Source of the DNA: Streptomyces sp. B1I3
GTDB taxonomy: Bacteria > Actinomycetota > Actinomycetes > Streptomycetales > Streptomycetaceae
DNA: 64,000 nucleotides
Assembly (NCBI RefSeq): GCF_030816615.1
Contig: NZ_JAUSYD010000001.1
Coordinates: 7,400,501-7,464,500, forward strand
Reading direction: 5' to 3'
The position numbers were made by a program, and so were the translations under genes. Shown here one piece after another: positions 1 to 64,000 of the stretch (the first letter of the stretch is position 1; each line of letters starts with the position of its first letter). The notes under the pieces are model-generated. The model was given only the letters and a program-made list of their open reading frames with translations. It had not been told where the DNA came from and did not search any database.

Positions 1-308
1 ACCGGCAGCATCGCCGAGATGAGCGCGGTTACGGGCGAGAGCACGTTCATCGGGCCGATCGCGAGCGTGCGGTAGAGCAGGGCGAAGGCAGCGGCCGACG
101 CGACACCTGAGGCGGCGCCCCACGCGAGGGTGGCCGGGGCGAAGGAGGCGCCGAGGAAGGGCCACAGCAGCAGCTCCACGGTGAGCGAGGCCGGAGCGGC
201 AATCATCACGGTGCGCAGGACGTGGGCCTTGCGGGCACCGAGGCCGCCAAGGAAGTCGGCACATCCGTAGGCCAGGGAACTGCCCAGGGCCAACAGCAGA
301 GCGATCAC
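1..308 (-). CDS. EamA/DMT-family transporter, N-terminal part (runs off left edge)
   Basis: Reading the minus strand from a GTG at 308 gives an uninterrupted hydrophobic product beginning VIALLLALGSSLAYGCADFL and continuing through LLYRTLAIGPMNVLSPVTAL, with about three membrane segments in 102 residues. The GSSLAYGxADFLGG start and the YRxLAIGPMNVLSPVTALI segment are typical of EamA-type drug/metabolite exporters of the inner membrane. An ATG six bases upstream is followed by an in-frame stop, so the GTG is the likely start. It is divergent from the XRE-cupin gene at 428, a pairing often seen for a regulator and the exporter it controls (inference). The C-terminal two thirds lie outside the window. 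Confidence 0.75.
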   Translation of the reverse strand, partial: MIALLLALGSSLAYGCADFLGGLGARKAHVLRTVMIAAPASLTVELLLWPFLGASFAPATLAWGAASGVASAAAFALLYRTLAIGPMNVLSPVTALISAMLP

Positions 309-427
309 GGGTACATCCCTTACTATCAATGGAACGACTACACCGTACAACGCACCGACCGAAGGTCGTCAACCGAACGACCGCGTGGTGCAGTGCAGTG
401 ATCCACCTGCCTGGAGGGATGACAGCG

Positions 428-1003
428 ATGGCCGAGACCGAAGCGGCACTGCGGACGCTCGCGCACAACGTCCGCGCGGCCCGTACCCGCGCCGGACTGT
501 CCCTGGACGAACTCGGCCGCCGCGCCAAGGTCAGCAAGGGCGCCCTGGTCGCCCTGGAAAAGGCCCAGGGCAATCCCAACTTCGCCACCCTGGTCCGCCT
601 CGCCGACACCCTCGGCGCCTCCGTTTCCGCCCTGATGGAGGGACGGTCCGAGGAACGCGTCCGGGTGGTCAGCGCCGCCACCGTCATGCCCCTGTGGAAG
701 GGCGAGCGCGGCGGCGAAGCTCGCCTCATGCTGACCACCAGCGGCCCGGCAGCCACCGAAGTCTGGCGCTGGACGCTGGAACCCGGCGAGGAATACCCCA
801 GCCACCCCCACCAGGCCGGCGTCGTGGAGACCGTCAACGTCACCGCCGGGCAGATGGTGCTCGTCGTCAACGGCACCGACCACCCCGTCGAGGCGGGGCA
901 GACCGCCACTTTCGACGCTGACGCCCCCCACACCTACCGCGGCTCAGGCACCGAGACCTGCCACCTGATCATGACCGTCCACCTGCCCCCCAGTCCCGCG
1001 TAG
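428..1003 (+). CDS. XRE-family transcriptional regulator with cupin domain
   Basis: A 191-residue cytoplasmic regulator. Residues ~8-65 form a Cro/C1-type helix-turn-helix (RAARTRAGLSLDELGRRAKV, then SKGALVALEKAQGNPNFATL), and residues ~100-190 form a cupin barrel (EEYPSHPHQAGVVETV, DAPHTYRGSG). The ATG at 428 has GGAGG ten bases upstream. An in-frame ATG at 419 sits on top of that ribosome site and is less likely. Proteins of this build usually sense a small molecule through the cupin and control a neighbouring catabolic or transport gene. Here the divergent EamA transporter is the obvious candidate target (inference). Confidence 0.85.
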   Translation: MAETEAALRTLAHNVRAARTRAGLSLDELGRRAKVSKGALVALEKAQGNPNFATLVRLADTLGASVSALMEGRSEERVRVVSAATVMPLWKGERGGEARLMLTTSGPAATEVWRWTLEPGEEYPSHPHQAGVVETVNVTAGQMVLVVNGTDHPVEAGQTATFDADAPHTYRGSGTETCHLIMTVHLPPSPA

Positions 1004-1049
1004 CCCTGGGTGGGCCAGGTGTCCACACCGGACAATCCCTGTCTGTCGT

Positions 1050-1192
1050 CAAACGAATCGTTTGCCGAGAGACGGCCGACGCGTCCAATGAACCGTGCAA
1101 TCAGAGGGTTCGGGGCGGCGCGAATCCAATCAGATCCGATGGTGATCGCTGTCAGGGTTCGACGACAGATAGGGTCCGGTCCTCCGTACGGA
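1050..1192. promoter_or_regulatory. Palindrome-rich leader of the serine recombinase (possible res/att region)
   Basis: The 200 bp in front of the recombinase hold a 7+1+7 perfect inverted repeat (CAAACGA-A-TCGTTTG, 1050-1064), a CTGTC/GACAG pair near 1150-1168 and the 10-bp palindrome TCCGTACGGA (1183-1192). Small serine resolvases commonly act on clustered inverted sites just upstream of their own gene, so this may be the crossover or control region. No experimental support is visible. Confidence 0.35.
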
Positions 1193-1204
1193 AGGGGCCC
1201 TTCG

Positions 1205-1825
1205 GTGGCGAACCTGGTCTACAAGCGGGTCTCGACCGACCGGCAGTCGACGGCCCGGCAGAAGCTCGTCCTGGACGAGGCCGGGGTCGAGGACCCGGTC
1301 GTCTTCAAGGAGGACCCGGGCACCTCCAGTCGCCTCCATCCCCTCCAGCGGCCGAAGTTCCGCGAACTGCTCACCTACGCGCGGCCGGGCGACACCGTGC
1401 ACATCTACGAGATGTTCCGCCTCGTCCGCGGCACCGGGCACATCCTCGACGTGCTCGACGTCCTCCACCGCGACCGTCTCGCCCTGCGCATCCACGACGG
1501 CGCGTTCTCCGCGATGGACCTCACCGCCCGCCACCTGCGCACCGGAGAGCTCCTGTCCACCGTCAAGTTCGTGGTGCAGACCCTCACGGCCGCCGGCGAA
1601 CTCCAGCGCCGCCTCCAGCGGGAGCTGACCTACGACGGACTGCGGGCCGCCGAGACCAAAGGCAGCAAGGGCGGACGCCGCCCCGCCGTGGCGGCCGCGA
1701 AGACCGCCGACGTACGCACCGCGTACCTGGAAGGCCGCTCGATCGCCGCTCTCGCCCGCGACCACGGCGTTAGCCGCGGCGCGATGTACGGCCGTCGCCG
1801 ACCTCCCCGTGCGGCGGACTCGTAG
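1205..1825 (+). CDS. Small serine recombinase (resolvase/invertase family), C-terminal tail frameshifted
   Basis: A 206-residue site-specific recombinase. The GTG at 1205 opens with VANLVYKRVSTDRQSTARQK, where RVSTDRQ carries the nucleophilic serine. The catalytic domain continues through ERxxxE-like helices to ~residue 140, and the tail has the Hin-type helix-turn-helix (SIAALARDHGVSRGAMYG). After DHGVSRGA the frame departs from the family. A two-base loss near 1785 (atgtacg for an expected atccgtacg) would explain it, because the other frame reads TAVADLP as expected. It abuts a truncated tyrosine recombinase on the opposite strand. It may be the resolvase of the Tn3-type element whose tnpA ends appear at 5.4 and 16.5 kb (inference). 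Confidence 0.8.
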   Translation: MANLVYKRVSTDRQSTARQKLVLDEAGVEDPVVFKEDPGTSSRLHPLQRPKFRELLTYARPGDTVHIYEMFRLVRGTGHILDVLDVLHRDRLALRIHDGAFSAMDLTARHLRTGELLSTVKFVVQTLTAAGELQRRLQRELTYDGLRAAETKGSKGGRRPAVAAAKTADVRTAYLEGRSIAALARDHGVSRGAMYGRRRPPRAADS

Positions 1826-2358
1826 AGCATCTTCCACTGCGTCTTCTCCCGCAGGGCCACGTCAAGCCGCCATAGGGCAGCGATCTGGTTCTCCGCGAGA
1901 GCCTTGGTGCGGTCCGGCGGTGCCGGCCGCCGCTCGATGCCGATCGTGGGATCGCCTTCGATCCAGCCCTGGCGCTGCCACCAGCCGATCGCTTTGCGGG
2001 CGATGGACAGTTCACGGTTGACGGTGTCGGCGTCCATCTCGTCTGCCCGCGCGGCGGCCAGCTCGGCCAGGACTTCCGGCAGTGCCGGGTCGTCGATCGC
2101 GGTGACGGGGAAGACGAGCGGCTTCGCGCCCCGGCGGGCGGGTCCGGTCGGCGCCGGTTCGCCGGCGAGCATCCACCCCCACGTCGTCAGCGAGATCCGG
2201 TAGATCCGTGCGGAGAACTTCGCGATGCCCGCGCCGGTGAGGTAGCGCTCGACCGCCGCGGTGTACGACGCGGGCGGGGCGGACAGAGGTACGACCCGAG
2301 CGCTCGGCAACCGAAGCGCGCCCCCGCTCCCGAGCTCGGTCACCGTTTCGATCGTCAC
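1807..2358 (-). pseudogene. Phage-type tyrosine recombinase (integrase), N-terminal two thirds only
   Basis: The minus strand encodes a SAM-like core-binding domain and the start of the catalytic domain. Recognisable parts are the N-terminal helical segment YTAAVERYLTGAGIAKFSAR, the linker DTVNRELSIARKAIGWWQRQ and the approach to the catalytic Arg (TQWKMLYESAAR). Homology stops at SAAR, about residue 184, before the RHRY active-site residues, exactly where the serine recombinase ends on the other strand. The gene was therefore cut by the recombinase-bearing segment. The ATG at 2358 is the likely start. It is non-functional as it stands. Confidence 0.8.
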
Positions 2359-2384
2359 GCCGTCCCACCACCCTTCCGGTACTG

Positions 2385-2488
2385 CCGCAGTAAATGCTTA
2401 CACCTCGCCCCGGTGGCCGGGTAGGCCCGCCGCAGGTCGCGATGATCACGGTAGGGGTCCGCCGCAGTAAATCCGGCATTTACTGCGG
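2385..2488. repeat. Repeated CCGCAGTAAAT motif: candidate integrase att/arm sites
   Basis: CCGCAGTAAAT occurs at 2385-2395 and 2462-2472 and inverted at 2478-2488. The last two form a perfect 11+5+11 inverted repeat. The first copy also sits in the small palindrome TACTGC-C-GCAGTA (2380-2392). The array lies just upstream of the truncated integrase and overlaps the stop of the YafY-type gene, as expected for an attachment site that reconstitutes the 3' end of a host gene (inference). Confidence 0.45.
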
Positions 2489-3229
2489 TAGTTCTTTCGC
2501 TCTCCGCTGGGCGGCTGCGGTGAGCTGGGCGGCCAGATTCTTGAGCGCCTGCCGTAGTTCGTCGGGATGGTGGATGGTGAAGGGCCACTTCAGGGAGGCG
2601 AGCATGTGGGCCATGCCGTCCAGCCGTTCTGCCCGTGCGTGCATCAGGACGCCGGTGGGCTGGGCGGTGAGGGTCACCGCTGAGCGGGGCAGCCGGCGGG
2701 TGATCTCATGGAGGGGGCCATGGACCGTCACCTCGACCTGCCAGCGGTAGGGCCCCTGAGCGAGGGTCGAGGTCAGGTGGGCGACGCGGTCGAAGCCGTC
2801 GGATGCGGTGAAGCTGTCGGCTCGGGAGGTGACGGAGGTGATGCGGTCGATGCGGAAGGTTCGCAGGCTGTCGCGGAGGTGGTCGTGGCCGACGACGTAC
2901 CAGCTGCCGGTGTGGACGACCACGCCGTATGGGTCGATGTCGCGTTCGGTGTGTTCCTGGCGCCAGGACTGGTGGCTGATACCGACGGTCGTGTGGGCGC
3001 GGGAGGCCTGGCCCAGTGCCAGCAGAACGCCGGTTCCGGGTGCCTGACCGATCACGGCGTTGGCGGTGAAGGACAGGGTTTCCCGCATGGCGGCGAGCGG
3101 TTCGCGCAGGGCGTGCGGAAGCACCCGCTCGATCTTGGCCAAGGCACCGGCACTGGCTGGCGCGGCAGTGCCCATGCCCAGACGTTCTGCCGCGAGCAGG
3201 CCAAGAACGACGGCGAGGGCCTCGTCATT
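2480..3229 (-). pseudogene. YafY/WYL-type transcriptional regulator, C-terminal part (split by inversion)
   Basis: The minus frame enters at the inversion junction with TNDEALAVVLGLLAAERLGM and continues through a WYL ligand-binding domain (DPYGVVVHTGSWYVVGHDHL, then RTFRIDRITSV) to a C-terminal WCX-like domain ending KELPQ. The N-terminal DeoR-like helix-turn-helix of the same gene lies inverted at 3586-3803. Flipping the 3230-3808 segment rejoins the halves in the usual order LPRLVLT-NDEALAV, apart from a one-base slip. The intact protein would be a DNA-binding sensor controlling the divergent hydrolase. Confidence 0.8.
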
Positions 3230-3234
3230 GGTGA

Positions 3235-3507
3235 CTGAGACGTCCGGCTGCCCCGGTCACCGGAGCAGCCGCGTAGCTGTGGGCGACCAGCGTGACGTCG
3301 CGCAGATCGTTCCGCTCGACGAAGCCATTGATGTCCGCGATGTGCGTGTCCAGATCTGTCTCGGGTCCGCCCTGGTTTGCGTGCTTGGCCAGGCCCGCCA
3401 GTGTCAGCTGCAGCGCCGTGTGACCACGCTCCCGCAGAGCGCGAGCGGTGTCTTCCCAGGCCCACGACCCGAGCCAAGCGCCGGGAACGAGTACGAAGGT
3501 GGCCATG
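3235..3507 (-). pseudogene. Alpha/beta hydrolase, N-terminal part (inside the inverted segment)
   Basis: ATG at 3507, with GGGAG upstream, gives MATFVLVPGAWLGSWAWEDT and then the nucleophile elbow VAHSYAAAPVTGAA with Ser in HSY. The frame ends a few residues later at the inversion junction with GRLSHQ and a stop. The remainder, LERVAYVDSAS onwards, is on the plus strand from 3804. Family members are small cofactor-free hydrolases. This copy cannot be made as one chain in the present orientation. Confidence 0.8.
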
Positions 3508-3585
3508 TGATCTCCCAGAAGTAGGTGCTGCGGGGAGCGTAAAGTCGATACAGGACAGAATCCGCCCTGAAATGCCGAGTGATCC

Positions 3586-3803
3586 ATGTCGCATCCCCTC
3601 ACCCGCGTGCTGACCCTGCTCGAACTCCTCCAGTCCAACGCCCGGCTCACCGGGGTGGAGCTGGCCGACCGGCTGGACACCGACGTGCGCACGGTGCGCC
3701 GGTACACCGCGCACCTGCGGGAACTGGGCATCCCCGTGGAGGCCGAACGTGGCCGCTACGGCGGCTACCGACTGGCCCGCGGCTCGTATGCCCCGTCTGG
3801 TCC
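3586..3803 (+). pseudogene. YafY-type regulator, N-terminal helix-turn-helix part
   Basis: ATG at 3586 encodes MSHPLTRVLTLLELLQSNAR followed by the winged HTH (LTGVELADRLDTDVRTVRRY, then GRYGGYRLARG). This is the standard start of YafY/PafC-like regulators. After ARG the expected continuation RMPRLVLT is found one base out of frame, and then the inversion junction. It pairs with 2480-3229. Confidence 0.8.
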
Positions 3804-4262
3804 TCACCTGGAGCGCGTGGCCTATGTGGACAGTGCCTCATTTGCCGCGGGCAGTGCATGCTCGACCTCATGCCACCGCAGGCAGCGGACCAGCTGCGCC
3901 AGCAGGTCGACGCGTCTGGCGACGGGTGGCGGCTGCCGATGCCGCCGTTTGAGGTCCTGGGCTTGTCCAGCAGCCTCGACGGGCTCGATGAGCACCAGCT
4001 GGACGCTCTGCGCACGGGTGCCACTCCTCAGCCGTTCGGTACCTTCACCCAGCGTCTCGCCGGCCCGGCCGAGCCCGGTCCCGGCATGGACCATGTCCTG
4101 GTGGCGTGCCATGACTTCACGGGGCTGCTGGATGCCGGGGTGCCGATGCTGGCCTACCTGAACCAGCCGCCGTGGCGGCGCTTCGACCTGCCCACCGGGC
4201 ACTGGCCGATGCTTTCCGCGCCCGCCGAACTCGCCGACATCCTCGACAAGGCCGTCTCCTGA
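3804..4262 (+). pseudogene. Alpha/beta hydrolase, C-terminal part, additionally frameshifted
   Basis: The strand resumes the hydrolase at LERVAYVDSASFAAG. A one-base shift near 3852 moves the rest, QCMLDLMPPQAADQLRQQVD to the end LPTGHWPMLSAPAELADILD, into another frame. The TGHWPMLSAP segment contains the catalytic His of the family. Together with 3235-3507 it makes one hydrolase of about 240 residues. The stop at 4262 lies 26 bp before the next gene. Confidence 0.75.
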
Positions 4263-4288
4263 CCGCGCTGACTGAGAGGCACAGCCCG

Positions 4289-5366
4289 ATGCTTGACCAC
4301 GAGAGCGTCCGCCGGCTGCGGGCCTATGCGCAGGCCCTGGCCGGCGGAGCACGGGAGGACTCTGCCGAGGCGGTCGTCCGACGGGTATTCGCTATCCAGG
4401 CCCAAGACGCCACGGCCGCCGACCTGGGCGTCCGGGTACGCGGCCGGGACATCACCGCCCAGGCCATCCGCACGGCATACGAGAAAAGAGCGGAGCATCG
4501 TCCGCGGCTGGTACATGCGCGGCACCCTGCACACGATTCCCAGCGACGACGCCCGCTGGGTGTTGCGGTTGCTGTCCCCGCGGATTCTTGCCGCAACCAG
4601 CCGCCGCTACCAGCAGCTGGGCCTGGACGATGATCTGCGCCAGCGCGCCGACTATCTCATCCGGCGCGTTCTCACCGCGCACGGCCCGCTTACCCGGGCC
4701 GAGTTGACCGAGCACCTCACCACCCTCGGTATCTCGCCGGACGGGCAGGCGCCTTTCCACCTGATCCGCCACGCGGCACTCACTGGCGTCCTCTGTCACG
4801 GTCCGCAGCGCGCCGGTGAGGCCGCGTATGTACTGCTCGACGACTGGCTGCCCACCACCGGGGGCGCCCGGCGGGAGGAAGGCGCTGCTCTCGCCGAGCT
4901 GGCCCGTCGCTACCTGGCCGCGCACGCCCCCGCCACCTGGGAGGACTTCGCCGCCTGGTCCGGGCTGCCGGTCACCTGGGCCCGCAGGGCCTGGAAACTG
5001 CTGGCGGAATCCTGCGTGATCACCGAGTACGGCGGCTTGACCATGCTCGCCGGACGGGTGGAGGAACTCCCGGGCGCGTTTGACACTCCAGACGTTCGCA
5101 TGCTGCCCGCCTACGACAACTACCTGATCGGCTACCGCACTCGCGAGATGTCCGTCCCCGCTCTCCACCAGGCCCGCGTCTGGCCAGGAGGCGGCCTCAT
5201 CCGGCCGACCGTCATCGCCGACGGCCTGGCCATCGCCACCTGGAGCCGTGGCTCCGGCGCGCGCTCCATCAAGGTGGATGCGTTCGAACCTGTCCCCCCT
5301 CAGATCCAGCGGGAAGTCGACATGGAGAAAGACGCCGTCGTCCGCTTCCTGCGGCCCACCACATAG
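4289..5366 (+). pseudogene. Winged-helix DNA-binding protein of the AlkZ-like (HTH_42) family, one-base frameshift
   Basis: The ATG at 4289 starts MLDHESVRRLRAYAQALAGG. After TAYEK the frame is lost, and the adjacent frame supplies ERSIVRGWYMRGTLHTIPSD through to RFLRPTT. The break is an AAAA run at ~4483 where AAA restores the frame. Restored, the protein has about 358 residues. Family members have tandem winged helices and include the DNA glycosylase AlkZ, which unhooks crosslinks made by azinomycin-type products, so a DNA-repair or self-resistance role is possible. A sequencing error would make this an intact gene. Confidence 0.75.
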
Positions 5367-5421
5367 CCGACCCGCATCCCGATCCAAAAAATAGGGCGGC
5401 CGCGTAGGCGAGAACGTTGGG

Positions 5422-5640
5422 TCAAGCGGCCTGACCGAGGCCGGCGGCGATCAGGCTCTGCTCACGGAGCGGGGTGAAGTCGACGTCAAGCTTCGGGTCG
5501 TACGCTTCCGGCTGGATACCGAGTTCGTGCGTGCTGTATTCGCCGAACCGGTTGACGTGCTCGGTCAGGTACGGCGAGATGTGGGCCAGGTCCTCGGGGT
5601 CGATCTCCCATCCTTTTTCCAGCAGCTGGCGGATGATCTC
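5422..5640 (-). pseudogene. Tn3-family transposase TnpA, extreme C-terminal fragment
   Basis: The minus strand reads SPYLTEHVNRFGEYSTHELG and then AYDPKLDVDFTPLREQSLIA to the stop. This is the conserved tail of the large Tn3-type DDE transposases of actinobacteria. Homology ends near 5640, where a plus-strand acetyltransferase scrap begins. A matching N-terminal tnpA scrap is at 16463. Confidence 0.8.
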
Positions 5641-5660
5641 GGCGAGCACCTTTACCCCAC

Positions 5661-5829
5661 TGCCGTGGGGAAGGTCGATCTCGGCTACCTGTTCCTGCCG
5701 CGGGCGTGGGGATTCGGGTACGCCGCCGAGGCGTGCGCGGCGGCACTGGACTGGCTCGAAGACGTCCTTCCGGGTGAGCCGGTGGTGCTCGCCACCCAGA
5801 CCGCCAACGTCCGTTCGATGCGCCTCGCG
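5661..5829 (+). pseudogene. GNAT acetyltransferase fragment
   Basis: The plus frame encodes VDLGYLFLPRAWGFGYAAEA followed by CAAALDWLEDVLPGEPVVLA and TQTANVRSMRLA. This is the acetyl-CoA-binding core of a RimJ/RimL-like GNAT enzyme (strand 4, the degenerate Q/RxxGxG/A loop, then TQxxNxxSxRLA). Neither the beginning nor the end of the domain is present. Confidence 0.7.
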
Positions 5830-5835
5830 TGTATG

Positions 5836-6130
5836 TCCGTCCACGGAGATGGTGAACTCGGAGCTGCTGCCGGTGCCGCTGTCGTCGGAAATGCCGATGC
5901 CGGCCACCAGATTCCTGTACGCACGGTCCAGCTGCCACGTCGCGACCGTCTCGCAGAGGGCAGAGGAATCGCGCAGGGCGACGGGATACTCGCGCAGGTT
6001 CACCTTCTGGGCGCCTGCCTGGTAGCCGTCGCCCTCGAACGCCGGCAGGTCGTTGACGAGGGGGACGTGCCCGAGGCCGGCGACGACTCGTCTACAGAGG
6101 GCGCCGAGGTGTCCCCGGTCGGCTCCTGGT
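5836..6130 (-). pseudogene. Unidentified fragment, possibly NPCBM-like carbohydrate-binding domain
   Basis: The minus strand reads GHVPLVNDLPAFEGDGYQAG, then NLREYPVALRDSSALCETVA and TWQLDRAYRNLVAGIGISDD, ending SSSEFTISVDGHT. The WxLDxxYxxLxAxIGISDDSGTGSxxxFxI pattern resembles NPCBM-type beta-sandwich modules. Both ends are cut. I do not recognise the parent protein. Confidence 0.35.
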
Positions 6131-6309
6131 CCGTACCCGGTTCCGCGCTGGACGGCGCCAACGCCGACGGGTTCCAGCGAACCATCGAGGTGGGGGAGAG
6201 CGCCTAGACGGCGATCGCCGACATCAGGGGAGCCCTCCGCGTCAGCCTGACTATCGAGGGTTGCGGCGCCATGGCCGCCTGGCTCGACCCCGTCATCACC
6301 AAAGGCCCT

Positions 6310-6621
6310 TTACGCGGTGATCGGGCAGGCATACGTACACGGCGTCTCCAGTCGCCGGGCTGCGGGCCGTAGGCGTAGAGGCTGGGGGAATCCCGGTAAG
6401 TCCTCCACGTCGGAGCCGGTGTAGGCGGGCGCGTCGGCAAGCATTCCGGCGATCTCGGGGTTGAGCTCGTTGCGGCGTCGGTGCAGCTCCTTGATTTTCT
6501 CGTGCAGTTCGGGATCGTCGTCATCGCGGACGTCGAAGCTGTCCAGGCGCTCCTCCACCTCGAACGGAGCTGGACCTTTCCTCTCGCTCGCTCTCACCCG
6601 GTACCCGGCCAGGGTTGACAC
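6310..6621 (-). pseudogene. Possible fragment of a large serine recombinase (coiled-coil region)
   Basis: A minus-strand frame includes FEVEERLDSFDVRDDDDPEL and HEKIKELHRRRNELNPEIAG, followed by short acidic and Pro-rich sequence. The charged helical ELHxKIxELxxRRxEL stretch resembles the coiled-coil domain of large serine recombinases. No catalytic domain is present, and the frame may be chance. Confidence 0.3.
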
Positions 6622-6670
6622 TGTCGGCTATTGGTATTAGCTTTTAGCTAGTCACATTAGCTCATAGCTA
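6615..6670 (+). promoter_or_regulatory. Promoter with twin palindromic operator for the hydrolase-TetR operon
   Basis: TTGACA at 6615-6620 is followed after 17 bp by TAGCTT (6638-6643), a good -35/-10 pair. The -10 is part of TAGCT-TTT-AGCTA (6638-6650), and a second copy TAGCT-CAT-AGCTA lies at 6658-6670, exactly 20 bp on, so both copies face the same side of the helix. This is the expected layout of an operator for the co-transcribed TetR protein, giving autoregulation. Confidence 0.7.
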
Positions 6671-6696
6671 TTGCACTTAACGAGCAGGGAGATGTC

Positions 6697-7533
6697 ATGG
6701 CTGAGCTTGTCTCCGTCCCGGGCGGCACCATCGCCTACGAGGCCGCTGGGGAAGGCCCGCTGGTCGTCCTGGCCCACGGCATGGGGGACAGTCGCGCGGC
6801 GTACAGGTTCGTCCTGCCGCGTCTGGTGGCGGCGGGGTATCGAGTGGCCGCGGTCGACCTGCGGGGCTGTGGTGAATCGAGCGCGCAATGGCCTTCCTAC
6901 TCGCGCACTGACATCGCGGGCGATGTGCTCGCGGTGATCCGTCACATCGACAGCGGTCCGGCCGTCCTGGTGGGCCACTCGATCTCCGGCGGCGCTGCCA
7001 CCATCGCGGCCGCCCAGGATCCCGATCTGGTCAGGGGCATCATCGAGCTGGGCCCCTTCACTCGCGCGCAGTCGATCAAGCTCGGTGACTTCCGCTCGAA
7101 GAGCTACCGCAAGGGTGCCTTCCGGCTGCTCGGCGCCAGCCTGTTCGGAAGGGTGGGGCTGTGGTCTCGCTATCTCGACCACGCCTACCCGGGCCGCAAG
7201 CCGGCCGACTGGACCGACCGGCTGGCCCGCATCGAGGCGATGCTGGGCGAACCTGGCCGGATGCGGGCGCTGCAGAAGATGGGGCAGTCGGCGCCGACTG
7301 ACGCTGGCGCGCAGTTGGGCAACGTACGGTGCCCCGCCCTGATCGTGCAGGGCTCGCTGGACCCCGACTGGGTCGATCCGCGCGCCGAGGGCGAGGCGAT
7401 CGTGGCTGCGATGCCGGCCGGTGTCGGAGAGCTCGCGGTGGTCGAGGGAGCTGGCCACTACCCGCACGACCAGTACCCCGAGGAGACGGTGTCCCTGATG
7501 CTGGCCTTCCTGGAAGCACACGCCCGTGCCTAG
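6697..7533 (+). CDS. Alpha/beta hydrolase
   Basis: A 278-residue cytoplasmic hydrolase starting at ATG 6697, with a GGGAGA site nine bases upstream. The oxyanion-loop motif AHGMGDSR is at ~26-33. The nucleophile is Ser95 in GHSISGG, an acid lies in GSLDPDWVDP, and the catalytic His254 is in GAGHYPHDQYPE. It looks complete and functional. Relatives are esterases, haloperoxidase-like enzymes or C-C hydrolases, and the substrate cannot be read from sequence. Its stop overlaps the TetR start by eight bases, so the two are translationally coupled and probably repressed together through the twin operator at 6638-6670. Confidence 0.85.
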   Translation: MAELVSVPGGTIAYEAAGEGPLVVLAHGMGDSRAAYRFVLPRLVAAGYRVAAVDLRGCGESSAQWPSYSRTDIAGDVLAVIRHIDSGPAVLVGHSISGGAATIAAAQDPDLVRGIIELGPFTRAQSIKLGDFRSKSYRKGAFRLLGASLFGRVGLWSRYLDHAYPGRKPADWTDRLARIEAMLGEPGRMRALQKMGQSAPTDAGAQLGNVRCPALIVQGSLDPDWVDPRAEGEAIVAAMPAGVGELAVVEGAGHYPHDQYPEETVSLMLAFLEAHARA

Positions 7534-8110
7534 GGCGGGCCTCGATACGAGCGCCGTCGTCGCGGCGGGAGCAGCCCTCGCCGACGAGGTCGGTCTGTCG
7601 GGTCTGACCATGGGGCTGGTGGCCGACAGGCTCGGCGTACGGCCGCCGTCGCTGTACAAGCACGTCGGCTCCCTGCACGAGCTGCGGCACGGCATCTCCA
7701 TCCTGGCCAAGCGTGAGTTCGCCCATCAGCTGGCCCGGGAGTCCGTCGGCCGTTCCGGCCCGGACGCGGTCCGGGCGTTCGCCGACAGCTACCGCCACTG
7801 GGCCCTGGAGCATCCCGGCCGCTACGCCGCCACCGTCCCCGCTCCGGCGGCCGGTGACGAGGAGGACCGCCGCGTCAGCGAAGAGGCGTTGCAGGTTCTG
7901 CTCGACGTCCTCGCCGGTTTCGGCCTGCCCGACGCGCGCGTGGTCGACTCCGCACGCGCCATACGATCAGCACTCCACGGGTTCGTCACCCTTGAGGCCG
8001 CCGCCGGCTTCCAGATGCCCCGCGATGTCACGCGGAGTTTCCACTTTCTCATCGACACCCTGATCGCCGGCTTCCAGGCCGACCCTCCTGACCGCGCCTC
8101 CGAAGGATGA
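7526..8110 (+). CDS. TetR/AcrR-family transcriptional regulator
   Basis: A 194-residue repressor from GTG 7526. Residues ~8-55 are the TetR helix-turn-helix (GLSGLTMGLVADRLGVRPPS, then LYKHVGSLHELRHG). The rest is a helical ligand-binding and dimer domain of the WHG type (AIRSALHGFVTLEAAAGFQM). It is coupled to the upstream hydrolase and ends one base before the next gene. The twin palindrome upstream of the operon is its likely binding site (inference). Confidence 0.88.
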   Translation: MPRAGLDTSAVVAAGAALADEVGLSGLTMGLVADRLGVRPPSLYKHVGSLHELRHGISILAKREFAHQLARESVGRSGPDAVRAFADSYRHWALEHPGRYAATVPAPAAGDEEDRRVSEEALQVLLDVLAGFGLPDARVVDSARAIRSALHGFVTLEAAAGFQMPRDVTRSFHFLIDTLIAGFQADPPDRASEG

Positions 8111-8111
8111 C

Positions 8112-8564
8112 ATGGCCGCCACCGATCCCTCCCCATCCCCTCCACAGGCATCAAGCACCGTGAGGACCAGGACGCAACGGCCGGGGCACGACTATGTCCG
8201 AGGCGGCGTGCGCGTGGCCGCTGAGGTAATTGCCTGGGTGTGCACCCCCTGGGCCCTGTGGCCGCACTCCGTCCCGCTGGCGATCGGCGCCGTCCTGCTG
8301 CTGATCGGGCTGCCTGCCGTCTTCAGCACCCCGGGTGACCGGCCCGGCGCAGACGCGCCCGTTGCGGTGCCGGGCATCGTCACCATCTTGCTGGTCGTGC
8401 TCCATCTGGTGGCGGCGGCAGCGTCTGCGTGGGCGCTGTGGGGGACGTGGATCGCCGCAACGGTGACCGTCCTGTGCCTGGTCGTGCCGTTCACCGAGCT
8501 ACCGTGCTGGCGAGCTCTGCTGAGCGCGACCCGCGATCAAACTGAGCGCCCAGCGCGCCGGTGA
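8112..8564 (+). CDS. Four-helix integral membrane protein, YrdB/DUF2568-like
   Basis: A 150-residue protein with four hydrophobic segments (about 36-52, 56-74, 88-110 and 113-130). Conserved features are EVIAWVCTPWALW near the start and the TELPCW end, which resemble the YrdB/DUF2568 membrane family. It starts at ATG 8112, one base after the TetR stop, so it is the third gene of this operon. Its function is unknown. Confidence 0.65.
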   Translation: MAATDPSPSPPQASSTVRTRTQRPGHDYVRGGVRVAAEVIAWVCTPWALWPHSVPLAIGAVLLLIGLPAVFSTPGDRPGADAPVAVPGIVTILLVVLHLVAAAASAWALWGTWIAATVTVLCLVVPFTELPCWRALLSATRDQTERPARR

Positions 8565-8758
8565 CCGCGCAGACCTGGGCTCTGTTCTGCGCTACGGGCG
8601 TGACCTGTGCCCTGCTTTGCACTGTGGGGACGATTTGGGCCCCAGCCGGGCCATCGTCCCCCAGCAAGTCTGGCACCGCTGGTAGGGCGCCACGCTTTCC
8701 GCGGGGCCGGGCCGCAGGGGTAGGGGGACCTGAGTAGAGCCCGTGTGGAGGCCGCTGA

Positions 8759-9727
8759 TCACCTTCCTCTGGCGATGTCCTCGTCTGGTTCCCCGTCCGC
8801 GTTGACCTTGGGGTCAGGGTCCTCAGGCAGGAACTCGGGATCCGGTTCCCAGTTCGCGTAGAAGTCTTCCGGGGGGTCGTCGAGGACGACCTCGTTACTG
8901 AGGTCACCCACTTCCCAGGACTCGTCGTTCTTCACCTCGAGGTCGCATGCGGAGCAGGCGAAGATGCAGGGCGTGAAGACCACGACGGGCTCGTTCGTCT
9001 CGTCGATGTGGGTGTCGCCTCTGAGCCAGTCGTTCGAGCCGCAGGCAGGACAGGGCCTGTACTCGCTGTGGTCCATGTAGATGTTCGCGTGCTGCGTGAC
9101 AGTGGCGAGCACGACCTCGCGCTCCTTCGGCGCCAGGTGACCGTAGCGCTGCTGGAAGACCCCGCGCGCCTTGGCAAGCTTGCTCTCCAGCTGGATGCGG
9201 GCAGCCCGGACGCGCTCCTCGATCAACCGGTTGTGCAGGGAAAGGTAGCTGCCCCAGTAGACGTCGGGAGCGATGTTCAGCTCTGTGAGCAGCGGGTCGA
9301 TCAGTCGGAGGCATGTGGTGAAGACCGTCTGCACCTCGGCGACGTCATGGACACCGCTGTGAGCGACGCCGTTGCGCGTTCGCGACCGGCTCGAGCGCCT
9401 GCTTGTTGATCGGTATCTTCTTGCGAAGGATCTGGTGCACCCGGGCATGGCATCCACCAGCCCGATGGTCTTTGCCTGGCTCGCGGGGACGGAGGCATGT
9501 GCGCCGTGGCCTGTGGCGTGAAGGAGCGAGTCGAAGTGCCGGGCCTCCGCTATCAGGGCCGGGTGCAGCGTCGCGAGGTAGGTCTTGAGGAGGTGCTCGG
9601 CGGCGACCCCTGCGTGGTGAACCGCAAAGTCGTATGACTCCGGGCCCTGCGAGAACGCCACGAGCGCTGCAGTCATCCACTTCTGTGACGAGGCCTTGAG
9701 CTGGTCGGCATGCATGGGGTGGACCAT
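8759..9727 (-). CDS. HEPN-like protein with C-terminal zinc ribbon, internally frame-disturbed
   Basis: About 322 residues from ATG 9727 (ATG 9715 also possible). The N-terminal helical region (SYDFAVHHAGVAAEHLLKTY) ends in ARNGVAHSG, whose R-N-G-V-A-H is the Rx4H signature of HEPN nucleases. After a charged helix, a zinc ribbon has CPAC (YRPCPACGSNDW) and CSAC (IFACSACDLE), followed by a very acidic tail. Between DAMPGC and RNGVAHSG the reading is out of phase. The next frame gives ILRKKIPINKQALEPVANA, so a -1 and a -2 loss compensate each other over ~21 codons. A toxin or antiphage RNase role is possible but unproven. No obvious partner lies beside it. Confidence 0.5.
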   Translation of the reverse strand: MVHPMHADQLKASSQKWMTAALVAFSQGPESYDFAVHHAGVAAEHLLKTYLATLHPALIAEARHFDSLLHATGHGAHASVPASQAKTIGLVDAMPGCTRSFARRYRSTSRRSSRSRTRNGVAHSGVHDVAEVQTVFTTCLRLIDPLLTELNIAPDVYWGSYLSLHNRLIEERVRAARIQLESKLAKARGVFQQRYGHLAPKEREVVLATVTQHANIYMDHSEYRPCPACGSNDWLRGDTHIDETNEPVVVFTPCIFACSACDLEVKNDESWEVGDLSNEVVLDDPPEDFYANWEPDPEFLPEDPDPKVNADGEPDEDIARGR

Positions 9728-9782
9728 AAGCCCGTCCGGCCCCCGGTCGGACGTGGTTTTCGTTGACTGTCGGGTGCCGGGT

Positions 9783-10202
9783 TCACGACGTCTCCTCCGG
9801 CCTGCGTATCGGGAGCACACGCGCCCCGGCATCGCGGCCGCTCAGGGCGGCATTCTCCAGCGCGAGGAGGTTGATCGCGGCGGCGTAGACCCGAAGTTGT
9901 TCTTCCAAGTCGGCGCAGTTCTGACGGAGTTCGGCGTACTTCTTCTTGAGTTTCGCGTGCTCGCTGAGCTCGTGGGCGAACGCCTCGGGTGTGCTGTTTC
10001 GGGCTTGCAGTCGGGCTTGGAAGAGCTCTTTGAGGTCGATGTGCTGGTGGGTGAGGTGCCAGAGCTTGACATCGGCTTCAACTGCGAGTTGGGCGACGCT
10101 GAGACGTCCGGTGGAGCGCAGGGGGGTGCCAGCGAGGAGGCGGTCCATGGCCGCGGAGATCGCGGAGTGGACGGGATCTCCAACGTCAGGACGGGTTGCC
10201 AT
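9783..10202 (-). CDS. Small helical partner protein of a Tn554-like tyrosine recombinase
   Basis: A 139-residue protein from ATG 10202. An N-terminal region resembles a TetR-like or DUF6262/TnpC-like HTH (GRLSVAQLAVEADVKLWHLT), followed by a long coiled coil (ELSEHAKLKKKYAELRQNCA, then DLEEQLRVYAAAINLLALEN). Its start overlaps the recombinase stop as ATGA, so they are coupled. In Tn554-like and related streptomycete elements such a protein follows two tyrosine recombinases. The partner recombinase here is cut by IS5 copy A, so the unit is inactive. Confidence 0.6.
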   Translation of the reverse strand: MATRPDVGDPVHSAISAAMDRLLAGTPLRSTGRLSVAQLAVEADVKLWHLTHQHIDLKELFQARLQARNSTPEAFAHELSEHAKLKKKYAELRQNCADLEEQLRVYAAAINLLALENAALSGRDAGARVLPIRRPEETS

Positions 10203-10769
10203 CACGGGTTCTTCCCTTCCGTCTCGTGGCTGTCGAGGATTTTCTGCAGGCGCTCCAGTTCGTGGAGTTCGCGCTCGTTCCTGATGGGCGGAGCAAGCGG
10301 GTCGTCCACGATGGCGGCGAGTTCCCGGTGGCGCTGGCGGATGTGCTGGATGTCGCGGTCGGTGCGGGCGATGTTGCGGCACTGGGGCCGGCAGTCGTCG
10401 GTGTCCGGGGTGACGAGCGGGTCGTCGACGGTCCCGCGTAGCCGGCAAAGTGCCTGGGCGGGGTTGAGGACGCAGGTCATCCCGGAACCATGGTGGATCT
10501 GCAGGAGTGGGTTGCCCAGCAGGTCGCGGGCCTGGCAGTCGCTGGTGAGGACGTGCCCGGAGAGCTGGCGGGTGGCGGAGGTGACGCGGTGGCGGTAGGC
10601 GTCGGCGGCGGGGCCGCTGACGTGCTCGCCGTCCTCAATGGCTTGGGCGTCCTCGGCGAGGATCTCCAGACGGTAGAGCCAGTCCTCGAAGGCGTATTCG
10701 TCGGGGAATCCGGATTCGTAGGAACCGGCGTACCCCTGGAGCATTCGAGTGTGGAGATGGCCGTACTGA
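10202..10769 (-). pseudogene. Tn554-like site-specific integrase, C-terminal fragment cut by IS5 copy A
   Basis: The fragment begins at the IS border with SQYGHLHTRMLQGYAGSYES and continues through GFPDEYAFEDWLYRLEILAE, a Cys-containing stretch (GSGMTCVLNPAQALC, DTDDCRPQCRNIARTD) and a charged helical tail. This is the typical C-terminus of large actinobacterial integrases of the Tn554 TnpA/B kind, downstream of the catalytic Tyr. The catalytic domain itself is missing. Confidence 0.7.
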
Positions 10770-11615
10770 GAAGCCATCTCATTTGGACGACTCGGTATTC
10801 TGTGAGTCATGGTGGGGATCGTTGAGCGGCTGGTGCCGGATGAGTTGTGGGAGTTGTTCCAGCGGGTGGTGCCTGAGGCGCCGTCGCGGCCTCAGGGCGG
10901 TGGTCGGCGTCGGCACGGCGACCGGGAAGTGCTGGCGGCGATCGTCTTCGTGGCCACGTCGGGTTGTACCTGGCAGCAGCTGCCTTCAGCGTCGTTCGGC
11001 CCGTCCGGAGCGACCGCCCACCGGCGGTTCTCGGAGTGGTCGAAGGCCAGGGTGTGGGCCAAGCTCCACCGTCTGGTCCTCGACGAGCTCGGTGCCCGCG
11101 GAGAGTTGGACTGGTCGCGTTGCGCGATCGACTCGGTGAACATGCGGGCCCTGAAAAGGGGGACCTGACAGGTCCGAATCCTGTCGACCGGGGCAAGTAC
11201 GGCTCGAAGATCCACCTGATCACGGAACGGTCGGGTCTGCCCATATCCGTCGGCATTTCAGGGGCGAACCTGCACGGCAGCCAGGCCCTGATCCCGCTCG
11301 TGAAGGGCATCCCGCCCATCCGCTCGCGCCGCGGCCGGCGACGGCGCAAGCCCGGCAAACTCCACGCCGACAAGGGCTACGACTACCCCCACCTGCGGCG
11401 ATGGTTACGCGAACGCGGCATCGCCCACCGCATCGCCCGCAAGGGCGCAACGGCTGGGCCGCCACCGCTGGACCGTGGAACGCACCATGGCCTGGCTCGC
11501 CGGCTGCCGCCGCCTTTCCCGACGCTACGAACGCAAGGCCGACCACTTCCTCGCCTTCACCAGCATCGCCTGCACCCTCATCTGCTACCGAAGGCTCACC
11601 CAATGAGAAGACTCC
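10770..11615 (+). mobile_element. IS5-type insertion sequence, copy A (defective)
   Basis: The left end GAAGCCATCTCATTTGG (10770-10786) matches copy B at 56453 and a remnant at 12366. The right end (11599-11615) has drifted from the matching CCAAATGAGATGACTTC. The body is nearly identical to copy B, about 46 kb away in the same orientation, but lacks 11 bp inside the transposase near 11449. It is inserted in the Tn554-like integrase gene. Confidence 0.85.
10809..11606 (+). pseudogene. IS5-type transposase, copy A
   Basis: The first frame, from ATG 10809, is MVGIVERLVPDELWELFQRV to DWSRCAIDSVNMRALKRGT, which includes the first catalytic Asp. The second frame continues GPNPVDRGKYGSKIHLITER and HADKGYDYPHLRRWLRERGI. 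The frames join by a -1 slip at aaaaggggg (11152-11160), identical in copy B. In copy A an 11-bp deletion after HRIARKG throws off the third catalytic region, so this copy is dead. Confidence 0.85.
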
Positions 11616-11749
11616 TCATGGCCGACTATGGGGGTGACCTGGGCGCTCAGGACCCGGGCGGAGTTCGTCCGGACGTCCCTCGTGCACTCCGATCCCCGCT
11701 ATAGCCCCGCAGTTCTGGCGGATGCGGCAAGGGCGTGGCGATCTTCCTG

Positions 11750-12169
11750 TCAGTGGGGACCGCGCCGGGGTGGACGCAGCAAGGCCCAGATGGCGAGTGT
11801 TTGGGCAGAGTATTTGAATCGTTCGGCGAGTCTCTGAGCAGTGGAGCGGCGCAGGGTACACAGCCATACGTAGCTACTCAGGGAGACGCAGAGACATCCC
11901 GAGGTCCGCCACCACAAGGCCCGCTCTTGACCCGCGCACAGATATAGCGTCCATACGGCAGCCGTGGCTAGTCCCAGCGCGACCAAGCCAGCCCTTACTA
12001 CCTGGCCTCGGACTGCCCAGCGGGAGGCAAGAAGGCCCGCAGGAATCTGGATAGCGACGTGGATCATCAGGATCCAGATCCCCAGCCCGAACACTTGGCC
12101 GTAGGTTGCCGTGGTCACGGCTGGAACCCAGCACAAGCTGATGAGCAGCAGAACACCACTCACGTGCAT
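11750..12169 (-). CDS. Hypothetical membrane protein
   Basis: A 139-residue minus-strand frame from ATG 12169. It has four hydrophobic stretches (MHVSGVLLLISLCWVPAVTT, FGLGIWILMIHVAIQIPAGL, VVRAGLVALGLATAAVWTLY and a weaker one) and a basic C-terminus. I do not recognise a family. It sits between two remnants of the same IS and could be a passenger or part of a broken gene. Confidence 0.4.
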   Translation of the reverse strand: MHVSGVLLLISLCWVPAVTTATYGQVFGLGIWILMIHVAIQIPAGLLASRWAVRGQVVRAGLVALGLATAAVWTLYLCAGQERALWWRTSGCLCVSLSSYVWLCTLRRSTAQRLAERFKYSAQTLAIWALLRPPRRGPH

Positions 12170-12305
12170 GGCGGCAACGTTCAACGGAACGTGCCACGCG
12201 TTAATCCAGTGGCGCTCGCTGCCCCTTGCCTGCACGACGCCCCCCCCGGAGCTTGATCTCCGCTGGCGAGCAGTGTACGTGCAGGGGCGGCGTGCAATGC
12301 GTTCC

Positions 12306-12366
12306 AGCCGCTCAACGCTCCCCACCACGAACAACAGCCTGCCAACTTGCCAAATGAGATGACTTC
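12306..12366 (-). mobile_element. Left-end remnant of the same IS5-type element as copies A and B
   Basis: Reading the minus strand from 12366 gives GAAGTCATCTCATTTGG, the IS terminus. About 25 bp on comes tggtggggagcgttgagcgg, matching the transposase start region (VVGSVERL against MVGIVERL). Homology stops soon afterwards. It is a third, truncated copy. Confidence 0.65.
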
Positions 12367-12389
12367 TAAGAGACCCCAAGGGCACTGAG

Positions 12390-12735
12390 GACATCAGCGA
12401 AGAGCCAATGGCGAACGACGGAAAGGAGGAAGCCGGCGGGGAGTGAAGACGAAGTGAGACGGAAGGGGAGAGGAGCAGGACGGGAGGAGCGAGGGAGAGA
12501 GGAGCAGCGAACGGGGAGAGCACGAGCACCGACAACAGCAAGCGAGACGAAGAGCCCGAAAAGCGCAAGAGCCGAAGGGACAGAGGAACAGCCGAAGCAG
12601 ACAACGACAGATGAGGCACAGACAGGACCACGAAGCACGGAGATAGGCAGGGAGAACGGAAGCGGGAAGGCCAAGGGATCGTGAGCACGAGCAAGGCAGA
12701 GCCGAGAGGGGAACGAGAGGGCCGGGGAGCGGGCC
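12390..12735 (+). repeat. Long purine-biased (GA-rich) tract, no convincing gene
   Basis: About 350 bp whose plus strand is overwhelmingly A and G with scattered C and almost no T (for example ggaaggggagaggagcagga at ~12462). The open frames it contains have low-complexity Arg/Glu/Lys or Ser/Pro content and are explained by the composition. Such asymmetry can favour R-loops or triplex structure. No function is evident. Confidence 0.6.
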
Positions 12736-12736
12736 G

Positions 12737-13136
12737 CCCTACGCGCTGGGCTGCCAGGCCTCCGACCGGACGCGCCCGCCCAAGCGCACCGAGCTGCTGT
12801 CGCTGACCTAGCTGCGCAAGCGGTGGCGCACCCCAGCGATCCGGGCCTTCGGCGCTGACGTCGTCGACCGGCTGGCACAGCGGGCGAGGGCGGCGGCCGC
12901 GGCGGTGCGGGCGCGGGTGCGGCCGGTGGTCGACATCGTCCTGGCGGCCGTCGCCGTGGTGTATGTGGTGCGCGGTGCGTTCAAGAGACACCATCTGCTC
13001 GCCGAAGCCCGCCGCTACCTCTCCTACGTCCTGCGCGGCCGGCCCCACCAGGCGGGCCTGGACGAACAGATTGTGCAGAGGGTCATCGACCACTACACGC
13101 GGCCCGTCGGGCGAGGCCGGATGATGACCGCCGACC
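12737..13136 (+). pseudogene. MobF-type conjugative relaxase, C-terminal region fragment
   Basis: The plus frame reads PYALGCQASDRTRPPKRTEL, then after an in-frame TAG (12809-12811) LRKRWRTPAIRAFGADVVDR, VRPVVDIVLAAVAVVYVVRG and HHLLAEARRYLSYVLRGRPH. This Ala/Arg-rich segment is typical of the tail of streptomycete MobF relaxases. The relaxase and helicase domains are absent, and the frame dissolves after MMTADLSAR. It marks a lost conjugative element. Confidence 0.55.
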
Positions 13137-13734
13137 TGTCCGCCCGCGCGACACCGACGACCAGCACCGGGCGCGAGCCGTCCGGTGCGGGATGCGCCTC
13201 AAGGGCCTGGCCCACCCCGACGGCCTCCAGCTCGCGCAGGACGTCGGAGACGTCCTCACGGTCCTCCTGGGTGAGGATGTGCGCGACGAAGCCGATGACT
13301 GCGCGGGCGATGCCTTCTGTGGTGCCCGGCCCGGCCACCACCGACCAGTTGCGCAGGGTGGCCACGAGGACCCGCCCGACGGCCTCCAGGGCGACGGAGT
13401 CGTCGCATGGGTCCGGGTCGAGACCGCACAGGGCGGTGACGGGGACGATGATCCGCTCGGTGACGTCGACGAGCAGCGCGGGCATTTGCGGATCGGCGTC
13501 GGCGAACCCGGCAGCCGCTTCGGTGTCGCCGGCCTGAACGGCCCGGAGGTAGCCGAAGGCCTTGATTGCCGCACCCGGCGTCAAAGGGACGAGCGGTACG
13601 CCGGGAACCTGGGGCTGTTCACGAGTACCCCTGACCAGGCATTCCAGAGGCGTACGAAGATCGCTTCCCGGATCGGCGGAGAGCGTTTCCCACCCGCCTG
13701 CGGCCGGGTCCTCCGCTGTCAGACGCAGGGGCAA
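13093..13734 (-). CDS. Hypothetical protein
   Basis: A 213-residue minus-strand frame with normal actinobacterial composition (GVPLVPLTPGAAIKAFGYLR, then VLVATLRNWSVVAGPGTTEG) that begins with TTG at 13734. It is probably soluble and helical, and I do not recognise a domain. It is divergent from the DUF6461 gene, with only 11 bp between the starts. The 3' end overlaps the MobF remnant by about 44 bp. Confidence 0.5.
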   Translation of the reverse strand: MPLRLTAEDPAAGGWETLSADPGSDLRTPLECLVRGTREQPQVPGVPLVPLTPGAAIKAFGYLRAVQAGDTEAAAGFADADPQMPALLVDVTERIIVPVTALCGLDPDPCDDSVALEAVGRVLVATLRNWSVVAGPGTTEGIARAVIGFVAHILTQEDREDVSDVLRELEAVGVGQALEAHPAPDGSRPVLVVGVARADRSAVIIRPRPTGRV

Positions 13735-13745
13735 GGATGGGTGGC

Positions 13746-14351
13746 ATGACGAAGACCGGAGCGGACTACGCGTGGTTCGAGAACGACTTTCCAGACATCG
13801 CCGAGGCGTACTGCTTCACCCTCGTGCGGGGCCTGTCCCCTGCTGAGCTGATATCCCGGCTGGAAGGACGACCGGAGGCTCCCTTGCAGGGCATAGCCGA
13901 AGTCGTCGACGCCGCCTTCGCCCAGTACGACCTTGAGGATGGCGCCCGCCAGCTGATCGGCATGACGACTGTCGGCGCCTGGACGCTGCTGATCGAGCCA
14001 AACGGCTACCTCGGGGTCACCGAAGAACGAGTCCTGCCGGCCTCCGCCGGGGCGAGCTGGGTCTCCCACTTCGTCAATGTCAACGCCGTCGGCACGTTCC
14101 TCTGGGCCGAGGACCAGGTCCTGCGGCTGTGCTTCGACCCCATGTTCCCGGAGGACCGCTGGGGCACCGCACCCGACGTACTCCTCGACGTCATGGAGCG
14201 GATCGGCTTCCATCTCGAGGAGGAGGCTCCGGAAACAGATCTCTCCTCACCGGCAGCGTTCGCTCTGGCAGAGCAGCTGACCGGCGTCGCCATCACTCCG
14301 GCCCTGCTCCAGGACACGACGTTCAGCTGCGCCACCGTCCAGATCCGGTGA
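13746..14351 (+). CDS. DUF6461 family protein
   Basis: A 201-residue protein. ATG 13746 is preferred over ATG 13737 because AAGGA lies nine bases upstream. Family hallmarks are DYAWFENDFPDIAEAYCFTL, LVRGLSPAELISRLEG, the central GAWTLLIEPNGYLGVTEE and HFVNVNAVGTFLWAEDQVLR. Members are soluble streptomycete proteins of unknown role that often lie in polymorphic-toxin or immunity-rich regions. It appears intact. Confidence 0.8.
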   Translation: MTKTGADYAWFENDFPDIAEAYCFTLVRGLSPAELISRLEGRPEAPLQGIAEVVDAAFAQYDLEDGARQLIGMTTVGAWTLLIEPNGYLGVTEERVLPASAGASWVSHFVNVNAVGTFLWAEDQVLRLCFDPMFPEDRWGTAPDVLLDVMERIGFHLEEEAPETDLSSPAAFALAEQLTGVAITPALLQDTTFSCATVQIR

Positions 14352-14397
14352 GATCTCCCACGCCCAGGCCCGTGAAGGCGGCGCGGATGATGGCGCG

Positions 14398-14885
14398 GTG
14401 ACGAACATCAGTGACAACCACGTGAAGGTCCACTTCCGGATGGACATAGACGAGGATGGCTGGCCGCCAGAGAGCGTCGAGAGCCTGTGGGCGGTGGACC
14501 TCGGCGACGGAACGGTGCAGTTGGACAACACACCCTGGTTCGTACGCGGAGTCGCCAGCGGGGACATCATCAAGGTGGAGCTCGATGGCGACGGTGTTTT
14601 CTGGGCCGGGGAGACGGTCCGGCCGTCTCAGAACTGCACCATCCGGCTGATCGTGCTAAAGGACGACGGCTCAGCCGCTGCCCGGCAGAGCGTGCTAGAG
14701 ATTTTCCACAGCCTCGGCACGACCGGCGAGGGGATCGAGCGGTACCGAATGGTGGCCTTGGATGTCCCGCCGGAGGCGGATCTCCCCAGATCCGCAAGCT
14801 CTTGAAACACGGTGAAACCAAGGGATGGTGGCACTGGGAGGAAGGGTGTGTGACCGCTGCCTGGGAGGCCACAGCTCTAGCTTGA
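14398..14885 (+). pseudogene. DUF4265 family protein, frameshifted near the 3' end
   Basis: GTG 14398 gives VTNISDNHVKVHFRMDIDED and GWPPESVESLWAVDLGDGTV, the DUF4265 beginning. After PPEADLP the frame runs to a premature stop at 14805, but the next frame supplies QIRKLLKHGETKGWWHWEEG and CVTAAWEATALA, matching the normal family end (compare the paralogue at 36793). One extra C in the CCCC run at ~14788 would repair it, giving about 162 residues. Confidence 0.8.
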
Positions 14886-14995
14886 GGGCGGCCACGGAGT
14901 GGCCTGACGCCTCATATGGAGTGGGCCGGGTGAGGTGGCAGTGCTGTTCGATTGCGGCTCGAGGAATAGCTGTCCCTTCGGCGGGAGTACCAGGC

Positions 14996-15574
14996 GTGAA
15001 CGAGTGGGCTATCAGGCTTAACGAGCTCGCACAGGAGCTGCGACCGATACCAGACGGCATCGAGTGGTTCGAGGGTCTCTCGCCGGAGGAGCAGTTCGAC
15101 GTGTTGCGGCTCTTGTGCCAGTACTGCGTACAGGCCCGTGCCAACACCGAGGACGGACCGGAGAGCATCAGCCGTGCCTGGCTTCGCCCCACCCATACGC
15201 CCGCGGTCCTGATCGCACGCGGCCGGATCAACGAACAGCTGGGAAAGATCGCCGGTCTCGCTCCCCTCAACGAACGGCGGAAGGCATTCCGACTGCTGGT
15301 CTCGGTACTCGCGATAGCCGACGGCCGACGCCGCGAGCGCTTCTGCTCCAACGGATGCGGCCACGAGGGGCAGAGGCTGTCGGCCACTGGCCCGGAAGGA
15401 CCCGGCGTGTCGTGGGCCCCGGGGTCACCTCCGTCAGTAAAGAGGGCCGAGCACGCGGTCGCGGAACTGCTGGAAGGCGTGCCAGACCGACGTCTTTCGT
15501 GGAGTGACGAGATCTCCTTCTGTGCAGTCGAGGACCTTGCAGCGCAGGGCTTCGGCAAGGCGGAAGTGCTGTGA
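14996..15574 (+). CDS. DUF5958 family protein
   Basis: GTG 14996 opens VNEWAIRLNELAQELRPIPD and continues GIEWFEGLSPEEQFDVLRLL, then RPTHTPAVLIARGRINEQLG, KAFRLLVSVLAIADGRRRER and FCSNGCGHE. This is the full streptomycete DUF5958 domain, normally ending soon after the Cys pair at ~15360. The ~65 codons after that are probably run-on through the end of an opposite-strand gene. Function unknown. Confidence 0.75.
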   Translation: MNEWAIRLNELAQELRPIPDGIEWFEGLSPEEQFDVLRLLCQYCVQARANTEDGPESISRAWLRPTHTPAVLIARGRINEQLGKIAGLAPLNERRKAFRLLVSVLAIADGRRRERFCSNGCGHEGQRLSATGPEGPGVSWAPGSPPSVKRAEHAVAELLEGVPDRRLSWSDEISFCAVEDLAAQGFGKAEVL

Positions 15575-15737
15575 GCACGACGTCGCCGGAGCCACGGATG
15601 TGGAGCATGATCGAGCCCACGGGGTCCTCGGAGCCGATGTTGAGTTCCATGGACCAGGCGGAGCCGCGGAGTTCTCCCCAGGTGGGGCCCGAGAGATCGA
15701 CGTCAGGGGCGGTCTGAGTGACGGCCGCTAGGGCCAA
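15434..15737 (-). pseudogene. Hypothetical protein remnant, frameshifted
   Basis: The minus strand from TTG 15737 reads DVDLSGPTWGELRGSAWSME, then LNIGSEDPVGSIMLHIRGSG and VVLTAL. A one-base shift near 15577 then leads to LAEALRCKVLDCTEGDLVTP and SVWHAFQQFRDRVLGPLY with a stop at 15434. The N-terminus may also be truncated. I recognise only that this is a conserved streptomycete hypothetical. Confidence 0.5.
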
Positions 15738-16013
15738 TACCGGTGATGACTACCGGCGCGCTTCTCTTTCCAGGGTGCGACTCCACGCCGGTCACAGCCT
15801 GCCCAGCGCGCAATGCTCAACCACGGCAAGGGCATGCATATGGGTGGCAAGCTGCCCCTCTCGCACGTAAGGAGCGGCGCAATGGCTGAGAACTCCGGCG
15901 CAGGCCGACGGTCTGAACAGGTCGGTCGACGGGCCCCCTGCACCACTGCGCCGACCTGCCGCCTGGGTACGGAGGGGTTCGCCGACGGTGCCCTTGAGAG
16001 TCTCTTGGGAGGT

Positions 16014-16124
16014 CTACCGCCCCCGCGCACCAAGCCGCTTGACGACAACAACGGCGAGAGCTGCGATGGCAACCATCGTGACAGCTATGCCGATCATGGC
16101 TCCCGTGCCCATCATTGAAAGCAT
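16014..16124 (-). CDS. Small single-pass membrane peptide (36 aa)
   Basis: ATG 16124, preceded by GGGGGA at a good distance, encodes a 36-residue peptide with one hydrophobic helix (IGIAVTMVAIAALAVVVVKR) and a basic end. The size and topology are those of small membrane peptides. The coding potential of so short a frame is uncertain. Confidence 0.4.
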   Translation of the reverse strand: MLSMMGTGAMIGIAVTMVAIAALAVVVVKRLGARGR

Positions 16125-16462
16125 CCAGTCCCCCTGCTCAAGTAGCCGCAGCTAGCGACCCACGGTCCCGCGTAGGTATCAACATGACAGCCAGCCTCCG
16201 CGCGTGGAAGTCATAGCCGGAAGTCTTGAGCACCATCTGAGCTTGGCATACAGGTACCGGACCGCGCCCATGCTGCTCTACCAACGAGCAGCTCGCGGCG
16301 CGCCCGATCCCGCGTATTGCCCACGCACGTGTCATAGCTGTGGCGGGCGGACACGGCGGGTGGTTCAAGCGGCCACATCAGTGGCGCTCTCGGTAGGCCA
16401 GGAGAATCCGGACCTGCGTCGTTGGTGGTGGTGCTGACGTCATCTGGGGCATGGGGTGGGTT
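16125..16462. other. 338 bp without a recognisable gene
   Basis: Frames on both strands lack family resemblance, start signals or continuity. The stretch ends at the Tn3 tnpA scrap and is probably decayed transposon or intergenic DNA. Confidence 0.4.
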
Positions 16463-16530
16463 GTGACGTCGATCGAGAGGACCGCGTATCCGCGGTTCAA
16501 GCGGCTGATCACCGCGCACGAGCTGCATCC
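16463..16530 (+). pseudogene. Tn3-family transposase TnpA, N-terminal scrap
   Basis: GTG 16463 encodes VTSIERTAYPRFKRLITAHE followed by LH, the conserved start of DUF4158/Tn3-type transposases. The frame then changes to unrelated sequence. It complements the C-terminal scrap at 5422. Confidence 0.65.
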
Positions 16531-16703
16531 CAGCGGGAGCGTCACACGACCCATCGGACACGGCCTGGCCCCACCGCCCGGTGTGCCGGCGGCTCCACCT
16601 GGACAGTGGTCGTAGCCGGCCCGGCTCCCGCCTCGGATACCGTGTTCCTCTTCGGGGTGCCATAACGGATGTGACGCCCCCCCCCGCCTGAGGTAGTGAG
16701 CGT

Positions 16704-17093
16704 ATGAGTTCAAAGCGCAGCAAAAATCCAGCCCTGCCCGTACTTGACGACGCATTCCGACTCGCGTCGGTCAAGGACGCCGAAGAGTCCACCCGTGACT
16801 TGGCCGCGCGGCTGGCCACCACCGAGCTGCGCCGCGTTTCCCACCCGGGCCGGGTCACCTGGGAGCCCACCGATCAGGCCGAGCCCGTACCGGTCCCGCC
16901 GACTGTGGTCGACGGTGACGGGGACCTGTGGCTGCGGGACCGGGGCACTGGCACCTGGACCATGCCCGAGTTCAACCCGAAGGAGTTCCCGGCCCGCTGT
17001 GGCGAGGTTCTGACGTGGAACCAGCTTGCCTGCGAGTTCGGCCCGCTGACCGGACTGGCCGACGACCGCCGCATCGGCGGTAGCCGGCGCTGA
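16704..17093 (+). CDS. Hypothetical protein
   Basis: A 129-residue frame from ATG 16704 (MSSKRSKNPALPVLDDAFRL, then ARLATTELRRVSHPGRVTWE, ending EFGPLTGLADDRRIGGSRR). Charged and probably soluble. A middle segment with DGDLWLRDRGTGTW suggests a small beta-rich domain. No family recognised and no clear operon partner. Confidence 0.5.
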   Translation: MSSKRSKNPALPVLDDAFRLASVKDAEESTRDLAARLATTELRRVSHPGRVTWEPTDQAEPVPVPPTVVDGDGDLWLRDRGTGTWTMPEFNPKEFPARCGEVLTWNQLACEFGPLTGLADDRRIGGSRR

Positions 17094-17207
17094 CCGCGCA
17101 GCCTTCTGGGATGACCGCGCCCCTGAAGCGCCCGTTACGGGTAGCTGGGAGCTCCAGCTCACCGCCGAGCTCGCCGATGATGGCGAGCAGGTGAGCGTGG
17201 TGGTCGG

Positions 17208-17817
17208 TCACGATGTCTCCATGTTGCAGCCGGATACGTCGTCGCTGTCCGTGGGGTCGGGGTGGAAGAAGCGGGTGTAGCGGAGTCCGGTCTCCGGAGT
17301 GATGTTGGACACCGCGCATAGGTGCTGCGGGTCAGCGCCGGTGGCGGCGGCCTCTTCTAGGATTCGGTCCTCGGGAAGTTGCTGGGCGGTGACCGGGAGG
17401 CCGCGCAGCAGAGGCTGCATCCAGCCGGTTGTGACCGGGCCCCGGGTGTGCGCGGTCTGCGAGCTGATGAACATGTGAGGGTTGCGGGTATGTGGCCAGC
17501 GCTGGTGCCGGAGGTGGATGTAGTCGACGGTGGCCTGCTGGGTGAAGGCGTCGAGGGGGTGATTGATGTCGCCGAGCGTGAGCCGGCCGCGGGTGAAGTC
17601 GATGGCAGTCAGGGGCAGCGCTCGGGCCTTGTGCGGGTAGAGCGCATGGATGCCGACGAGGGCGATCAGCAGCTTCAGGGCGGGGTTGGTCTCGGTGGCT
17701 GCGGTCAGACGCTGGATCGTTTCGGAGCTCAGCGGCATGGGCGCCGAGTTGGGCCGGGGTCCCAGGCTCATAGGCCCTCAGCGGGACATCCCTGGTCCGT
17801 GCGAGGCGCACGACCAA
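17208..17817 (-). pseudogene. Tyrosine recombinase, C-terminal catalytic-domain fragment
   Basis: The minus strand carries SSETIQRLTAATETNPALKL, LIALVGIHALYPHKARALPL, then TLGDINHPLDAFTQQATVDY and a tail with the nucleophile context ETGLRYTRFFHP. The upstream piece VVRLARTRDVPLRAYEPGTP is in another frame and joins only through a shift near 17765. The fragment has the recombinase layout but no N-terminal domain. It lies just inside the left-end-like array at 17875-17949. Confidence 0.7.
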
Positions 17818-17874
17818 GCTGACACCCCTTGGCGGCTAAGCCGCAGTTCACAGTCGGATTGTCTGGCCAGGCCG

Positions 17875-17949
17875 GTCAAGGTTCAGTGGCACAAACCGGC
17901 GTCCGTCAATCTTCAGTGGCAAACGGTCAAGGTTCAGTGGCAGAGGTCA
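17875..17949 (-). repeat. Three-site transposon end array, same layout as the Tn7-like ends at 36.7 and 37.3 kb
   Basis: On the minus strand, three copies of TGCCACTGAAxxTTGAC begin at 17942, 17921 and 17891, that is 0, +21 and +51. An outer terminus reads TGACCTCTGCC from 17949. The arrays at 36662 and 37281 use the related motif TGxCAnCGAAnnnTG with the same ~21 and ~31 bp steps. This looks like a solo left end (multiple transposase-binding sites) of a related element. An IS21-type end is an alternative. Confidence 0.5.
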
Positions 17950-18175
17950 CGCCACCGCCCCACGGAGACCGCAATGCGCTGTGCAACACCGCTCTGCAAC
18001 GCGAACCTGCAACAGGCACCGTTGCGCCCCTGACCTGCTGGAAAGCCCGCCAGGAGCAGGGGCAGGGCATGCGTGTTGCACTCCGTGTTGCAAGGTGGTG
18101 CCGAGGTCTGGCCGGTGACAGCGCGAGACCCCGGCCTCAAGAGGTCCCGGGGTCTGGTCGGGTGCGGGGGGCCGG

Positions 18176-19400
18176 TCAGTAGTCGTCGCGTTCGGTGGGA
18201 GGTCCGTACTGCTCGATGAGGTCGCAGGTACACGTACCGCCCTCGTAGAGCGCCTTGTCGCATTCCTCGTGGTGCTTCCGCCGCGCCGGCGCGGGCTGCA
18301 CCGGCGCGGGCTGCGGGGCAGCTGGCTCCGGGGCGGCCTCGGCGCCCCGGAGCGGTCCCACCCAGTTCATGCCGAGCGCGGCGAGGGCGGCGCGCTGCCC
18401 GGAGGTGAGCTTGTCGCGTCTCGATTTGGTGTCGGAGATCCATACGCACAGCTTGACGGTCACCGGTTCCGCCTCGCCGTCTATCGCGATCGTCTCGCTG
18501 TGTCCGCGCGGTACCGCCCGCTGCCCTTCCCGTTCGACCCACTGCGTGAGGGATGCCAGACCCCGCTGGAACGCCTGCTGCGCCTTCCCCTGACCCTTCG
18601 CCGCAGGCGTTGCCGCCGGGGCGGGGGCCGGGGCCTGAGCGGGTTGCACGCCCAGCTTCGACAGCCGTTCCTGCTGCTCGGGCGATAGCTGCGACCACGT
18701 GCCTGGGTTCTTCTGCCGTTCCAGCCACCGTCCGATGTCGTCGCCCTCGAACAGCACGCCGGGCTGGATCTCGGGCAGGCTGCCGTCGGCGTCAACGAGG
18801 TCGGCGAGGACGCGGTAGTGCCGTTGCCAGTCCAGCGGCCACGGGCAGTCCCAGTCCGGGTCGATCTCCGTCAGCTGCTGCGCGCGCTTCGCTGCCCGTT
18901 CCGGGTCCTTCCCGAGGCCGCCCTTGCGGCGGAGGTTGGCGAGGTGCTGGCCATCATCGCTTCGCCTTCCCCCCAGACTGCGTCCTGCCGGGGCGCGAGG
19001 TGTCCGGTGGCCCGCCGGTAGGACCGGAGTGCGGCGAGCTTGTTCTCCCACGCTTCCTCGCCCGGTTCCCAGACCATGCCGGCTTCCGGTGCGACCAGCA
19101 GGGTCTTGCGCCGCTCCTCCAGCTCCCCGGCCCGTAGCGCCTTCCGCTGCTGCTGGACCCAGCGGCCAAGCGGGAAGTCCTTGGTGACGCCGACCTCGAC
19201 CTCGATTCGTAGGGCACGGCGTAGAGGCCGGTGATCTCGTTCTCCTTCCGCCACCGGAGCACGGCCTGGTAGCCCTCGAGCCACACCAGGGACTCCGGCC
19301 GGTACACCCGCGTCCGGAGGAACGCCGCGATCGTCGCCGCGTCACGGGGAGAGGAGAAGTGCAGCAGCGCGGCTTCGGCGGCGGCCTGGGCGTCGTCCTG
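18176..19400 (-). pseudogene. Helicase-associated-domain protein, several frameshifts
   Basis: The C-terminal frame (18176 to ~18950) has NLRRKGGLGKDPERAAKRAQ, ITEIDPDWDCPWPL-like segments (QLTEIDPDWDCPWPLDWQRH), then VKLCVWISDTKSRRDKLTSG and a tail HHEECDKALYEGGTCTCDLI. These are repeats of the helicase-associated (HA) domain found after DEAD-box helicases in Streptomyces. Upstream pieces DFPLGRWVQQQRKALRAGEL and YRPESLVWLEGYQAVLRWRK lie in two other frames (shifts near 18950 and 19215), and the piece before ~19395 meets a TAG. The helicase core is absent. Confidence 0.65.
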
Positions 19401-19411
19401 CTCCTAGTCCT

Positions 19412-19543
19412 CGCCCTCACCCGGCGCCCGGAGCTGTCGACGAAGACGGGACCTTCCTGCAGCTTCGGCCGGGTGGGGCCGGCGTGTCGGCGCCGTCGGC
19501 CCTGTGACGGCGGGGCGGTCTCGGTAGTGGTGTCCGATTGCAT
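19412..19543 (-). pseudogene. N-terminal scrap of a membrane glycosyltransferase/deacetylase-like protein
   Basis: ATG 19543 encodes MQSDTTTETAPPSQGRRRRH and RPKLQEGPVFVDSSGRRVRA. The PxFVDSSGRR stretch before a first membrane helix resembles the cytoplasmic start of streptomycete glycosyltransferase-type membrane proteins. The helix and the rest are missing. The identification is tentative. Confidence 0.35.
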
Positions 19544-19836
19544 CTGTGCATGGTCGCGGAAGGTGATGTGCGAATCGTGGCCGCTTCCTGGGACACCGCT
19601 GTGAAAATGGCCGCCCGCTGTGGGCCGGCTGAGGATTCCGGGGCCTGAGCCGGGGGCCGCCCCGCCCGCGCGGCCTGCGAATCCCGTGCTCGACAAGGCC
19701 ATTCGGGAAAACGAACGACCGTGTGAGGGTGTCACCTGTGAGGTGCGTATGTTCCCCGGCGACGGCTCGCCATGAGAGGTTCGGAGTGGCCCGGCACCCT
19801 CTTCCACGTCGCCCGGGGCACTTCACACGAGAGCAG

Positions 19837-20877
19837 GTGCACATCATCTTGCGCGGATCACCGAAAGGGGCCGTGGCGGCCGGGGCCGGGCTGTTCGCCC
19901 TGGCGCTAGCCTGCGGTGCGTGCGCCACGGACACCGCCGCCGACCAGGCAGGCGCGGCGGGGCCCCGCCCGAGCGGGTCACGGCCGGTCGAGGCGGCCGA
20001 CACCGCCTACACCCCGTACACGCCGTACGTCAGCGCCACCACCGCGTCCGACCTGGACGCGTCCGGCTCGCCCACCACGTACAACCTCGCGTTCGTCGTC
20101 TCCGGCGACGGCGGTTGCACCCCGGGCTGGGGCGGCAGCGCGGAGGCCGACGACGCGACGGTGCTGGCCCGCGCCCAGAAGCTGACCTCGTCCGGTTCCG
20201 ACGTACGCGTCTCTTTCGGCGGCGCGGCGGGCACGGAGCTCGCGCTCGCCTGTGACAGTGCCCAGGAACTGGCGGACGCCTACGCGGCGGTGCTCGACGC
20301 GGTAGGCGCCGACAAGGCGGACTTCGACATCGAGGGGGCCGCGCTGACCGACGAGGCCTCTGTCGTCCGACGCGACCGGGCGATCGAGCTGCTGCAGGAG
20401 GAGCGTGACCTCGACGTCACCTACACGCTGCCCGTGATGCCGGACGGCCTGGAGGACAGCGGGGTAGCCGTGCTGACCGACGCGATGGACCGGGACGTCG
20501 AGCTGTCCGCCGTGAACATTATGGCGATGAACTACAGCTCTTCCCTGACCGGCGACATGGGCGACTACGCCGAAGAGGCGGCGCGCGCCGCCCACGACCA
20601 GATCTCCGACGTCCTGGACGTCTCCGACGGCGACGCCTGGGCCGCCCTGCACGTCATGGCGATGATCGGGGTCAACGACGTCGCGGGGGAGACCTTCACC
20701 CTGGAGGACGCCGCGTCACTGCGCGCCTTCGCGGAGGAGAACGGGGTCGGCGCGGTCTCGATGTGGGCCACCTTCCGGGACCGGGCGTGCGCGGAGGGGA
20801 AGACCACCACCGCCGACGACACGTGCAGCGGGGTGGAGCAAGAGGCCGGCGCGTTCGGCGAGGCGCTGGGCAGCTGA
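19837..20877 (+). CDS. Secreted GH18-like (chitinase-fold) lipoprotein
   Basis: A 346-residue exported protein from GTG 19837. Residues 1-30 are a signal with a Cys-containing end (AGLFALALACGACATD), suggesting a lipoprotein. The mature part has the GH18 layout: NLAFVVSGDGGCTPGWGGS, VRVSFGGAAGTELALACDSA, and DKADFDIEGAAL in place of DxxDxDxE. Next come LPVMPDGLEDSGVAVL and VNIMAMNYSSSLTGDM, with Met-Asn-Tyr at the barrel strand. The acid in FDIEG is kept while the DxxD part is degenerate, as in the bacterial ChiD/chitin-binding subgroup. It is monocistronic, with a strong hairpin 22 bp downstream. Confidence 0.75.
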   Translation: MHIILRGSPKGAVAAGAGLFALALACGACATDTAADQAGAAGPRPSGSRPVEAADTAYTPYTPYVSATTASDLDASGSPTTYNLAFVVSGDGGCTPGWGGSAEADDATVLARAQKLTSSGSDVRVSFGGAAGTELALACDSAQELADAYAAVLDAVGADKADFDIEGAALTDEASVVRRDRAIELLQEERDLDVTYTLPVMPDGLEDSGVAVLTDAMDRDVELSAVNIMAMNYSSSLTGDMGDYAEEAARAAHDQISDVLDVSDGDAWAALHVMAMIGVNDVAGETFTLEDAASLRAFAEENGVGAVSMWATFRDRACAEGKTTTADDTCSGVEQEAGAFGEALGS

Positions 20878-20898
20878 CCGGACCGACTAGGCCGTGCG

Positions 20899-20928
20899 GC
20901 GGGGGACGACGGAACCGCCGTCCCCCGC
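20899..20928 (+). terminator. Hairpin terminator after the GH18 gene
   Basis: GCGGGGGACG (20899-20908) pairs perfectly with CGTCCCCCGC (20919-20928) across a 10-base loop. It is placed 22 bp after the stop, as usual for streptomycete terminators that lack a U-tract. Confidence 0.7.
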
Positions 20929-20978
20929 GCGGTGCGGTGGACGGCGTTTCGGAGCAGGCGTGCCGGGGGCGGGGCCCG

Positions 20979-21190
20979 CTCAGACGGCCTGGGCTGCGCG
21001 GCGACGGCCGCGGCGAGCTGGGAGACGATCGCGGTGATCTGCAGTGGGATCTCCTCGTCGTCTACCGGGTGGGTCGAGGCGAAACGGGTCAGCGAACCGG
21101 CGATAGAGAGCTTGGACTCGTCCAGCACGTTGCCGCCGGCGACGCCTGCGGCCTTGCGGGCCTCGCCCGCCCGCTCCTGCAGCGCCTGGG
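20979..21190 (-). pseudogene. Unidentified protein remnant
   Basis: The minus strand shows ALQERAGEARKAAGVAGGNV, then DESKLSIAGSLTRFASTHPV and EEIPLQITAIVSQLAAAVAA, with a plausible helical C-terminus. No start region is attached: upstream sequence is unrelated. I do not recognise it. Confidence 0.3.
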
Positions 21191-21626
21191 GACAACCGCC
21201 ATTGGGAGGCGCTGCGCCACGAGAGTGTGCAACATCCTGCAAGTTCGCCGTGCCCCTCGGTTCCTCGGCATGGAGCCTGACCAGGCACCTCGTCGCCCTC
21301 GACCTGTGCGGCCGTGTAGGGATCATGATGGTTCTTCATCCCGGAGGCCCATCATGATCTATACGGATCCATGACTCCCGTCTGCCGGGCTGACCTGCGG
21401 CAACGGCAAATGAAAGCCAGGACGAACCCGCTGGATGTTCTTGCCCACGCCCGAGACACCTCATGACGACGACCACGGAGAAGACCCCTGCGCCCACGAT
21501 CCGTGAGTGGCCCGGATGGTGGCAAACCTGCGCGTCGGAGGAGGCCCCCGCCCTGCTAGCGTGCACGGCCACGGTCGGCCTGAGCGAGGCCGAGCGAAGC
21601 GCAGTCGTGTCGAGGAGAGGAGCAAC

Positions 21627-22148
21627 ATGCGTAATATGCACGAACGTTGGTGGCCGGTGGACCCTGAGAAGGTCGGCCCACTGCTCGACTCGCTCGCCTC
21701 CGAGGACGACCGGCTGTGGCCGGTGGACGACTGGCCCCCGATGACGTTCGACGGGCCCCTCGCGGTGGGCGCGACCGGAGGCCACGGCAGCATGACCTAC
21801 ACCGTCGTGGGCTACACGCCGGGGCGGATGGTCACCTTCGAGCTCGGCCCTGGACTGGGCCTGCGCGGCCACCACCGCTTCGTCGTCGAGCCGCAGCTGC
21901 GTGGGGAGCACTCCGGGACGGTGGTGCGGCACGAAGCATCCGCCCGCGTCTACGGGCGGATGCTGTGGATGTGGCCGTTGATCACCCGTTGGGTGCACGA
22001 CGCCGTGGTCGAGGACGCGCTGGACCGCTGCCACCGGGAGTTGATGGGCAAGTGCCCGGCGCGGCCCGCACGTTGGAGTCCGTGGGTGCGCTGGCTGCGC
22101 GCCAAGCGGGGCATGCCCACCGAGCGCAGCACTTCCCGCGAAGCCTGA
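21627..22148 (+). CDS. SRPBCC-fold protein
   Basis: A 173-residue protein from ATG 21627 with GAGGAG upstream. It has the START/SRPBCC-like pattern of an N-terminal DRLWPVDDWPPMTFDGPLAV, the beta-sheet core TYTVVGYTPGRMVTFELGPG and HHRFVVEPQLRGEHSGTVVR, and the long C-terminal helix WVHDAVVEDALDRCHRELMG. Such domains bind hydrophobic ligands. No catalytic motif is visible and the ligand is unknown. Apparently intact. Confidence 0.7.
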   Translation: MRNMHERWWPVDPEKVGPLLDSLASEDDRLWPVDDWPPMTFDGPLAVGATGGHGSMTYTVVGYTPGRMVTFELGPGLGLRGHHRFVVEPQLRGEHSGTVVRHEASARVYGRMLWMWPLITRWVHDAVVEDALDRCHRELMGKCPARPARWSPWVRWLRAKRGMPTERSTSREA

Positions 22149-22386
22149 TCGGTCACGCGCCCCAACAGGCCGCCATGAGCACCCCGTTCAACGGGCGCGA
22201 CCACGCGACGCCGAGGTGCACTGTCCCGACGCGACGGGACCGGGGGAGAAGGCGCACAGCCGGACTCGTCCTTGCCCCCAACGACCACGAGCGCAGGCGT
22301 CGTCATCCGGGAGCAGTCCGCGGTGGCGACCGGGCTACCTGGTGCCGCCCGATCAGAGGTCACCCAACAAGCTCTCAGCTTGACTT

Positions 22387-22650
22387 TTATCCTTCGGCGG
22401 TGGCTCTCCGTGGTTTCGTGCCGACCTTGTGGTGGGCGGGACGTTGGTAACGCTCGCCGGTGGCGAGGATCCTTCCCACGTCATGGCGGGTGGCAGGCCG
22501 TTGGCTTCTCAATCCAACTGGTAGCCCTGGGACGGGCGTTGAGGGGTTCGGCGCACGGGCTGGTGTAGCGGCTGTCGGGCGCAGGTTTCTGAACCCCCGC
22601 CGGACCCGGGCTGGGGTGAGCCGTTGCGGCGGGGCGGGCTTCTCCCAGGG
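22387..22650 (-). pseudogene. C-terminal remnant of a putative transposase (PGRPxGSKN-tail family)
   Basis: The minus strand reads LTPARVRRGFRNLRPTAATP, then PNPSTPVPGLPVGLRSQRPA and TRHDVGRILATG. This is a degraded version of the RRGFRxLRA...KPSRPGPGRPxGSKNxxxATRYDVGK tail of a common streptomycete transposase (NF041680-like). A second tail of this family is at 55792. Confidence 0.5.
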
Positions 22651-22682
22651 GTGGCGGATCAACCTTCACTGCGACAGGTCAC

Positions 22683-22909
22683 GACTGATAAGTGATCTCA
22701 CCTTCGAGAGCGGACTCCAGGAGCCGCTTGGTCAGCTGCTGAAGCAGCCCGCCCTCGCCGGTCAGCTGCAGACCCTCGGCCTAGGCCTGGCCCACGAGCT
22801 CGTCGATCAGCCGGTCGTCCATGGACTTCGACGTCACCGCCAGCGGCGGTGGCGTTCTGAGGCCTGTAGCCGCATGGTCGTGGGCGTCACTGCAGGCGAC
22901 GGTGTTCAT
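22683..22909 (-). pseudogene. IS256-family transposase, N-terminal remnant with amber codon
   Basis: ATG 22909 encodes MNTVACSDAHDHAATGLRTP, then SKSMDDRLIDELVGQA, TAG (22781-22783), AEGLQLTGEGGLLQQLTKRL and LESALEGEI. This is the start of Mutator/IS256 transposases, where the amber replaces a Gln-like position. Similarity ends near 22683. Its start overlaps the DoxX stop. Confidence 0.7.
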
Positions 22910-23445
22910 CGCCGGGTTGCCACGGTGTCGCGGGTTCCGGGCCGGGTCCCGGCCAGCAGGCGCCGAGAGGAGGTGCTGTGGGTGGCTGTGGCTGCCCACA
23001 GCGCGATGGCGATGAACAGCAGCTGCTCGGGAACCCTGAACCACAACGGCGTGGCCGGGTTGCCGTCGAGCGGGATGTCCTCGATGGCGGCGTAGATGTT
23101 GGCTGGGAGCATCAGCACGAAGAGTGCGGCCAAGCCGATCCCGGCCGCCGAGCGTGTCGTGGCCCGGACGAGCCCTGCGGCGCCGAGGAGTTCCAGCACG
23201 CCGGTCACGTAGACCATTGCGCGGGGAAACGGCACGAACGGCGGGACCATGGCTGCCAGGTCGTCGTGGCTGGGCATCACGGTGACGCTTGACGGGACGA
23301 AGTGCGCGGCCGCGGTGGCCACGAGCATGATCGCCAGACCGTGGATGGCGCTCGCTCTCCAGCTCGCGAACCGGCTGATCCCCAGTGCACCGAGCAGGCG
23401 AAATCCCAGCGCCGGGCCGAGGAGAAGCAGGATGGTTGTGAACAT
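22906..23445 (-). CDS. DoxX-like integral membrane protein
   Basis: A 179-residue protein from ATG 23445, with GGAGG seven bases upstream. Four hydrophobic helices include MFTTILLLLGPALGFRLLGA, SAIHGLAIMLVATAAAHFVP, MVYVTGVLELLGAAGLVRAT and the IGLAALFVLMLPANIYAAIE region. The VTGVLELLGAAGLV helix is the DoxX signature. The family is associated with the membrane side of redox or sulfur metabolism, but no specific substrate can be assigned. Confidence 0.8.
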   Translation of the reverse strand: MFTTILLLLGPALGFRLLGALGISRFASWRASAIHGLAIMLVATAAAHFVPSSVTVMPSHDDLAAMVPPFVPFPRAMVYVTGVLELLGAAGLVRATTRSAAGIGLAALFVLMLPANIYAAIEDIPLDGNPATPLWFRVPEQLLFIAIALWAATATHSTSSRRLLAGTRPGTRDTVATRR

Positions 23446-23642
23446 AGGGGGTCCTCCGATAGGGAGCGAAAACGTGCAGACGAGCGGGCAACGGCTTCCT
23501 TCATGGGGCGTCCGGTCGTCGGGCTGCCGCTCGAACCAGCTGCGGATGCACGAGGGGCGTTGCACGGACGCGGGGTGCTCTGCAAGCGACCTGACGTTCA
23601 TGTGACGGAATCTTCAAGAGGTGGTCAGGACCGTCGCGGTGT

Positions 23643-24518
23643 TCAGCCAGCGGCGAAGAACAGGCCGGCTCCGTACGCGTGGCGCGCGGAGACGAAGAAC
23701 CCGTCACCGGTCGATCGGGTCGCGGTGCCCCCACTCTCGACGATCTTGCGGGCGTCGTCGACGTCGTGGACCAGGACGGTCATAGCGGCCAGGTACGACG
23801 AGGCCGAAACCGGTTCGCCGGGCAGCACCTTTTCGGCGTCCGAGGCGCGGACGATCTCCAACCGCGCGGCCGTCGCTTCCAGCGCGGCGATCGGGCCGTC
23901 GTGCTCGGCAGTTGTCTGCAGCATGCGGATGTACCGGTTCGTGATCGCGTCGAACTCGACGTCGTCGGCCACTATCAGCACGGCGCCGAGTCCGCGCGCG
24001 CCGTTGGGGTGGCTGAGATAGCGCGGCTGGTGCACGTACTGGCGGGTGAGGTGTTGGGCGATCCCCACGTAGCCCTCCGGGGTTGAGCGCGGATCGATGT
24101 GCACGGCGCGGGCCCGGACCGTGCGCGTCCCCTCCTCGGTGTCAACGTCTCGCTCCAGTTCCAGCACGCCCGAAGTGCGCAGCCCGGCGTCGGCCAGTCG
24201 GCGGTTGGCGGATTCGGCGTCGTCGGTGTCAAGATTGAGCAGTCTGAAGCCCTCGTACTCGTCGGCCATTGCCTTGGTGTGCCAGGGGTCGGGCGCGGAC
24301 TCGTCCACGATCCCGAGCAGCTCGATGTACGACCCGCCAAACAACGCGCAGCGGTTGGCCGTGCAACCGGGCACCGGCGCCTGGCCGGGCCGCCCGCCCA
24401 GCAGGTGCCGTGAGCGCGGGCTGAGGGTGAACCCGAACGAGGCGTAGGCCCGCTCCAGTCCGTCGAGGTCGCGGGTCAGGATCCCGGTGTGATGGATGCC
24501 GTGGATGTCGCGTGTCAT
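23643..24518 (-). CDS. VOC-family (glyoxalase-like) protein
   Basis: About 291 residues. ATG 24518 (MTRDIHGIHHTGILTRDLDG) is preferred, with ATG 24527 the alternative. It has two vicinal-oxygen-chelate modules: HHTGILTRDLDGLERAYASF with the metal-His context, a middle NRCALFGGSYIELLGIVDES, and a second module from LGAVLIVADDVEFDAITNRY to YGAGLFFAAG. It resembles the glyoxalase-like domain group with PF13468-type topology. The divergent Lrp/AsnC regulator at 24604 probably controls it (inference). Confidence 0.75.
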   Translation of the reverse strand: MTRDIHGIHHTGILTRDLDGLERAYASFGFTLSPRSRHLLGGRPGQAPVPGCTANRCALFGGSYIELLGIVDESAPDPWHTKAMADEYEGFRLLNLDTDDAESANRRLADAGLRTSGVLELERDVDTEEGTRTVRARAVHIDPRSTPEGYVGIAQHLTRQYVHQPRYLSHPNGARGLGAVLIVADDVEFDAITNRYIRMLQTTAEHDGPIAALEATAARLEIVRASDAEKVLPGEPVSASSYLAAMTVLVHDVDDARKIVESGGTATRSTGDGFFVSARHAYGAGLFFAAG

Positions 24519-24603
24519 AGGACTCATGATTCGTCGACCGCCCGCGCCTGAACTCCAACTGCCGCCGCCACGCCGCTATCCGACACCGGCCTACACTGAC
24601 CAG

Positions 24604-25554
24604 ATGGATTCGGTCACGCTGGACTTACTCGACCTCCGGCTGCTGCACGCGCTCCAGCTCGACGGGCGCGCATCCTTCAGCAAGATCGCCGATGTTCTCG
24701 GCGTCTCCGACCGCACCGTGGCCCGCCGTTTCGGCAGACTCCGCACCACAGGGACCGCCCGAGTGGTCGGCGTGCCCGACAGCCGCCGCACCGGCCACGC
24801 CGAATGGCTGGTACGCCTGCGGGGCCTGCCGTCCGCCACCGCACCGCTCGCCCGCGCGTTGGCCCGCCGCCCAGACACCGCCTGGGTGACCGTTGTCTCC
24901 AGCGGCACCGAGATCGTCTGCATCTTCCGCGTCGCCGAGGAGGGCGCGGCGCCCTTGGAAGCGCTGGGCCGCCTGCCCCAGATCACACAGGTCGACGCAC
25001 AACGGTTGCTACACCCCGTGATGAACCACCGCTGGACCGGCCGGACCTCAGCGCTCACCGCAGATCAGATCGCCGCACTGCGGCCACCGGCCACGGCGGA
25101 CACCGGGCCCGTCGACCTGACCGACCTCGACCACCGGCTGCTCCCCGTCCTCGCCGCGGACGGCCGCGCCCCCTACCCGCACCTCGCCCGCCAGGTCGGC
25201 TGGTCGGAATCCGCCGTCCGCCGCCGTATGGAAGACCTCCGCCGCATCGGCGTACTCCAACTCGACGTCGAGGTTGCCCCGGCCCTGTTCGGTTTCTCCG
25301 CCCAGTGCCTGCTCTGGCTGACCGTCACGCCCGCCCGGCTCGGCAGCGTCGCCAGGGCCCTGGCCGCCGACCCCGAAGCGGCCTTCGTCGGCACCACGAC
25401 CGGCACCTACCACCTGATCGCCATCGCCGTCTGCCGGGACGCCAACGCCCTTCACATCTACCTCACCGAACGCATCGGCTCTCTCAACGGCATCGACCAC
25501 ATGGAAACAGCCCTGATCGCCTCTTACACCAAACGAGCTGCCCCGACGCCATAA
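24604..25554 (+). CDS. Lrp/AsnC-family regulator with two HTH-RAM modules
   Basis: A 316-residue regulator from ATG 24604. Module 1 is LDLLDLRLLHALQLDGRASF, KIADVLGVSDRTVARRFGRL and an effector domain. Module 2 repeats LDHRLLPVLAADGRAPYPHL, RQVGWSESAVRRRMEDLRRI and a RAM-like domain (FVGTTTGTYHLIAIAVCRDA). Double-module Lrp proteins are common in Actinobacteria. It is divergent from the VOC gene, with starts 86 bp apart, which makes that gene a likely target. Confidence 0.88.
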   Translation: MDSVTLDLLDLRLLHALQLDGRASFSKIADVLGVSDRTVARRFGRLRTTGTARVVGVPDSRRTGHAEWLVRLRGLPSATAPLARALARRPDTAWVTVVSSGTEIVCIFRVAEEGAAPLEALGRLPQITQVDAQRLLHPVMNHRWTGRTSALTADQIAALRPPATADTGPVDLTDLDHRLLPVLAADGRAPYPHLARQVGWSESAVRRRMEDLRRIGVLQLDVEVAPALFGFSAQCLLWLTVTPARLGSVARALAADPEAAFVGTTTGTYHLIAIAVCRDANALHIYLTERIGSLNGIDHMETALIASYTKRAAPTP

Positions 25555-25562
25555 CGGGCGCA

Positions 25563-25731
25563 TGGATCCGCACGCCGACCATCCGTATGGGGAAGCGGGC
25601 CGTACACCTGCTGGTTCGACGCCGACACCACCGACGTGGAGGTTTTCACCGAGACCGGCGACTGGGTCGGCACCGCACCCGAGCCGAACGACCTGGGCGA
25701 ACTGCTAGCCTCGCCGTTTCGGTTGGGCTGA
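25563..25731 (+). pseudogene. Small conserved hypothetical, frameshifted
   Basis: After MDPHADHPYGEAG, the neighbouring frame reads CWFDADTTDVEVFTETGDWV and GTAPEPNDLGELLASPFRLG with a stop at 25729-25731. The second part is a normal-looking small protein end. Function unknown. Confidence 0.4.
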
Positions 25732-25766
25732 GGCGGCGTCGCTGATCACCAACCGGAAACGATCAG

Positions 25767-26657
25767 TAAGCGGTCCTATCAGAAGTCGCTGATGATGTGA
25801 CTGGCAGCTTGGATGCTCGTTGGGCTGTTCGTGGGGAAGAGACAGTCGCGTCCATGGATCGTCTCGGATGAACTGTGGTCGCTGGTCGAGCCGTTGTTGC
25901 CTGAGCCGGGGCCGAAACTGGTGGCCGGTCGGCCGAGGGTGCCTGACCGCCAGGCGCTGTGCGGAATCCTGTTTGTGCTGCATACCGGGATCCAGCGGGA
26001 GTACCTGCCGCAGGAACTGGGCTTCGGTTCGGGCATGACGTGCTGGCGCCGGCTTGCGGCCTGGAACGAGGTCGGCGTCTGGGACCGGCTCCACCTCGTG
26101 CTGCTGGCGAAGCTGCGAGCGGCGAAACAGCTCGACTGGTCTCGGGCGGTGATCGACTCCTCCCACGTCCGGGCCGCTCGGCGAGGCCCAAAAGCGGTCC
26201 CAGCCCGGTCGACCGCGCGCGGCCGGGCAGCAAGCACCACGTCCTCGTCGACGGGCAGGGCATCCCGCTCGCGGTGTCTCCGACCGGCGGAAACCGCAAC
26301 GACGTCACCCAGCTGATGCCCCTCCTGGCGAAGATTCCCTCCGTCCCCGGACTCGTCGGACGACCACGCCGGCGGCCTGACATCCTCCTCGGCGACCGCG
26401 GCTACGACCACGACAAGTACCGCCGCCTGGTCCGGGCGCACGGCATCAAACCGGTCATCGCCCGCCGCGGAGTACCGCACGGCTCCGGCCTCGGTGTTCA
26501 CCGCTGGGTCGTCGAGCGCACCATCGCCTGGATCCACGGCTTCCGACGCCTCCGCGTCCGCCGGGAGAGACGCGACGACATCCACGAAGCCTTCCTCGGA
26601 CTCGCCACCTGCCTCATCACCCACCGCCACGTCCAACGCCTTTGTCAGGACCTCTTA
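25767..26657 (+). mobile_element. IS5-type insertion sequence (two-frame transposase)
   Basis: Ends read TAAGCGGTCCTATCAG (from 25767) and, inverted, TAAGAGGTCCTGACAA (from 26657), enclosing one transposase. No target duplication is certain. On its right an IS1380 fragment abuts directly. Confidence 0.75.
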
Positions 26658-26660
26658 TAG
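25813..26660 (+). CDS. IS5-type transposase made by -1 frameshifting
   Basis: Frame 1 (25813-26316) has RPWIVSDELWSLVEPLLPEP and the first catalytic Asp in SRAVIDSSHVRAARRGPK. Frame 2 continues SGPSPVDRARPGSKHHVLVD, with the second Asp in DILLGDRGYDHDKY and the Glu region VVERTIAWIHGFRRLR. The two join at C_CCA_AAA (26187-26193), a canonical -1 slippery heptamer in the correct phase, giving GPK-SGPSPVD. The fused protein has about 283 residues and all DDE residues, so the element may be active. Confidence 0.8.
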
Positions 26661-26674
26661 GTGGGCGCGGCCGC

Positions 26675-27163
26675 CTACTTCTCGGAGTGGCAAGTGATCA
26701 GCGTGGCGTCGAGGTCCAAGACCAGGCCGGGAAGTTCTCGTGCGCCGGCCCGGACAGCGGGTATGCCCTCGCCGGTCTCGGCGGCCTGCAGCCAGGCGAC
26801 TTGCCGGGCTGTGGCGCGGGCCGCTCGCAGCGACGCGAGTGCAGCCTCGTCGATGTCGGCGAGCAACCGCCAAGCCGTAGGCGTGGAGGCGACCGGACCG
26901 AACACCCCTGCCTGGTCCCGTAGCACGGCCAGATCCGCGATCGCCTCACCGCCATCGGCGAGCAACACCGCGAGATCGGTGGCGGTCCGGCCGGGATCGT
27001 GCCCGGTGCCGCGCGGTCGCAGCGGCCTGAGTGCAGTGGAGTACGCGTTTGTCGGACCGGTGGCCTCGGCGAGATCCGCCAGCAACCGTGCCCCGGCGTG
27101 CCCGACCACGTCCGAACGGTCAGCGGAGACATGGAGCTTGGGACGAGAACCGATACCCTGCAC
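26675..27163 (-). pseudogene. IS1380-family transposase, N-terminal fragment
   Basis: GTG 27163 starts VQGIGSRPKLHVSADRSDVV, followed by GHAGARLLADLAEATGPTNA, RTATDLAVLLADGGEAIADL and LPGLVLDLDATLITCHSEK. This is the standard IS1380 beginning up to the first catalytic Asp (LDLDATL). It stops at HSEK, where the neighbouring IS5 element ends, so it was cut at that junction. Confidence 0.85.
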
Positions 27164-27316
27164 ACAGGAAGTGCCTTCCGCTTGGACCGACGGGACCCCT
27201 CGACAAGGTTCATCGTCGCAGCTCAAGAGACGCTTTCGTGTTTCCTCCCTCCGGCCTCATCCGAACCGAGACGGCGGGGCTAGGGCGTGTGTCGGAAGTG
27301 CTTTAGGTTGGCTGAC

Positions 27317-27838
27317 GTGAGTGCGCGGGGGCAGAGTTACCGATATGTCGGACCGGTTGAGCTGAAGGCTGCGGTCCGGCCTGGCAGCGGCGGGTGCCGG
27401 ATAGGCTCGGCGGCTGACTTCGACGGCTGGATCGCTGGGCGATCGGCGGCAGAACTGACCGAACCGTTCACCTTCGTGGTCGGCATGGATGGTGTCCTTC
27501 GGCTGGCGCCGCGGCGGAGCGAGCACGTGGCCTGCGCCGGCGGGGACATGGTTCTGAGTGCCGGCGAGATCGGCTTCGTGCGTGAGGCGGACCGGTGGAC
27601 CGTGGACGAGGTCAGCAACCAGTCCACCGGTTACTGCCCGGACGTGACCTCCTGGTCGGCAGTCGCCCGTGCTCTGGACCGTGTAGAGCTTGGGCGGCCC
27701 TCCGGCTTCACCCACGAGGTGGTGTTCCGGCGGTGCCCTGACTGCCAGGAGCACAACATCGTGCGCGAGGACGACTTCGTCTGCGTCTTCTGCGGCAGCG
27801 ATCTGCCGGAGAGGTGGAACGTGGATCCCACCGCGTAA
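27317..27838 (+). CDS. Hypothetical protein with C-terminal zinc finger
   Basis: A 173-residue protein from GTG 27317 (VSARGQSYRYVGPVELKAAV). The middle is GSGGCRIGSAADFDGWIAGR and EPFTFVVGMDGVLRLAPRRS. The end has CPDCQEHN and CVFCGSD, a four-Cys zinc site. It is a conserved streptomycete hypothetical. It lies between two inverted copies of the IS5 end TAGGxCGTGTGTCG(G/A)AAGTG (27281 and 28774), so it may be an IS passenger (see findings). Confidence 0.6.
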   Translation: MSARGQSYRYVGPVELKAAVRPGSGGCRIGSAADFDGWIAGRSAAELTEPFTFVVGMDGVLRLAPRRSEHVACAGGDMVLSAGEIGFVREADRWTVDEVSNQSTGYCPDVTSWSAVARALDRVELGRPSGFTHEVVFRRCPDCQEHNIVREDDFVCVFCGSDLPERWNVDPTA

Positions 27839-27848
27839 CGGTCGAGGG

Positions 27849-28724
27849 TCACAGCCACTCGTTGATGGCAGCGACAAGCACAGTAGCCTCGTAGCGGACC
27901 GCGAGCTTGTCGTATCGCGTGGCAACAGCGCGGTGCCTCTTGAGCCGGTTGATCCCGCACTCGACCGCGTGACGTTCGCGGTAGTCGACCGGGTCGAAGT
28001 GCGGCGGCCGGCCGCCGCGAGAGCCGAGCTTCTGGCGATTGCGCGCCTGGTCGGCCTTGTCTGGGATGGTGCAGCGGATTCCGCGGCGGCGCAGGTAGGC
28101 ACGGTTCCTGCGGGAGGCGTACGCCTTGTCCGCCCGCACCCGGTCGGGGCGGACGCGTGGCCGGCCCGGCCCGAGGCGGGGCACGCGGACCTTCTCCAGC
28201 ACCGGTTCGAACTGCGGCGAGTCCCCGCGCTGCCCTGCCGTGATCACGATCGACATGGGCTTCTGGCCCTGTTCGACGGCCAGGTGCAGCTTGGTGGTGA
28301 ACCCGCCGCGCGAGCGTCCCAGCCCGTGATCACGTGGCTCGGTGAAGACACCGCCCGGTGGTTCCTTTTGCAGATCGCCCTGCTTGCGGGCCCCGGCCGC
28401 ATGCTGATGGGCACGGCATACCGTGGAATCGACGCTCAAGTCCCACGTGATCGCCCCCTTCGCGTCGGCCAGGGCCTGGAGCCGGCTGAGGATCCGCTGC
28501 CAGGTGCCGTCCCGCTGCCACCGGCGGAACAGGTCGTAGACCCGGCCCCACGGCCCGTACTCGACGGGCACGTCCCGCCACGGCACACCGGTCCGGACCC
28601 GGAACCGTATGCCGTCGATCAGCAGCCGCCGGGGCCAGACGGGCGGTCGCCCCGACTTCTTCCCCTTCGGTAACAACGGCTCCAGCACCGCCCACTGCTC
28701 GTCCGTGAGATTTCCCCGACCCAT
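27849..28724 (-). CDS. IS5-family transposase, single uninterrupted frame
   Basis: A 291-residue transposase from ATG 28724. The N-terminal DUF4096-type domain is [20 protein letters not shown] and [20 protein letters not shown]. Catalytic residues are Asp in [19 protein letters not shown], Asp in [15 protein letters not shown] and Glu in [20 protein letters not shown]. It looks complete. The upstream terminal repeat is at 28753-28774. The downstream repeat is unclear unless the element includes the neighbouring hypothetical gene. Confidence 0.9.
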
Positions 28725-28810
28725 GACCTGTGATCATTCACAGCCCAAGATCCACTTTCGACACACGGCCTAGAGCGTGTCTCTTTGGTCGGTTGGCCAG
28801 TTGATCGGAT

Positions 28811-29670
28811 GTGTCCGTCCGATTAGTGATCACTGATGCGATGTGGGATCGGATCGAGCCGCTGATGCCGGCCGATCCGGTCCGTGGTCGGCGGTGGGCC
28901 GATCACCGCCGAACCCTGGAGGCCATCGCATGGAAGTACCGCACGTGCTCGCCCTGGCGGGACCTGCCGGACGAGCTCGGCTCGTTCCAGACCGCTCACA
29001 AACGGCTGATCAGGTGGGCCGTGGACGGCACCTGGGAACGCATCCTTGCCGCGGTCCTGGCAGCGGCCGAGGGCGCTGACGACATCGGCTGGACCGTGTC
29101 GGTGGACTCCACCGTCTGCCGGGCCCACCAGCACGCCGCCGGAGCCAGGAAAAAGGGGCTCCAGGCCGGGCCGAACCCGACGATCACGCGCTCGGACGCT
29201 CCCGTGGCGGCCTGAGCACGAAGGTCCATCTCGCCAGCGACGACCATGCACGGCCCCTGGCCCTTCGCGTCACCGCAGGGCAGGCGGGCGACGCCCCGGC
29301 CTTCGAGACCGTCATGGCCGCCATCCGTGTTCCGCGGAGCGGACCCGGTAGACCGAGGACCCGCCCGGACGTCGTCCTGGCGGACCGCGCCTACTCATCC
29401 CGGGCGATCCGGAACCACCTCCGCCGACGTGGAATCCGCGCTGTCATCCCTCAGCCCTCCGACCAGATCAACCACCGTCTGCGGCGAGGCCGCGTCGGCG
29501 GCCGACCGCCAGCCTTCGACGCCGAGGCCTACAAGCAGTGCAACACGGTCGAGCGATGCATCAACCGGCTCAAGCAGTGGCGTGGCCTGGCCATGCGAAC
29601 GGACAAGCTCGCCATCGCCTACCAGGCCGCACTCCACCTCGCCGCCATCCTCATCTGGGCCCGGAGATAG
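28811..29670 (+). CDS. IS5-family transposase in two frames
   Basis: Frame 1 from 28811 covers VITDAMWDRIEPLMPADPVR and the first Asp ([20 protein letters not shown]). The rest, DHALGRSRGGLSTKVHLASD, ADRAYSSRAIRNHLRRRGIR and CNTVERCINRLKQWRGLAMR, is in the -1 frame. They join at AGG AAA AAG (~29147), a five-A run. One lost A or a -1 slip both explain it. Other transposases here slip at the equivalent place, so programmed frameshifting is plausible. All three acidic regions are present. Confidence 0.75.
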
Positions 29671-29675
29671 CCCGC

Positions 29676-30059
29676 TCAGCGATCGACCACCCAGCGCGCG
29701 TCCGTCGGCCAGGACCCTGTGCCGATGATCTGCTCCACGAGCCTGAACGCCTCACCGATGGGGACGGTGTCCTCATCCGGATACTCGTCCTCCTGCCCGT
29801 TGCAGAGGACAAACCCGTCGCTCACCCCCTGAGCCCCGGGGTCTACGGCATGCTCGCCGGGATCGCCCTCTTCTTCGAGCAGCATCACCATCGCACGCTC
29901 GGTATTCGTCATGAAGGCCAGCGATCGGCCGGACGAACTCGTCAGCCATGTCTCAAGCTGCCCGCTGTCAACCCTCAGCCGAAGAGCCTCCAGCACCACC
30001 TCGGACGACACAGGGACAGGGCTGTCGTCATTGATCACCCAGGACTCGATCACGAGCAC
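29676..30059 (-). CDS. Imm1-family immunity protein (orphan)
   Basis: A 127-residue soluble protein from GTG 30059. It has the Imm1 pattern: an N-terminal strand LVIESWVINDDSPVP, the central LAFMTNTERAMVMLLEEEGD and the end VPIGEAFRLVEQIIGTGSWP. Imm1 proteins neutralise toxin domains carried at the C-terminus of secreted polymorphic toxins. No intact toxin gene lies upstream on this strand. A GWKHWTKLGCFI tail ending at ~30093 could be a last trace. Orphan immunity genes are common. Confidence 0.65.
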   Translation of the reverse strand: MLVIESWVINDDSPVPVSSEVVLEALRLRVDSGQLETWLTSSSGRSLAFMTNTERAMVMLLEEEGDPGEHAVDPGAQGVSDGFVLCNGQEDEYPDEDTVPIGEAFRLVEQIIGTGSWPTDARWVVDR

Positions 30060-30191
30060 GACGATCTCACGGGCGGTTCAAGGAGACAGTCCCTAGATGA
30101 AGCACCCCAGCTTCGTCCAGTGCTTCCAGCCCATCGCCGCGCGCCTGCGCGCAGCACTGGCCGCACGTCCCGCCGGCAGGAACTGACCTGG

Positions 30192-30230
30192 GAGGGGCTG
30201 GCCCGCACCGCGCCCCGTGGGCCAGCCCTC
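30192..30230. terminator. Hairpin, probable bidirectional terminator
   Basis: GAGGGGCTGGCCC (30192-30204) pairs with GGGCCAGCCCTC (30219-30230), with one bulged G and a 14-base GC-rich loop. It lies between the Imm1 gene and the DUF6879 module. Confidence 0.5.
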
Positions 30231-30317
30231 CAGCTTCGCGGTCCTCTTGACCGGCTCTCCGCGCTGCGGGACGGTCGGTGCGCGCAACTATGCGCAACCA
30301 CGTCGCAGGGGAGTGCC

Positions 30318-30601
30318 ATGACGTTACGGTTCGTCGGGATCGACCCGAACACCGGAGGTGAGGGATCGCCCACGGTGTGGGTGGAAGAGGGAAGCGCGGA
30401 CCTGGTCCTCCAGGGCCAGGGCGAGGAAGCCGATGAGCTCCTGAAAGCCGTGGTCGGCTCCACCGAGTGGGTGTCCGGTCACAGGGCCGGGTTCTCCCGC
30501 ACGAGCGGGTGATCCGGATTCCGGCTCGCATGGTGTCGATTCTGAGGGAGGCGTGCGATGCCGCTGAACGCGCAGCAGCTGAACACCGTGACGTTCGCTG
30601 A
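30318..30601 (+). pseudogene. Small protein of the DUF6879 module, frameshifted
   Basis: ATG 30318 gives MTLRFVGIDPNTGGEGSPTV and WVEEGSADLVLQGQGEEADE. After VVGSTEWVSGH the frame is lost. The next frame supplies HERVIRIPARMVSILREACD and a stop at 30601. Such small proteins regularly precede DUF6879 genes in Streptomyces, and here the restored frame overlaps the DUF6879 start by 44 bp. Confidence 0.6.
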
Positions 30602-31112
30602 GCTGCTCGCCGACACCCATCACACGGCGGTCCACCTGGAGATGCGCGACGTCTACGCGGTGGGCGACGAGACGGATAACTACGCCGCCTTGCTGCGGAC
30701 CGGCGTCCCGAACCTCGATCCGGCCCGCTCGTTCTGGCCCCAGTGGATGCCGCTCGTCAAGGACGCGGTCGCCCGCGGCGTGGTGATGCGCCGCGCGCGG
30801 ATCGTGTCCGAGCCGGTCACCGACTACATCCGCTACGAGCACGCCATCACCCCGCTCAACCTCCAGGCCGGGGAAGACGTGCGCTGGCTGCCCCGCCCCC
30901 GTGCCTCCGACATCCCGCTTCCCGGCAACGACTTCTGGCTCCTGGACGAACGGCTCGTGCAGTTTCACCACTTCACCGGCACCGGCGACTGGGCACCGGA
31001 CGGGAAGGAGCGCACCACCGACCCGGCCGCGGCCGCGCTGTGCGCCACCGCGTTCGAGGCGGTGTGGGAGCGCGGCATCCCGCACGAGAAGTACACCGTC
31101 CAGGCACCCTGA
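30558..31112 (+). CDS. DUF6879 family protein
   Basis: A 184-residue protein from ATG 30558. Family features are FAELLADTHHTAVHLEMRDV near the start, ARGVVMRRARIVSEPVTDYI, WLPRPRASDIPLPGNDFWLL and HHFTGTGDWAPDG. DUF6879 belongs to the PLD-like superfamily by description, but no catalytic HKD motif is visible. It is flanked by its usual partners, a small upstream protein and an XRE regulator, both damaged here. Confidence 0.85.
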   Translation: MPLNAQQLNTVTFAELLADTHHTAVHLEMRDVYAVGDETDNYAALLRTGVPNLDPARSFWPQWMPLVKDAVARGVVMRRARIVSEPVTDYIRYEHAITPLNLQAGEDVRWLPRPRASDIPLPGNDFWLLDERLVQFHHFTGTGDWAPDGKERTTDPAAAALCATAFEAVWERGIPHEKYTVQAP

Positions 31113-31119
31113 GCTGCTC

Positions 31120-31323
31120 ATGCCCGTCTCTCCAACGTCCAGCGCCCAAGCAGCCCGTGAGGCGCTCGCCGTGCGGCTCACGCACCTGCGCAAGGACGCC
31201 GGCCTCACCGGGAAGGAACTCTCCGCCCGGTGCGGCTGGCATCCGGCGAAGACCACCCGCATCCAGAAGGGCGACGCCGCGCCCTCGGACACCGACATCC
31301 GCACCTGGCTCCGCGGTCCGTGA
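31120..31323 (+). pseudogene. XRE (DUF5753-type) regulator, N-terminal piece only
   Basis: ATG 31120 encodes AVRLTHLRKDAGLTGKELSA and RCGWHPAKTTRIQKGDAAPS, the XRE helix-turn-helix of the regulator that usually follows DUF6879. It stops after DIRTWLRGP at residue 67, where the family would continue into a linker and a ~200-residue DUF5753 domain. Truncated. Confidence 0.75.
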
Positions 31324-31544
31324 CCACGACGCCGACTCCCATCCGACGAAACCGTCAATCGCTCGAGACAACTCCTGACATCAGCATTGGGCAGGACGGC
31401 CCGGTGCAGATTCCGGGCCGCACTGGCCCGCAAGCTCATCAGGAGCGTGCCGAGCCCTCCACCCGCCTCGAACATGGACGACGCCGCGATGGCCCTGAGT
31501 TCAGTCGCGGATGCACGGCCCGTTGGGGCGTGCGGCACTGCACC

Positions 31545-31850
31545 GTGGTTCGGCGACGCCCGCTTCCTCGACGTGGTGAGTGTGGAGGCGCATGGCGAGG
31601 TTGTTGCCGGTGGGAAGGGTGTTGGGGTGGTCGGTGCCGAGGATGCGTTCGAAGTCGGGGAGGACGGCTTCTTAAAGAGTGATGGCTTCGGCGGTGCGTC
31701 CGGCCTGTCGGTAGGCGGTGACGAGGTTGTTGCGGGCGGTGAGGGTGTCCGGGTGGTCGGTGCGGCGAGGGCCGGCGATCTCGCTCGAACACGGCTCCTC
31801 GCCCGCCGCGCGGCTTCCGGGCCGGGGCTGCTGGCCGGGGTGCGGGCTTC
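31545..31850 (-). pseudogene. Tetratricopeptide (kinesin-light-chain-like) repeat remnant
   Basis: The minus strand reads TDHPDTLTARNNLVTAYRQA, GRTAEAITL, a TAA, EAVLPDFERILGTDHPNTL and then in another frame GNNLAMRLHTH. These are TPR_10-type repeats as found at the end of streptomycete NB-ARC/TPR proteins. It is broken by a stop and at least one shift. Confidence 0.65.
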
Positions 31851-32056
31851 ACTCACGGACCCGCCCAGGGACAATTCCTGTCTGTCGCAGGCGAGAGCAC
31901 GGAAGGTGTGAGGCGGGGGACGTTCTCGTCTCCCGAGCCGTACCGGGGCGCCACATCCGCTGACAGCCGGCGCCGCACGAGGCACAATCTGCTGTACGGC
32001 AGACCGGTGGGGAGGCGGGTTTGCCGTGCCAACCCTGTCTCCCCGACGGAGGCCCC

Positions 32057-32566
32057 ATGCGACGCGCATTCCTTACCGCAGCCACTCTCGTGACCCTCGC
32101 GCTCGGGACAGCGCCCGCATCCGCGTCGTCCGGGACCGACGGGTGGGAACCGGCCCCGACCCCCCCGTACGACCTGCCGGCCGGAGCCCGTTGCGACGTC
32201 CCGGTCCATACCGAGCCCGTGGTGGACGAGGTAGTACAGCGGGTCCTGGACCGGCGGCCGGACGGCTCCCCCTCCCGGGTCGCCTACCGCGGGGACCTCG
32301 TCGTCCGGGTCACCAACACGGACACCGGCGCCTTCTACGACGCCGATGTCAGCGGCAGCACGATCGTCAACTACCACGCGGACGGTTCGCAGAAGTGGTA
32401 CGTCGTCGGCCCCGTGCTCGCGGGCGTCGGCGAGAACGCCGGGAACCTGGCACGGGGCCTGTACGTGCTCGACGGCGTGTACACCATGGACATCAGCGCC
32501 ACCGGCTACAAGTCGGTGCACCTGGTCCGCGGGTCCGCCGACGACGTGTGCGTGCGGATCGGCTGA
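32057..32566 (+). CDS. Secreted hypothetical protein
   Basis: A 169-residue protein from ATG 32057, with GGAGG at a 5-base spacing. The signal peptide is MRRAFLTAATLVTLALGTAP-ASASS with an AxA cleavage site at ~25. The mature part is beta-rich (RVAYRGDLVVRVTNTDTGAF, VSGSTIVNYHADGSQKWYVV, GLYVLDGVYTMDISATGYKS) with two Cys. No family name is assigned. It is probably extracellular and appears intact. Confidence 0.75.
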   Translation: MRRAFLTAATLVTLALGTAPASASSGTDGWEPAPTPPYDLPAGARCDVPVHTEPVVDEVVQRVLDRRPDGSPSRVAYRGDLVVRVTNTDTGAFYDADVSGSTIVNYHADGSQKWYVVGPVLAGVGENAGNLARGLYVLDGVYTMDISATGYKSVHLVRGSADDVCVRIG

Positions 32567-32724
32567 GTCCGGACCACCGGTTGGTGGGCAGTGTGGGGGT
32601 GGTCGAGGTCTGGGTATCTCGGTGTCGGCCTCAGGATCCCGCCCGCGCCCTGTGAGCTCTGCCCCGTCAGCACTCCTGCAGCCCGTGGTGTGCAACCGGG
32701 GCCTCGGAGTCAGACGGAGCGTTC

Positions 32725-32831
32725 CGAAGGCGCGAACGCCGTGAAGCTCGCGCTGGAGGCCCCGCTCAAGCAGATCGCTGTCAACGGTGGTCTCGAGGGT
32801 GGCGTCATTGTCGAGAAGGTACGCAACCTGT
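32725..32831 (+). pseudogene. groEL (chaperonin 60) internal scrap
   Basis: The plus frame reads [20 protein letters not shown] and [15 protein letters not shown], about 35 codons of the C-terminal third of GroEL ([24 protein letters not shown]). Nothing before or after belongs to groEL. The right end meets the IS remnant at 32836. Confidence 0.8.
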
Positions 32832-32835
32832 TTCG

Positions 32836-33295
32836 ATTCCCCGCCAGCGGCCGGCCGACCACGACCACCAGCCGAGTGTCGGCGTCGATGACCACCTGAT
32901 GGTTGGTGGAGTAGCGGTAATTCTTCGACGGCTCGGCCATTTTGTGGTCCCTGGTCGGGATCAGGGTGCCGTCCACGATCAGCACCGCGTCCTTCGCGCA
33001 CCGCTTGCGTGCCTGGAACGCGAGCCTCGGACCGAGGTGGTCGATGACGCGGTCGGCTGCAGACTTCGTACACCCCGAACAGCAACGCCAGCTGTCGCAG
33101 CGTCAGGTTTGGTCGCCAGTACGCCGTCACCAGCAGCACTCGGTCCTCCAGCGACAGCTTCCACGGTCGTCCACGGCCGGACGTGTCGGCGCCCTCGCGT
33201 TGCAGCTGCGCCACCAGCTTGCCGAAAGCCGACGGGCTCAGCCCAGTGAACGGAGCTATCCAGGACGGTTCCGACGTCGTCATCCCACTACTCAC
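32836..33295 (-). pseudogene. IS5-type (DDE_Tnp_4) transposase, N-terminal part, frameshifted
   Basis: The minus strand from 33295 has SEPSWIAPFTGLSPSAFGKL and LLVTAYWRPNLTLRQLALLF, then a one-base shift near 33075, then [40 protein letters not shown] and AGNRN. It ends there against the groEL scrap. It is a close relative of the transposase at 47553-48339. Confidence 0.8.
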
Positions 33296-33354
33296 GTAGT
33301 GATCATTCCACTGAGACTACGCATGACCGCTGTCGTCTCTGACTTGAAGGTCCC

Positions 33355-33370
33355 ATTCCCTACAGGGAAT
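33355..33370. promoter_or_regulatory. Operator-like palindrome upstream of the SnoaL-like gene
   Basis: ATTCCC-TACA-GGGAAT, a perfect 6+4+6 inverted repeat followed by TGTCGG. The same arrangement with a CGCA spacer is at 34652-34667 between the regulator and the LLM gene. It is probably the binding site of the XRE/MmyB regulator encoded at 33837. Confidence 0.65.
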
Positions 33371-33435
33371 TGTCGGTCTCCACCGCGCCCCGCAGGATTT
33401 GGTCCCAATGGACCTGTCCGGGCAAGGAGACGAAG

Positions 33436-33858
33436 ATGATCGAGATCGACCCGCAGCGGCTGGCCGACCGCTACATGGCTCAATGGAACGTGCCCGATGC
33501 CACAGAGCGCCGCGCGGCCATCGAGCAACTCTGGGCTGAGGACGGCACCCACCTCCTTCACCCGCCTGCGGAGATACGGGAGACCGCCGCGGAACTCGGC
33601 TTCGACCACCCGACTCTGGAGGCACAGGGATACGACGCCATCGAGACCCGAGTGGCGCGAAGTTACGAGCGGTTCGTCGAGAAACAGGGCTTCGCGTTCC
33701 GGGCGCGCCCCGGTGCGATACGTCTCAATGGTGTGGTCAGGATCGGCTGGGAGACGGTGTCCACCGCAACCGGTGACGTGGTGGGTGGTGGTTCGGACAT
33801 CCTCGTGCTCGACGACCACGGCCGCATCAAGGCCGATTACATGTTCCCGGGCTCCTGA
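33436..33858 (+). CDS. SnoaL-like (NTF2-fold) protein
   Basis: A 140-residue protein from ATG 33436, with AAGGAGA upstream. It has the NTF2-like pattern: LADRYMAQWNVPDATERRAA at the start, LWAEDGTHLLHPPAEIRETA, a middle helix RSYERFVEKQGF and strands GVVRIGWETVSTATGDVVGG and SDILVLDDHGRIKADYMF. Members are small binding proteins or isomerase-like enzymes. An operator shared with the LLM oxidoreductase implies a common pathway. Its 3' end overlaps the convergent regulator by 22 bp. Confidence 0.8.
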   Translation: MIEIDPQRLADRYMAQWNVPDATERRAAIEQLWAEDGTHLLHPPAEIRETAAELGFDHPTLEAQGYDAIETRVARSYERFVEKQGFAFRARPGAIRLNGVVRIGWETVSTATGDVVGGGSDILVLDDHGRIKADYMFPGS

Positions 33859-34616
33859 GTGGCGGCAGCACAAGCCATTGCCCCGGCGGCTGCTGAGAGA
33901 GCCTCGGCCGTCGCCGGGTCGGCCGGCAGGAACGCCTCCAGCTTCAGCTCGGCAAGCGTCACGTCGACGGCAGTCGCGAAGGTTGTCACGGTTGTCATCA
34001 GGCGGAGCTCCCCGTACGAGGACCGCAGGCGGAGTGGTACCGCGAAACCGAGTTGCGCGGCGGACGGCTCCAGCTCGGGGACGTACCCGGTGAGCTCGGT
34101 GCGCAACTCCTCCAGATGGCCAAGGCGCACCAGGATGTGGCGCGCCCACTCGGCGAGGTTGAGGATGCGGGGAGCCAGTCCGTCGGGATGCAGCGCCAGG
34201 CGGTAGATATTCGTTCCCGGACCCACCAGTTCGTCAGCCGCGCCCTCGGTGATGAGGTCAAATGCGGTGTTCGCGGCTATGAGGTCACCGTCTCGGTCCA
34301 CGACCAGCGCCGGATACGGCAGATGCCCGCGGAGGATGTGGTCGATCGCCGTTCGTACGGGGGCCATCACCGGATCGTCCAGTGAACTCTCCGGGTAGGC
34401 GGGCGCGTACCCGGCGGCCAGCAGCAGCTCGTTGCGCTCCCGCAGCGGCAGCTCCAGCGACTCGGCCAGGCGTACGACCATGTTCCGGCCGGGGACAGAT
34501 CTGCCCGATTCAATGAAGCTGAGGTGGCGCTGGGTGGTGCCCGCTCGCAGCGCCAGATCGAGCTGGCTGACATGACGGCGGGTACGGCGTTCACGAAGCG
34601 TACGAGGGAAGTCCAC
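33837..34616 (-). CDS. XRE-family regulator with MmyB-like ligand domain
   Basis: A 259-residue regulator from ATG 34616. The HTH is at ~5-60 (LRERRTRRHVSQLDLALRAG, TQRHLSFIESGRSVPGRNMV). The MmyB-like PAS-type domain follows (HLPYPALVVDRDGDLIAANT, NIYRLALHPDGLAPRILNLA, LRLRSSYGELRLMTTVTTFA). Such regulators bind a small molecule, often a fatty acid, and act on neighbouring oxidoreductase genes. Identical palindromes lie in front of both neighbouring genes. Confidence 0.9.
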   Translation of the reverse strand: MDFPRTLRERRTRRHVSQLDLALRAGTTQRHLSFIESGRSVPGRNMVVRLAESLELPLRERNELLLAAGYAPAYPESSLDDPVMAPVRTAIDHILRGHLPYPALVVDRDGDLIAANTAFDLITEGAADELVGPGTNIYRLALHPDGLAPRILNLAEWARHILVRLGHLEELRTELTGYVPELEPSAAQLGFAVPLRLRSSYGELRLMTTVTTFATAVDVTLAELKLEAFLPADPATAEALSAAAGAMACAAATQEPGNM

Positions 34617-34651
34617 GGGCCTGTTGTAACGCTGGCGGAGGGTCCCAGGCC

Positions 34652-34667
34652 ATTCCCCGCAGGGAAT
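34652..34667. promoter_or_regulatory. Operator-like palindrome between the XRE regulator and the LLM gene
   Basis: ATTCCC-CGCA-GGGAAT followed by TGTCG, matching 33355-33370. It is placed to control both divergent genes, with starts at 34616 and 34703. Confidence 0.65.
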
Positions 34668-34702
34668 TGTCGCCAGTCGTACCGGTCGTGAACATTGTCG
34701 AT

Positions 34703-35677
34703 ATGGACATCGGTGTACTTCTTCCGACCGGAACCGCCCAGTGGGGCCCTGCCGACGACCCTCGCGAGCTGGTGGCCTTCGGCCGCTACGCCGAACGCTC
34801 GGGTTTCACCTCGCTCTTCGTCAACGATTCTCTGATCAGCCCGCGCATCGAGGCTCTGACGATGCTGGCCGCACTCGCCCCGGTGACCGAGACTGTGACA
34901 CTGGGCACAGCCGCGCTGATGCCGTTCCTCCGTCGGCCGATCCAGGCCGCGCAGGCACTTGCGTCGATCGACCTGCTGTCCGGTGGCCGGCTCACCGTGA
35001 CCGTCGGCGCCGGTTTCCCTGGCCGCTTCGGGCGGCCCCTCTACACACTTTCCGAGCTGCCGTGGGAAAGGCGCTTCGCCCGCCTGGACGAGACTGTTGC
35101 TCTGTGGCGGGCCCTGTGGGGCGGCGCCGACACCTTCCACGGCGAGATCCTCCGGTTCGATGACATCCCGCCCACGACCAGGCCGCCCCGAGCCGGCGGC
35201 CCGCCCATCTGGCTCGGCGCCGCGACCCCCGCAGCGCTGGCCCGCACTGGCCGACAGTACGACGGATGGCTGCCCTACCCGCCTGACCCCGCTGACTACG
35301 CATCCGGCCTCCGCAACGTCCACAAAGCGGCGACCGAAGCGGGACGCGAGACCGAGGACATCACTCCCGCACTATTCGTCTCGGTATGGATCGACAACGA
35401 CATCGAGAGCGGCCGTCGGGCACTGGACGACTACGCGCGGGCCACATACGGCATGCCACTGGAGGAGCTGGAAAGGATCCAGGCAGTTGTCACCGGCTCC
35501 GCGGACCAGGTGCTTGAGCACCTAGGGCGATACGTCGCCGCCGGTGCTCGGCATATCGTCGCCCGCCTCGGTGCCCTGGACCTGCACTCCCAGCACGACC
35601 AGCTCGAACGGATCGCAGACCTGATCCCCGCCGTCCAAGCGGCAGCGGATCACGCCTCCACCTCGGAAAGCTCCTGA
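34703..35677 (+). CDS. LLM-class flavin-dependent oxidoreductase
   Basis: A 324-residue enzyme. ATG 34703 (MDIGVLLPTGTAQWGPADDP) fits the family start better than upstream TTG or GTG codons. Luciferase-like features are the first strand IGVLLPTG, SLFVNDSLISPRIEALTMLA, VTLGTAALMPFLRRPIQAAQ, LTVTVGAGFPGRFGRPLYTL and PPIWLGAATPAALARTGRQY. Such F420- or FMN-dependent monooxygenases or reductases act on aldehydes, sulfonates or secondary metabolites. The substrate is unknown. Probably induced with the SnoaL-like gene. Confidence 0.88.
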   Translation: MDIGVLLPTGTAQWGPADDPRELVAFGRYAERSGFTSLFVNDSLISPRIEALTMLAALAPVTETVTLGTAALMPFLRRPIQAAQALASIDLLSGGRLTVTVGAGFPGRFGRPLYTLSELPWERRFARLDETVALWRALWGGADTFHGEILRFDDIPPTTRPPRAGGPPIWLGAATPAALARTGRQYDGWLPYPPDPADYASGLRNVHKAATEAGRETEDITPALFVSVWIDNDIESGRRALDDYARATYGMPLEELERIQAVVTGSADQVLEHLGRYVAAGARHIVARLGALDLHSQHDQLERIADLIPAVQAAADHASTSESS

Positions 35678-35705
35678 GCCTGGCCCAGTCGACACGAAGC
35701 GACGA

Positions 35706-36661
35706 TTACGGGACAGCTCTTACTACTCCAGTGAGATTTCGTGTCCTGAGCTGCGGGTCTGTGTAGTAAACGGTGGGACTCGGTTGGTTTTGTTCAGCGA
35801 CGTCCGGCGGTGAGCCGGCCGTCGAAGGTGATGTCGAAAGCTTGCAGCGCGGCCTTCCAGCGCATGGTGCAGCGTTTGCGTCCGGTGCCGGTCGGGTCCG
35901 TGCTTATGACGGCCAGGTAGACGCATTTGAGGGCTGCCTGCTCGGTGGGGGAGTGCACCCTGGCCCGGACGGCCTTGCGGAGCCGCGCGTTGATGCTTTC
36001 GATCGCGTTGGTGGTGCAGATGATCTTCCGGATCTCCACGTCGAACCGGAGGAAGGGCACAAACTCTGCCCAGGCCGCCTCCCAGAGCCTCACGATCGCC
36101 GGATACTTCCCGCCCCAGGCATCGGTGAACTCCACGAACCGCTCCAGCGCGGCTTCCTCGGTCGGCGCGGTGTAGACGGGCCTGAGCGCCTTCGCGATCT
36201 TCTCCCAGTCCTGCCGGGCTGCGTATCGGAAGCTGTTCCTCAGCAGGTGAACGACGCAGGTCTGGACGATCGTCGCAGGCCAGACGGTATTCACGGCGTC
36301 CGGAAGACCGGTCAGGCTGTCACAGACCAGCATCAGGACGTCGGCCGCGCCGCGGTTCTTGATCTCGGTCAGGACCTGGAGCCAGCACTTCGCACCCTCC
36401 CCACCGTCGCCGATCCACAGGCCCAGGATGTCCCGGTGCCCCTCGGCGGTGACCGCCACCGCCCTATAAACGGGCCGGTTGGCGACCTGCCCGTCCCTGA
36501 CCTTCACGTTCACACAGTCGATGAAGACGAGCGGGTACACGCTGTCCAGTGGCCGGTTCTGCCATTCGGTCATGCCGGCCATCACGCTGTCGGTGATCGT
36601 GGAGATCGTGGACTTGGAGATCTCCGCGCCGTACACCTCGGCGAGATGCGCGGAGATCTCC
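35706..36661 (-). pseudogene. IS256-family transposase, C-terminal two thirds, cut by a Tn7-like end
   Basis: Coding sequence 36661-35794 reads EISAHLAEVYGAEISKSTIS, then PLVFIDCVNVKVRDGQVANR (first Asp), LMLVCDSLTGLPDAVNTVWP (second Asp) and KIICTTNAIESINARLRKAV (Glu context). The IS terminus TTACGGGACAGCTCTTA is at 35706-35722. Homology starts abruptly at the 36662 junction, where an array of transposon end sites begins, so the first third is missing. Confidence 0.85.
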
Positions 36662-36739
36662 TGTCCTCTGACATCGAATCTTGCTCGTCTGCCATCGAAG
36701 CCTGATGACTGCCAGTCCGGTGACAGCGAAGTTTGATCA
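36662..36739 (+). repeat. Tn7-like left-end array 1 (three putative TnsB sites)
   Basis: The terminus TGTCCTC (36662) precedes three related ~19-mers: TGACATCGAATCTTGCTCG (36669), TGCCATCGAAGCCTGATGA (36690) and TGACAGCGAAGTTTGATCA (36721), stepping 21 and 31 bp. Array 2 at 37281 has the same motif, order and spacing. Directly repeated ~20-bp sites beginning near a TG terminus are how TnsB-type transposases bind their ends. Confidence 0.7.
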
Positions 36740-36792
36740 CCCAGGTCAGGCCCTGTGCTGGGGCCTGAGGGCGGACCGCTCATGATGACCTC

Positions 36793-37269
36793 ATGGAGAA
36801 CGCGGTCGAAAAGATCAAGGTCTGGTTCCGGTTCGTCCCACGTGAGGGCTGGTTCCCGCAGGACACCGAGGGGCTGTGGGCGACGAGGCTTGGAGAAGAC
36901 ACGGCCCGCGTGCAGAACGCTCCGTTTCTTCAGGATGGTGTGGCGGAGGGCGACATCGTGCGGTTCGAGACGGGCTCCGACGGGCTCCACTGGGCTGCCG
37001 GGCGGGTCAGTTCCTCAGGTAACTGCACAATTCGGGTAGTGCCCGTTCCGTCTGGTCCACTGGGCCGCAGCGCGCAGGCCGTGCACGAACGCCTGTCGGT
37101 ATTCGGTCTCGGCGGTGAGGTCTTCAGCACGGAGTTCCCCATGGCGGCCTTCACGGCACCGGCTGGCGCCGACTTCGCCGGGATCAAGAGGTTGCTAGAG
37201 CAGGGGGAGGAAAAAGGATGGTGGCACTACGAAATCGGCTGCGGCACGGAGGAGTGGTGGAGTGCCTAA
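36793..37269 (+). CDS. DUF4265 family protein lying between two transposon-end arrays
   Basis: A 158-residue soluble protein from ATG 36793 (MENAVEKIKVWFRFVPREGW). Family pattern: TEGLWATRLGEDTARVQNAP, FLQDGVAEGDIVRFETGSDG, SSGNCTIRVVPVPSGPLGRS and the end LLEQGEEKGWWHYEIGCGTE. It appears intact, unlike the paralogue at 14398. Its position between two arrays in the same orientation suggests it was captured as cargo, or stranded when one element inserted into another. Confidence 0.85.
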   Translation: MENAVEKIKVWFRFVPREGWFPQDTEGLWATRLGEDTARVQNAPFLQDGVAEGDIVRFETGSDGLHWAAGRVSSSGNCTIRVVPVPSGPLGRSAQAVHERLSVFGLGGEVFSTEFPMAAFTAPAGADFAGIKRLLEQGEEKGWWHYEIGCGTEEWWSA

Positions 37270-37280
37270 GCTCCGCGGGG

Positions 37281-37358
37281 TGCTCTCCTGCAACGAATCT
37301 TGTTCGATTGCCACCGAAGTCTGACGAACCGTACTTTTCTGTCATTGAAGCTTGAGCA
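37281..37358 (+). repeat. Tn7-like left-end array 2 (three putative TnsB sites)
   Basis: After TGCTCTCC come TGCAACGAATCTTGTTCGA (37289), TGCCACCGAAGTCTGACGA (37309) and TGTCATTGAAGCTTGAGCA (37340), stepping 20 and 31 bp. The array sits directly in front of tnsA, as expected for the end from which a TnsABC operon is read. Confidence 0.7.
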
Positions 37359-37384
37359 CTCGGGGCGGTCGTTGGTCTGGGGGC

Positions 37385-38140
37385 GTGGTGGGGGCACCTG
37401 CGCGTGCGTACGGGGAGGCAGTGTTATCGGCCTTTGAGCTGGACTCTTCCGTGTTGGGTGAGCGGGTGCGGGTGCCGCTGGCCGAGGGGTGGAGTTCGCG
37501 GTTCGAGGAGGCCGAGCCGGTTCGTGGCTTCCGGTGGGACAAGGGGGCCCGGGGCTTCGCGGGTTGGTACTACGCGGTCACCGCCGGGGACTTGATCGGG
37601 TTCGAGTCCTGGCTGGAGCGGGATCGGCTGATCCTGCTGGACCGGGATCCGGATGTCGTGGGGGTGGCCTCGCAGCCGTTCTGGTTGCACTGGCATGACG
37701 GAAAGCGTCCGCGCCGGCACGCGCCGGACTACTTCGTACGGCTCGCGGACGGACGGGCACGCGTGGTCGACGTCCGGGCCGGTGACCAGATCGACGAGGC
37801 GTCCGCGGAGGCTTTCGCGGCGACCGAGCGGGCCTGCCGGGCAGTGGGCTGGGAGTTCGTACGGGTGGGGGTGCCCGATCCGGTGCTGATGGCGAACGTG
37901 CGGTGGCTGGTCCGCTACCGCCGGGCTCGATCCGCCCGCCGGGCGGACGTCGTGGACGGTCTGCTGGAGCTGTTCGCCGAGCCGGGCCCGCTGCGGGCCG
38001 GGGCGGTGCGGGTGGGCGATCCGCTGCTGGTGCTGCCGCACCTGTTTCATCTGCTGTGGTCCGGGGCCCTGGTGGCCGACCTGGAGGGGGAACCGCTGCA
38101 CAGCGGGACCGTGGTCTGGACGAGGGGGAAGAGCCGGTGA
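37385..38140 (+). CDS. TnsA-like endonuclease subunit of a Tn7-like transposon
   Basis: About 251 residues from GTG 37385 (or 37388). The family core is present: RGFRWDKGARGFAGWYYAVT, FESWLERDRLILLDRDPDVV, GVASQPFWLHWHDGKRPRRH and APDYFVRLADGRARVVDVRA, with the PD-D-VxVR nuclease residues (the D in APDYF and VVDVR). A C-terminal helical part contacts TnsC in the family. TnsA cuts the 5' strands at the ends and makes transposition cut-and-paste. Its stop overlaps the tnsB start (GTGA), so the tns genes form an operon. Confidence 0.85.
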   Translation: MVGAPARAYGEAVLSAFELDSSVLGERVRVPLAEGWSSRFEEAEPVRGFRWDKGARGFAGWYYAVTAGDLIGFESWLERDRLILLDRDPDVVGVASQPFWLHWHDGKRPRRHAPDYFVRLADGRARVVDVRAGDQIDEASAEAFAATERACRAVGWEFVRVGVPDPVLMANVRWLVRYRRARSARRADVVDGLLELFAEPGPLRAGAVRVGDPLLVLPHLFHLLWSGALVADLEGEPLHSGTVVWTRGKSR

Positions 38141-39451
38141 CGTTCTTGCAGCGGCTGGCCGCGATCGAGGCCGGCGCCTGGGTGCGGGCCGCGGGGCAAG
38201 TCCGGGCGGTGGTGGCGGTCTCGGCGACGTCGGTGACACTGACCGGCGACGGGGAAACGGAGCGGCTGGTGGTCGGGACGGGCGAGTTGCTGGCCGTGGA
38301 GGACTTCGCGGTGATCGGCAGCCCGGTGCGGATGCCGCTGCCGGCCGCCTCCCTGCTTGAGACGCTGCCGCAGGAGGCGAGGCAGAAGGCCCTGTGGTGG
38401 GAGGGGCACATCCTCGAGGTGCTGCATGGCTTGGCGCCGGGCGCGGGTCCGGGCGCCAAGCCCCGGCCCGAGTACGGTCCGGGCCGGTCGTTGACGGTCC
38501 GCGAGCGGGCGAAGGCCGCCGAGCTGACCGCGGCGGGCCACCCGGCCGCGGCGAGTACGGTCGCCCTCAAGCGGCGCCGTTACCAGGCCCAGGTCGTGAC
38601 GGGGCTGGCCGATCACCGGCCGGTCCGCAAGAAGCCGGCCTTCGGGGCCGTCGACGACAAGATCGTGGCGGCGAAGCGGCAGGCGGTCGCCGAGGCCGTC
38701 GACGCCTCCACCCGCCGGGGCACGTTCATCATCTGGCGGACGGGCGAACTGCTGCGGCACACGCCCGAGGGCCGGGCGGTGACGCTGCCCTCGGAACGGA
38801 CGCTCTACCGGCTGCTGGCCAAGCTCACCGACGGCACCCACACGTTCGGCTCGGCCGTCAACCGGCGTTCGCGCGCCCACGGGGCGAGTGGCCCGTTCGG
38901 CGAGCGGACGGTCTTCGCGCCGGGCGACGATCATGCAGATCGACTCCACCCCGCTCGACGTCCTGGTCCTCCTGGACAGCGGGGTGACCGGGAAGGTCGA
39001 TCTCACCGGCATGATCGACGTCGCGACGAGGACGCTGACCGCGGCGGTGCTGCGGCCGACCACGAAGTCGGTCGACGCGAGCGTGCTGCTGGCCCGCACG
39101 GTCACCCCCGAACCCATGCGGCCGGGCTGGGCGGACGCGCTGGCGATGTCCCGCTCAGTGCTGCCGCACCGCCAGCTCCTCCAGCTCGACGAACGCCTGG
39201 CCCACGCCGCCGCCCGGCCGGTGATCGTGCCGGAGACGATCGTCTGCGACCACGGGGGCGAGCCGGGCCCCAGGCCGAGTCGGCGCGAGCGGCGGGTGGC
39301 GGCCCGCACCAAGAACACCGGCCCCTCCATCCCCACCCTCGAGTCCGCCGAACCGGCCGAACCAGAGGCCGAGCCAGACGGGGAGTCCCTGGCCGAAGTG
39401 ATCCCGCTGGGCCTGTTCGACCCGCTCGAAGACCCCTGGAGGAGGCCGTGA
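38137..39451 (+). pseudogene. TnsB-like DDE transposase, frameshifted and internally deleted
   Basis: GTG 38137 starts VTFLQRLAAIEAGAWVRAAG. An N-terminal HTH region (SLTVRERAKAAELTAAGHPA) and GTFIIWRTGELLRHTPEGRA follow. A one-base shift at ~38928 moves the catalytic core MQIDSTPLDVLVLLDSGVTG (first Asp) into the next frame, which runs to ETIVCDHGGEPGP (second Asp). Sequence then jumps to the family tail RRVAARTKNTGPSIPTLESA and LGLFDPLEDPWRRP, so several hundred codons, including the catalytic Glu, are deleted. Confidence 0.8.
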
Positions 39452-39712
39452 GCGAGCCGGAGGAGCCGGGACAGCACCTGACCACCCTCGACGGCTGGAT
39501 CCGGTTCGTCAACCGCCCGCCCGAGGCGCCGCCGCGGCTCTCCCCGGACGAGTACGCCGCCCTGCCCGCAGCAAAGCGGACGGCTTACGACGAGGACCGG
39601 CTCGACTACCACACCCGCCTGCTGGTGGTCCGCACCTCCACCGTCCAGCACACCGTCGCCACCGGCCGCCGCCTGGTCCTGCTCAACCGGCACGCGATCA
39701 GCGCCCGCCGTC
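39448..39712 (+). pseudogene. TnsC-like AAA ATPase, N-terminal piece
   Basis: GTG 39448, overlapping the tnsB stop, encodes LTTLDGWIRFVNRPPEAPPR, AAKRTAYDEDRLDYHTRLLV and TSTVQHTVATGRRLVLLNRH ending AISARR. This is the segment just before the Walker A motif in actinobacterial TnsC/TniB-type regulators. It is cut there. No tnsD/tniQ was found, and no right end is visible in the window. Confidence 0.75.
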
Positions 39713-39779
39713 AGCCATCAACTGTCGCTTTCAGTGCGGGAGTTACACCACTCACCGTACAGACCCTTTGACAGACCCG

Positions 39780-40206
39780 GCTCCAGCGGCGCACCCCGCT
39801 CATCGAGCCCTTCGATGGCCGGCTGACCGCACGAGGTCCTGTGGTCCGGATCACCGGACGGCGGCGAGAAGGGCTGGAACAACTCCGGCCTGTTGTCAGT
39901 TCAACTGGTTGTGGGTACGGAGGGGACAGTGTCCCCGGGCCTCACCTATAGCCCATGGGGAAGATCGTTCGGCTGAAGCCCCATGGAGCCCTCCGCCGAG
40001 AGGCGACCGCCCTCCGCGCCCACACCCCATCGGCCCCGGCTGCCCTTCCCCGACCAACCGGGGCTTTCCGGTGCCTGCGCACCACCGTCACCAACGGCAC
40101 CGCAACGTCCGCGGCTCTGCTCTGCTCGGTCACGCGGTCCGTGAGAGGCGTGGGCAACGGGGAGCACCGCCCACACCACGGTGAACGTCGCCAGCATCGC
40201 GACCTA
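39780..40206. other. ~430 bp between tnsC remnant and IS5, no gene identified
   Basis: Short frames only. A plus-strand piece with LIEPFDGRLTARGPVVRITG (~39800-39880) looks like a protein scrap I cannot place. The remainder is GC-rich without start signals. Confidence 0.4.
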
Positions 40207-41100
40207 GGAGTTGTCGTCGAAGTGTCACGGCCACATCGGGAGCGATGCGAGGGTGACGGCTGCCTGGTAGGACTCGGCGGTTTTGTCGTATCGGGTGGCG
40301 ATGCCGCGCTATTGCTTCAAGCGGTTGAAGCAGCGTTCCACGACGTTTCGGTGTTTGTGGATCCGTTTGTCGAAGGTCGGTGGGCGGCCGCCGCGGCTGG
40401 CGCGACGGGCACGGTTGCGGACCTGGTCGGCCCTCTCCGGGATGGTGTGGGGGATGGTGCGACGCCGCAGCCAGGTGCGGATCGCCTTGGAGCTGTAACC
40501 CTTGTCGCCGATGACGTGAGCGGGCCGCACCCTCGGCCGGCCCGGGCCAAGACGGGGCACCCGTATTTCGTCCATCACCGCGGTGAACTGGGTGCAGTCG
40601 TTGGTGTTGCCACCCGTGACCACCAGGGCGAGCGGGTGGCCCAGGCCGTCGCATGCCAGGTGAATCTTGCTGGTCAGCCCGCCTCTGGAGCGTCCCGGGG
40701 CCGGGCTGCGGCGCCTCCTTTTCGGGCACCGGCCGCGTGCTGGTGGGCGCGGACGATGCTGGAGTCGACCGACACCAGCCAGTCGATGTCCCCGGCCGCG
40801 TCCGCCCGGGCCTGCGCGGCCCGCAGCATCCGGTCGAACGTGCCGTCGGCGGCCCAGCGGCGAAACCGGGTGTGCAGGCTCGCCCAGGATCCGTACCGCT
40901 CGGGTACATCCCGCCAGGCCACCCCGGCACGGAACTTCCACACGATCCCGTTGAGCATCGTCCGGTCATCCAGCCGAGGCCGCCCCATGGAGGTCCGGGG
41001 CAACAGCGGCCGCACGAAGTCCCACTCTGCATCGGACAGTTCATGGCGACGTATCACCCGACCATGATCCACCAATCAAGATCACATTGACGACAGACCC
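40207..41100 (-). mobile_element. IS5-type (IS427-like) insertion sequence with TA target duplication
   Basis: The left end GGAGTTGTCGTCGAAGTG (from 40207) and the inverted right end GGGTCTGTCGTCAATGTG (from 41100) form imperfect ~18-bp terminal repeats. TA flanks both sides within CTAGG. The length is 894 bp, with one transposase on the minus strand. Confidence 0.8.
40225..41075 (-). pseudogene. IS5-type transposase, two frames plus amber codon
   Basis: Frame 1 from 41075: RRHELSDAEWDFVRPLLPRT, then [20 protein letters not shown] with the first Asp, and RK. At CGA AAA GGA (~40722) a -1 slip gives access to GRSRGGLTSKIHLACDGLGH, VIGDKGYSSKAIRTWLRRRT and RNVVERCFNRLKQ. A TAG follows where relatives have Trp, and the same frame then resumes RGIATRYDKTAESYQAAVTL to a stop at 40225. 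The amber probably inactivates it. Confidence 0.8.
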
Positions 41101-41103
41101 TAG

Positions 41104-41509
41104 GACTCACCACGAGATCCACGCTTTCTGCGCCAGCACGATGTCCCAGCCATGCTCTGCGCGGGCTGCGGTGCGTGCACCCATCACCGACCGATGTCCG
41201 CGGTGGGCCGGCGTCTGGGTCACTCCCGAGGGTGAGTTCGGCCCGTTGTGTGACAACCCCGATGCTCATCCTATGGCTGCGAGGGTCTCTGCTCGGGACG
41301 CTCACCGACCTTGAGTTCGGCACCCCGCATCGTCCCGATTGAGCTATGGGGGTGGCGGGGTGCCGTGTCCACGGCCAGGATGGCACCCGCAATCGCGTCA
41401 TTCCGCTCAGCCTGCACGCACATCTTGCGGAGGGCAATATTCCGAATTGGTGGGTGGTTCCTGCGGAGTTACGCTCCCTCCTTACTTGATCCAAACATGA
41501 GGAGGATTC
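41104..41509. other. ~400 bp upstream of the large secreted protein, no gene identified
   Basis: No frame shows family resemblance. A short piece RWAGVWVTPEGEFGPLCDNP (~41190-41260) may be a protein scrap. The 3' part carries the GAGGAGG ribosome site for 41510 and presumably its promoter. Confidence 0.4.
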
Positions 41510-44500
41510 GTGAAACCTGCTGGTCGAACGGGTAGATCAGGAAGAAGACCGGGCGCGACGGGATCATCGTGGTGGGCAGTTGCTGCTGTCCTGACCGCCC
41601 TGTTGGCGAGCTCCTCCCCTCTGTTGGCCGCCGTAGCCACAGCAGAGCCCACGGGGGACGCCGCGGACTCCGCCACTAAGCGGCAGGAGGAATCCCCGGC
41701 CCGTGTCGAGTTGGTCGCGGAACGCACTGAGTCGACCACCACCTGGGCGAATCCCGACGGAACCCTCACCGTGGAGTCCTATACCGGCCCGATCCGCGTG
41801 AAGCAGTCCGACGGCGGCTGGAAGCCCGTCGACACCACGCTCGTCACCGACGGTGGCGCGATCCGCCCGAAGTCCGCTGCAGCCGACATCACCCTTTCCG
41901 GGGGCGGCGACAGCCGGCCGCTGGCGGAAGTCTCCCGGGGCGGCAGGTCCCTCGGGCTCGAGTGGAAGGGGACATTGCCCGCTCCCGAGTTGAAGGGTTC
42001 CACCGCGACCTACCGTGACGCCGTCGAGGGCGGTGACCTCGTGGTGACCGCCCTCAAGGAGGGGATATCCCACTCGGTCATCCTCAACGAGCGCCCGGAC
42101 AGCCCCGTCACTTACGAACTCTCTGTGCAAACGGACGGGTTGACGCTGCAGGAGACCTCCGAGAAGCGGCTTCAGTGGCAGGACGACAAGGGGAGGACGG
42201 TCGCCACCGCGCCGGTCCCGGTGATGTGGGGATCCGGCGAGCGGGGCAGCACCGGAGAGCCTCAGCACCTCGCCGCCATCGACGTCACCGTGAAGCAGGA
42301 GGCCGACGGAGACGGGCAGGTACTGGTACTGAAGCCGGACCCGGCTTTCCTCTCCGACCCGGACCTGGCATACCCGGTCACCATCGATCCGACCGATTCC
42401 CTCCTCGGCCCGGTCACCGACACCTGGATCCAGTACGACGACTACCTCACTTCGCAGAGAGGTTCGACGGAGCTTAAGTCCGGTACCTACAACGGAACGG
42501 AGAAGGCGCGCTCCTTCCTCAAGTTCGACGTCGCCAAGTACGCTGACAAGCACATCCTCGATACCGACCTGCGGCTGTACTCGTACTACTCCTCCACCTG
42601 CAACACCGCCAACTCCGGTAACCAGGTGCGCCGGATCACCACCGCCTGGGACCCGTCTGCAGTGTCCTGGTCGGCCCAGCCGACGACCACCGCGACTGGC
42701 GCCGTCACCTCCACTGCGGCCAAGGGCTACAGCAGCAGCAGCTGCCCGGCCGGACACGTCTCCTGGGACGTGGACTCCATAGTCCAGGCCTGGGCGGGCG
42801 GTGAGCCCAACTACGGAGTGCGGGTCGCTGCTGTCGATGAGACGGACCCGCTGACCTGGCGCCGCTACCATTCCTCGAACCAGACCGACGGATCCCACAA
42901 CGCGGCCTACGAGCCGTCCCTGACGGTCACCTACAACAGCCTGCCGGGCACGGCAGCTGCCGTCTCACCTGCCTCCGGAAGCCTCACCTCCGACACCACG
43001 CCCACCCTGTCCGCCAAGGCTACCGACGCCGACGGCCAGCAGCTCACCCACACCTTCGAGGTGTGGACCCCCACCGGTACCTCCGCCCTGCGCACGGGCA
43101 CCTCGGTGGCCGTGGCCTCCGGCGCCGCCGCGACCCACACGGTTGCCGCGCTGCCCGCGGGATCGTACAAGTGGCGGGCCAAGGCGTCCGACGGCACCGA
43201 CACGGGTGCGTGGTCGGGCTGGCAGACCTTCACCGTAGACACCACCGTGCCCACGACCCCCACTCTCACCTCCAGCAGTCACCCCGTGGGCGGGAACTGG
43301 TACGGCACGTCCTCCTTCGCCGGCTCGCTCGCCTCCACCGACGCGTCGGGCATCGCGGGCTACGCGGTGAAGATTGACCAGGATGCCGCCACCAGCCCGG
43401 GCACAGCGGTCACGCAGACCACCACCGCCGTCACCCGGACCGGCCTCGCCGACGGCATCTGGTACGTCCACGCGGCCGCCATCGACAAGGCGGGCCTCTG
43501 GTCCGCCGCCCGGCACTCCGCCTTCCAGGTGGACGTCACCGCGCCCGGCGCCGCCGGCAGCCTGGCCTCCTCCACCCATCCCGTGACCACCAGCGCCTAC
43601 GCGAATCGAACCGCCTCATTCACCTGGTCCGCCCCCGCCGACCGGTCCGGCATCGCGGGCTACGCGGTCACGGCGGACCGGACGGCCGACTCCCTGCCCC
43701 CGACCACCGGCACCCCGCAAACGGCCATGTCGTACACCGCGACCACCGATGCCGACGGCACCTGGTACGTCCATGTTCGGGCGAAGGACAAGGCAGGCAA
43801 CTGGTCCTCGAGCGCGGCTCACCTGCCGTTCAAGGTGGACATGAACCTGCCGGCCAGCCCGCTGATCAGCTCCTCCTCGCACCCCGACCAGGCGCGGGCC
43901 TACCACAGCGGTGACCTGGCCGCCACCTGGACGGCGCCCTCTGGCTCCTCCGCCGGTTACAGCTTGGTCGTGGACAAGGTCTCCAACACCGTCCCGGACA
44001 CCCAACCGGACACCACCGGCACGACCCACCGGGCACAGCTCGCCGAAGGCACCTGGTACCTGCATGTCCGGGGCGTCGACAGCAACGGGACCGGTGGCGC
44101 GAGCTCGCACTTCCGTGTCGCCGTGGACACCACCGCCCCCGGCGCCCCCGGTGTGACTTCGACGGACTTCCCCGTCGACACCTGGGCCGGAGCCGCCGGC
44201 ACCCCGGGCGCCTTCCAGGTGACGCCGTCCGGATCCGACACCGCGAGCCTCGCCTACCGCGTGGACGACGGAACGCCCACCACCGTTCCGGTGACCGGCA
44301 GTCCGGTCGAACTACGGATCACCCCGGCCTCGGCCGGCCGCCATGTGCTGACCGTCACCGTCACCGACCGGGCGGGCAACGTCTCCGCAGAGACCAGCAG
44401 GGCCTTCCATGTCGGGCGTGCGGCGATCACGGCCCCGGCCAATGGCGAGGTACTCGTCGGCTCGGTGGACCTCGCGGTCAGCAGTCCCGCCGGGCTCACC

Positions 44501-46144
44501 GAAGTCACCTTCCTGCAGCGGAAGTCACCGACCGCCGAATGGGTGGCCATCCCGGCCGCCCAGGTGACCCACCCCTCCGACGGCGCCGCCGTAACCTGGC
44601 CCGTCCCGCTCACCAACGGCGTCTCGCCGAAGCTGGTGTGGGACACCTCCTCCCTGTCGGGCAGCAGCAGCCTGCAGATCGGAGCCAGCTTCGGTGGCCC
44701 GGCATCCCTTCCGCTCGCCGAGCCCGTCTCGGTGGCCGTGGACCGCATCGAGATCATCGACGGCGGCTCCGAGCCGGACGCCGGAGAGGCCGAGCCCGCC
44801 AAGGCGTACGCCTTGGAGAAGGCCACCGCCCGGGCCGCCGCGGCTCCCGACGAGTTCGCACCTCCCTACATCGACCAGGCAGAGCGGACCGTGGTGGCTC
44901 CTGTCGTGGATGCCACCGCGCTCAGCAGGGCCAGGGAGCCGATCCAGGTGGTGCAGGCACCGGCCGACGAAGGCACGGGAATCCCGGTGGACGACGCCGA
45001 AGGGGAGGCCAAGCCCGAGGGTTCGCCCGGCGAGCCCGAAGCGCTTCCCGATCCCCCCGCGGACGATTCCGTCGAGACCACCGGAGAGGAGAACTACGTT
45101 CTGGAGGAGCCGAGCGGACAGGAGGACGCCGACCAGCCCGCCCCGGGCACCCCGACCGTCACCGTGCAGGTCACGCCGGAGACCGAGGTCGTTGCCCACA
45201 GCCTCACCGCGCTGGAGTCCGTGCGTGACGAGGTGCTCCAGCTGCCGGAAAGCGAACTGCCCGGCAGCTCCGCCCTCCGGCTGGCCTACGTCGACGCCGA
45301 GAACAACCGGGTCGTCGTCAAGACCGAGGCCGTGAACAGTCCGCTGGCCACCTCCCTAGGCGAGCGGTACGGATCCGACGCCGTCGCCGCCGAACTCGTG
45401 CCCGCCACCCCCCTCGAGACGTTGGACCGCCGCGACGACACCTCGCCGTACTACGGCGGCGCGCGGATCAGGTCGTACCTGACGACCAGTTCCGTCACCT
45501 GGTGCACCGCGGGCTTCCCCTGGCGGCACTCGGGCAAGTGGTACATGCTCACCGCAGGTCACTGCACCACCGGAAACGGAGTGATCGTGAACACCAAGGA
45601 CACCGACTTCATCGGTGCGGTGGTCCGGGACAACTGGGCCAACAAGTCCGGCTCGGTCCGCCTCAAGGGACAGAGCTACTACTCCGGCGACCTCTCGCTC
45701 TTCCAGGTGCAGTCACCCAAGTCTGCCTCCGCGAGGATCTACAAGGGCGGACAGCACTCCACCTCGTCCCGGGTGGTGCACGACTACTGGCGGCGCTGGG
45801 CGCAGAACGGCGACAAGGTGTGCACCGGCGGCATGCAGACCGGTGAGCAGTGTGGGTGGAAGGTGAAGGCCACCCAGGCCACCGTGAAGTACTCCGGGGG
45901 GACCACCGCAAGGAACATGGTTGTCGCCAGGAAGACCTCGGGCGCCTGCTCCATCCCGGGTGACTCCGGCGGCCCGGTCTACACTGTGGACGGCTCCGGG
46001 CGCGCTTACGCCAAGGGCATCATTTCCGGCGGCGGCGGGGGCGGCGGTGATAAGAGCGGCGGCCTGCTCGACCCCTGCGAGCTGGTCTTCACCGACATTG
46101 GCCTGGCCAACAGCGCCCTCCCCGGCCTGGTAGCGAGGTACTGA
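41510..46144 (+). CDS. Giant secreted protein: DNRLRE-type front, Ig/FN3-like repeats, C-terminal trypsin-like protease
   Basis: 1544 residues from GTG 41510, with GAGGAGG close upstream. A signal with hydrophobic WWAVAAVLTALLASSSPLLA is at ~21-45. Residues ~60-480 resemble the DNRLRE front end of WapA/RHS-type wall proteins (DLAYPVTIDPTDSLLGPVTD, ARSFLKFDVAKYADKHILDT, RRITTAWDPSAVSWSAQP). Then come five or so Ig/FN3-like units of ~100 residues with recurring WYVHxxxxDKAGxWS, and an acidic Pro/Glu linker at ~1090-1225. Residues ~1310-1540 are a chymotrypsin-fold protease: His1351 in LTAGHCTTG, Asp1394 in SGDLSLF and Ser1486 in PGDSGGPVY. The usual toxin/RHS part is replaced by a protease. The gene appears intact and is followed after one base by a lipoprotein. 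Confidence 0.85.
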   Translation: MKPAGRTGRSGRRPGATGSSWWAVAAVLTALLASSSPLLAAVATAEPTGDAADSATKRQEESPARVELVAERTESTTTWANPDGTLTVESYTGPIRVKQSDGGWKPVDTTLVTDGGAIRPKSAAADITLSGGGDSRPLAEVSRGGRSLGLEWKGTLPAPELKGSTATYRDAVEGGDLVVTALKEGISHSVILNERPDSPVTYELSVQTDGLTLQETSEKRLQWQDDKGRTVATAPVPVMWGSGERGSTGEPQHLAAIDVTVKQEADGDGQVLVLKPDPAFLSDPDLAYPVTIDPTDSLLGPVTDTWIQYDDYLTSQRGSTELKSGTYNGTEKARSFLKFDVAKYADKHILDTDLRLYSYYSSTCNTANSGNQVRRITTAWDPSAVSWSAQPTTTATGAVTSTAAKGYSSSSCPAGHVSWDVDSIVQAWAGGEPNYGVRVAAVDETDPLTWRRYHSSNQTDGSHNAAYEPSLTVTYNSLPGTAAAVSPASGSLTSDTTPTLSAKATDADGQQLTHTFEVWTPTGTSALRTGTSVAVASGAAATHTVAALPAGSYKWRAKASDGTDTGAWSGWQTFTVDTTVPTTPTLTSSSHPVGGNWYGTSSFAGSLASTDASGIAGYAVKIDQDAATSPGTAVTQTTTAVTRTGLADGIWYVHAAAIDKAGLWSAARHSAFQVDVTAPGAAGSLASSTHPVTTSAYANRTASFTWSAPADRSGIAGYAVTADRTADSLPPTTGTPQTAMSYTATTDADGTWYVHVRAKDKAGNWSSSAAHLPFKVDMNLPASPLISSSSHPDQARAYHSGDLAATWTAPSGSSAGYSLVVDKVSNTVPDTQPDTTGTTHRAQLAEGTWYLHVRGVDSNGTGGASSHFRVAVDTTAPGAPGVTSTDFPVDTWAGAAGTPGAFQVTPSGSDTASLAYRVDDGTPTTVPVTGSPVELRITPASAGRHVLTVTVTDRAGNVSAETSRAFHVGRAAITAPANGEVLVGSVDLAVSSPAGLTEVTFLQRKSPTAEWVAIPAAQVTHPSDGAAVTWPVPLTNGVSPKLVWDTSSLSGSSSLQIGASFGGPASLPLAEPVSVAVDRIEIIDGGSEPDAGEAEPAKAYALEKATARAAAAPDEFAPPYIDQAERTVVAPVVDATALSRAREPIQVVQAPADEGTGIPVDDAEGEAKPEGSPGEPEALPDPPADDSVETTGEENYVLEEPSGQEDADQPAPGTPTVTVQVTPETEVVAHSLTALESVRDEVLQLPESELPGSSALRLAYVDAENNRVVVKTEAVNSPLATSLGERYGSDAVAAELVPATPLETLDRRDDTSPYYGGARIRSYLTTSSVTWCTAGFPWRHSGKWYMLTAGHCTTGNGVIVNTKDTDFIGAVVRDNWANKSGSVRLKGQSYYSGDLSLFQVQSPKSASARIYKGGQHSTSSRVVHDYWRRWAQNGDKVCTGGMQTGEQCGWKVKATQATVKYSGGTTARNMVVARKTSGACSIPGDSGGPVYTVDGSGRAYAKGIISGGGGGGGDKSGGLLDPCELVFTDIGLANSALPGLVARY

Positions 46145-46145
46145 G

Positions 46146-46589
46146 ATGCAGCGCTTCATCGTGCCCACCCTGCTTGCGGCATCGCTCCTGACCGGCTGCT
46201 CCGGAACAGGGGAGTCCTCGTGCACCCTAGTCGGTATGGACTCCGAGGTGTCGCTCGTCTGGCACCCTTCGGACTTCGGCACGGCGGACGCGGCCACGTT
46301 CCGCTTCTGCGCCGGTGAGGTCTGCGAGCAGCAAAAATCCGGTGACCCGGACGATCCGTTCAACCGGCTGTCGATCCCGATCCCCCAGGCCGACGGCCCC
46401 GGCCCCGTCCCCGTCCGTCTGACCGTGACGGCCACCGCCGGCGGGAAGAAGATTGTCAGCGACCAGGCCGAAGCCACCCTCGAGGAGCAGCACCCCAACG
46501 GCAAGGACTGCGAGCCCACGGCCTGGACCGCCTCGTTCCGCGCCGAACCCGTCGGACTCACGGACCCGAAGGGCCTTCCTACCCAGTAG
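46146..46589 (+). CDS. Lipoprotein coupled to the giant protease
   Basis: A 147-residue protein from ATG 46146, one base after the protease stop, so co-transcribed and probably coupled. The lipobox is LTGC at 15-18 after MQRFIVPTLLAASL, predicting membrane anchoring on the outside. The mature part is beta-rich with Cys pairs (SSCTLVGMDSEVSLVWHPSD, TFRFCAGEVCEQQ, VPVRLTVTATAGGKKIVSDQ, GKDCEPTAWTASFRAE). No family recognised. An inhibitor, chaperone or immunity role for the protease is an inference from coupling only. Confidence 0.75.
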   Translation: MQRFIVPTLLAASLLTGCSGTGESSCTLVGMDSEVSLVWHPSDFGTADAATFRFCAGEVCEQQKSGDPDDPFNRLSIPIPQADGPGPVPVRLTVTATAGGKKIVSDQAEATLEEQHPNGKDCEPTAWTASFRAEPVGLTDPKGLPTQ

Positions 46590-46622
46590 AAGCGGAACGT
46601 CCTCGGCCACGTCACATCAAGT

Positions 46623-46654
46623 GGGGTCCCTCCGGTACCTGCCGGAGGGACCCC
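46623..46654 (+). terminator. Strong hairpin terminator after the protease-lipoprotein operon
   Basis: GGGGTCCCTCCGG (46623-46635) pairs perfectly with CCGGAGGGACCCC (46642-46654) across six bases, 34 bp after the lipoprotein stop. Confidence 0.85.
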
Positions 46655-46675
46655 TCGCTGAGTCGCCACCGCGAC

Positions 46676-47554
46676 CGAACCCACCGTGCCGGGATCGGTC
46701 ACCCGCTCGGTTTCCAGACCGAGATCGGCCACCGGCTCGGCAACGGCTTCGTGTAGCGGGCGGACCTGATGGGGTGGGCGCCGGAGGCCAGGGTGCTGTT
46801 GCTGGAGATCGACCGCCGCACCGAGGACGCGCACGACCTCGTCGCCAAGCTGCGCGGGTACTGGGAGTGGGGCCGGCGGCTGGCACCGGATGCGGACAAG
46901 TACACCGTGGACCTGGTCCGCTCCCGGCCGGACGCGATCGACCAGGTCGTCGGCCACGTGAAGCGGTTGTGGCGCCGGGTCTATCCGCCGACCGGCCGGG
47001 AGGGCCTGGTGCCGGTGGCGTTCGTGTACGCGGACACCACCGAGGCGAAGGTCGCCAACACGGTCGCCGTGTTGGAGGAGTCCGGCCGCCGCTACTGGGC
47101 GCCGCGCCGGTACCGGAGCATCTACCGGGAGGCGATCACGGCGAAGGACTACGGCCAGGCGGCGCCCGTCGACGTCACCACCCTGGAACAGCTCCAGGAG
47201 CACGGCTCGGGCGCGGCGGTGTGGCGGCGGCTGGGACGGGAGGGCGAGCAGACGCTGACGGCCGCGCTCGACAACCCCGACGGCGACGTTCTCTACCGCG
47301 ACCAGGCCGCCCGCGCCGACGCGGAGGAGGAGCGGCGTCGTGCCGCTGAGCGGGAGGAGCGGCGCCCCGTGTGCACGCGGTGCGGGGCGAAGTAGACCGA
47401 CCAGCGCTGGGAGGAGATCACCGTGCACCGGACTGCCTGGAAGGCCGGGGACCGGTCCGTGTGCGGCACCTGCCACGCCGACGACGTCGCCCGCTAGGAA
47501 GCCGCCGCCGAGGCCGTCCGCCTCCAGGCCGCCGCGCCACCGGAGCCGGAGGCT
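46676..47554 (+). pseudogene. Replication-relaxation-type protein, interrupted by three in-frame amber codons
   Basis: One frame reads GIGHPLGFQTEIGHRLGNGF, TAG (46754), RADLMGWAPEARVLLLEIDR, LVAKLRGYWEWGRRLAPDAD, RLWRRVYPPTGREGLVPVAF, CTRCGAK, TAG (47393), TDQRWEEITVHRTAWKAGDR and SVCGTCHADDVAR. A further TAG (47496) is followed by an Ala/Glu tail. The parts match the C-terminal two thirds of plasmid replication-relaxation family proteins, and the zinc pair CTRC...CGTC straddles the second stop. The N-terminus is missing. Confidence 0.65.
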
Positions 47555-48339
47555 ATCCGGCGAGAGCGAGGTTGTGCATCCGTGCGATGCCGAGCATGGC
47601 GTGGTGGACGCCGTCGCCTTTGAGGCGGCAGTCGCGGAGGATCTTCCAGGTCTTCATGCGGGCGAAGGCATGCTCAACGCGGGCGCGAACCTGCTTGTGG
47701 GACTTGTTGTGAGCCTGCTTCCAGCCGGGCAGCTCCTCGCCCTGGCGGCGCCGGTGGGGGTGGGGGATCACGAGCCCGGTGCCCATATAGCCGCCGGTCG
47801 GCGATGGTCATGGTCCTGCCGACGGCGGCCTGCGCGCCGGACTCCTCCCACGCCTTGCAGTCGTTGCGGTTGCCGGGCAGAGGCCGGCCGACCACCACGA
47901 CGAGACGAGTGTCGGCGTCGATGACGACTTGGTGGTTGGTAGAGTACCGGCAGTTCTTCGACCGCTCGGCGACGCTGTGATCGCGGGTCGGCACCAGGGT
48001 GCCGTCCACGATCAGCACGGTGTCCTTCGCGAACCGCTTGCGGGGCTGGAGGGCGAGCATCGGCCCGAGGTGATCGATGATCCGGTCCGCCGTCGACTTC
48101 GACACCCCGAACAACGGAGCCAGTTGGCGCATGGTCAGGTTCGTCCGCCAGTAGGCCGCGACCAGCAGTGCCCGGTCCTCCAGCGGCAGACTCCATGGCC
48201 GGCCCTTGCGGACCGCGTCCGCACCCTCGCGCCGCAGAACCGTCACCAGTTTCCCGAACTGGCGCGGGCTCAGCCCGGTGAACGGGGCTATCCAGGACGG
48301 CTCCGACGCCGTGATCACACCAGCCACGGACATGATCAT
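47553..48339 (-). pseudogene. IS5-type (DDE_Tnp_4) transposase, one-base frameshift
   Basis: From 48339: SEPSWIAPFTGLSPRQFGKL, LLVAAYWRTNLTMRQLAPLF, DTVLIVDGTLVPTRDHSVAE (Asp) and [20 protein letters not shown]. After GRTMTIAD an extra C near 47803 shifts the frame. The other frame gives YMGTGLVIPHPHRRRQGEEL, NKSHKQVRARVEHAFARMKT and ILRDCRLKGDG to a stop at 47553. Without that base the transposase would be complete (~262 residues). Related to 32836-33295. Confidence 0.85.
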
Positions 48340-48420
48340 CTCACTGTGACCGGTCTGCTCAGACGCCTCAGAGTCATCCTTCGTTGATCCATCTCGTGAT
48401 CAAGCCGTACCATCCCCGCC

Positions 48421-48621
48421 ATGACAAACGAAGTCCTCGCCGAGGACCTCCAGCCCGGCGACCTCCTGGAGCTCTCGACCGAGTTGGGCACTCAAATCCT
48501 CCGGTTGACTGACGTGGAGCGGCGTACCCAAGGCATCAAGTTCATGGGTCGCAATCACCAAGGGGTCCTCTACTCCAGCGGTATGAAGTACGGGGAGCTG
48601 GCGCGGTGCGTCCGGCGGTAG
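48421..48621 (+). CDS. Small hypothetical protein
   Basis: A 66-residue soluble protein from ATG 48421 (MTNEVLAEDLQPGDLLELST, TQILRLTDVERRTQGIKFMG, GMKYGELARCVRR). The VxAEDLQPGDLLEL beginning suggests a small beta-barrel domain. No family name or partner. Confidence 0.55.
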   Translation: MTNEVLAEDLQPGDLLELSTELGTQILRLTDVERRTQGIKFMGRNHQGVLYSSGMKYGELARCVRR

Positions 48622-48647
48622 GCCGTCGCGTGGACTGCCGATGGCAG

Positions 48648-48664
48648 TTACGGGACAGCCCTTA
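48648..48664. repeat. Solo IS256-type terminal repeat
   Basis: TTACGGGACAGCCCTTA differs by one base from the IS256 terminus at 35706-35722 (TTACGGGACAGCTCTTA). No transposase is attached. It is probably left by deletion of an IS256 copy. Confidence 0.6.
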
Positions 48665-48670
48665 GGACCT

Positions 48671-48945
48671 GAAGCGCTTCGCCGCGTCCGGGGCCTGATC
48701 GGTTACGTCAAGGCGCTGAGCGACGACCAGATCACCGAGCTGGTCGGAGTTTATGCCGCGGCGTACCGCGAGCGCATCTACGCGCTGGCGACGGACGCCA
48801 AGAACGACGAGGTGCCATCCTTCAACCTGGGCACCGCCGACGGCCGCTGCTTGGCGCCCTGCGCGAGGCCCGGGCGCTGACCCGGTTTGGGCTGTTGGAC
48901 TCGATGGCGGCAATCTGGGCATTTGAGCGAATTGTCGTGTCTGCC
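48671..48945 (+). pseudogene. Helical hypothetical protein remnant, frameshifted
   Basis: The plus frame reads ALRRVRGLIGYVKALSDDQI, TELVGVYAAAYRERIYALAT and SFNLGTADGR. The adjacent frame continues LGALREARALTRFGLLDSMA and AIWAFERIVVSAG. The start is unclear because an IS256 end lies directly upstream. Not recognised. Confidence 0.45.
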
Positions 48946-48983
48946 GGGTCAGTTGGTTGGTCCCGGCTGCTCCAGGCCGCCCT

Positions 48984-49730
48984 CTATTCCAGGACGCGGG
49001 CGGCGCGGGCGGCGGTCAGCCATTGGGGGAACTCGTGCAGAAGCTGGTCGAAGAGCCGGTGGTCGTTGGTAGCGCGTGGGGTGCGGCCGGCATGGAAGAA
49101 GCCGGCATTGTCGACGACACGAGTGGCCGGGACGGCGAGAGTGTCGAGTTTGCGCAGGAATGCGAACTCGTTGTCGTCGGGGTCGCCGAAGCCGATGAAC
49201 TGCCAGAACAAAGGGAGGCGGGCTGCTTTGCAGAGGTAGCGTTCGGCGGCGAGTTTGCTGGTGGGCCCGCCGTCGGTTTGGAAGATGACCAGAGCGGGGG
49301 CATCGCTGCCGGAGGCCATGTAGTGGTCGATGACCTCGTCCATGGCCCAGTGGTAGTTCGTGCGCCCCATATGACCGAGGTTTTCGTGGAGTTTGTTGAT
49401 GCGGCCGTGGTGTCGGCCGAGCGCCAGGTCGGTGGACCCGTCGACGTCTGTGGAGAAGAACACCACCGGCACGACGCCGTCGTCATCCAGGTGCGCCGAT
49501 AGCGACAGCACTTGCTCGGCCAGGTGCTGCATGGTGCCGTCCCGGTAGTAGGGCCGCATGGACCCGGAGCGATCCAGCACGAGGTAGACCGCCGCCCGCA
49601 CACCCTCCAGCCCATGCCGGCGAATACGGTCACCCGCCGCCTTGTACAGGCTCACCAGATCAGGCGCACGCTCCAGCACCTTGGACAGACTGATACCCGG
49701 GGCACGCTCATCACTGTTCGACGCAATCAC
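48984..49730 (-). CDS. VWA (von Willebrand A) domain protein, TerF/TerY-like
   Basis: A 248-residue protein from ATG 49730. A short helical front (ISLSKVLERAPDLVSLYKAA) is followed by a VWA domain with a complete MIDAS: DRSGSMRPYY (DxSGS), the Thr loop in GRTNYHWAMDEVIDHYM and the Asp in IFQTDGGPTS. It resembles the C-terminal VWA module of tellurite-resistance/stress proteins. It binds a divalent metal and presumably a protein partner. No ter genes are nearby. Appears intact. Confidence 0.8.
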   Translation of the reverse strand: MIASNSDERAPGISLSKVLERAPDLVSLYKAAGDRIRRHGLEGVRAAVYLVLDRSGSMRPYYRDGTMQHLAEQVLSLSAHLDDDGVVPVVFFSTDVDGSTDLALGRHHGRINKLHENLGHMGRTNYHWAMDEVIDHYMASGSDAPALVIFQTDGGPTSKLAAERYLCKAARLPLFWQFIGFGDPDDNEFAFLRKLDTLAVPATRVVDNAGFFHAGRTPRATNDHRLFDQLLHEFPQWLTAARAARVLE

Positions 49731-49874
49731 CCCCTCATAGTGAGCCTTCGTACCTGTCCCCGAAGGGCGTTTCGAACGAGACCGTCGTCAACGCCGGCTG
49801 CACATGGGCATTGAGTGCAAGTGCTCTTTCCGGCCTGCATCCGGTTCTGGCACGGGGGCGCGGTAACAACTGCT

Positions 49875-50060
49875 GTGCATGGTGTTGAAGAGAGACAAGA
49901 AGAAGCGAAAGGTCTACAGGGGGCGCAGGCGCTGTATACGGTGCATGCAGCGGTTTGGGAACGGGTGGGGATCGTGGGTGGAACAGCGTTAACGCTGGCG
50001 GCGGCTGTGATCGGTAGTGCTGTGTCGTTGGTGTCGGTTCTGGTGACGCAGGGGCCTTGA
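49875..50060 (+). CDS. Small membrane protein, 3' end altered by IS3 insertion
   Basis: GTG 49875 gives VHGVEERQEEAKGLQGAQAL and a C-terminal membrane helix VGIVGGTALTLAAAVIGSAV followed by SLVSVLVTQGP. The stop lies inside the terminal repeat of the IS3 element, so the natural end is probably lost. Coding status is uncertain. Confidence 0.4.
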   Translation: MHGVEERQEEAKGLQGAQALYTVHAAVWERVGIVGGTALTLAAAVIGSAVSLVSVLVTQGP

Positions 50061-50123
50061 CCCCTGATGTTGAACACACGAGACACTGGATCCTGCGGAT
50101 CTGAGAACGGACATCTCGTGGTC

Positions 50124-50423
50124 ATGAAGAACTACCCGCCGCAGTTCAAGGCGGACGCGGTCGCGCTGTACGAGTCGCGGCCCGATGCGACGATCAGGTC
50201 GGTCGCCGCCGATCTGGGGATCAATCCGGAGACCCTGCGGAACTGGGTCCGGGCTGCCGGAGTGAGTCGTCCCCGGGGACGCCGGACGCAGGAAGCGGCC
50301 CAGCCGCCAGCCCCGCTGGAGGCGGAGAACGCGGCTCTGCGGAAGAAGGTCCGTGAGCTGGAGGAGGAACGCGAGATCCTGCGCAAAGCGGCGAAGTATT
50401 TCGCCGGGGAGACGGGCTGGTGA
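50124..50423 (+). CDS. IS3-family transposase OrfA
   Basis: A 99-residue HTH and leucine-zipper protein from ATG 50124: NYPPQFKADAVALYESRPDA, IRSVAADLGINPETLRNWVR and the coiled coil ENAALRKKVRELEEEREILR. It binds the IS ends. OrfB starts on a GTGA overlapping its stop. Confidence 0.92.
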   Translation: MKNYPPQFKADAVALYESRPDATIRSVAADLGINPETLRNWVRAAGVSRPRGRRTQEAAQPPAPLEAENAALRKKVRELEEEREILRKAAKYFAGETGW

Positions 50424-51322
50424 ACCGCTTCCAGTGTGTCGCCGACCTCCAGCGCCGCTACGGCGTGAAGCGGCTGTGCAGCATCCTCGGCGTCAGCCGC
50501 TCGAGCTTTTACTACTGGAGTCGGACAGCCGCGGACCGGGCCGCCCGGCAGGCGGCCGACGCGAGGCTGGCCGCCCGGATACGGGCGGTGCACCAGGAAT
50601 CGGACGGCACTTACGGAGCCCCCCGGATCACCGCCGAACTCCGCGAGACGAGTGGTGAGGCGGTCAACCACAAACGCGTCGCCAGGATCATGCGGGCGTC
50701 CGGGATCGAAGGGGTCCGGTTGCGGCGCCGGCACCGCACCACCGTCCCCGACCCAGCAGCGGCCAAGGCTCCGGATCTGATCGGCCGCGACTTCACGGCG
50801 GGCGAGCCGAACACGAAGTACGTCGGCGACATCACCTACCTGCCCCTCGAGGGCGGGAAGTTCTGCTACCTGGCGACCGTCATCGACCTCGCCTCGCGCC
50901 GTCTCGCCGGCTGGGCGATCGCCGACCACATGCGCACGGAGCTCGTGACCGATGCCCTGGCCGCGGCGATCCGCACGCGCGGCAGCCTGGCCGGATCGAT
51001 CATGCACACCGACCACGGAGCCCAGTACACGAGCCGGGCATTCGCAGAAGCCTGCAGGTCAGCAGGGGTGCGGCGAAGCATGAGCGCGGTCGGGTCCAGC
51101 GCGGACAACGCACTCGCCGAGTCCTTCAACGCGACCTTCAAACGCGAGACACTCCAGGGCCGGAAAGGGTGGCCCGACGAGCGCGAGGCCCGACTCGACG
51201 CCTTCCGATGGCTCCACCGTTACAACACCCGACGCCGACACTCCCGGCTCGGACAACGGTCACCGATCGCCTTCGAGAACGCCCTCCACCTCACACCAAC
51301 TACGCTGAAACCAGCCGCATAA
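50420..51322 (+). CDS. IS3-family transposase OrfB (DDE integrase)
   Basis: 300 residues from GTG 50420. The HTH_21 region is SDGTYGAPRITAELRETSGE. The rve core has Asp in TKYVGDITYLPLEG, Asp in IMHTDHGAQYTSRAF and Glu in ADNALAESFNATFKRETL, ending YNTRRRHSRLGQRSPIAFEN. Complete DDE triad. OrfB and, by frameshift or coupling, OrfAB would catalyse transposition. Probably active. Confidence 0.93.
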   Translation: MNRFQCVADLQRRYGVKRLCSILGVSRSSFYYWSRTAADRAARQAADARLAARIRAVHQESDGTYGAPRITAELRETSGEAVNHKRVARIMRASGIEGVRLRRRHRTTVPDPAAAKAPDLIGRDFTAGEPNTKYVGDITYLPLEGGKFCYLATVIDLASRRLAGWAIADHMRTELVTDALAAAIRTRGSLAGSIMHTDHGAQYTSRAFAEACRSAGVRRSMSAVGSSADNALAESFNATFKRETLQGRKGWPDEREARLDAFRWLHRYNTRRRHSRLGQRSPIAFENALHLTPTTLKPAA

Positions 51323-51350
51323 CCCGTGTTCAGGATTCGGGGTCAAGGCC

Positions 51351-52605
51351 CGTTGGGGGTTGTACCCGGGGTTGGCCCCACCGTTGGCTGCACGGGGGGA
51401 TCCGGGGTTGTACCGGGGGTGTGACCGGAGGTGGGACCCCCGGTTTCCTCGGTCGGCCCGTTTATGCAGGTCAGACCCCGTAGGCAAGCCGGTCCAGGAC
51501 GCCGACACCTCTTTCCACGCGATAGCCGTGGCAGAGGTTGTCAGTGGAGGCCCGGGGTGCGCCCCGCCCGTTCGTCCGGCCGCGTGGCTGCGCCGGGGCG
51601 GGCGCGTCCGGTTGCCTGCCCGTGTGTCCGTGTGTGTCCGTGTGTGTCCGTGTGCGGCCGTACGGGAGGCGTGGGGAGCCCGGCGGCCCCGTCTTTCCGG
51701 GGAGGGTGTCCGGGGTCTCAGAGGGCTGCCGGACGGCTTGGTGGGGGCGTGCGCGTTTGGCGTGCACGCGTGCACGAGCACATGTGTGCACGGGAGAGAG
51801 AACCGCCGGGCTCGAACGCCTGGGGGTACGGGTCGGCGATCCGGGCCGGCACAGTCGCCGTGTCACCGTTGCGGTCGCAGCCGCTGTCACCGTCGGGTGG
51901 TGGGTCCGGTGCCCAGGGCGCGGCGTCCGGCGGGGCGGGTGGGTACCAGGTCGTCGTCGGTGGCCGGGGTGGTCGGTAGGCGTTGTGCGGCGAGGCCGGC
52001 GCGCGGCGACACGTGCGGGCCGGTCGGCAACCCGGGGTGGTCGGCGGGGTCGGGTCGGGTGCCCAGTGGGCGGCGGTGGGTGGTCACCGGGCCGATTCTC
52101 CGCCGGTGCGGTGGCCACCGCCAGGAGCTGGGGCCCGTGAAGCCGACACCGAAAGGTTTTTCTTCACCGCCCCGGCCGGGGGACCCGGGGTGGTTCCGGG
52201 GCGCGCGCGTGTCGTGCACGCGCGAGGCGGCGGGCAGCGGCGCGAGTGCCCCGGGGCGGGCGCTCCGTCACCGGCACCAAAGGCGCCGGCCGCCCACCCC
52301 GGGCCCGCGCAGTCTCCCACGCCGACCACATTCGCCGTGGATCGGGCCTCGAGCTCCTGGTGGAGGTGGAGGCCCGATCCTGCCGGAAGCCGCCAGGGGC
52401 CGGCGGGCCCTCCGCCTACGCCCGGCCCGATCGCGGTCGCCGCGTTATGGGCGGCAGGGCTGTGTGCGGGACTCCGGGCGTGGGCGGACCTTCTTCCCTC
52501 TCTCCAGACACCAAAGGGGTCTCTCAGAGAAGTAGTCGGCGCGCCAGTGACCCCTTGACCATCGGCCTTGACCTGCGGTTTCAGCTGTCCGGCCCGGTCG
52601 GCTGA
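51351..52605. other. 1.25 kb gene-poor GC-rich stretch with hairpins and a short tandem repeat
   Basis: Open frames exist in all phases because stops are rare at this GC, but they have Arg/Pro/Gly-rich products and no family resemblance. Visible structure: a 10-bp unit TGTGTGTCCG-like repeated three times (51621-51650), and a perfect 8+5+8 hairpin CGCGCGTG/CACGCGCG (52204-52224). Possible roles as an origin or transfer region are speculative. Confidence 0.5.
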
Positions 52606-52683
52606 GGCAAGTTGTAAGGCAAGTTGTAAGGCAAGTTGCAGGGCAAGTTGCAGGGCAAGTTGTGGGGCAAGTTGTGGGGCAAG
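52606..52683 (+). repeat. 12-bp tandem repeat array (6.5 copies)
   Basis: GGCAAGTTGYRR units begin at 52606, 52618, 52630, 52642, 52654 and 52666, with a final half unit at 52678. The last three bases change pairwise (TAA, TAA, CAG, CAG, TGG, TGG), so each variant has itself doubled. It resembles an iteron array or minisatellite. Confidence 0.8.
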
Positions 52684-52902
52684 CAAGTCCACGTGGTCGT
52701 GCCTAACCGCTTAGGCCAGTGCCTGTTTCTGAAGTGTCCGGCCTGAAAGTGCAGGTCAGGTGGATCGCTTTGCTGCACCTGGCTGGTGTGCGGTGTGGGT
52801 TGGGGGGTATTCGACGGGTCTTAACCGTGTTGCTCAGGACGAGGGTGGCGGTGTGCTCGCAGTGGTGCCCGAATACGAAGATCTTCACTGGTCGGCCGCC
52901 CG

Positions 52903-53325
52903 ATGCTGTCGGCTCTGGCATTCGCCGGGGACGAGCCGGTGGCCGAGGCCCGGCATGCGGCCCGTGCCTTTTTGACCGAGGTGCAGGCCGTGCACGGAAT
53001 CCCGGTGTCGGACCGTTCGATGGGTATGGTGCAGCTGGTGGTCAGTGAGCTGGTGACCAACGCGCAGAAGTACGCGCCCGGCCCTTGTCTGCTGGATCTG
53101 GAGATCAGCGACGGCGCGGTGGAGATCAGCCTGTGGGACACCGATCCGACACTGCCGGTGGCCCAGGCCGCTGATCCGGGACGGGTCGGGCAGCACGGGC
53201 TGGAGATCGTGATCGGCGTGTGCCGCAGCTTCGAGATGCGCCGCGAGCCGGTGGGCAAGCGCATCAAAGCCGCCGTCGTGCTGGCCGACGACCCTGGCGG
53301 AAACCCGGCGGGCCGTCTGATATGA
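52903..53325 (+). CDS. ATP-binding (HATPase_c_2) regulatory protein, RsbW-like
   Basis: A 140-residue GHKL ATPase-fold protein from ATG 52903. The N-box is MVQLVVSELVTNAQKYAPGP and the G-box region is GQHGLEIVIGVCRSFEMRRE. In Streptomyces such proteins are anti-sigma-like kinases or the partner of DUF5753 XRE regulators in WhiJ-type loci. Here the next gene is exactly such a regulator. The usual third member (DUF397 protein) is not seen. Confidence 0.85.
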   Translation: MLSALAFAGDEPVAEARHAARAFLTEVQAVHGIPVSDRSMGMVQLVVSELVTNAQKYAPGPCLLDLEISDGAVEISLWDTDPTLPVAQAADPGRVGQHGLEIVIGVCRSFEMRREPVGKRIKAAVVLADDPGGNPAGRLI

Positions 53326-53514
53326 CCGCCTGCTCGGTGCCTGCTTTCGGTCTCTCCCCGTAGAACGCCCGGCGGTCCCGCGGTGAGGCGAATGACAAGG
53401 CCACAGTCCGTTTTGGCAGCCGCGAACACGACGGCATGGCGCAGGAACAACAGCCCATGTCCATGGCAGTCTGCGGATCAGCACGATGGCTTGAGGCCCG
53501 GAGGTACACCGCTC

Positions 53515-54383
53515 GTGGCCGCGAACAGCAACCCCACCGTCAGGAGACGCCGTCTGGGAGCCGAGCTGCGCCAGCTGCGCCTGGCCAGCGGGCTGAAGAG
53601 CACCGAAGTGGCCGAACGGCTCATGGTCTCCCAGCCCAAGATCAGTCACCTGGAGAACGGCCGCCGCACCATCAGCCCCCGCGATGTGCGCGACTTGTGC
53701 GCGATCTACGGAGTGACGGACCCGCAGGTCATCGACTCGCTCATGGGGATGGCCAAGGAATCCGGGCAACCGGGCTGGTGGCACGCCTACGGCGACATCC
53801 CGCACAGCGTCTACATCGCCCTGGAGACGGACGCCACCTCCCTCCACACCTACGAGTCCATGGTGATCCCCGCTCTGCTGCAGACCCCGCCTACGCCCAC
53901 GCCGTCATCGAGGAATCGATCCCCCTGCTCACTACCGAACAGGTCGGCATGCAACTGAAGGCGCGGCTGCGCCGTCAGCACCGGATCTACGACCCAGCCG
54001 GTCCGCTGCGCCTGTGGGCCGTCCTGGACGAATCGGCCCTGCGACGGGTTGTCGGCAGTGCCGACGTCATGCGTGAACAACTGGAGCACCTGAACGCACT
54101 CGGCACCGAACCGCACATCACGGTGCAGGTCCTCCCGCACACCGTGGGCGCCCACCCGGGCCTGCTGGGACAGTTCTCCATCCTGAAATCCGCCGAGAGC
54201 CCCGACACAGTGGTTCATCTGCAACAGTGCACCAGCGATCTCTACCTGGAGAAACCGTCCGACGTGCAGCACTACAGCGAGGTGCACGACCGCCTCCAGG
54301 CCCTGGCCCTCAGCCCCGACAGCAGCCACGACTTCATCACCGACGTCGCCAAGACGTACATCGACACGACGAGCCACCTCTGA
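53515..54383 (+). pseudogene. XRE/DUF5753 (WhiJ-like) regulator, one-base frameshift
   Basis: GTG 53515, with GGAGG ten bases upstream, starts VAANSNPTVRRRRLGAELRQ. The HTH is LRLASGLKSTEVAERLMVSQ and PKISHLENGRRTISPRDVRD. DUF5753 begins TYESMVIPALLQTP. At ~53885 the frame shifts and the rest (AYAHAVIEESIPLLTTEQVG, LRLWAVLDESALRRVVGSAD, HITVQVLPHTVGAHPGLLGQ, SDLYLEKPSDVQHYSEVHDR) is in the next frame. Restoring one base gives about 289 residues of a normal regulator. Confidence 0.85.
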
Positions 54384-54478
54384 GCGCGGTGTGCGAAATT
54401 CTGGGCTCCCCGCCGGTCACAGCATGCCGGGCGATCCCTGGAGTCGCGTCCCACGCCGGGGCGTCGTACACAGGGAGC

Positions 54479-54664
54479 ATGAGCGAGGAACAGACGTCGT
54501 GGCATCCGGGCGAGGTCGTACCGGAGAGCGGGATCTACGAGTGCGACTGCGGGGCCGGCCATCACTGGAGTACCGACGTGAAGGGGCACCGCTTCCCGCC
54601 CCTCCCGGCAGGCTGCCCGGGGGCCGCGTGGACGCTCCGGACGGACGCACACCCCGACTCCTGA
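54479..54664 (+). CDS. Small YjzC-like protein
   Basis: 61 residues from ATG 54479: WHPGEVVPESGIYECDCGAG, HHWSTDVKGHRFPPLPAGCP and a short end. The PGE-VPESGxYEC beginning and two Cys resemble the YjzC-like family, small zinc-ribbon-like proteins of unknown role. It is followed after 36 bp by the DNA ligase. Confidence 0.65.
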   Translation: MSEEQTSWHPGEVVPESGIYECDCGAGHHWSTDVKGHRFPPLPAGCPGAAWTLRTDAHPDS

Positions 54665-54700
54665 CACCAGGCACCTGACCCGTCCCGGAGGGAGCCTCGC

Positions 54701-55699
54701 GTGGTTCTGAGGCCGCCTGTGGAGCCGATGCTCGCGCAGGCCCGCGAGACCCTCCCACCCCTCGGCGCCGGCGGGATGGCGGTGCAGCCCAAGTTCGACG
54801 GCTTCCGGGCCCTGCTCTACACCCCTCTCCGCGAGGGTGACCCGGTGCTCTTGCAGACCCGGCGCGGCGCGCTGGTCCAGGACCGCTTCCCCGACCTGAC
54901 CGCCGCCGCACGCAGCCTCCCGAACGGGCTCGTCCTGGACGGCGAGCTCGCCGTCCTCGACCCTCACGGCCAGCTCAGCTTCACTGCCCTGCAACGCCGC
55001 GCGACCGCCGGCCGCAACGCTCCAGTTCTGGCGGCTGAGATGCCCGCGCACTTCATCGCGTTCGACGTCCTGCAAAGCGACGGCCAGGAGCTCCTGGCCG
55101 AGCCGTTCGCGCGCCGCCGCGAGGTCCTGGAGGCACTGTTCGCCGGTCACTGGCTGGGACCGCCGTGGACGCTGTGCCCCTCGACCACTGACCCCGTGAT
55201 TGCAGGGGAGTGGCTGTATGAGTGGACCGACGTCCCCGGCCTCGAAGGCGTCGTGGCCAAGAGCCTGACGGGCCGCTACCGGCCGGGCGTGCGCGGCTGG
55301 ACCAAGGTCCGCCGCAGGAACTCCACCGAAGCCCTCATCGGCGGTGTAACCGGCTCCCTACACCGCCCCCACGTTCTGCTCCTCGGTCGCCACGACACCA
55401 CCGGCCGCCTACGACTGGTGGGGAAGACCGCCCCGCTGAAACCCGGCCCGGCACGGGACCTCGCCGACCACCTCACCGCGGCCGACCCCGACCACCCATG
55501 GACCGGCGTCCGCTTCACCGCATCCTGGAACAGCCGCACCCCACTGGAACCGGTCCTTGTCGCCCCCGTCCTCGTCGCTGAGATCAGCGCCGACGTCTCA
55601 CAGGACCACGGAGTATGGCGCCACCCGCTGCGCTACGAACGACTTCGCCTGGACGCCTCCGAAGCCGATGTTCCGCAGTTCGGCGAGACGAGCCCCTGA
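54701..55699 (+). CDS. ATP-dependent DNA ligase (LigC/LigD-like ligase domain)
   Basis: 332 residues from GTG 54701, with GGAGGGAG upstream. The adenylation domain has motif I AVQPKFDGFRALLY with nucleophile Lys31, motif III-like HFIAFDVLQSDGQELL, motif IV LEGVVAKSLTGRY and motif V GWTKVRRRN. The OB-fold C-terminal domain follows (TEALIGGVTGSLHRPHVLLL, GVWRHPLRYERLRLDASEAD). It seals nicks using ATP. Stand-alone ligases of this type assist repair or end joining and are often on streptomycete plasmids or accessory islands. Appears intact. Confidence 0.92.
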   Translation: MVLRPPVEPMLAQARETLPPLGAGGMAVQPKFDGFRALLYTPLREGDPVLLQTRRGALVQDRFPDLTAAARSLPNGLVLDGELAVLDPHGQLSFTALQRRATAGRNAPVLAAEMPAHFIAFDVLQSDGQELLAEPFARRREVLEALFAGHWLGPPWTLCPSTTDPVIAGEWLYEWTDVPGLEGVVAKSLTGRYRPGVRGWTKVRRRNSTEALIGGVTGSLHRPHVLLLGRHDTTGRLRLVGKTAPLKPGPARDLADHLTAADPDHPWTGVRFTASWNSRTPLEPVLVAPVLVAEISADVSQDHGVWRHPLRYERLRLDASEADVPQFGETSP

Positions 55700-55791
55700 G
55701 TCCGCTAGTCTTGGCGCCCCGAGCAGTGCTCGGAGCGTGCGCAGGCACGCAGTGCAGGATCCTGGAGCCCAGTGGCCCGGGAGGTTCAAAA

Positions 55792-55937
55792 AAACCTCGA
55801 CACGGTCTAAACCATCGCGGCCAGGCCCCGGTCGCCCGCTCGGCTCGAAGAACAAGCAGTCCGCCACCCGCTACGACGTGGGCAAGACCGTCAGACGTCC
55901 GGGCACCCTGATCGAACGTGATCAAGCCCGGCCGTGA
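55792..55937 (+). pseudogene. Transposase C-terminal tail (PGRPxGSKN family)
   Basis: The frame gives KPSRPGPGRPLGSKNKQSAT and RYDVGKTVRRPGTLIERDQA, the end of the same NF041680-like transposase whose tail is at 22387. The upstream sequence is not that family, except possibly a few codons. Remnant. Confidence 0.6.
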
Positions 55938-55983
55938 GGCCATGATCTGGGTCTGTCGGTGGCGCCGGGCAGAATGCACTCCC

Positions 55984-56406
55984 GTGAGCCTCCACTACGA
56001 AGTTGTCTTCACGTGCTTCCTCCGGGACGACACGCCCGACACGGTCCTGGCAGCCCTGCGATGGCACCTCGGCCTGGCCCTCGAGCGTCCAGCAGAGCTC
56101 GACGCGGAGGAGCACTCGTATCCACTGCTCTCCCCGGATCCGGACAGTCGCCTGCCAGGAGGCGATTTCGTGTCCCTACGACGCCAGTCCCGAGGCTTCA
56201 CGCCCGGTGGTGAGCTCCACGCATGGGGACTGTTCAGCCGCAACCTCTGGCTCGACGACATGATGGGTGACCTCTACAGCGTCCTGGACCTGCTCGCACC
56301 CCACGTCGAAGAACCTGGCTATAGCGGGTACTTCCGGGAGGAGTTCGACACCGAGCCGACCGTCTTCACGTTCCGAGATGGCACCTTCGGGCCACTGAAA
56401 CTCTGA
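55984..56406 (+). CDS. Hypothetical protein
   Basis: A 140-residue protein from GTG 55984: SLHYEVVFTCFLRDDTP, VLAALRWHLGLALERPAELD, LPGGDFVSLRRQSRGFTPGG and LWLDDMMGDLYSVLDLLAPH, ending in a beta strand. A conserved streptomycete hypothetical with a cytoplasmic look. No domain name known to me. Confidence 0.6.
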   Translation: MSLHYEVVFTCFLRDDTPDTVLAALRWHLGLALERPAELDAEEHSYPLLSPDPDSRLPGGDFVSLRRQSRGFTPGGELHAWGLFSRNLWLDDMMGDLYSVLDLLAPHVEEPGYSGYFREEFDTEPTVFTFRDGTFGPLKL

Positions 56407-56452
56407 GTCCAGTTCAGTCTCTGAACGCCGAAAGGGTTAAAGAACAAGCTTA

Positions 56453-57309
56453 GAAGCCATCTCATTTGGACGACTCGGTATTCTGTGCGTCATGGTGGGG
56501 ATCGTTGAGCGGCTGGTGCCGGATGAGTTGTGGGAGTTGTTCCAGCGGGTGGTGCCTGAGGCGCCGTCGCGGCCTCAGGGCGGTGGTCGGCGTCGGCACG
56601 GCGACCGGGAAGTGCTGGCGGCGATCGTCTTCGTGGCCACGTCGGGTTGTACCTGGCAGCAGCTGCCTTCAGCGTCGTTCGGCCCGTCCGGAGCGACCGC
56701 CCACCGGCGGTTCTCGGAGTGGTCGAAGGCCAGGGTGTGGGCCAAGCTCCACCGCCTGGTCCTCGACGAACTCGGTGCCCGCGGAGAGCTGGACTGGTCG
56801 CGGTGCGCGATCGACTCGGTGAACATGCGGGCCCTGAAAAGGGGGACCTGACAGGTCCGAATCCTGTCGACCGAGGCAAGTACGGCTCGAAGATCCACCT
56901 GATCACAGAAAGGTCAGGTCTGCCCATATCCGTCGGCATTTCCGGGGCGAACCTGCACGACAGCCAGGCCCTGATCCCGCTCGTGAAGGGCATCCCGCCC
57001 ATCCGCTCGCGCCGCGGCCGGCGACGGCGCAAGCCCGGCAAACTCCACGCCGACAAGGGCTACGACTACCCCCACCTGCGGCGATGGTTACGCGAACGCG
57101 GCATCGCCCACCGCATCGCCCGCAAGGGAGTCGAGTCCTCGCAACGGCTGGGCCGCCACCGCTGGACCGTGGAACGCACCATGGCCTGGCTCGCCGGCTG
57201 CCGCCGCCTCCACCGACGCTACGAACGCAAAGCCGACCACTTCCTCGCCTTCACCAGCATCGCCTGCACCCTCATCTGCTACCGAAGGCTCACCAAATGA
57301 GATGACTTC
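56453..57309 (+). mobile_element. IS5-type insertion sequence, copy B (intact)
   Basis: Left GAAGCCATCTCATTTGG and right (inverted) GAAGTCATCTCATTTGG form 17-bp repeats with one mismatch at 56453 and 57309. The body is nearly identical to copy A at 10770 without its 11-bp deletion. It cuts a PIN-type gene on its right. Confidence 0.88.
56492..57300 (+). CDS. IS5-type transposase, copy B (two frames joined by -1 slip)
   Basis: Frame 1 (56492-56851) carries MVGIVERLVPDELWELFQRV and the first Asp (SRCAIDSVNMRAL). Frame 2 continues GPNPVDRGKYGSKIHLITER, KLHADKGYDYPHLRRWLRER (second Asp), GRHRWTVERTMAWLAGCRRL (Glu) and KADHFLAFTSIACTLICYRR. The join is at aaaaggggg (56835-56843), identical in copy A, which points to programmed frameshifting. 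About 269 residues when fused. Probably active. Confidence 0.82.
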
Positions 57310-57446
57310 GAAGTCGGGATCGTGCTCGCGTGTCAGGTCGCACACCGCGACCAGCATGTCGTTTGATTGACGAAGGCGGTGACTTGCGGATTGGCGCTCA
57401 CGGCCTTCGATAGGCCCTCACTGTCGAGCAGGAGGATGCCTTGGTT
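57310..57446 (-). pseudogene. PIN-domain (VapC-like toxin) remnant
   Basis: The minus strand reads NQGILLLDSEGLSKAVSANP, QVTAFV (PIN start with the first catalytic Asp in LLDSEGLSK). After an internal deletion and frame change it gives MLVAVCDLTREHDPDFEVI, resembling the domain end, before being cut by IS5 copy B. No antitoxin was found. Confidence 0.5.
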
Positions 57447-57579
57447 CAACCAGCCCCGCGGTGGCATTCGGCTGAAGATCGGCTATTCGGGTTTGGGAAT
57501 CGACTGATGAACGGTAAAACCACCATGCGTTTCATCGGTTCAGCGTTCCCACTCGACGACTCTATTGAGGAGAATAGAA

Positions 57580-57807
57580 ATGGCCCGCTCTCTGTCTGAA
57601 ATTCTTTCCGGTATCGACACCGACAAGGTCAGCATTGATCAGGATGGTCACATTGCAAGTGATGATCCGGATATCGAAGCCCGGCTGGTCGAACTCAGGG
57701 AAGCTCTCGACGTAAACAGTCTCGCGACTATGGACGACAATAACGGAAGTATGTGTAAATGCACCACCCGTCCCACGCCGATTCAGTCGGGATGTGCGCA
57801 GAAGTGA
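57580..57807 (+). CDS. Putative RiPP precursor peptide (75 aa, Cys-rich tail)
   Basis: ATG 57580 follows GAGGAGA at a good distance. The first ~55 residues are an acidic helical leader (MARSLSEILSGIDTDKVSID, then ASDDPDIEARLVELREALDV and MDDNNG). The last ~18 are a distinct basic, Cys-containing core: SMCKCTTRPTPIQSGCAQK with Cys59, Cys61 and Cys72. Leader/core architecture, small size, and overlap with a radical SAM gene are the hallmarks of a ribosomally made, modified peptide. A thioether (sactipeptide-like) product is a reasonable guess but not shown. Composition is AT-richer than the surroundings. Confidence 0.7.
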   Translation: MARSLSEILSGIDTDKVSIDQDGHIASDDPDIEARLVELREALDVNSLATMDDNNGSMCKCTTRPTPIQSGCAQK

Positions 57808-58877
57808 CCAATGGTGCCGTAATCCCTCGCGTAGCAGATGATCAGATCGTTACTGCCTTCAGTAACGAGATCCTGCATCTCATCATCCTCCCCACCGAGC
57901 AGTGCAATTTTCGTTGTGTCTACTGCTACGAGGACTTCAGCGTCGGAACCATGAAGGCCCCCGTGATTGCGGGAGTGAAACGGCTGTTGGCACGCCGCAT
58001 CCCGACCCTGAGGCAGCTGCACATCGGATGGTTCGGAGGTGAACCGCTCATTGCACTCAATGTGATTGAGGATATCTCCAAGTCGGTGAAGTCGCTCACA
58101 TGTGAACGGTCTGAACTAACGTACACGAGTGAGGTCACGACCAACGCCTACAGGCTTGACTTGGCGACTGCGGAGCGCTTGAGCGAGATGAATGTTCGGC
58201 ATTACCAAATTACGCTGGATGGGCCTCCAGAATTTCACGATCAGACGCGCATCCAGAGAAATGGGCAAGGTTCGTTCGAGCGAGTATGGGGCAATCTGCT
58301 CGCACTCAGGTCAAGTTCTCTCGACCTGAGTATCTCCCTGCGGGTGCACGTCACGCCGGCCAATCTCATTGCGATGCCAGAGTTCCTGCTCCGGATCCGT
58401 AAGGCATTTTTGGATGACCCGAGATTCGTAGTCCTTATCAAGGCTGTGGGTCACTGGGGAGGGCCAAACGACGACAAGTTCGACGTCCTTGATGCTACTA
58501 AGGGTGCCGACGAGATCAAGGCGCTCGAGGAGCTTGTATCTCGGGAGGCCGGAACGCAATCCGTGTATCACCCGGGAAACGTTTGTTATGCTTCTCGCCC
58601 CAACTCGCTGCTAATTAGAGCTTCGGGGGATGTCGGCAAATGCACAGTAGCATTGTCCGACCCCGCAAACAGTATCGGTCGTCTGCTCGAGGACGGGAAT
58701 CTGGAGCTACGGAGCGATAGCCTCAAGCCGTGGCTCCGGGGCTGGAATAGTGCCGACGCCGACGTTCTCGAGTGCCCACTCGTAGGCCTGCCGAGATCTT
58801 CGGGAGAACCAGTGCTTATGCAAATCGGAGCTGGGCCTGGCGCCCCGAAGGGCGGCCATGGTGAAGCCAGCGAATGA
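57792..58877 (+). CDS. Radical SAM/SPASM-like peptide-modifying enzyme
   Basis: About 361 residues. ATG 57792 or GTG 57804 (a GTGA overlap with the precursor stop) are the likely starts. The cluster motif is CNFRCVYCYED (Cys38, 42 and 45 counted from 57792), preceded by LILPTEQ, with WFGGEPL as the SAM-binding GGE motif and HYQITLDGPPEFHDQTR later in the barrel. The C-terminal part has Cys spaced as in twitch/SPASM domains (GNVCYASR, DVGKCTVAL, DVLECPLVG) for auxiliary clusters. Peptide-modifying enzymes of this kind form thioether or C-C links in RiPPs. The gene overlaps both neighbours, so it sits in a tight operon. Confidence 0.85.
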   Translation: MCAEVTNGAVIPRVADDQIVTAFSNEILHLIILPTEQCNFRCVYCYEDFSVGTMKAPVIAGVKRLLARRIPTLRQLHIGWFGGEPLIALNVIEDISKSVKSLTCERSELTYTSEVTTNAYRLDLATAERLSEMNVRHYQITLDGPPEFHDQTRIQRNGQGSFERVWGNLLALRSSSLDLSISLRVHVTPANLIAMPEFLLRIRKAFLDDPRFVVLIKAVGHWGGPNDDKFDVLDATKGADEIKALEELVSREAGTQSVYHPGNVCYASRPNSLLIRASGDVGKCTVALSDPANSIGRLLEDGNLELRSDSLKPWLRGWNSADADVLECPLVGLPRSSGEPVLMQIGAGPGAPKGGHGEASE

Positions 58878-60051
58878 TTTTGCGTATCACTATCCACGCA
58901 TCCAACGCTTCCCCTTGACTTACTGGTCCGAAGGCCTGATCGATTTCTTGCAGAGAAGAACCACTTCGGATTTCGATGAACAGGCAAAGACCCTGTCATC
59001 CCTGAGTAATGCCGCGTTGGTATTCGCCTATCTTGGCCAGCTGGATAAAGCAAAGGAAATCTGCGAGGCGCAGCTTTACTGGCTCGCGAATAACGCTAGC
59101 GGCTCCGGGGAGTCGTCCCTTTTAAACCGACTGGCTTTGGACCCCTGGGTGAACATGGGGCGATTGCTGGGATACCAAGGAGAAACAAAGAAGGCTTTGA
59201 CCCATTTTGCTAATGTACACTCCCTCGCCTCACGCGGCGAGGTTTCTTTTGGGCCGTGTCAAATTACCTCACAGGCTTGGAAAGAAATCGTTGACAGACA
59301 CCCGCACATGAAGGGAGTGCCTCAGGCTGTCTATGTGATCGATTCCCTGAAGGCGCTCCTTCAGGCAGGTGACCATCAAGGTGCACTGAACTTCATTGAT
59401 TCGTTGAGCTGTATCGAGCATGCAGGCATCCGCTCTCTGGTGAACGAGAGGAGGTTGATCCGCACGCCGCGTCAGGGGTTGCATTACCTAGTGAACGAGG
59501 GGATGCTAATTGCTAAATCTCGCCTGGGTCGGCACGAAGAGGTAATCGCAAACACTGACGATCGGTTGAGCGGCGCCGACATTTATTACGAGGCGGTCCT
59601 CATGCTTTATAATATCGAAAGCCGTCATGTGGCAGGTGTGCCGAGCGCTGCTGGGCGCATCCAGAAATTGTCCATTCTTCTGGCGTGCGGCGCTTTCGAC
59701 TCCGTTCCCCCGACGACGCTGCTCCGATTTGTCGAGAAGCTCGGTGATCTGCTTGAGCGGACCGAGAAGGGGAGGCTTGCGCTTGGCGTTTACACAAAAG
59801 GCCTCGCACTGGCCCGGCAACTTAATGACCAACTTGCTGAGTGGACCTTCCTCAAGTCTCTGATGCGGCTCGATGTCTCATCCGAAGGGCAACGGCGTGA
59901 ATGGAAATCGGCACATCGTCAACTCAGTGCCGTGTGCGAATACAGCGCTGTGCGCCGGGTAGAGGAAACGGCCAACCTTTCAAGCATGCCGGGAAACGTG
60001 CACGAAAAGCTACTGGGCGTTGTCCGGCATGTCACCGGTACCAATTACTGA
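58858..60051 (+). CDS. Helical-repeat (TPR-like) protein of the RiPP cassette
   Basis: 397 residues from ATG 58858, overlapping the radical SAM gene by 20 bp. All-helical with repeat character: TLSSLSNAALVFAYLGQLDK and AKEICEAQLYWLA, WVNMGRLLGYQGETKKALTH, VIDSLKALLQAGDHQGALNF and EKGRLALGVYTKGLALARQL are TPR-like pairs. No signal or membrane segment. I do not recognise a named family. Tight coupling suggests a scaffold, regulator or leader-binding partner of the enzyme. No protease or exporter follows; a transposase starts about 110 bp downstream. Confidence 0.7.
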   Translation: MVKPANDFAYHYPRIQRFPLTYWSEGLIDFLQRRTTSDFDEQAKTLSSLSNAALVFAYLGQLDKAKEICEAQLYWLANNASGSGESSLLNRLALDPWVNMGRLLGYQGETKKALTHFANVHSLASRGEVSFGPCQITSQAWKEIVDRHPHMKGVPQAVYVIDSLKALLQAGDHQGALNFIDSLSCIEHAGIRSLVNERRLIRTPRQGLHYLVNEGMLIAKSRLGRHEEVIANTDDRLSGADIYYEAVLMLYNIESRHVAGVPSAAGRIQKLSILLACGAFDSVPPTTLLRFVEKLGDLLERTEKGRLALGVYTKGLALARQLNDQLAEWTFLKSLMRLDVSSEGQRREWKSAHRQLSAVCEYSAVRRVEETANLSSMPGNVHEKLLGVVRHVTGTNY

Positions 60052-60162
60052 GCTCTTCGAGTTGCCACCGATCGGGTGATGGGCCGCGAAGCGCAACGAA
60101 CGAGGCCCCCAGGCTGTTGATCGAGGTGTCTGACGTCTCAATCACGTTGCTCGGAGGCCCCA

Positions 60163-60911
60163 TTGGTCATCCATCCTGCCGCACTCGACCTGCCGCATGC
60201 GCTCGTGGAGTGGGTCACCATGGTGATCGTCACCCGTGAGGGCGACCGACGCTGCAAGCTCCGTCCGTCCCAACGCGCGATCGTGGCCCTGGTGTACCTT
60301 CGCGAACACACCACTCTGGCGAAGATCGCCGCCGGGTTCGGGATCAGCGAGTCCACCGCCCACGCCTACACCAGCGCCGTCATCCACCTGCTCGCCGACC
60401 GTGCACCGGGTCTGCTGAAGACGCTGCGCGAGCACGATCCCGACTTCGTCCTGCTCGACGGGATCCTCGCCGAGTGCGACCGGATCGGCGACGGCCGGGC
60501 CGACTACTCCCACAAACACCGGCGACATGGCGTGAACGTGCGGGTCGTCACCGACCCCGGCGGCCGGCTGCTGTGGCTCTCGCCCGCCCTGCCGGGCCGC
60601 ACTCACGACCTGACCGCCGCCCGCACCCACCGGATCATCCGGATCTGCGAACGCCAGGGCGTTCCCATCGTGGCCGATCTCGCCTACCAGGGCGCCGGCC
60701 CGTGGCTGACCACCGGCATCAAACGCAGGCCCCTGCAGGAACTCACCCCCACCGAGAGGCCCCTCAACCAGGCACTGGCCGCAGCGAGGGCACCCGTCGA
60801 ACGCGGGTTGCGAGGCTGAAGTCCTGGCGAATCTTCCGCAGGTCCCGATGCAGCCCCAACCGCATGACGTCAATCGCCAAGGCCATCCTCACTCTGGAGC
60901 GGCAACGCTGA
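60163..60911 (+). pseudogene. IS5-type (DDE_Tnp_4) transposase, one-base frameshift near the end
   Basis: TTG 60163, with GGAGG upstream, starts [20 protein letters not shown]. The HTH is [20 protein letters not shown] and [20 protein letters not shown]. The catalytic parts are [20 protein letters not shown] (Asp) and [20 protein letters not shown] (Asp). After PVERG the frame stops, but the next frame gives [20 protein letters not shown] and AKAILTLERQR. One extra G in the GGG run at ~60803 would restore it. Confidence 0.82.
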
Positions 60912-61756
60912 AGAGGCTCACTGATCAGAAAACTTCTCGTGGCGGATGGGCCTGGTGCTGGCCTGGTTGACAAGCCCGTGCGGCTGAAGGACCTGGTCTC
61001 GTCCGTGGTGAGAAGCGCACGCTGGGCGAGAAGGATGTGCACAAACTCGCTCGGCCTGCTGGTGGAGCACGCGCCGCCGACGACCAGTGGGCGGATGTCA
61101 TCCGTATGGCGGTGGCACAGGGCCGGCCGCGTGAGCGGGCCGAGTTACTCAATCTACTGACGGCCTCCTCTGACAAGCGTGTCCATCTGCTGGCCATGGC
61201 GTGCCTGGAACACGCCACAGAACTCGATCCGGTCGTGCGGCGCAGGGTCCAGGAGGCGGCGGCGACGCTGCTGCCTCCCCGCGGGGATGCCGAGGTCAAG
61301 GAACTGGCACAGATCGGGCCGCTGATCCTGGAATTGCTACCAGGCCCGCAGGCACTGTCCGACGACGAAGCCGAGGCGGTGACGGCGACGGCGGCGCTGG
61401 TCGGCACAGACGCGGCGGTGCCGGTGCTGGCGCGATACCGGAACCATTCCGCGCCGGGGGTCCGGATCAATCTGATGCGGGTGTGGAATCTCTTCGATGC
61501 AGAGGTGTACGCCGACGAGGTAATGGCCCACGTCGACACTCATGACCTGTTCTTCTTCGCCACCTCGCCCTCACAGGTGCGCGCCCTGCCACGCCTCGGC
61601 AGTCGGACACGAATCGGCGTTACTGGCGACCACGTTCCTGCAGACATCCTGAGAGCACTGCCCCAGCGGGTGGAATACCTCGGCTTCTACGAAAACACTC
61701 TACTGACCGACCTGCGGCCATTCGCCTCTCTACCCTCAGTCCGGAACATGAATCTA

Positions 61757-63454
61757 AGGGCTTGCAGATCATCAAGGTGTTGCTTCCCGCCCCATGGCTC
61801 GTTGATGTGGTATGCGCATCCCAGATGAGATCCGTACCCAACTCGCCGTGAAGTTCGTGGTGTTGTTCCCGCATCTCAACGAGCGGCAACGACGGCTGCT
61901 GATGGCTGCAGAGGCCCGAGGGCTCGGGCACGGTGGTGTACGGGCCGTCGCGCGGGCAGCCTCGGTGAGTGAGACCACGGTGCGCAAGGGGGTGTTCGAG
62001 TTGGAGGCCGGTGAGGAGCCTCTGGGGCGGGTGCGGAGGCCGGGCGGAGGCCGCAGGAGAGTCGCAGACCTTGATCCGGGGCTGCGGCCGGCACTGCTGG
62101 CGCTGGTCGAACCGGACGAGCGCGGTGATCCGATGTCACCGCTTCGGTGGACGGTGAGATCGACCCGAATGCTCGCGCGGGAGCTCAACCGGGCCGGGCA
62201 CCGGGTCAGTGCCGACACCGTGGGCGACCTGCTGCGGGAGGAAGGCTTCAGCCTGCAGGCCAACGCAAAGACGATCGAGGGGACCCAGCATCCGGACCGC
62301 GATGCCCAGTTCCACCATCTCAACGAGCAGGCCCGCGATCACCGGGACACCGGCCAGCCGGTGATCAGCGTGGACACCAAGAAGAAGGAGCTTGTCGGCG
62401 AGTTCAGGAACAGCGGCCGCCAGTGGCGTCCCGCAGGTGACCCGGTGCCCGTCAGGGTCCACGACTTCACCGACCCGCAGCTGGGCAAGGCGGTCCCGTA
62501 CGGAATCTACGACCTCGCGGCGAACACCGGCTGGGTCAACGTCGGCACCGATCACGACACCGCCGCGTTCGCCGTGGAATCGATCCGCCGCTGGTGGCAA
62601 GCCAGGGACACACCGCCTACCCGCAGGCGACACGACTGCTCATCACCGCGGACGCGGGCGGCTCGAACGGCTACCGCACCCGGGCTTGGAAACTCGAACT
62701 CGCCCAGCTCGCCGCCGAAACTGGGCTGGTCATCACTGTCTGCCATCTGCCGCCCGGCACATCGAAGTGGAACAAGATCGAGCACCGACTCTTCTCCCAC
62801 ATCACGATGAACTGGCGCGGCCGGCCGCTGGCCAGTCACGAAGTCATCCTCCAGTCCATCGCCGCAACCACCACCCGAACCGGACTACGCGTCACGGCCC
62901 AGCTCGACACCAACACCTACCCGACCGGAGTCCACATTCGTGACGGAGAGATGGCCGCCCTGCCTCTGACCAGGCACTCTTTCCACGGCGACTGGAACTA
63001 CGCCCTCCATCCCCAGCCAGACCCCTCCATCCCGGCGCCCCGAGTACCGCAGACACCGGCCCCGACGTGGAACCAGGCACTACTGTCCGATCCGGCACTG
63101 ACCGGGATGTCCCCACAGCAGCTGGATACCCTCACACAGGCCCTGGCCCCGGAAGGCGATAGCCAGCGGGGCCGCCCGCCCCGGCTCACCTTCCCCGACC
63201 AGGTCCTGGCCACCGTGCTCCACCTGCGGATCGCCCTGGCAGCGGAACCTCTCGCGATGCTGTTTGGCAGCAGCCGGACCGGCATACACCGCACCCTCCT
63301 GAAAATCAGGAGACTGCTGGCGGCACACAACATCACCATCCCGCCGGCGACCACCCCGCCTACCGCCCTGGCGACTCTCCAAGCGCGGGTCCAGGACCGA
63401 AGCAGCTACCCCGACAAGAAGATCAAGACGACGCGTTAATGATCTGCAAGCCCT
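61757..63454 (+). mobile_element. ISAzo13-family insertion sequence with 15-bp perfect ends and TA duplication
   Basis: AGGGCTTGCAGATCA (61757-61771) and its inverse TGATCTGCAAGCCCT (63440-63454) are perfect terminal repeats, flanked by TA on both sides (61755-61756, 63455-63456). Removing the element and one TA restores the host reading frame. Length 1698 bp. Confidence 0.9.
61812..63439 (+). pseudogene. ISAzo13-family transposase, one-base frameshift
   Basis: ATG 61812 gives MRIPDEIRTQLAVKFVVLFP, GGVRAVARAASVSETTVRKG and the catalytic Asp region TGQPVISVDTKKKELVGEFR. At ~62600 (gccaggga, where gcccaggga is expected) the frame shifts. The other frame continues LLITADAGGSNGYRTRAWKL, VITVCHLPPGTSKWNKIEHR (Glu) and FSHITMNWRGRPLASHEVIL. 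It ends QARVQDRSSYPDKKIKTTR. Repaired length about 541 residues. Confidence 0.85.
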
Positions 63455-63566
63455 TAGAGGCAATACCGGTGCTTTAGGTGGTTTTCTGGCGTCTGCTGGT
63501 TGCCTTGGTGGGTGGGGCGAGTGTGATTGCTCTGGTGGGCGGTTGGGGTGGGTTGCGGTGGTGGGT

Positions 63567-64000
63567 GTGCTTGAGGTGCCAGTTATCACGGACCTGCTTG
63601 GTACCCCTACCCAACTCGCCGACGAGGAGGGAACTGTCTCCTGGCACAGCCGCGCCACGATCTGGGGCTCAACTACCTGGACGAAGAAAAGCACCGCCCA
63701 CACACCGCTCCGCTTCCCAGGCCAATATTGCGACCCCGAAACCGGACTTTATTACAATTTCCACTGGCATTACGAACCAGATACAGGGCGATACACCTCA
63801 CCCGACTCTCTCGGCTTGAGCGCCGCCCCAAATCCCTTGGCATATGTCGTCAATCCCCACACCACCTGCGACCCTCTGGGTTTGATGCCCTCGGAGTGCA
63901 AAAAAGTCGCCTACGGCAAGACAAAGGGTGAAGGTCAGGACCTCAAGCGTTCAGCCACAGTGGGCAACGATCAGTGGCAGTTCAACACCGGCCATGGATT
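63567..64000 (+). CDS. RHS-repeat protein, C-terminal core and start of toxin domain (partial, runs off right edge)
   Basis: The open frame reads VPVITDLLGTPTQLADEEGT, SWHSRATIWGSTTW, PLRFPGQYCDPETGLYYNFH and RYTSPDSLGLSAAPNPLAYV, ending NPHTTCDPLGL. This is the hyperconserved RHS core, which ends with the DPLGL autoproteolysis-type boundary. After it a variable region begins (SECKKVAYGKTKGEGQDLKR), where polymorphic toxins carry their effector domain. There is no start: the frame before ~63567 is unrelated, so the gene is truncated at its 5' side by the events around the IS. Confidence 0.8.
   Translation, partial: MLEVPVITDLLGTPTQLADEEGTVSWHSRATIWGSTTWTKKSTAHTPLRFPGQYCDPETGLYYNFHWHYEPDTGRYTSPDSLGLSAAPNPLAYVVNPHTTCDPLGLMPSECKKVAYGKTKGEGQDLKRSATVGNDQWQFNTGHG

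Follow-up and report, generated by a model that had tools for sequence, protein, structure and literature searches.

The window, by which the whole analysed stretch of 64,000 nucleotides from Streptomyces sp. B1I3 is meant, contains at 57580-60051 three co-directional, overlapping ORFs that encode a 75-aa peptide, a radical SAM (rSAM) protein and a TPR-type protein (Table 1). The comparison with related loci strongly supports the view that this cassette represents a RiPP operon whose rSAM family is apparently unnamed. Judging from sequences and models, it is rather probable that the system is ranthipeptide-like, with Asn-Cys thioethers and with the TPR partner holding the precursor as a substitute for an RRE, which is the usual leader-binding module for such enzymes. 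In this reading the Asn-Cys bond, the role of the TPR partner and export in this host are what we infer. The sequence-only reading had described an overlapping unit of peptide, rSAM enzyme and helical-repeat protein and had proposed a RiPP system; both proposals stood, the third protein being TPR-like.

Table 1. Features of the cassette and of its flanks in the window.
Feature	Position	Strand	Evidence
IS4/5-family insertion sequence, left of cassette, inverted ends	56449..57313	+	DUF4096 + DDE_Tnp_1
GAGGAG, likely ribosome-binding site for precursor, 7 nt before ATG	57567..57572	+	sequence
Precursor peptide gene, 75 aa	57580..57807	+	profile relatives adjoin rSAM in 36/49 clade rows
Conserved leader segment VSIDQDGHIASDDPDIEARL, residues 17-36	57628..57687	+	alignment, G23 invariant in 28 rows
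Core region NNGSMCKCTTRPTPIQSGCAQK: N55-x-x-x-C59, C61, Q69-x-x-C72	57739..57804	+	sequence, alignment
Radical SAM maturase, likely start GTG, 357 aa	57804..58877	+	PF04055 E 1.2e-14
CNFRCVYC, radical SAM [4Fe-4S] motif	57903..57926	+	three Cys in 38/38 precursor-linked rows
C-terminal C276, C295, C339 (ATG numbering)	58584..58775	+	kept in 38, 37, 37 of 38 rows
TPR-type partner, 397 aa	58858..60051	+	Pfam TPR, model, Foldseek
Second transposase ORF, right of cassette	60163..60819	+	DDE_Tnp_4, HTH_Tnp_4

The operon assignment is carried by the neighbourhood of the enzyme's homologues, where a conserved precursor had been named as the point to be checked. A same-strand precursor of one family, recognised by profile, adjoins the rSAM gene in 36 of the 49 clade rows, and in 35 of them one lies within 200 bp. 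The clade has a support of 100/97 in a tree built without the partial genes L053 and L024 and without rows shorter than 250 aa; among the 49 clade rows, L030 and L107 represent a single place. For seven of these rows (L008, L030 with its duplicate L107, L031, L036, L106 and L109) it was not possible to name a precursor. The enzyme was found at E <= 1e-30 in 9 of 392 Streptomyces genomes, with the precursor adjacent in all nine, and both Streptomyces plasmids examined likewise have the precursor beside the rSAM gene. At E <= 1e-40, searches for the enzyme among the genomes of the Labrenzia family and among other Alphaproteobacteria each recovered the source genome alone (1 of 87 and 1 of 289, respectively). 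The window's precursor is matched by no model of Pfam or NCBIfam 20.0 and is 63% identical to its L002 counterpart over 75 aligned positions. Across the 28 aligned precursor rows the cores are variable and the leader glycine is invariant, within a leader pattern of about I.(V/L)DexGr(I/V).I.(D/N)P. The GTG at 57804 is the likelier rSAM start, since it forms an in-frame GTGA stop/start overlap that is the same in the relative L002; the alternative ATG at 57759 would give 372 aa and a 49-bp overlap with the precursor gene. The TPR gene begins 20 bp before the rSAM gene ends. A DUF6065 gene lying downstream in L002 was considered as a fourth operon gene and rejected, tblastn giving no match in the window or in the other loci examined. 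The DUF6065 matches outside L002 were just repeats of the same genome.

The CxxxCxxC motif, the GGE and the extra C-terminal cysteines read from the rSAM sequence are present and conserved in the homologues. The 38 precursor-linked rows of Table 1 include one repeat (L083 repeats L003), and the only row departing at the C-terminal cysteines is L053, where the gene is truncated to 205 aa and lies at a contig end. These three cysteines are probably the ligands of one auxiliary cluster of the truncated SPASM (twitch) type; the earlier SPASM assignment is corrected from a full SPASM domain to a truncated one with three cysteines. No N-terminal RRE domain was found in the enzyme: 33 residues precede CxxxCxxC from the GTG start and 48 from the ATG, the model has a single short helix ahead of the barrel, and the long TIGR04463, Clo7bot and CefB models are matched only from positions 76-83 onward. 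Pfam and NCBIfam also gave no separate RRE among the three cassette proteins. The NCBIfam neighbours of the enzyme are the Cys-peptide maturases TIGR04463, Clo7bot, CefB and PapB, and membership of each was rejected, the scores lying below the cut-offs (136.5/525 bits for TIGR04463, 89.7/340 for PapB, 119.9/600 for Clo7bot and 100.2/600 for CefB); the known sactipeptide and SCIFF families also scored under their cut-offs. The best-scoring curated family, TIGR04463 (radical SAM/SPASM RiPP maturase), whose model matches all 22 family rows scanned, is matched by the window's enzyme from model position 76, so that the N-terminal part is absent, and no paper naming TIGR04463 was found in the open literature. 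The window's enzyme reached no specific model of NCBIfam 20.0 or Pfam, and annotation pipelines would therefore say only 'radical SAM protein'.

The partner was described in the sequence-only reading as no recognisable RRE, peptidase or transporter, which agrees with its TPR-like character by Pfam and Foldseek. Six Pfam TPR models match it (E 3.7e-5 to 9e-3), none of them reaching the gathering score, and the Foldseek list obtained with its weak model (pLDDT 65) is led by TPR domains, with a best E of 2e-3; searching PDB sequences with the TPR profile gave no match. Seven residues (W23, N51, P96, N99, R102, L271 and D324) are invariant in 11 aligned homologues. The partner occurs in 12 of the 49 clade rows, in Streptomyces, alphaproteobacteria and Pseudoalteromonas, and since it is absent from the other 37, it is not generally required. 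The Streptomyces and alphaproteobacterial proteins are related (profile E 5.3e-7), while the relation to the Pseudoalteromonas proteins is weaker, both from the window's partner (E 4.5e-4, probability 33%) and from the alphaproteobacterial proteins (E 3.4e-3, probability 10%). At E <= 1e-5 the partner was found in 1 of 396 genomes of the phylum, the window's own, and the Labrenzia TPR protein had no match on plasmids. The iterated search that joined these groups was not fully specific, because it drew in L079, another TPR protein, which lies elsewhere in the L002 genome and has no rSAM gene beside it in the stretch examined. The 341-aa protein of the Anabaena/Nostoc loci was considered as a homologue of the partner and rejected, the profile comparison being negative.

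TPR folds also sense peptides, and instead of acting as a precursor chaperone the partner may serve the mature peptide in immunity, sensing or regulation, a possibility that deserves serious weight although it is held to be the less likely role. It would agree with the 37 rows that do without the protein and with the Pseudoalteromonas loci, where the TPR gene is placed before the precursor gene. Against a regulator, a Pfam scan of the 11 TPR rows gave no DNA-binding domain at E <= 0.01. Moreover, in the window, in L002 and in Labrenzia the TPR gene extends into the rSAM gene, and in L080 and L017 the two are no more than 10 bp apart, an arrangement in keeping with a complex of the protein and the enzyme and speaking against these other roles. 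TPR domains are known from other RiPP clusters, where they form part of the hydroxylase BhaC1 and of a putative arginase (pbs cluster), though in the available parts of those descriptions they do not appear as the partner of a thioether rSAM enzyme.

The chemistry is suggested by the cores, in which an Asn stands 3-4 residues ahead of a Cys. In 28 independent precursor clusters, N occupied position -3 for 26 of 64 Cys (shuffles 5.5 +/- 2.2, 0 of 5000 as high) and was found within the four residues before the first Cys in 23 clusters (shuffles 7.5 +/- 2.3, 0 of 5000) and not in the remaining five, counts which are not fully independent, because the collecting profile itself models core columns with N and C. 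For these counts the precursors were trimmed to the last 75 residues, and the motif was scored in the last 32; a locus that duplicated another one from the same genome or place did not enter the precursor statistics. N at -3 of Cys was the strongest residue/offset pair among those with at least six cases. Before clustering, the 40 precursors had N at -3 for 39 of 86 Cys (L053 left out) and N within four residues of the first Cys in 33 (shuffles with a mean of 10.9 and a maximum of 20 in 2000 runs). As a partly independent check, in 20 profile-negative loci a C-terminal NxxC occurred in 11 of 115 ORFs near the rSAM gene vs 25 of 781 elsewhere (Fisher p 0.0035); these 11 ORFs, of which one or more (the 28-aa ORF in L024) look spurious, come from eight of the loci, and the other 12 loci were without a candidate. 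The precursor of L080, the third Streptomyces triad, carries the repeat NASAC-QP-NGSKC-SP-NASQC. The window's own precursor has no strict NxxC: Asn stands at -4 and -5 of C59, and neither C61 nor C72 has Asn at -3. In NxxcA of streptococci, as described in the available text, a thioether joins the Cys23 sulfur to the Asn20 Cbeta (PMC8326336, PMC13361665). The earlier statement that the core matched no RiPP class was therefore only partly right, as the Asn-Cys motif has a precedent in the NxxC Cbeta-thioether.

On the proposed mechanism, the rSAM cluster would cleave SAM, the 5'-deoxyadenosyl radical would abstract a side-chain (Cbeta) hydrogen from the Asn located 3-4 residues before the Cys, and the Cys sulfur, as a ligand of the open iron in the auxiliary three-Cys cluster, would close a small thioether ring. 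The likeliest ring in the window's peptide would be N55-C59 (NxxxC); Q69-C72 (QxxC) or C61 could be used in addition or instead. The TPR protein would grip the precursor through N51 and N99, which hold like places of two successive repeats, and present it to the RRE-less enzyme.

The structure model of the enzyme has a pLDDT of 83. Its top fold is 5why/5wgg (Foldseek E 3.6e-14, Z 23.7), which we take to be CteB, with anSME (Z 23.4) and ChlB with leader (Z 23.1) near-tied and SkfB following at Z 19.6. The enzyme resembles CteB in this fold and would share with CteB and PapB the logic of a non-alpha thioether. In SCIFF, according to the text available, the donor Cys32 precedes the acceptor Thr, whereas in this family the Asn precedes the Cys; in PapB, too, the donor Cys reportedly precedes the acceptor. 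CteB is further described, in the available text, with an N-terminal RRE and a SPASM domain with two clusters, while the window's enzyme lacks an RRE and has a single three-Cys site. The CteB auxiliary cluster with open coordination faces the peptide, as far as the available text goes (PMC8326336). By precursor motif and by the reaction proposed, a further close system is NxxcA/NxxcB, which combines an rSAM enzyme with a short precursor bearing an Asn three residues before the Cys, a spacing frequent in the present family but absent from the window's own precursor. The streptococcal NxxC clusters are tied in the available reports to Rgg/SHP quorum sensing; the genes next to the window's cassette are transposases, and the leader pattern, TPR partner and exporters of the present family are unmentioned for NxxcA/NxxcB in the available portions. 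No rSAM/TPR/Asn-Cys family of this kind was found in the open literature, subscription papers lying mostly outside the search.

It is unlikely that the same RiPP pair forms a Calpha thioether, as in sactipeptides, or uses a non-Asn acceptor. The twitch-type sactisynthase SkfB, an rSAM thioether enzyme that has, like the window's enzyme, a reduced auxiliary-cluster domain, is among the best folds, and of 22 family rows scanned, RumMC (sactipeptide) models matched three and PapB (ranthipeptide) models all 22. However, the spacing of Asn before Cys fits NxxcA, and the top-ranked fold, presumably CteB, is a non-alpha thioether enzyme. SkfB itself, going by the text available, has an RRE and makes the Calpha bond, in contrast to the RRE-less enzyme studied here (PMC8326336). 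Still less probable is that the Asn-Cys pair serves as a metal-binding or recognition motif and that the enzyme carries out epimerisation, C-C bond formation, Cys oxidation or a backbone change. Short Cys-rich cores could bind metal, anSME (Cys or Ser oxidation), not a thioether enzyme, ties with CteB in fold score, and the epimerase EpeE stands in the same fold list, but EpeE ranks lower (Z 16.2 vs 23.7), and the anSME auxiliary clusters are fully coordinated according to the available text, whereas thioether enzymes have an open site, as would be suggested here by the three cysteines (PMC8326336).

With regard to the genomic setting, the foreign composition and the bracketing by transposases noted earlier were both borne out. 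The precursor, rSAM and TPR genes have GC contents of 52.6%, 56.6% and 54.4% against 67.7% for the whole window, and the lowest six 1-kb GC windows of the stretch all overlap the cassette. Its next genes on either side are transposases; the left one is split over two frames into IS4/5-type halves (56492-56851 and 56647-57300) between 13-base inverted ends at 56449 and 57301-57313 with 2 mismatches. The claim of recent transfer holds in part: the patchy occurrence in Streptomyces and the composition speak for transfer, but the nearest relative is only ~70% identical in DNA. A terminator scan gave 5 sites vs 2.7 expected. As had been noted, no exporter or protease was recognised near the cassette, and none of the former beside L002. 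In L080, inspection by eye showed a divergently oriented efflux gene of MFS type upstream, a C39-peptidase ABC exporter with HlyD accompanies the Pseudoalteromonas and cyanobacterial relatives, and some relatives from other phyla have precursors with Tat/Sec-like signal sequences. Since some relatives have such exporters or signals, the product probably acts outside the cell, and the window's host would rely on a general exporter and protease. That the cassette is a decayed or inactive remnant between insertion sequences is very improbable: the IS on both sides, the lack of a recognised exporter or protease nearby and of a promoter in a scan limited to the sigma-70-like type would suit it, but the three ORFs are intact, overlap as in L002 and show dN far below dS against L002 (0.182/1.858 for rSAM, 0.296/1.773 for TPR and 0.269/1.062 for the precursor, with dS near saturation).

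Beyond the window, the family is scattered through several bacterial phyla, and the loci may tentatively be viewed as a multi-phylum, apparently unnamed RiPP class with Asn-x2-3-Cys thioether rings, an RRE-less three-Cys rSAM enzyme and, in some lineages, a TPR protein replacing the RRE. If this is true, Asn-Cys Cbeta chemistry, otherwise reported in the available literature text only for streptococcal NxxcA, would extend to Actinomycetota, Pseudomonadota, Cyanobacteriota, Deinococcota and further groups, and the family would offer natural substrates of differing ring size (NxxC vs NxxxC), with three tandem repeats in L080. The TPR protein would then represent a second, unrelated route for the delivery of a leader to a radical enzyme, and the pairing of an RRE-less enzyme with a TPR protein makes the replacement of the RRE by another fold directly testable.

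The three-gene cassette noted in the sequence-only reading is confirmed: the peptide, radical SAM (rSAM) and TPR-like genes overlap one another on the plus strand, are low in GC and are bracketed by an IS4/5-type element and a second transposase ORF. The GC content of the three genes is 53-57%, versus 67.7% for the window, and the lowest-GC 1-kb stretches of the window fall at the cassette. Since the GTG at 57804 forms a GTGA overlap with the precursor stop, as it also does in S. rhizosphaerihabitans (locus L002), it is the probable start of the rSAM gene. The triads of L002 and of a third Streptomyces locus, L080, likewise have a lower GC content than their respective whole loci.

Coordinates of the window and of features at the loci compared
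Feature	Position	Strand	Remark
Window	7,400,501-7,464,500		single 7.52-Mb contig, near one contig end
ATP-dependent DNA ligase-like ORF	54701-55699		by-eye reading
IS4/5-type element	56449-57313		inverted ends; left of cassette
75-aa peptide gene	57580-57807	+	
Radical SAM gene	57804 (probable)-58877	+	GTG start
397-aa protein gene	58858-60051	+	
Second transposase ORF	60163-60819		right of cassette
L080 MFS-type efflux ORF	1813-3612	-	by eye
L080 TetR-like regulator	3385-4059	+	by eye; divergent from MFS-type ORF, upstream of triad
L014 precursor	3546-3899		Rhodobacter-type
L022 precursor	1625-2047		Rhodobacter-type
L058 (Duganella)	6001-8955		two different rSAM genes flank a tandem pair of precursors; the second of these genes encodes a 444-aa rSAM protein
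L065 (Deinococcus plasmid)	4308-7110		precursor on opposite strand

The window rSAM query returned 60 loci from a GTDB-based genome collection and 69 plasmid records. The enzyme is present in nine of 392 sampled Streptomyces whole genomes (E <= 1e-30), with a precursor beside it in all nine, and homologues of the Pseudoalteromonas enzyme occur in 12 of 108 sampled genomes of that genus (E <= 1e-40). L002 retains all three genes in unchanged order, with identities to the window of 63% (precursor), 73% (rSAM) and 60% (TPR partner); dN is far below dS for each gene, with dS near saturation.

The interpretation of the cassette as a RiPP system is well supported. In the rSAM tree of 72 rows, a clade of 49 received support of 100/97, and an iterated profile search seeded with the window peptide detected a same-strand precursor of one family beside the enzyme in 36 of these 49 rows (L030 and L107 being one place). 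All 36 have one within 713 bp, and 35 within 200 bp. The precursors share the leader pattern I.(V/L)DexGr(I/V).I.(D/N)P, in which one Gly is invariant across 28 aligned rows. The window peptide has no match in Pfam or NCBIfam, and the best matches of the 28 rows are weak (NCBIfam CTB bacteriocin family, four rows, best E 6e-4; Pfam type-A lantibiotic, one row, E 2e-3).

The leader pattern occurs twice in one protein in L022 and, less clearly, in L014, as though the leader formed a small domain that can be repeated. Two similar tandem precursors in a Flavobacteriales MAG (L039), whose ORFs end some 430 and 150 bp before the rSAM ORF, have cores of the form VNVNCxxCATN(I/L)YCPPKAVA. In three Pseudoalteromonas loci (L106, L108, L109), the family rSAM (~365 aa) is accompanied by a second rSAM (~528 aa) and a 376-379-aa protein, which in L106 has no Pfam match; L106 also carries HlyD, L108 encodes a Gly-Gly peptide containing NGDC, and precursor assignment is uncertain in all three. 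Pseudoalteromonas, Shewanella and Colwellia loci (cluster c6: L009, L010, L011, L013, L016, L020, L021, L027, L059) share another conserved peptide, ~64 aa long and bearing a Gly-Gly motif, which may be an additional precursor or a signal. The family may extend into archaea: in a Thermoplasmata archaeon MAG (L024), a short ORF (MNVDKYGIVTM...IENGHC) starts 537 bp before a split rSAM ORF.

The cores vary in sequence, and an Asn before Cys recurs in them (ININC, INVNC, INFGC, LNGSC, NILC). Among 28 independent precursors after clustering, Asn stands at -3 of 26 of 64 Cys (shuffled 5.5 +/- 2.2) and at most four residues before the first Cys in 23 precursors (shuffled 7.5 +/- 2.3); none of 5000 shuffles was as high in either case. 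Asn at -3 was the strongest residue/offset pair among those with at least six cases. Because the profile also models core columns, the 20 loci without a profile match were considered separately. A C-terminal NxxC was found in 11 of 115 rSAM-adjacent ORFs versus 25 of 781 elsewhere (p 0.0035); the 11 ORFs come from eight loci, the other 12 yielding none. The leader pattern is plainly present in those of L037, L039 (twice) and L032, and some others are doubtful. In the five TPR-linked precursors from Streptomyces and alphaproteobacteria, the spacing from Asn to the first Cys is one residue longer: NGSMC (window, L002), NASAC/NGSKC/NASQC (L080), NFGTC (L028, Labrenzia) and NTGTC (L017, Hyphomicrobiales MAG). 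In the window peptide, C59 is preceded by Asn at -4 and -5, C61 lacks one at -3, and the residue at -3 of C72 is, as in L002, Gln.

All three Cys of CxxxCxxC are present in the 38 precursor-linked rSAM rows, and the three C-terminal Cys are kept in 38, 37 and 37 of them, the sole exception being a truncated gene. The outlying members L025 and L065 carry additional C-terminal Cys in a full-SPASM-like pattern; the window enzyme therefore looks, from its sequence, like a shortened SPASM protein with a single auxiliary site and three Cys ligands only. In L065, a luciferase-like monooxygenase (PF00296) directly precedes the rSAM gene. Only 33 residues precede the rSAM motif, which leaves no room for a RiPP recognition element (RRE), and the enzyme scores far under the cut-offs of all ten NCBIfam families listed for it. 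The predicted structure (pLDDT 83, pTM 0.82) best matched 5why/5wgg, whose title names a sactipeptide thioether enzyme, presumably CteB (Foldseek E 3.6e-14; Z 23.7, rmsd 3.6, 301 aligned); anSME (Z 23.4) and leader-bound ChlB (Z 23.1) tie with it, and SkfB (Z 19.6) comes next.

The 397-aa partner shows weak TPR matches. By profile comparison, it resembles the proteins encoded immediately after the rSAM in L028 and L017 (E 5.3e-7) and, more weakly, Pseudoalteromonas proteins upstream of the precursor (E 4.5e-4); the latter two groups are linked at E 3.4e-3. An iterated search unites all three, and also draws in one additional TPR protein, L079, from the L002 genome. The partner occurs in 12 of 49 clade rows, scattered over several parts of the tree, with five changes, three of them forced by starred branches, which may reflect repeated gain or repeated loss. 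Invariant in 11 partner sequences are W23, N51, P96, N99, R102, L271 and D324. Peptide-binding TPR domains carry Asn ladders at like positions of successive repeats, and the placement of N51 and N99, equivalent positions of two successive repeats, resembles such ladders. The structure model is weak (pLDDT 65); it best matches (E 2e-3) TPR domains of LGN whose structures include a partner peptide or protein.

Next to the window cassette and that of L002, neither an exporter nor a protease was recognised. A C39-peptidase ABC exporter and HlyD accompany precursors with Gly-Gly leaders at the scanned loci L010 (Pseudoalteromonas) and L004 (Anabaena). By eye, a Tat-like RR signal sequence stands at the start of the L014 and L022 precursors, and a Sec-like one at the start of one Sphingomonadales precursor. 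In L080 the MFS-type efflux ORF, likewise read by eye and adjoining the TetR-like gene, lies on the opposite strand ~1.1 kb before the precursor.

According to two reviews (PMC8326336, PMC13361665), the streptococcal enzyme NxxcB links Cys23 of its precursor NxxcA to the beta carbon of Asn20, three residues before the Cys. According to the former, the auxiliary cluster of CteB has an open iron toward the peptide, able to bind a substrate Cys. The sequences themselves establish the gene pair and its motif. From the motif, the Cys pattern and the fold, we infer that the rSAM enzyme would form an Asn-Cys thioether, the substrate Cys being bound at the three-Cys auxiliary cluster; the acceptor atom and the biological function are likewise putative. 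The TPR protein may present the leader to the RRE-less enzyme.

Summarizing, the cassette belongs, with good support as a RiPP system and putatively as to its bond, among the thioether-forming rSAM RiPPs, for which NxxC is the precedent. It differs from the known members in its own leader family, in its TPR partner and in having no RRE and apparently no second auxiliary site, and its family in its spread over phyla.
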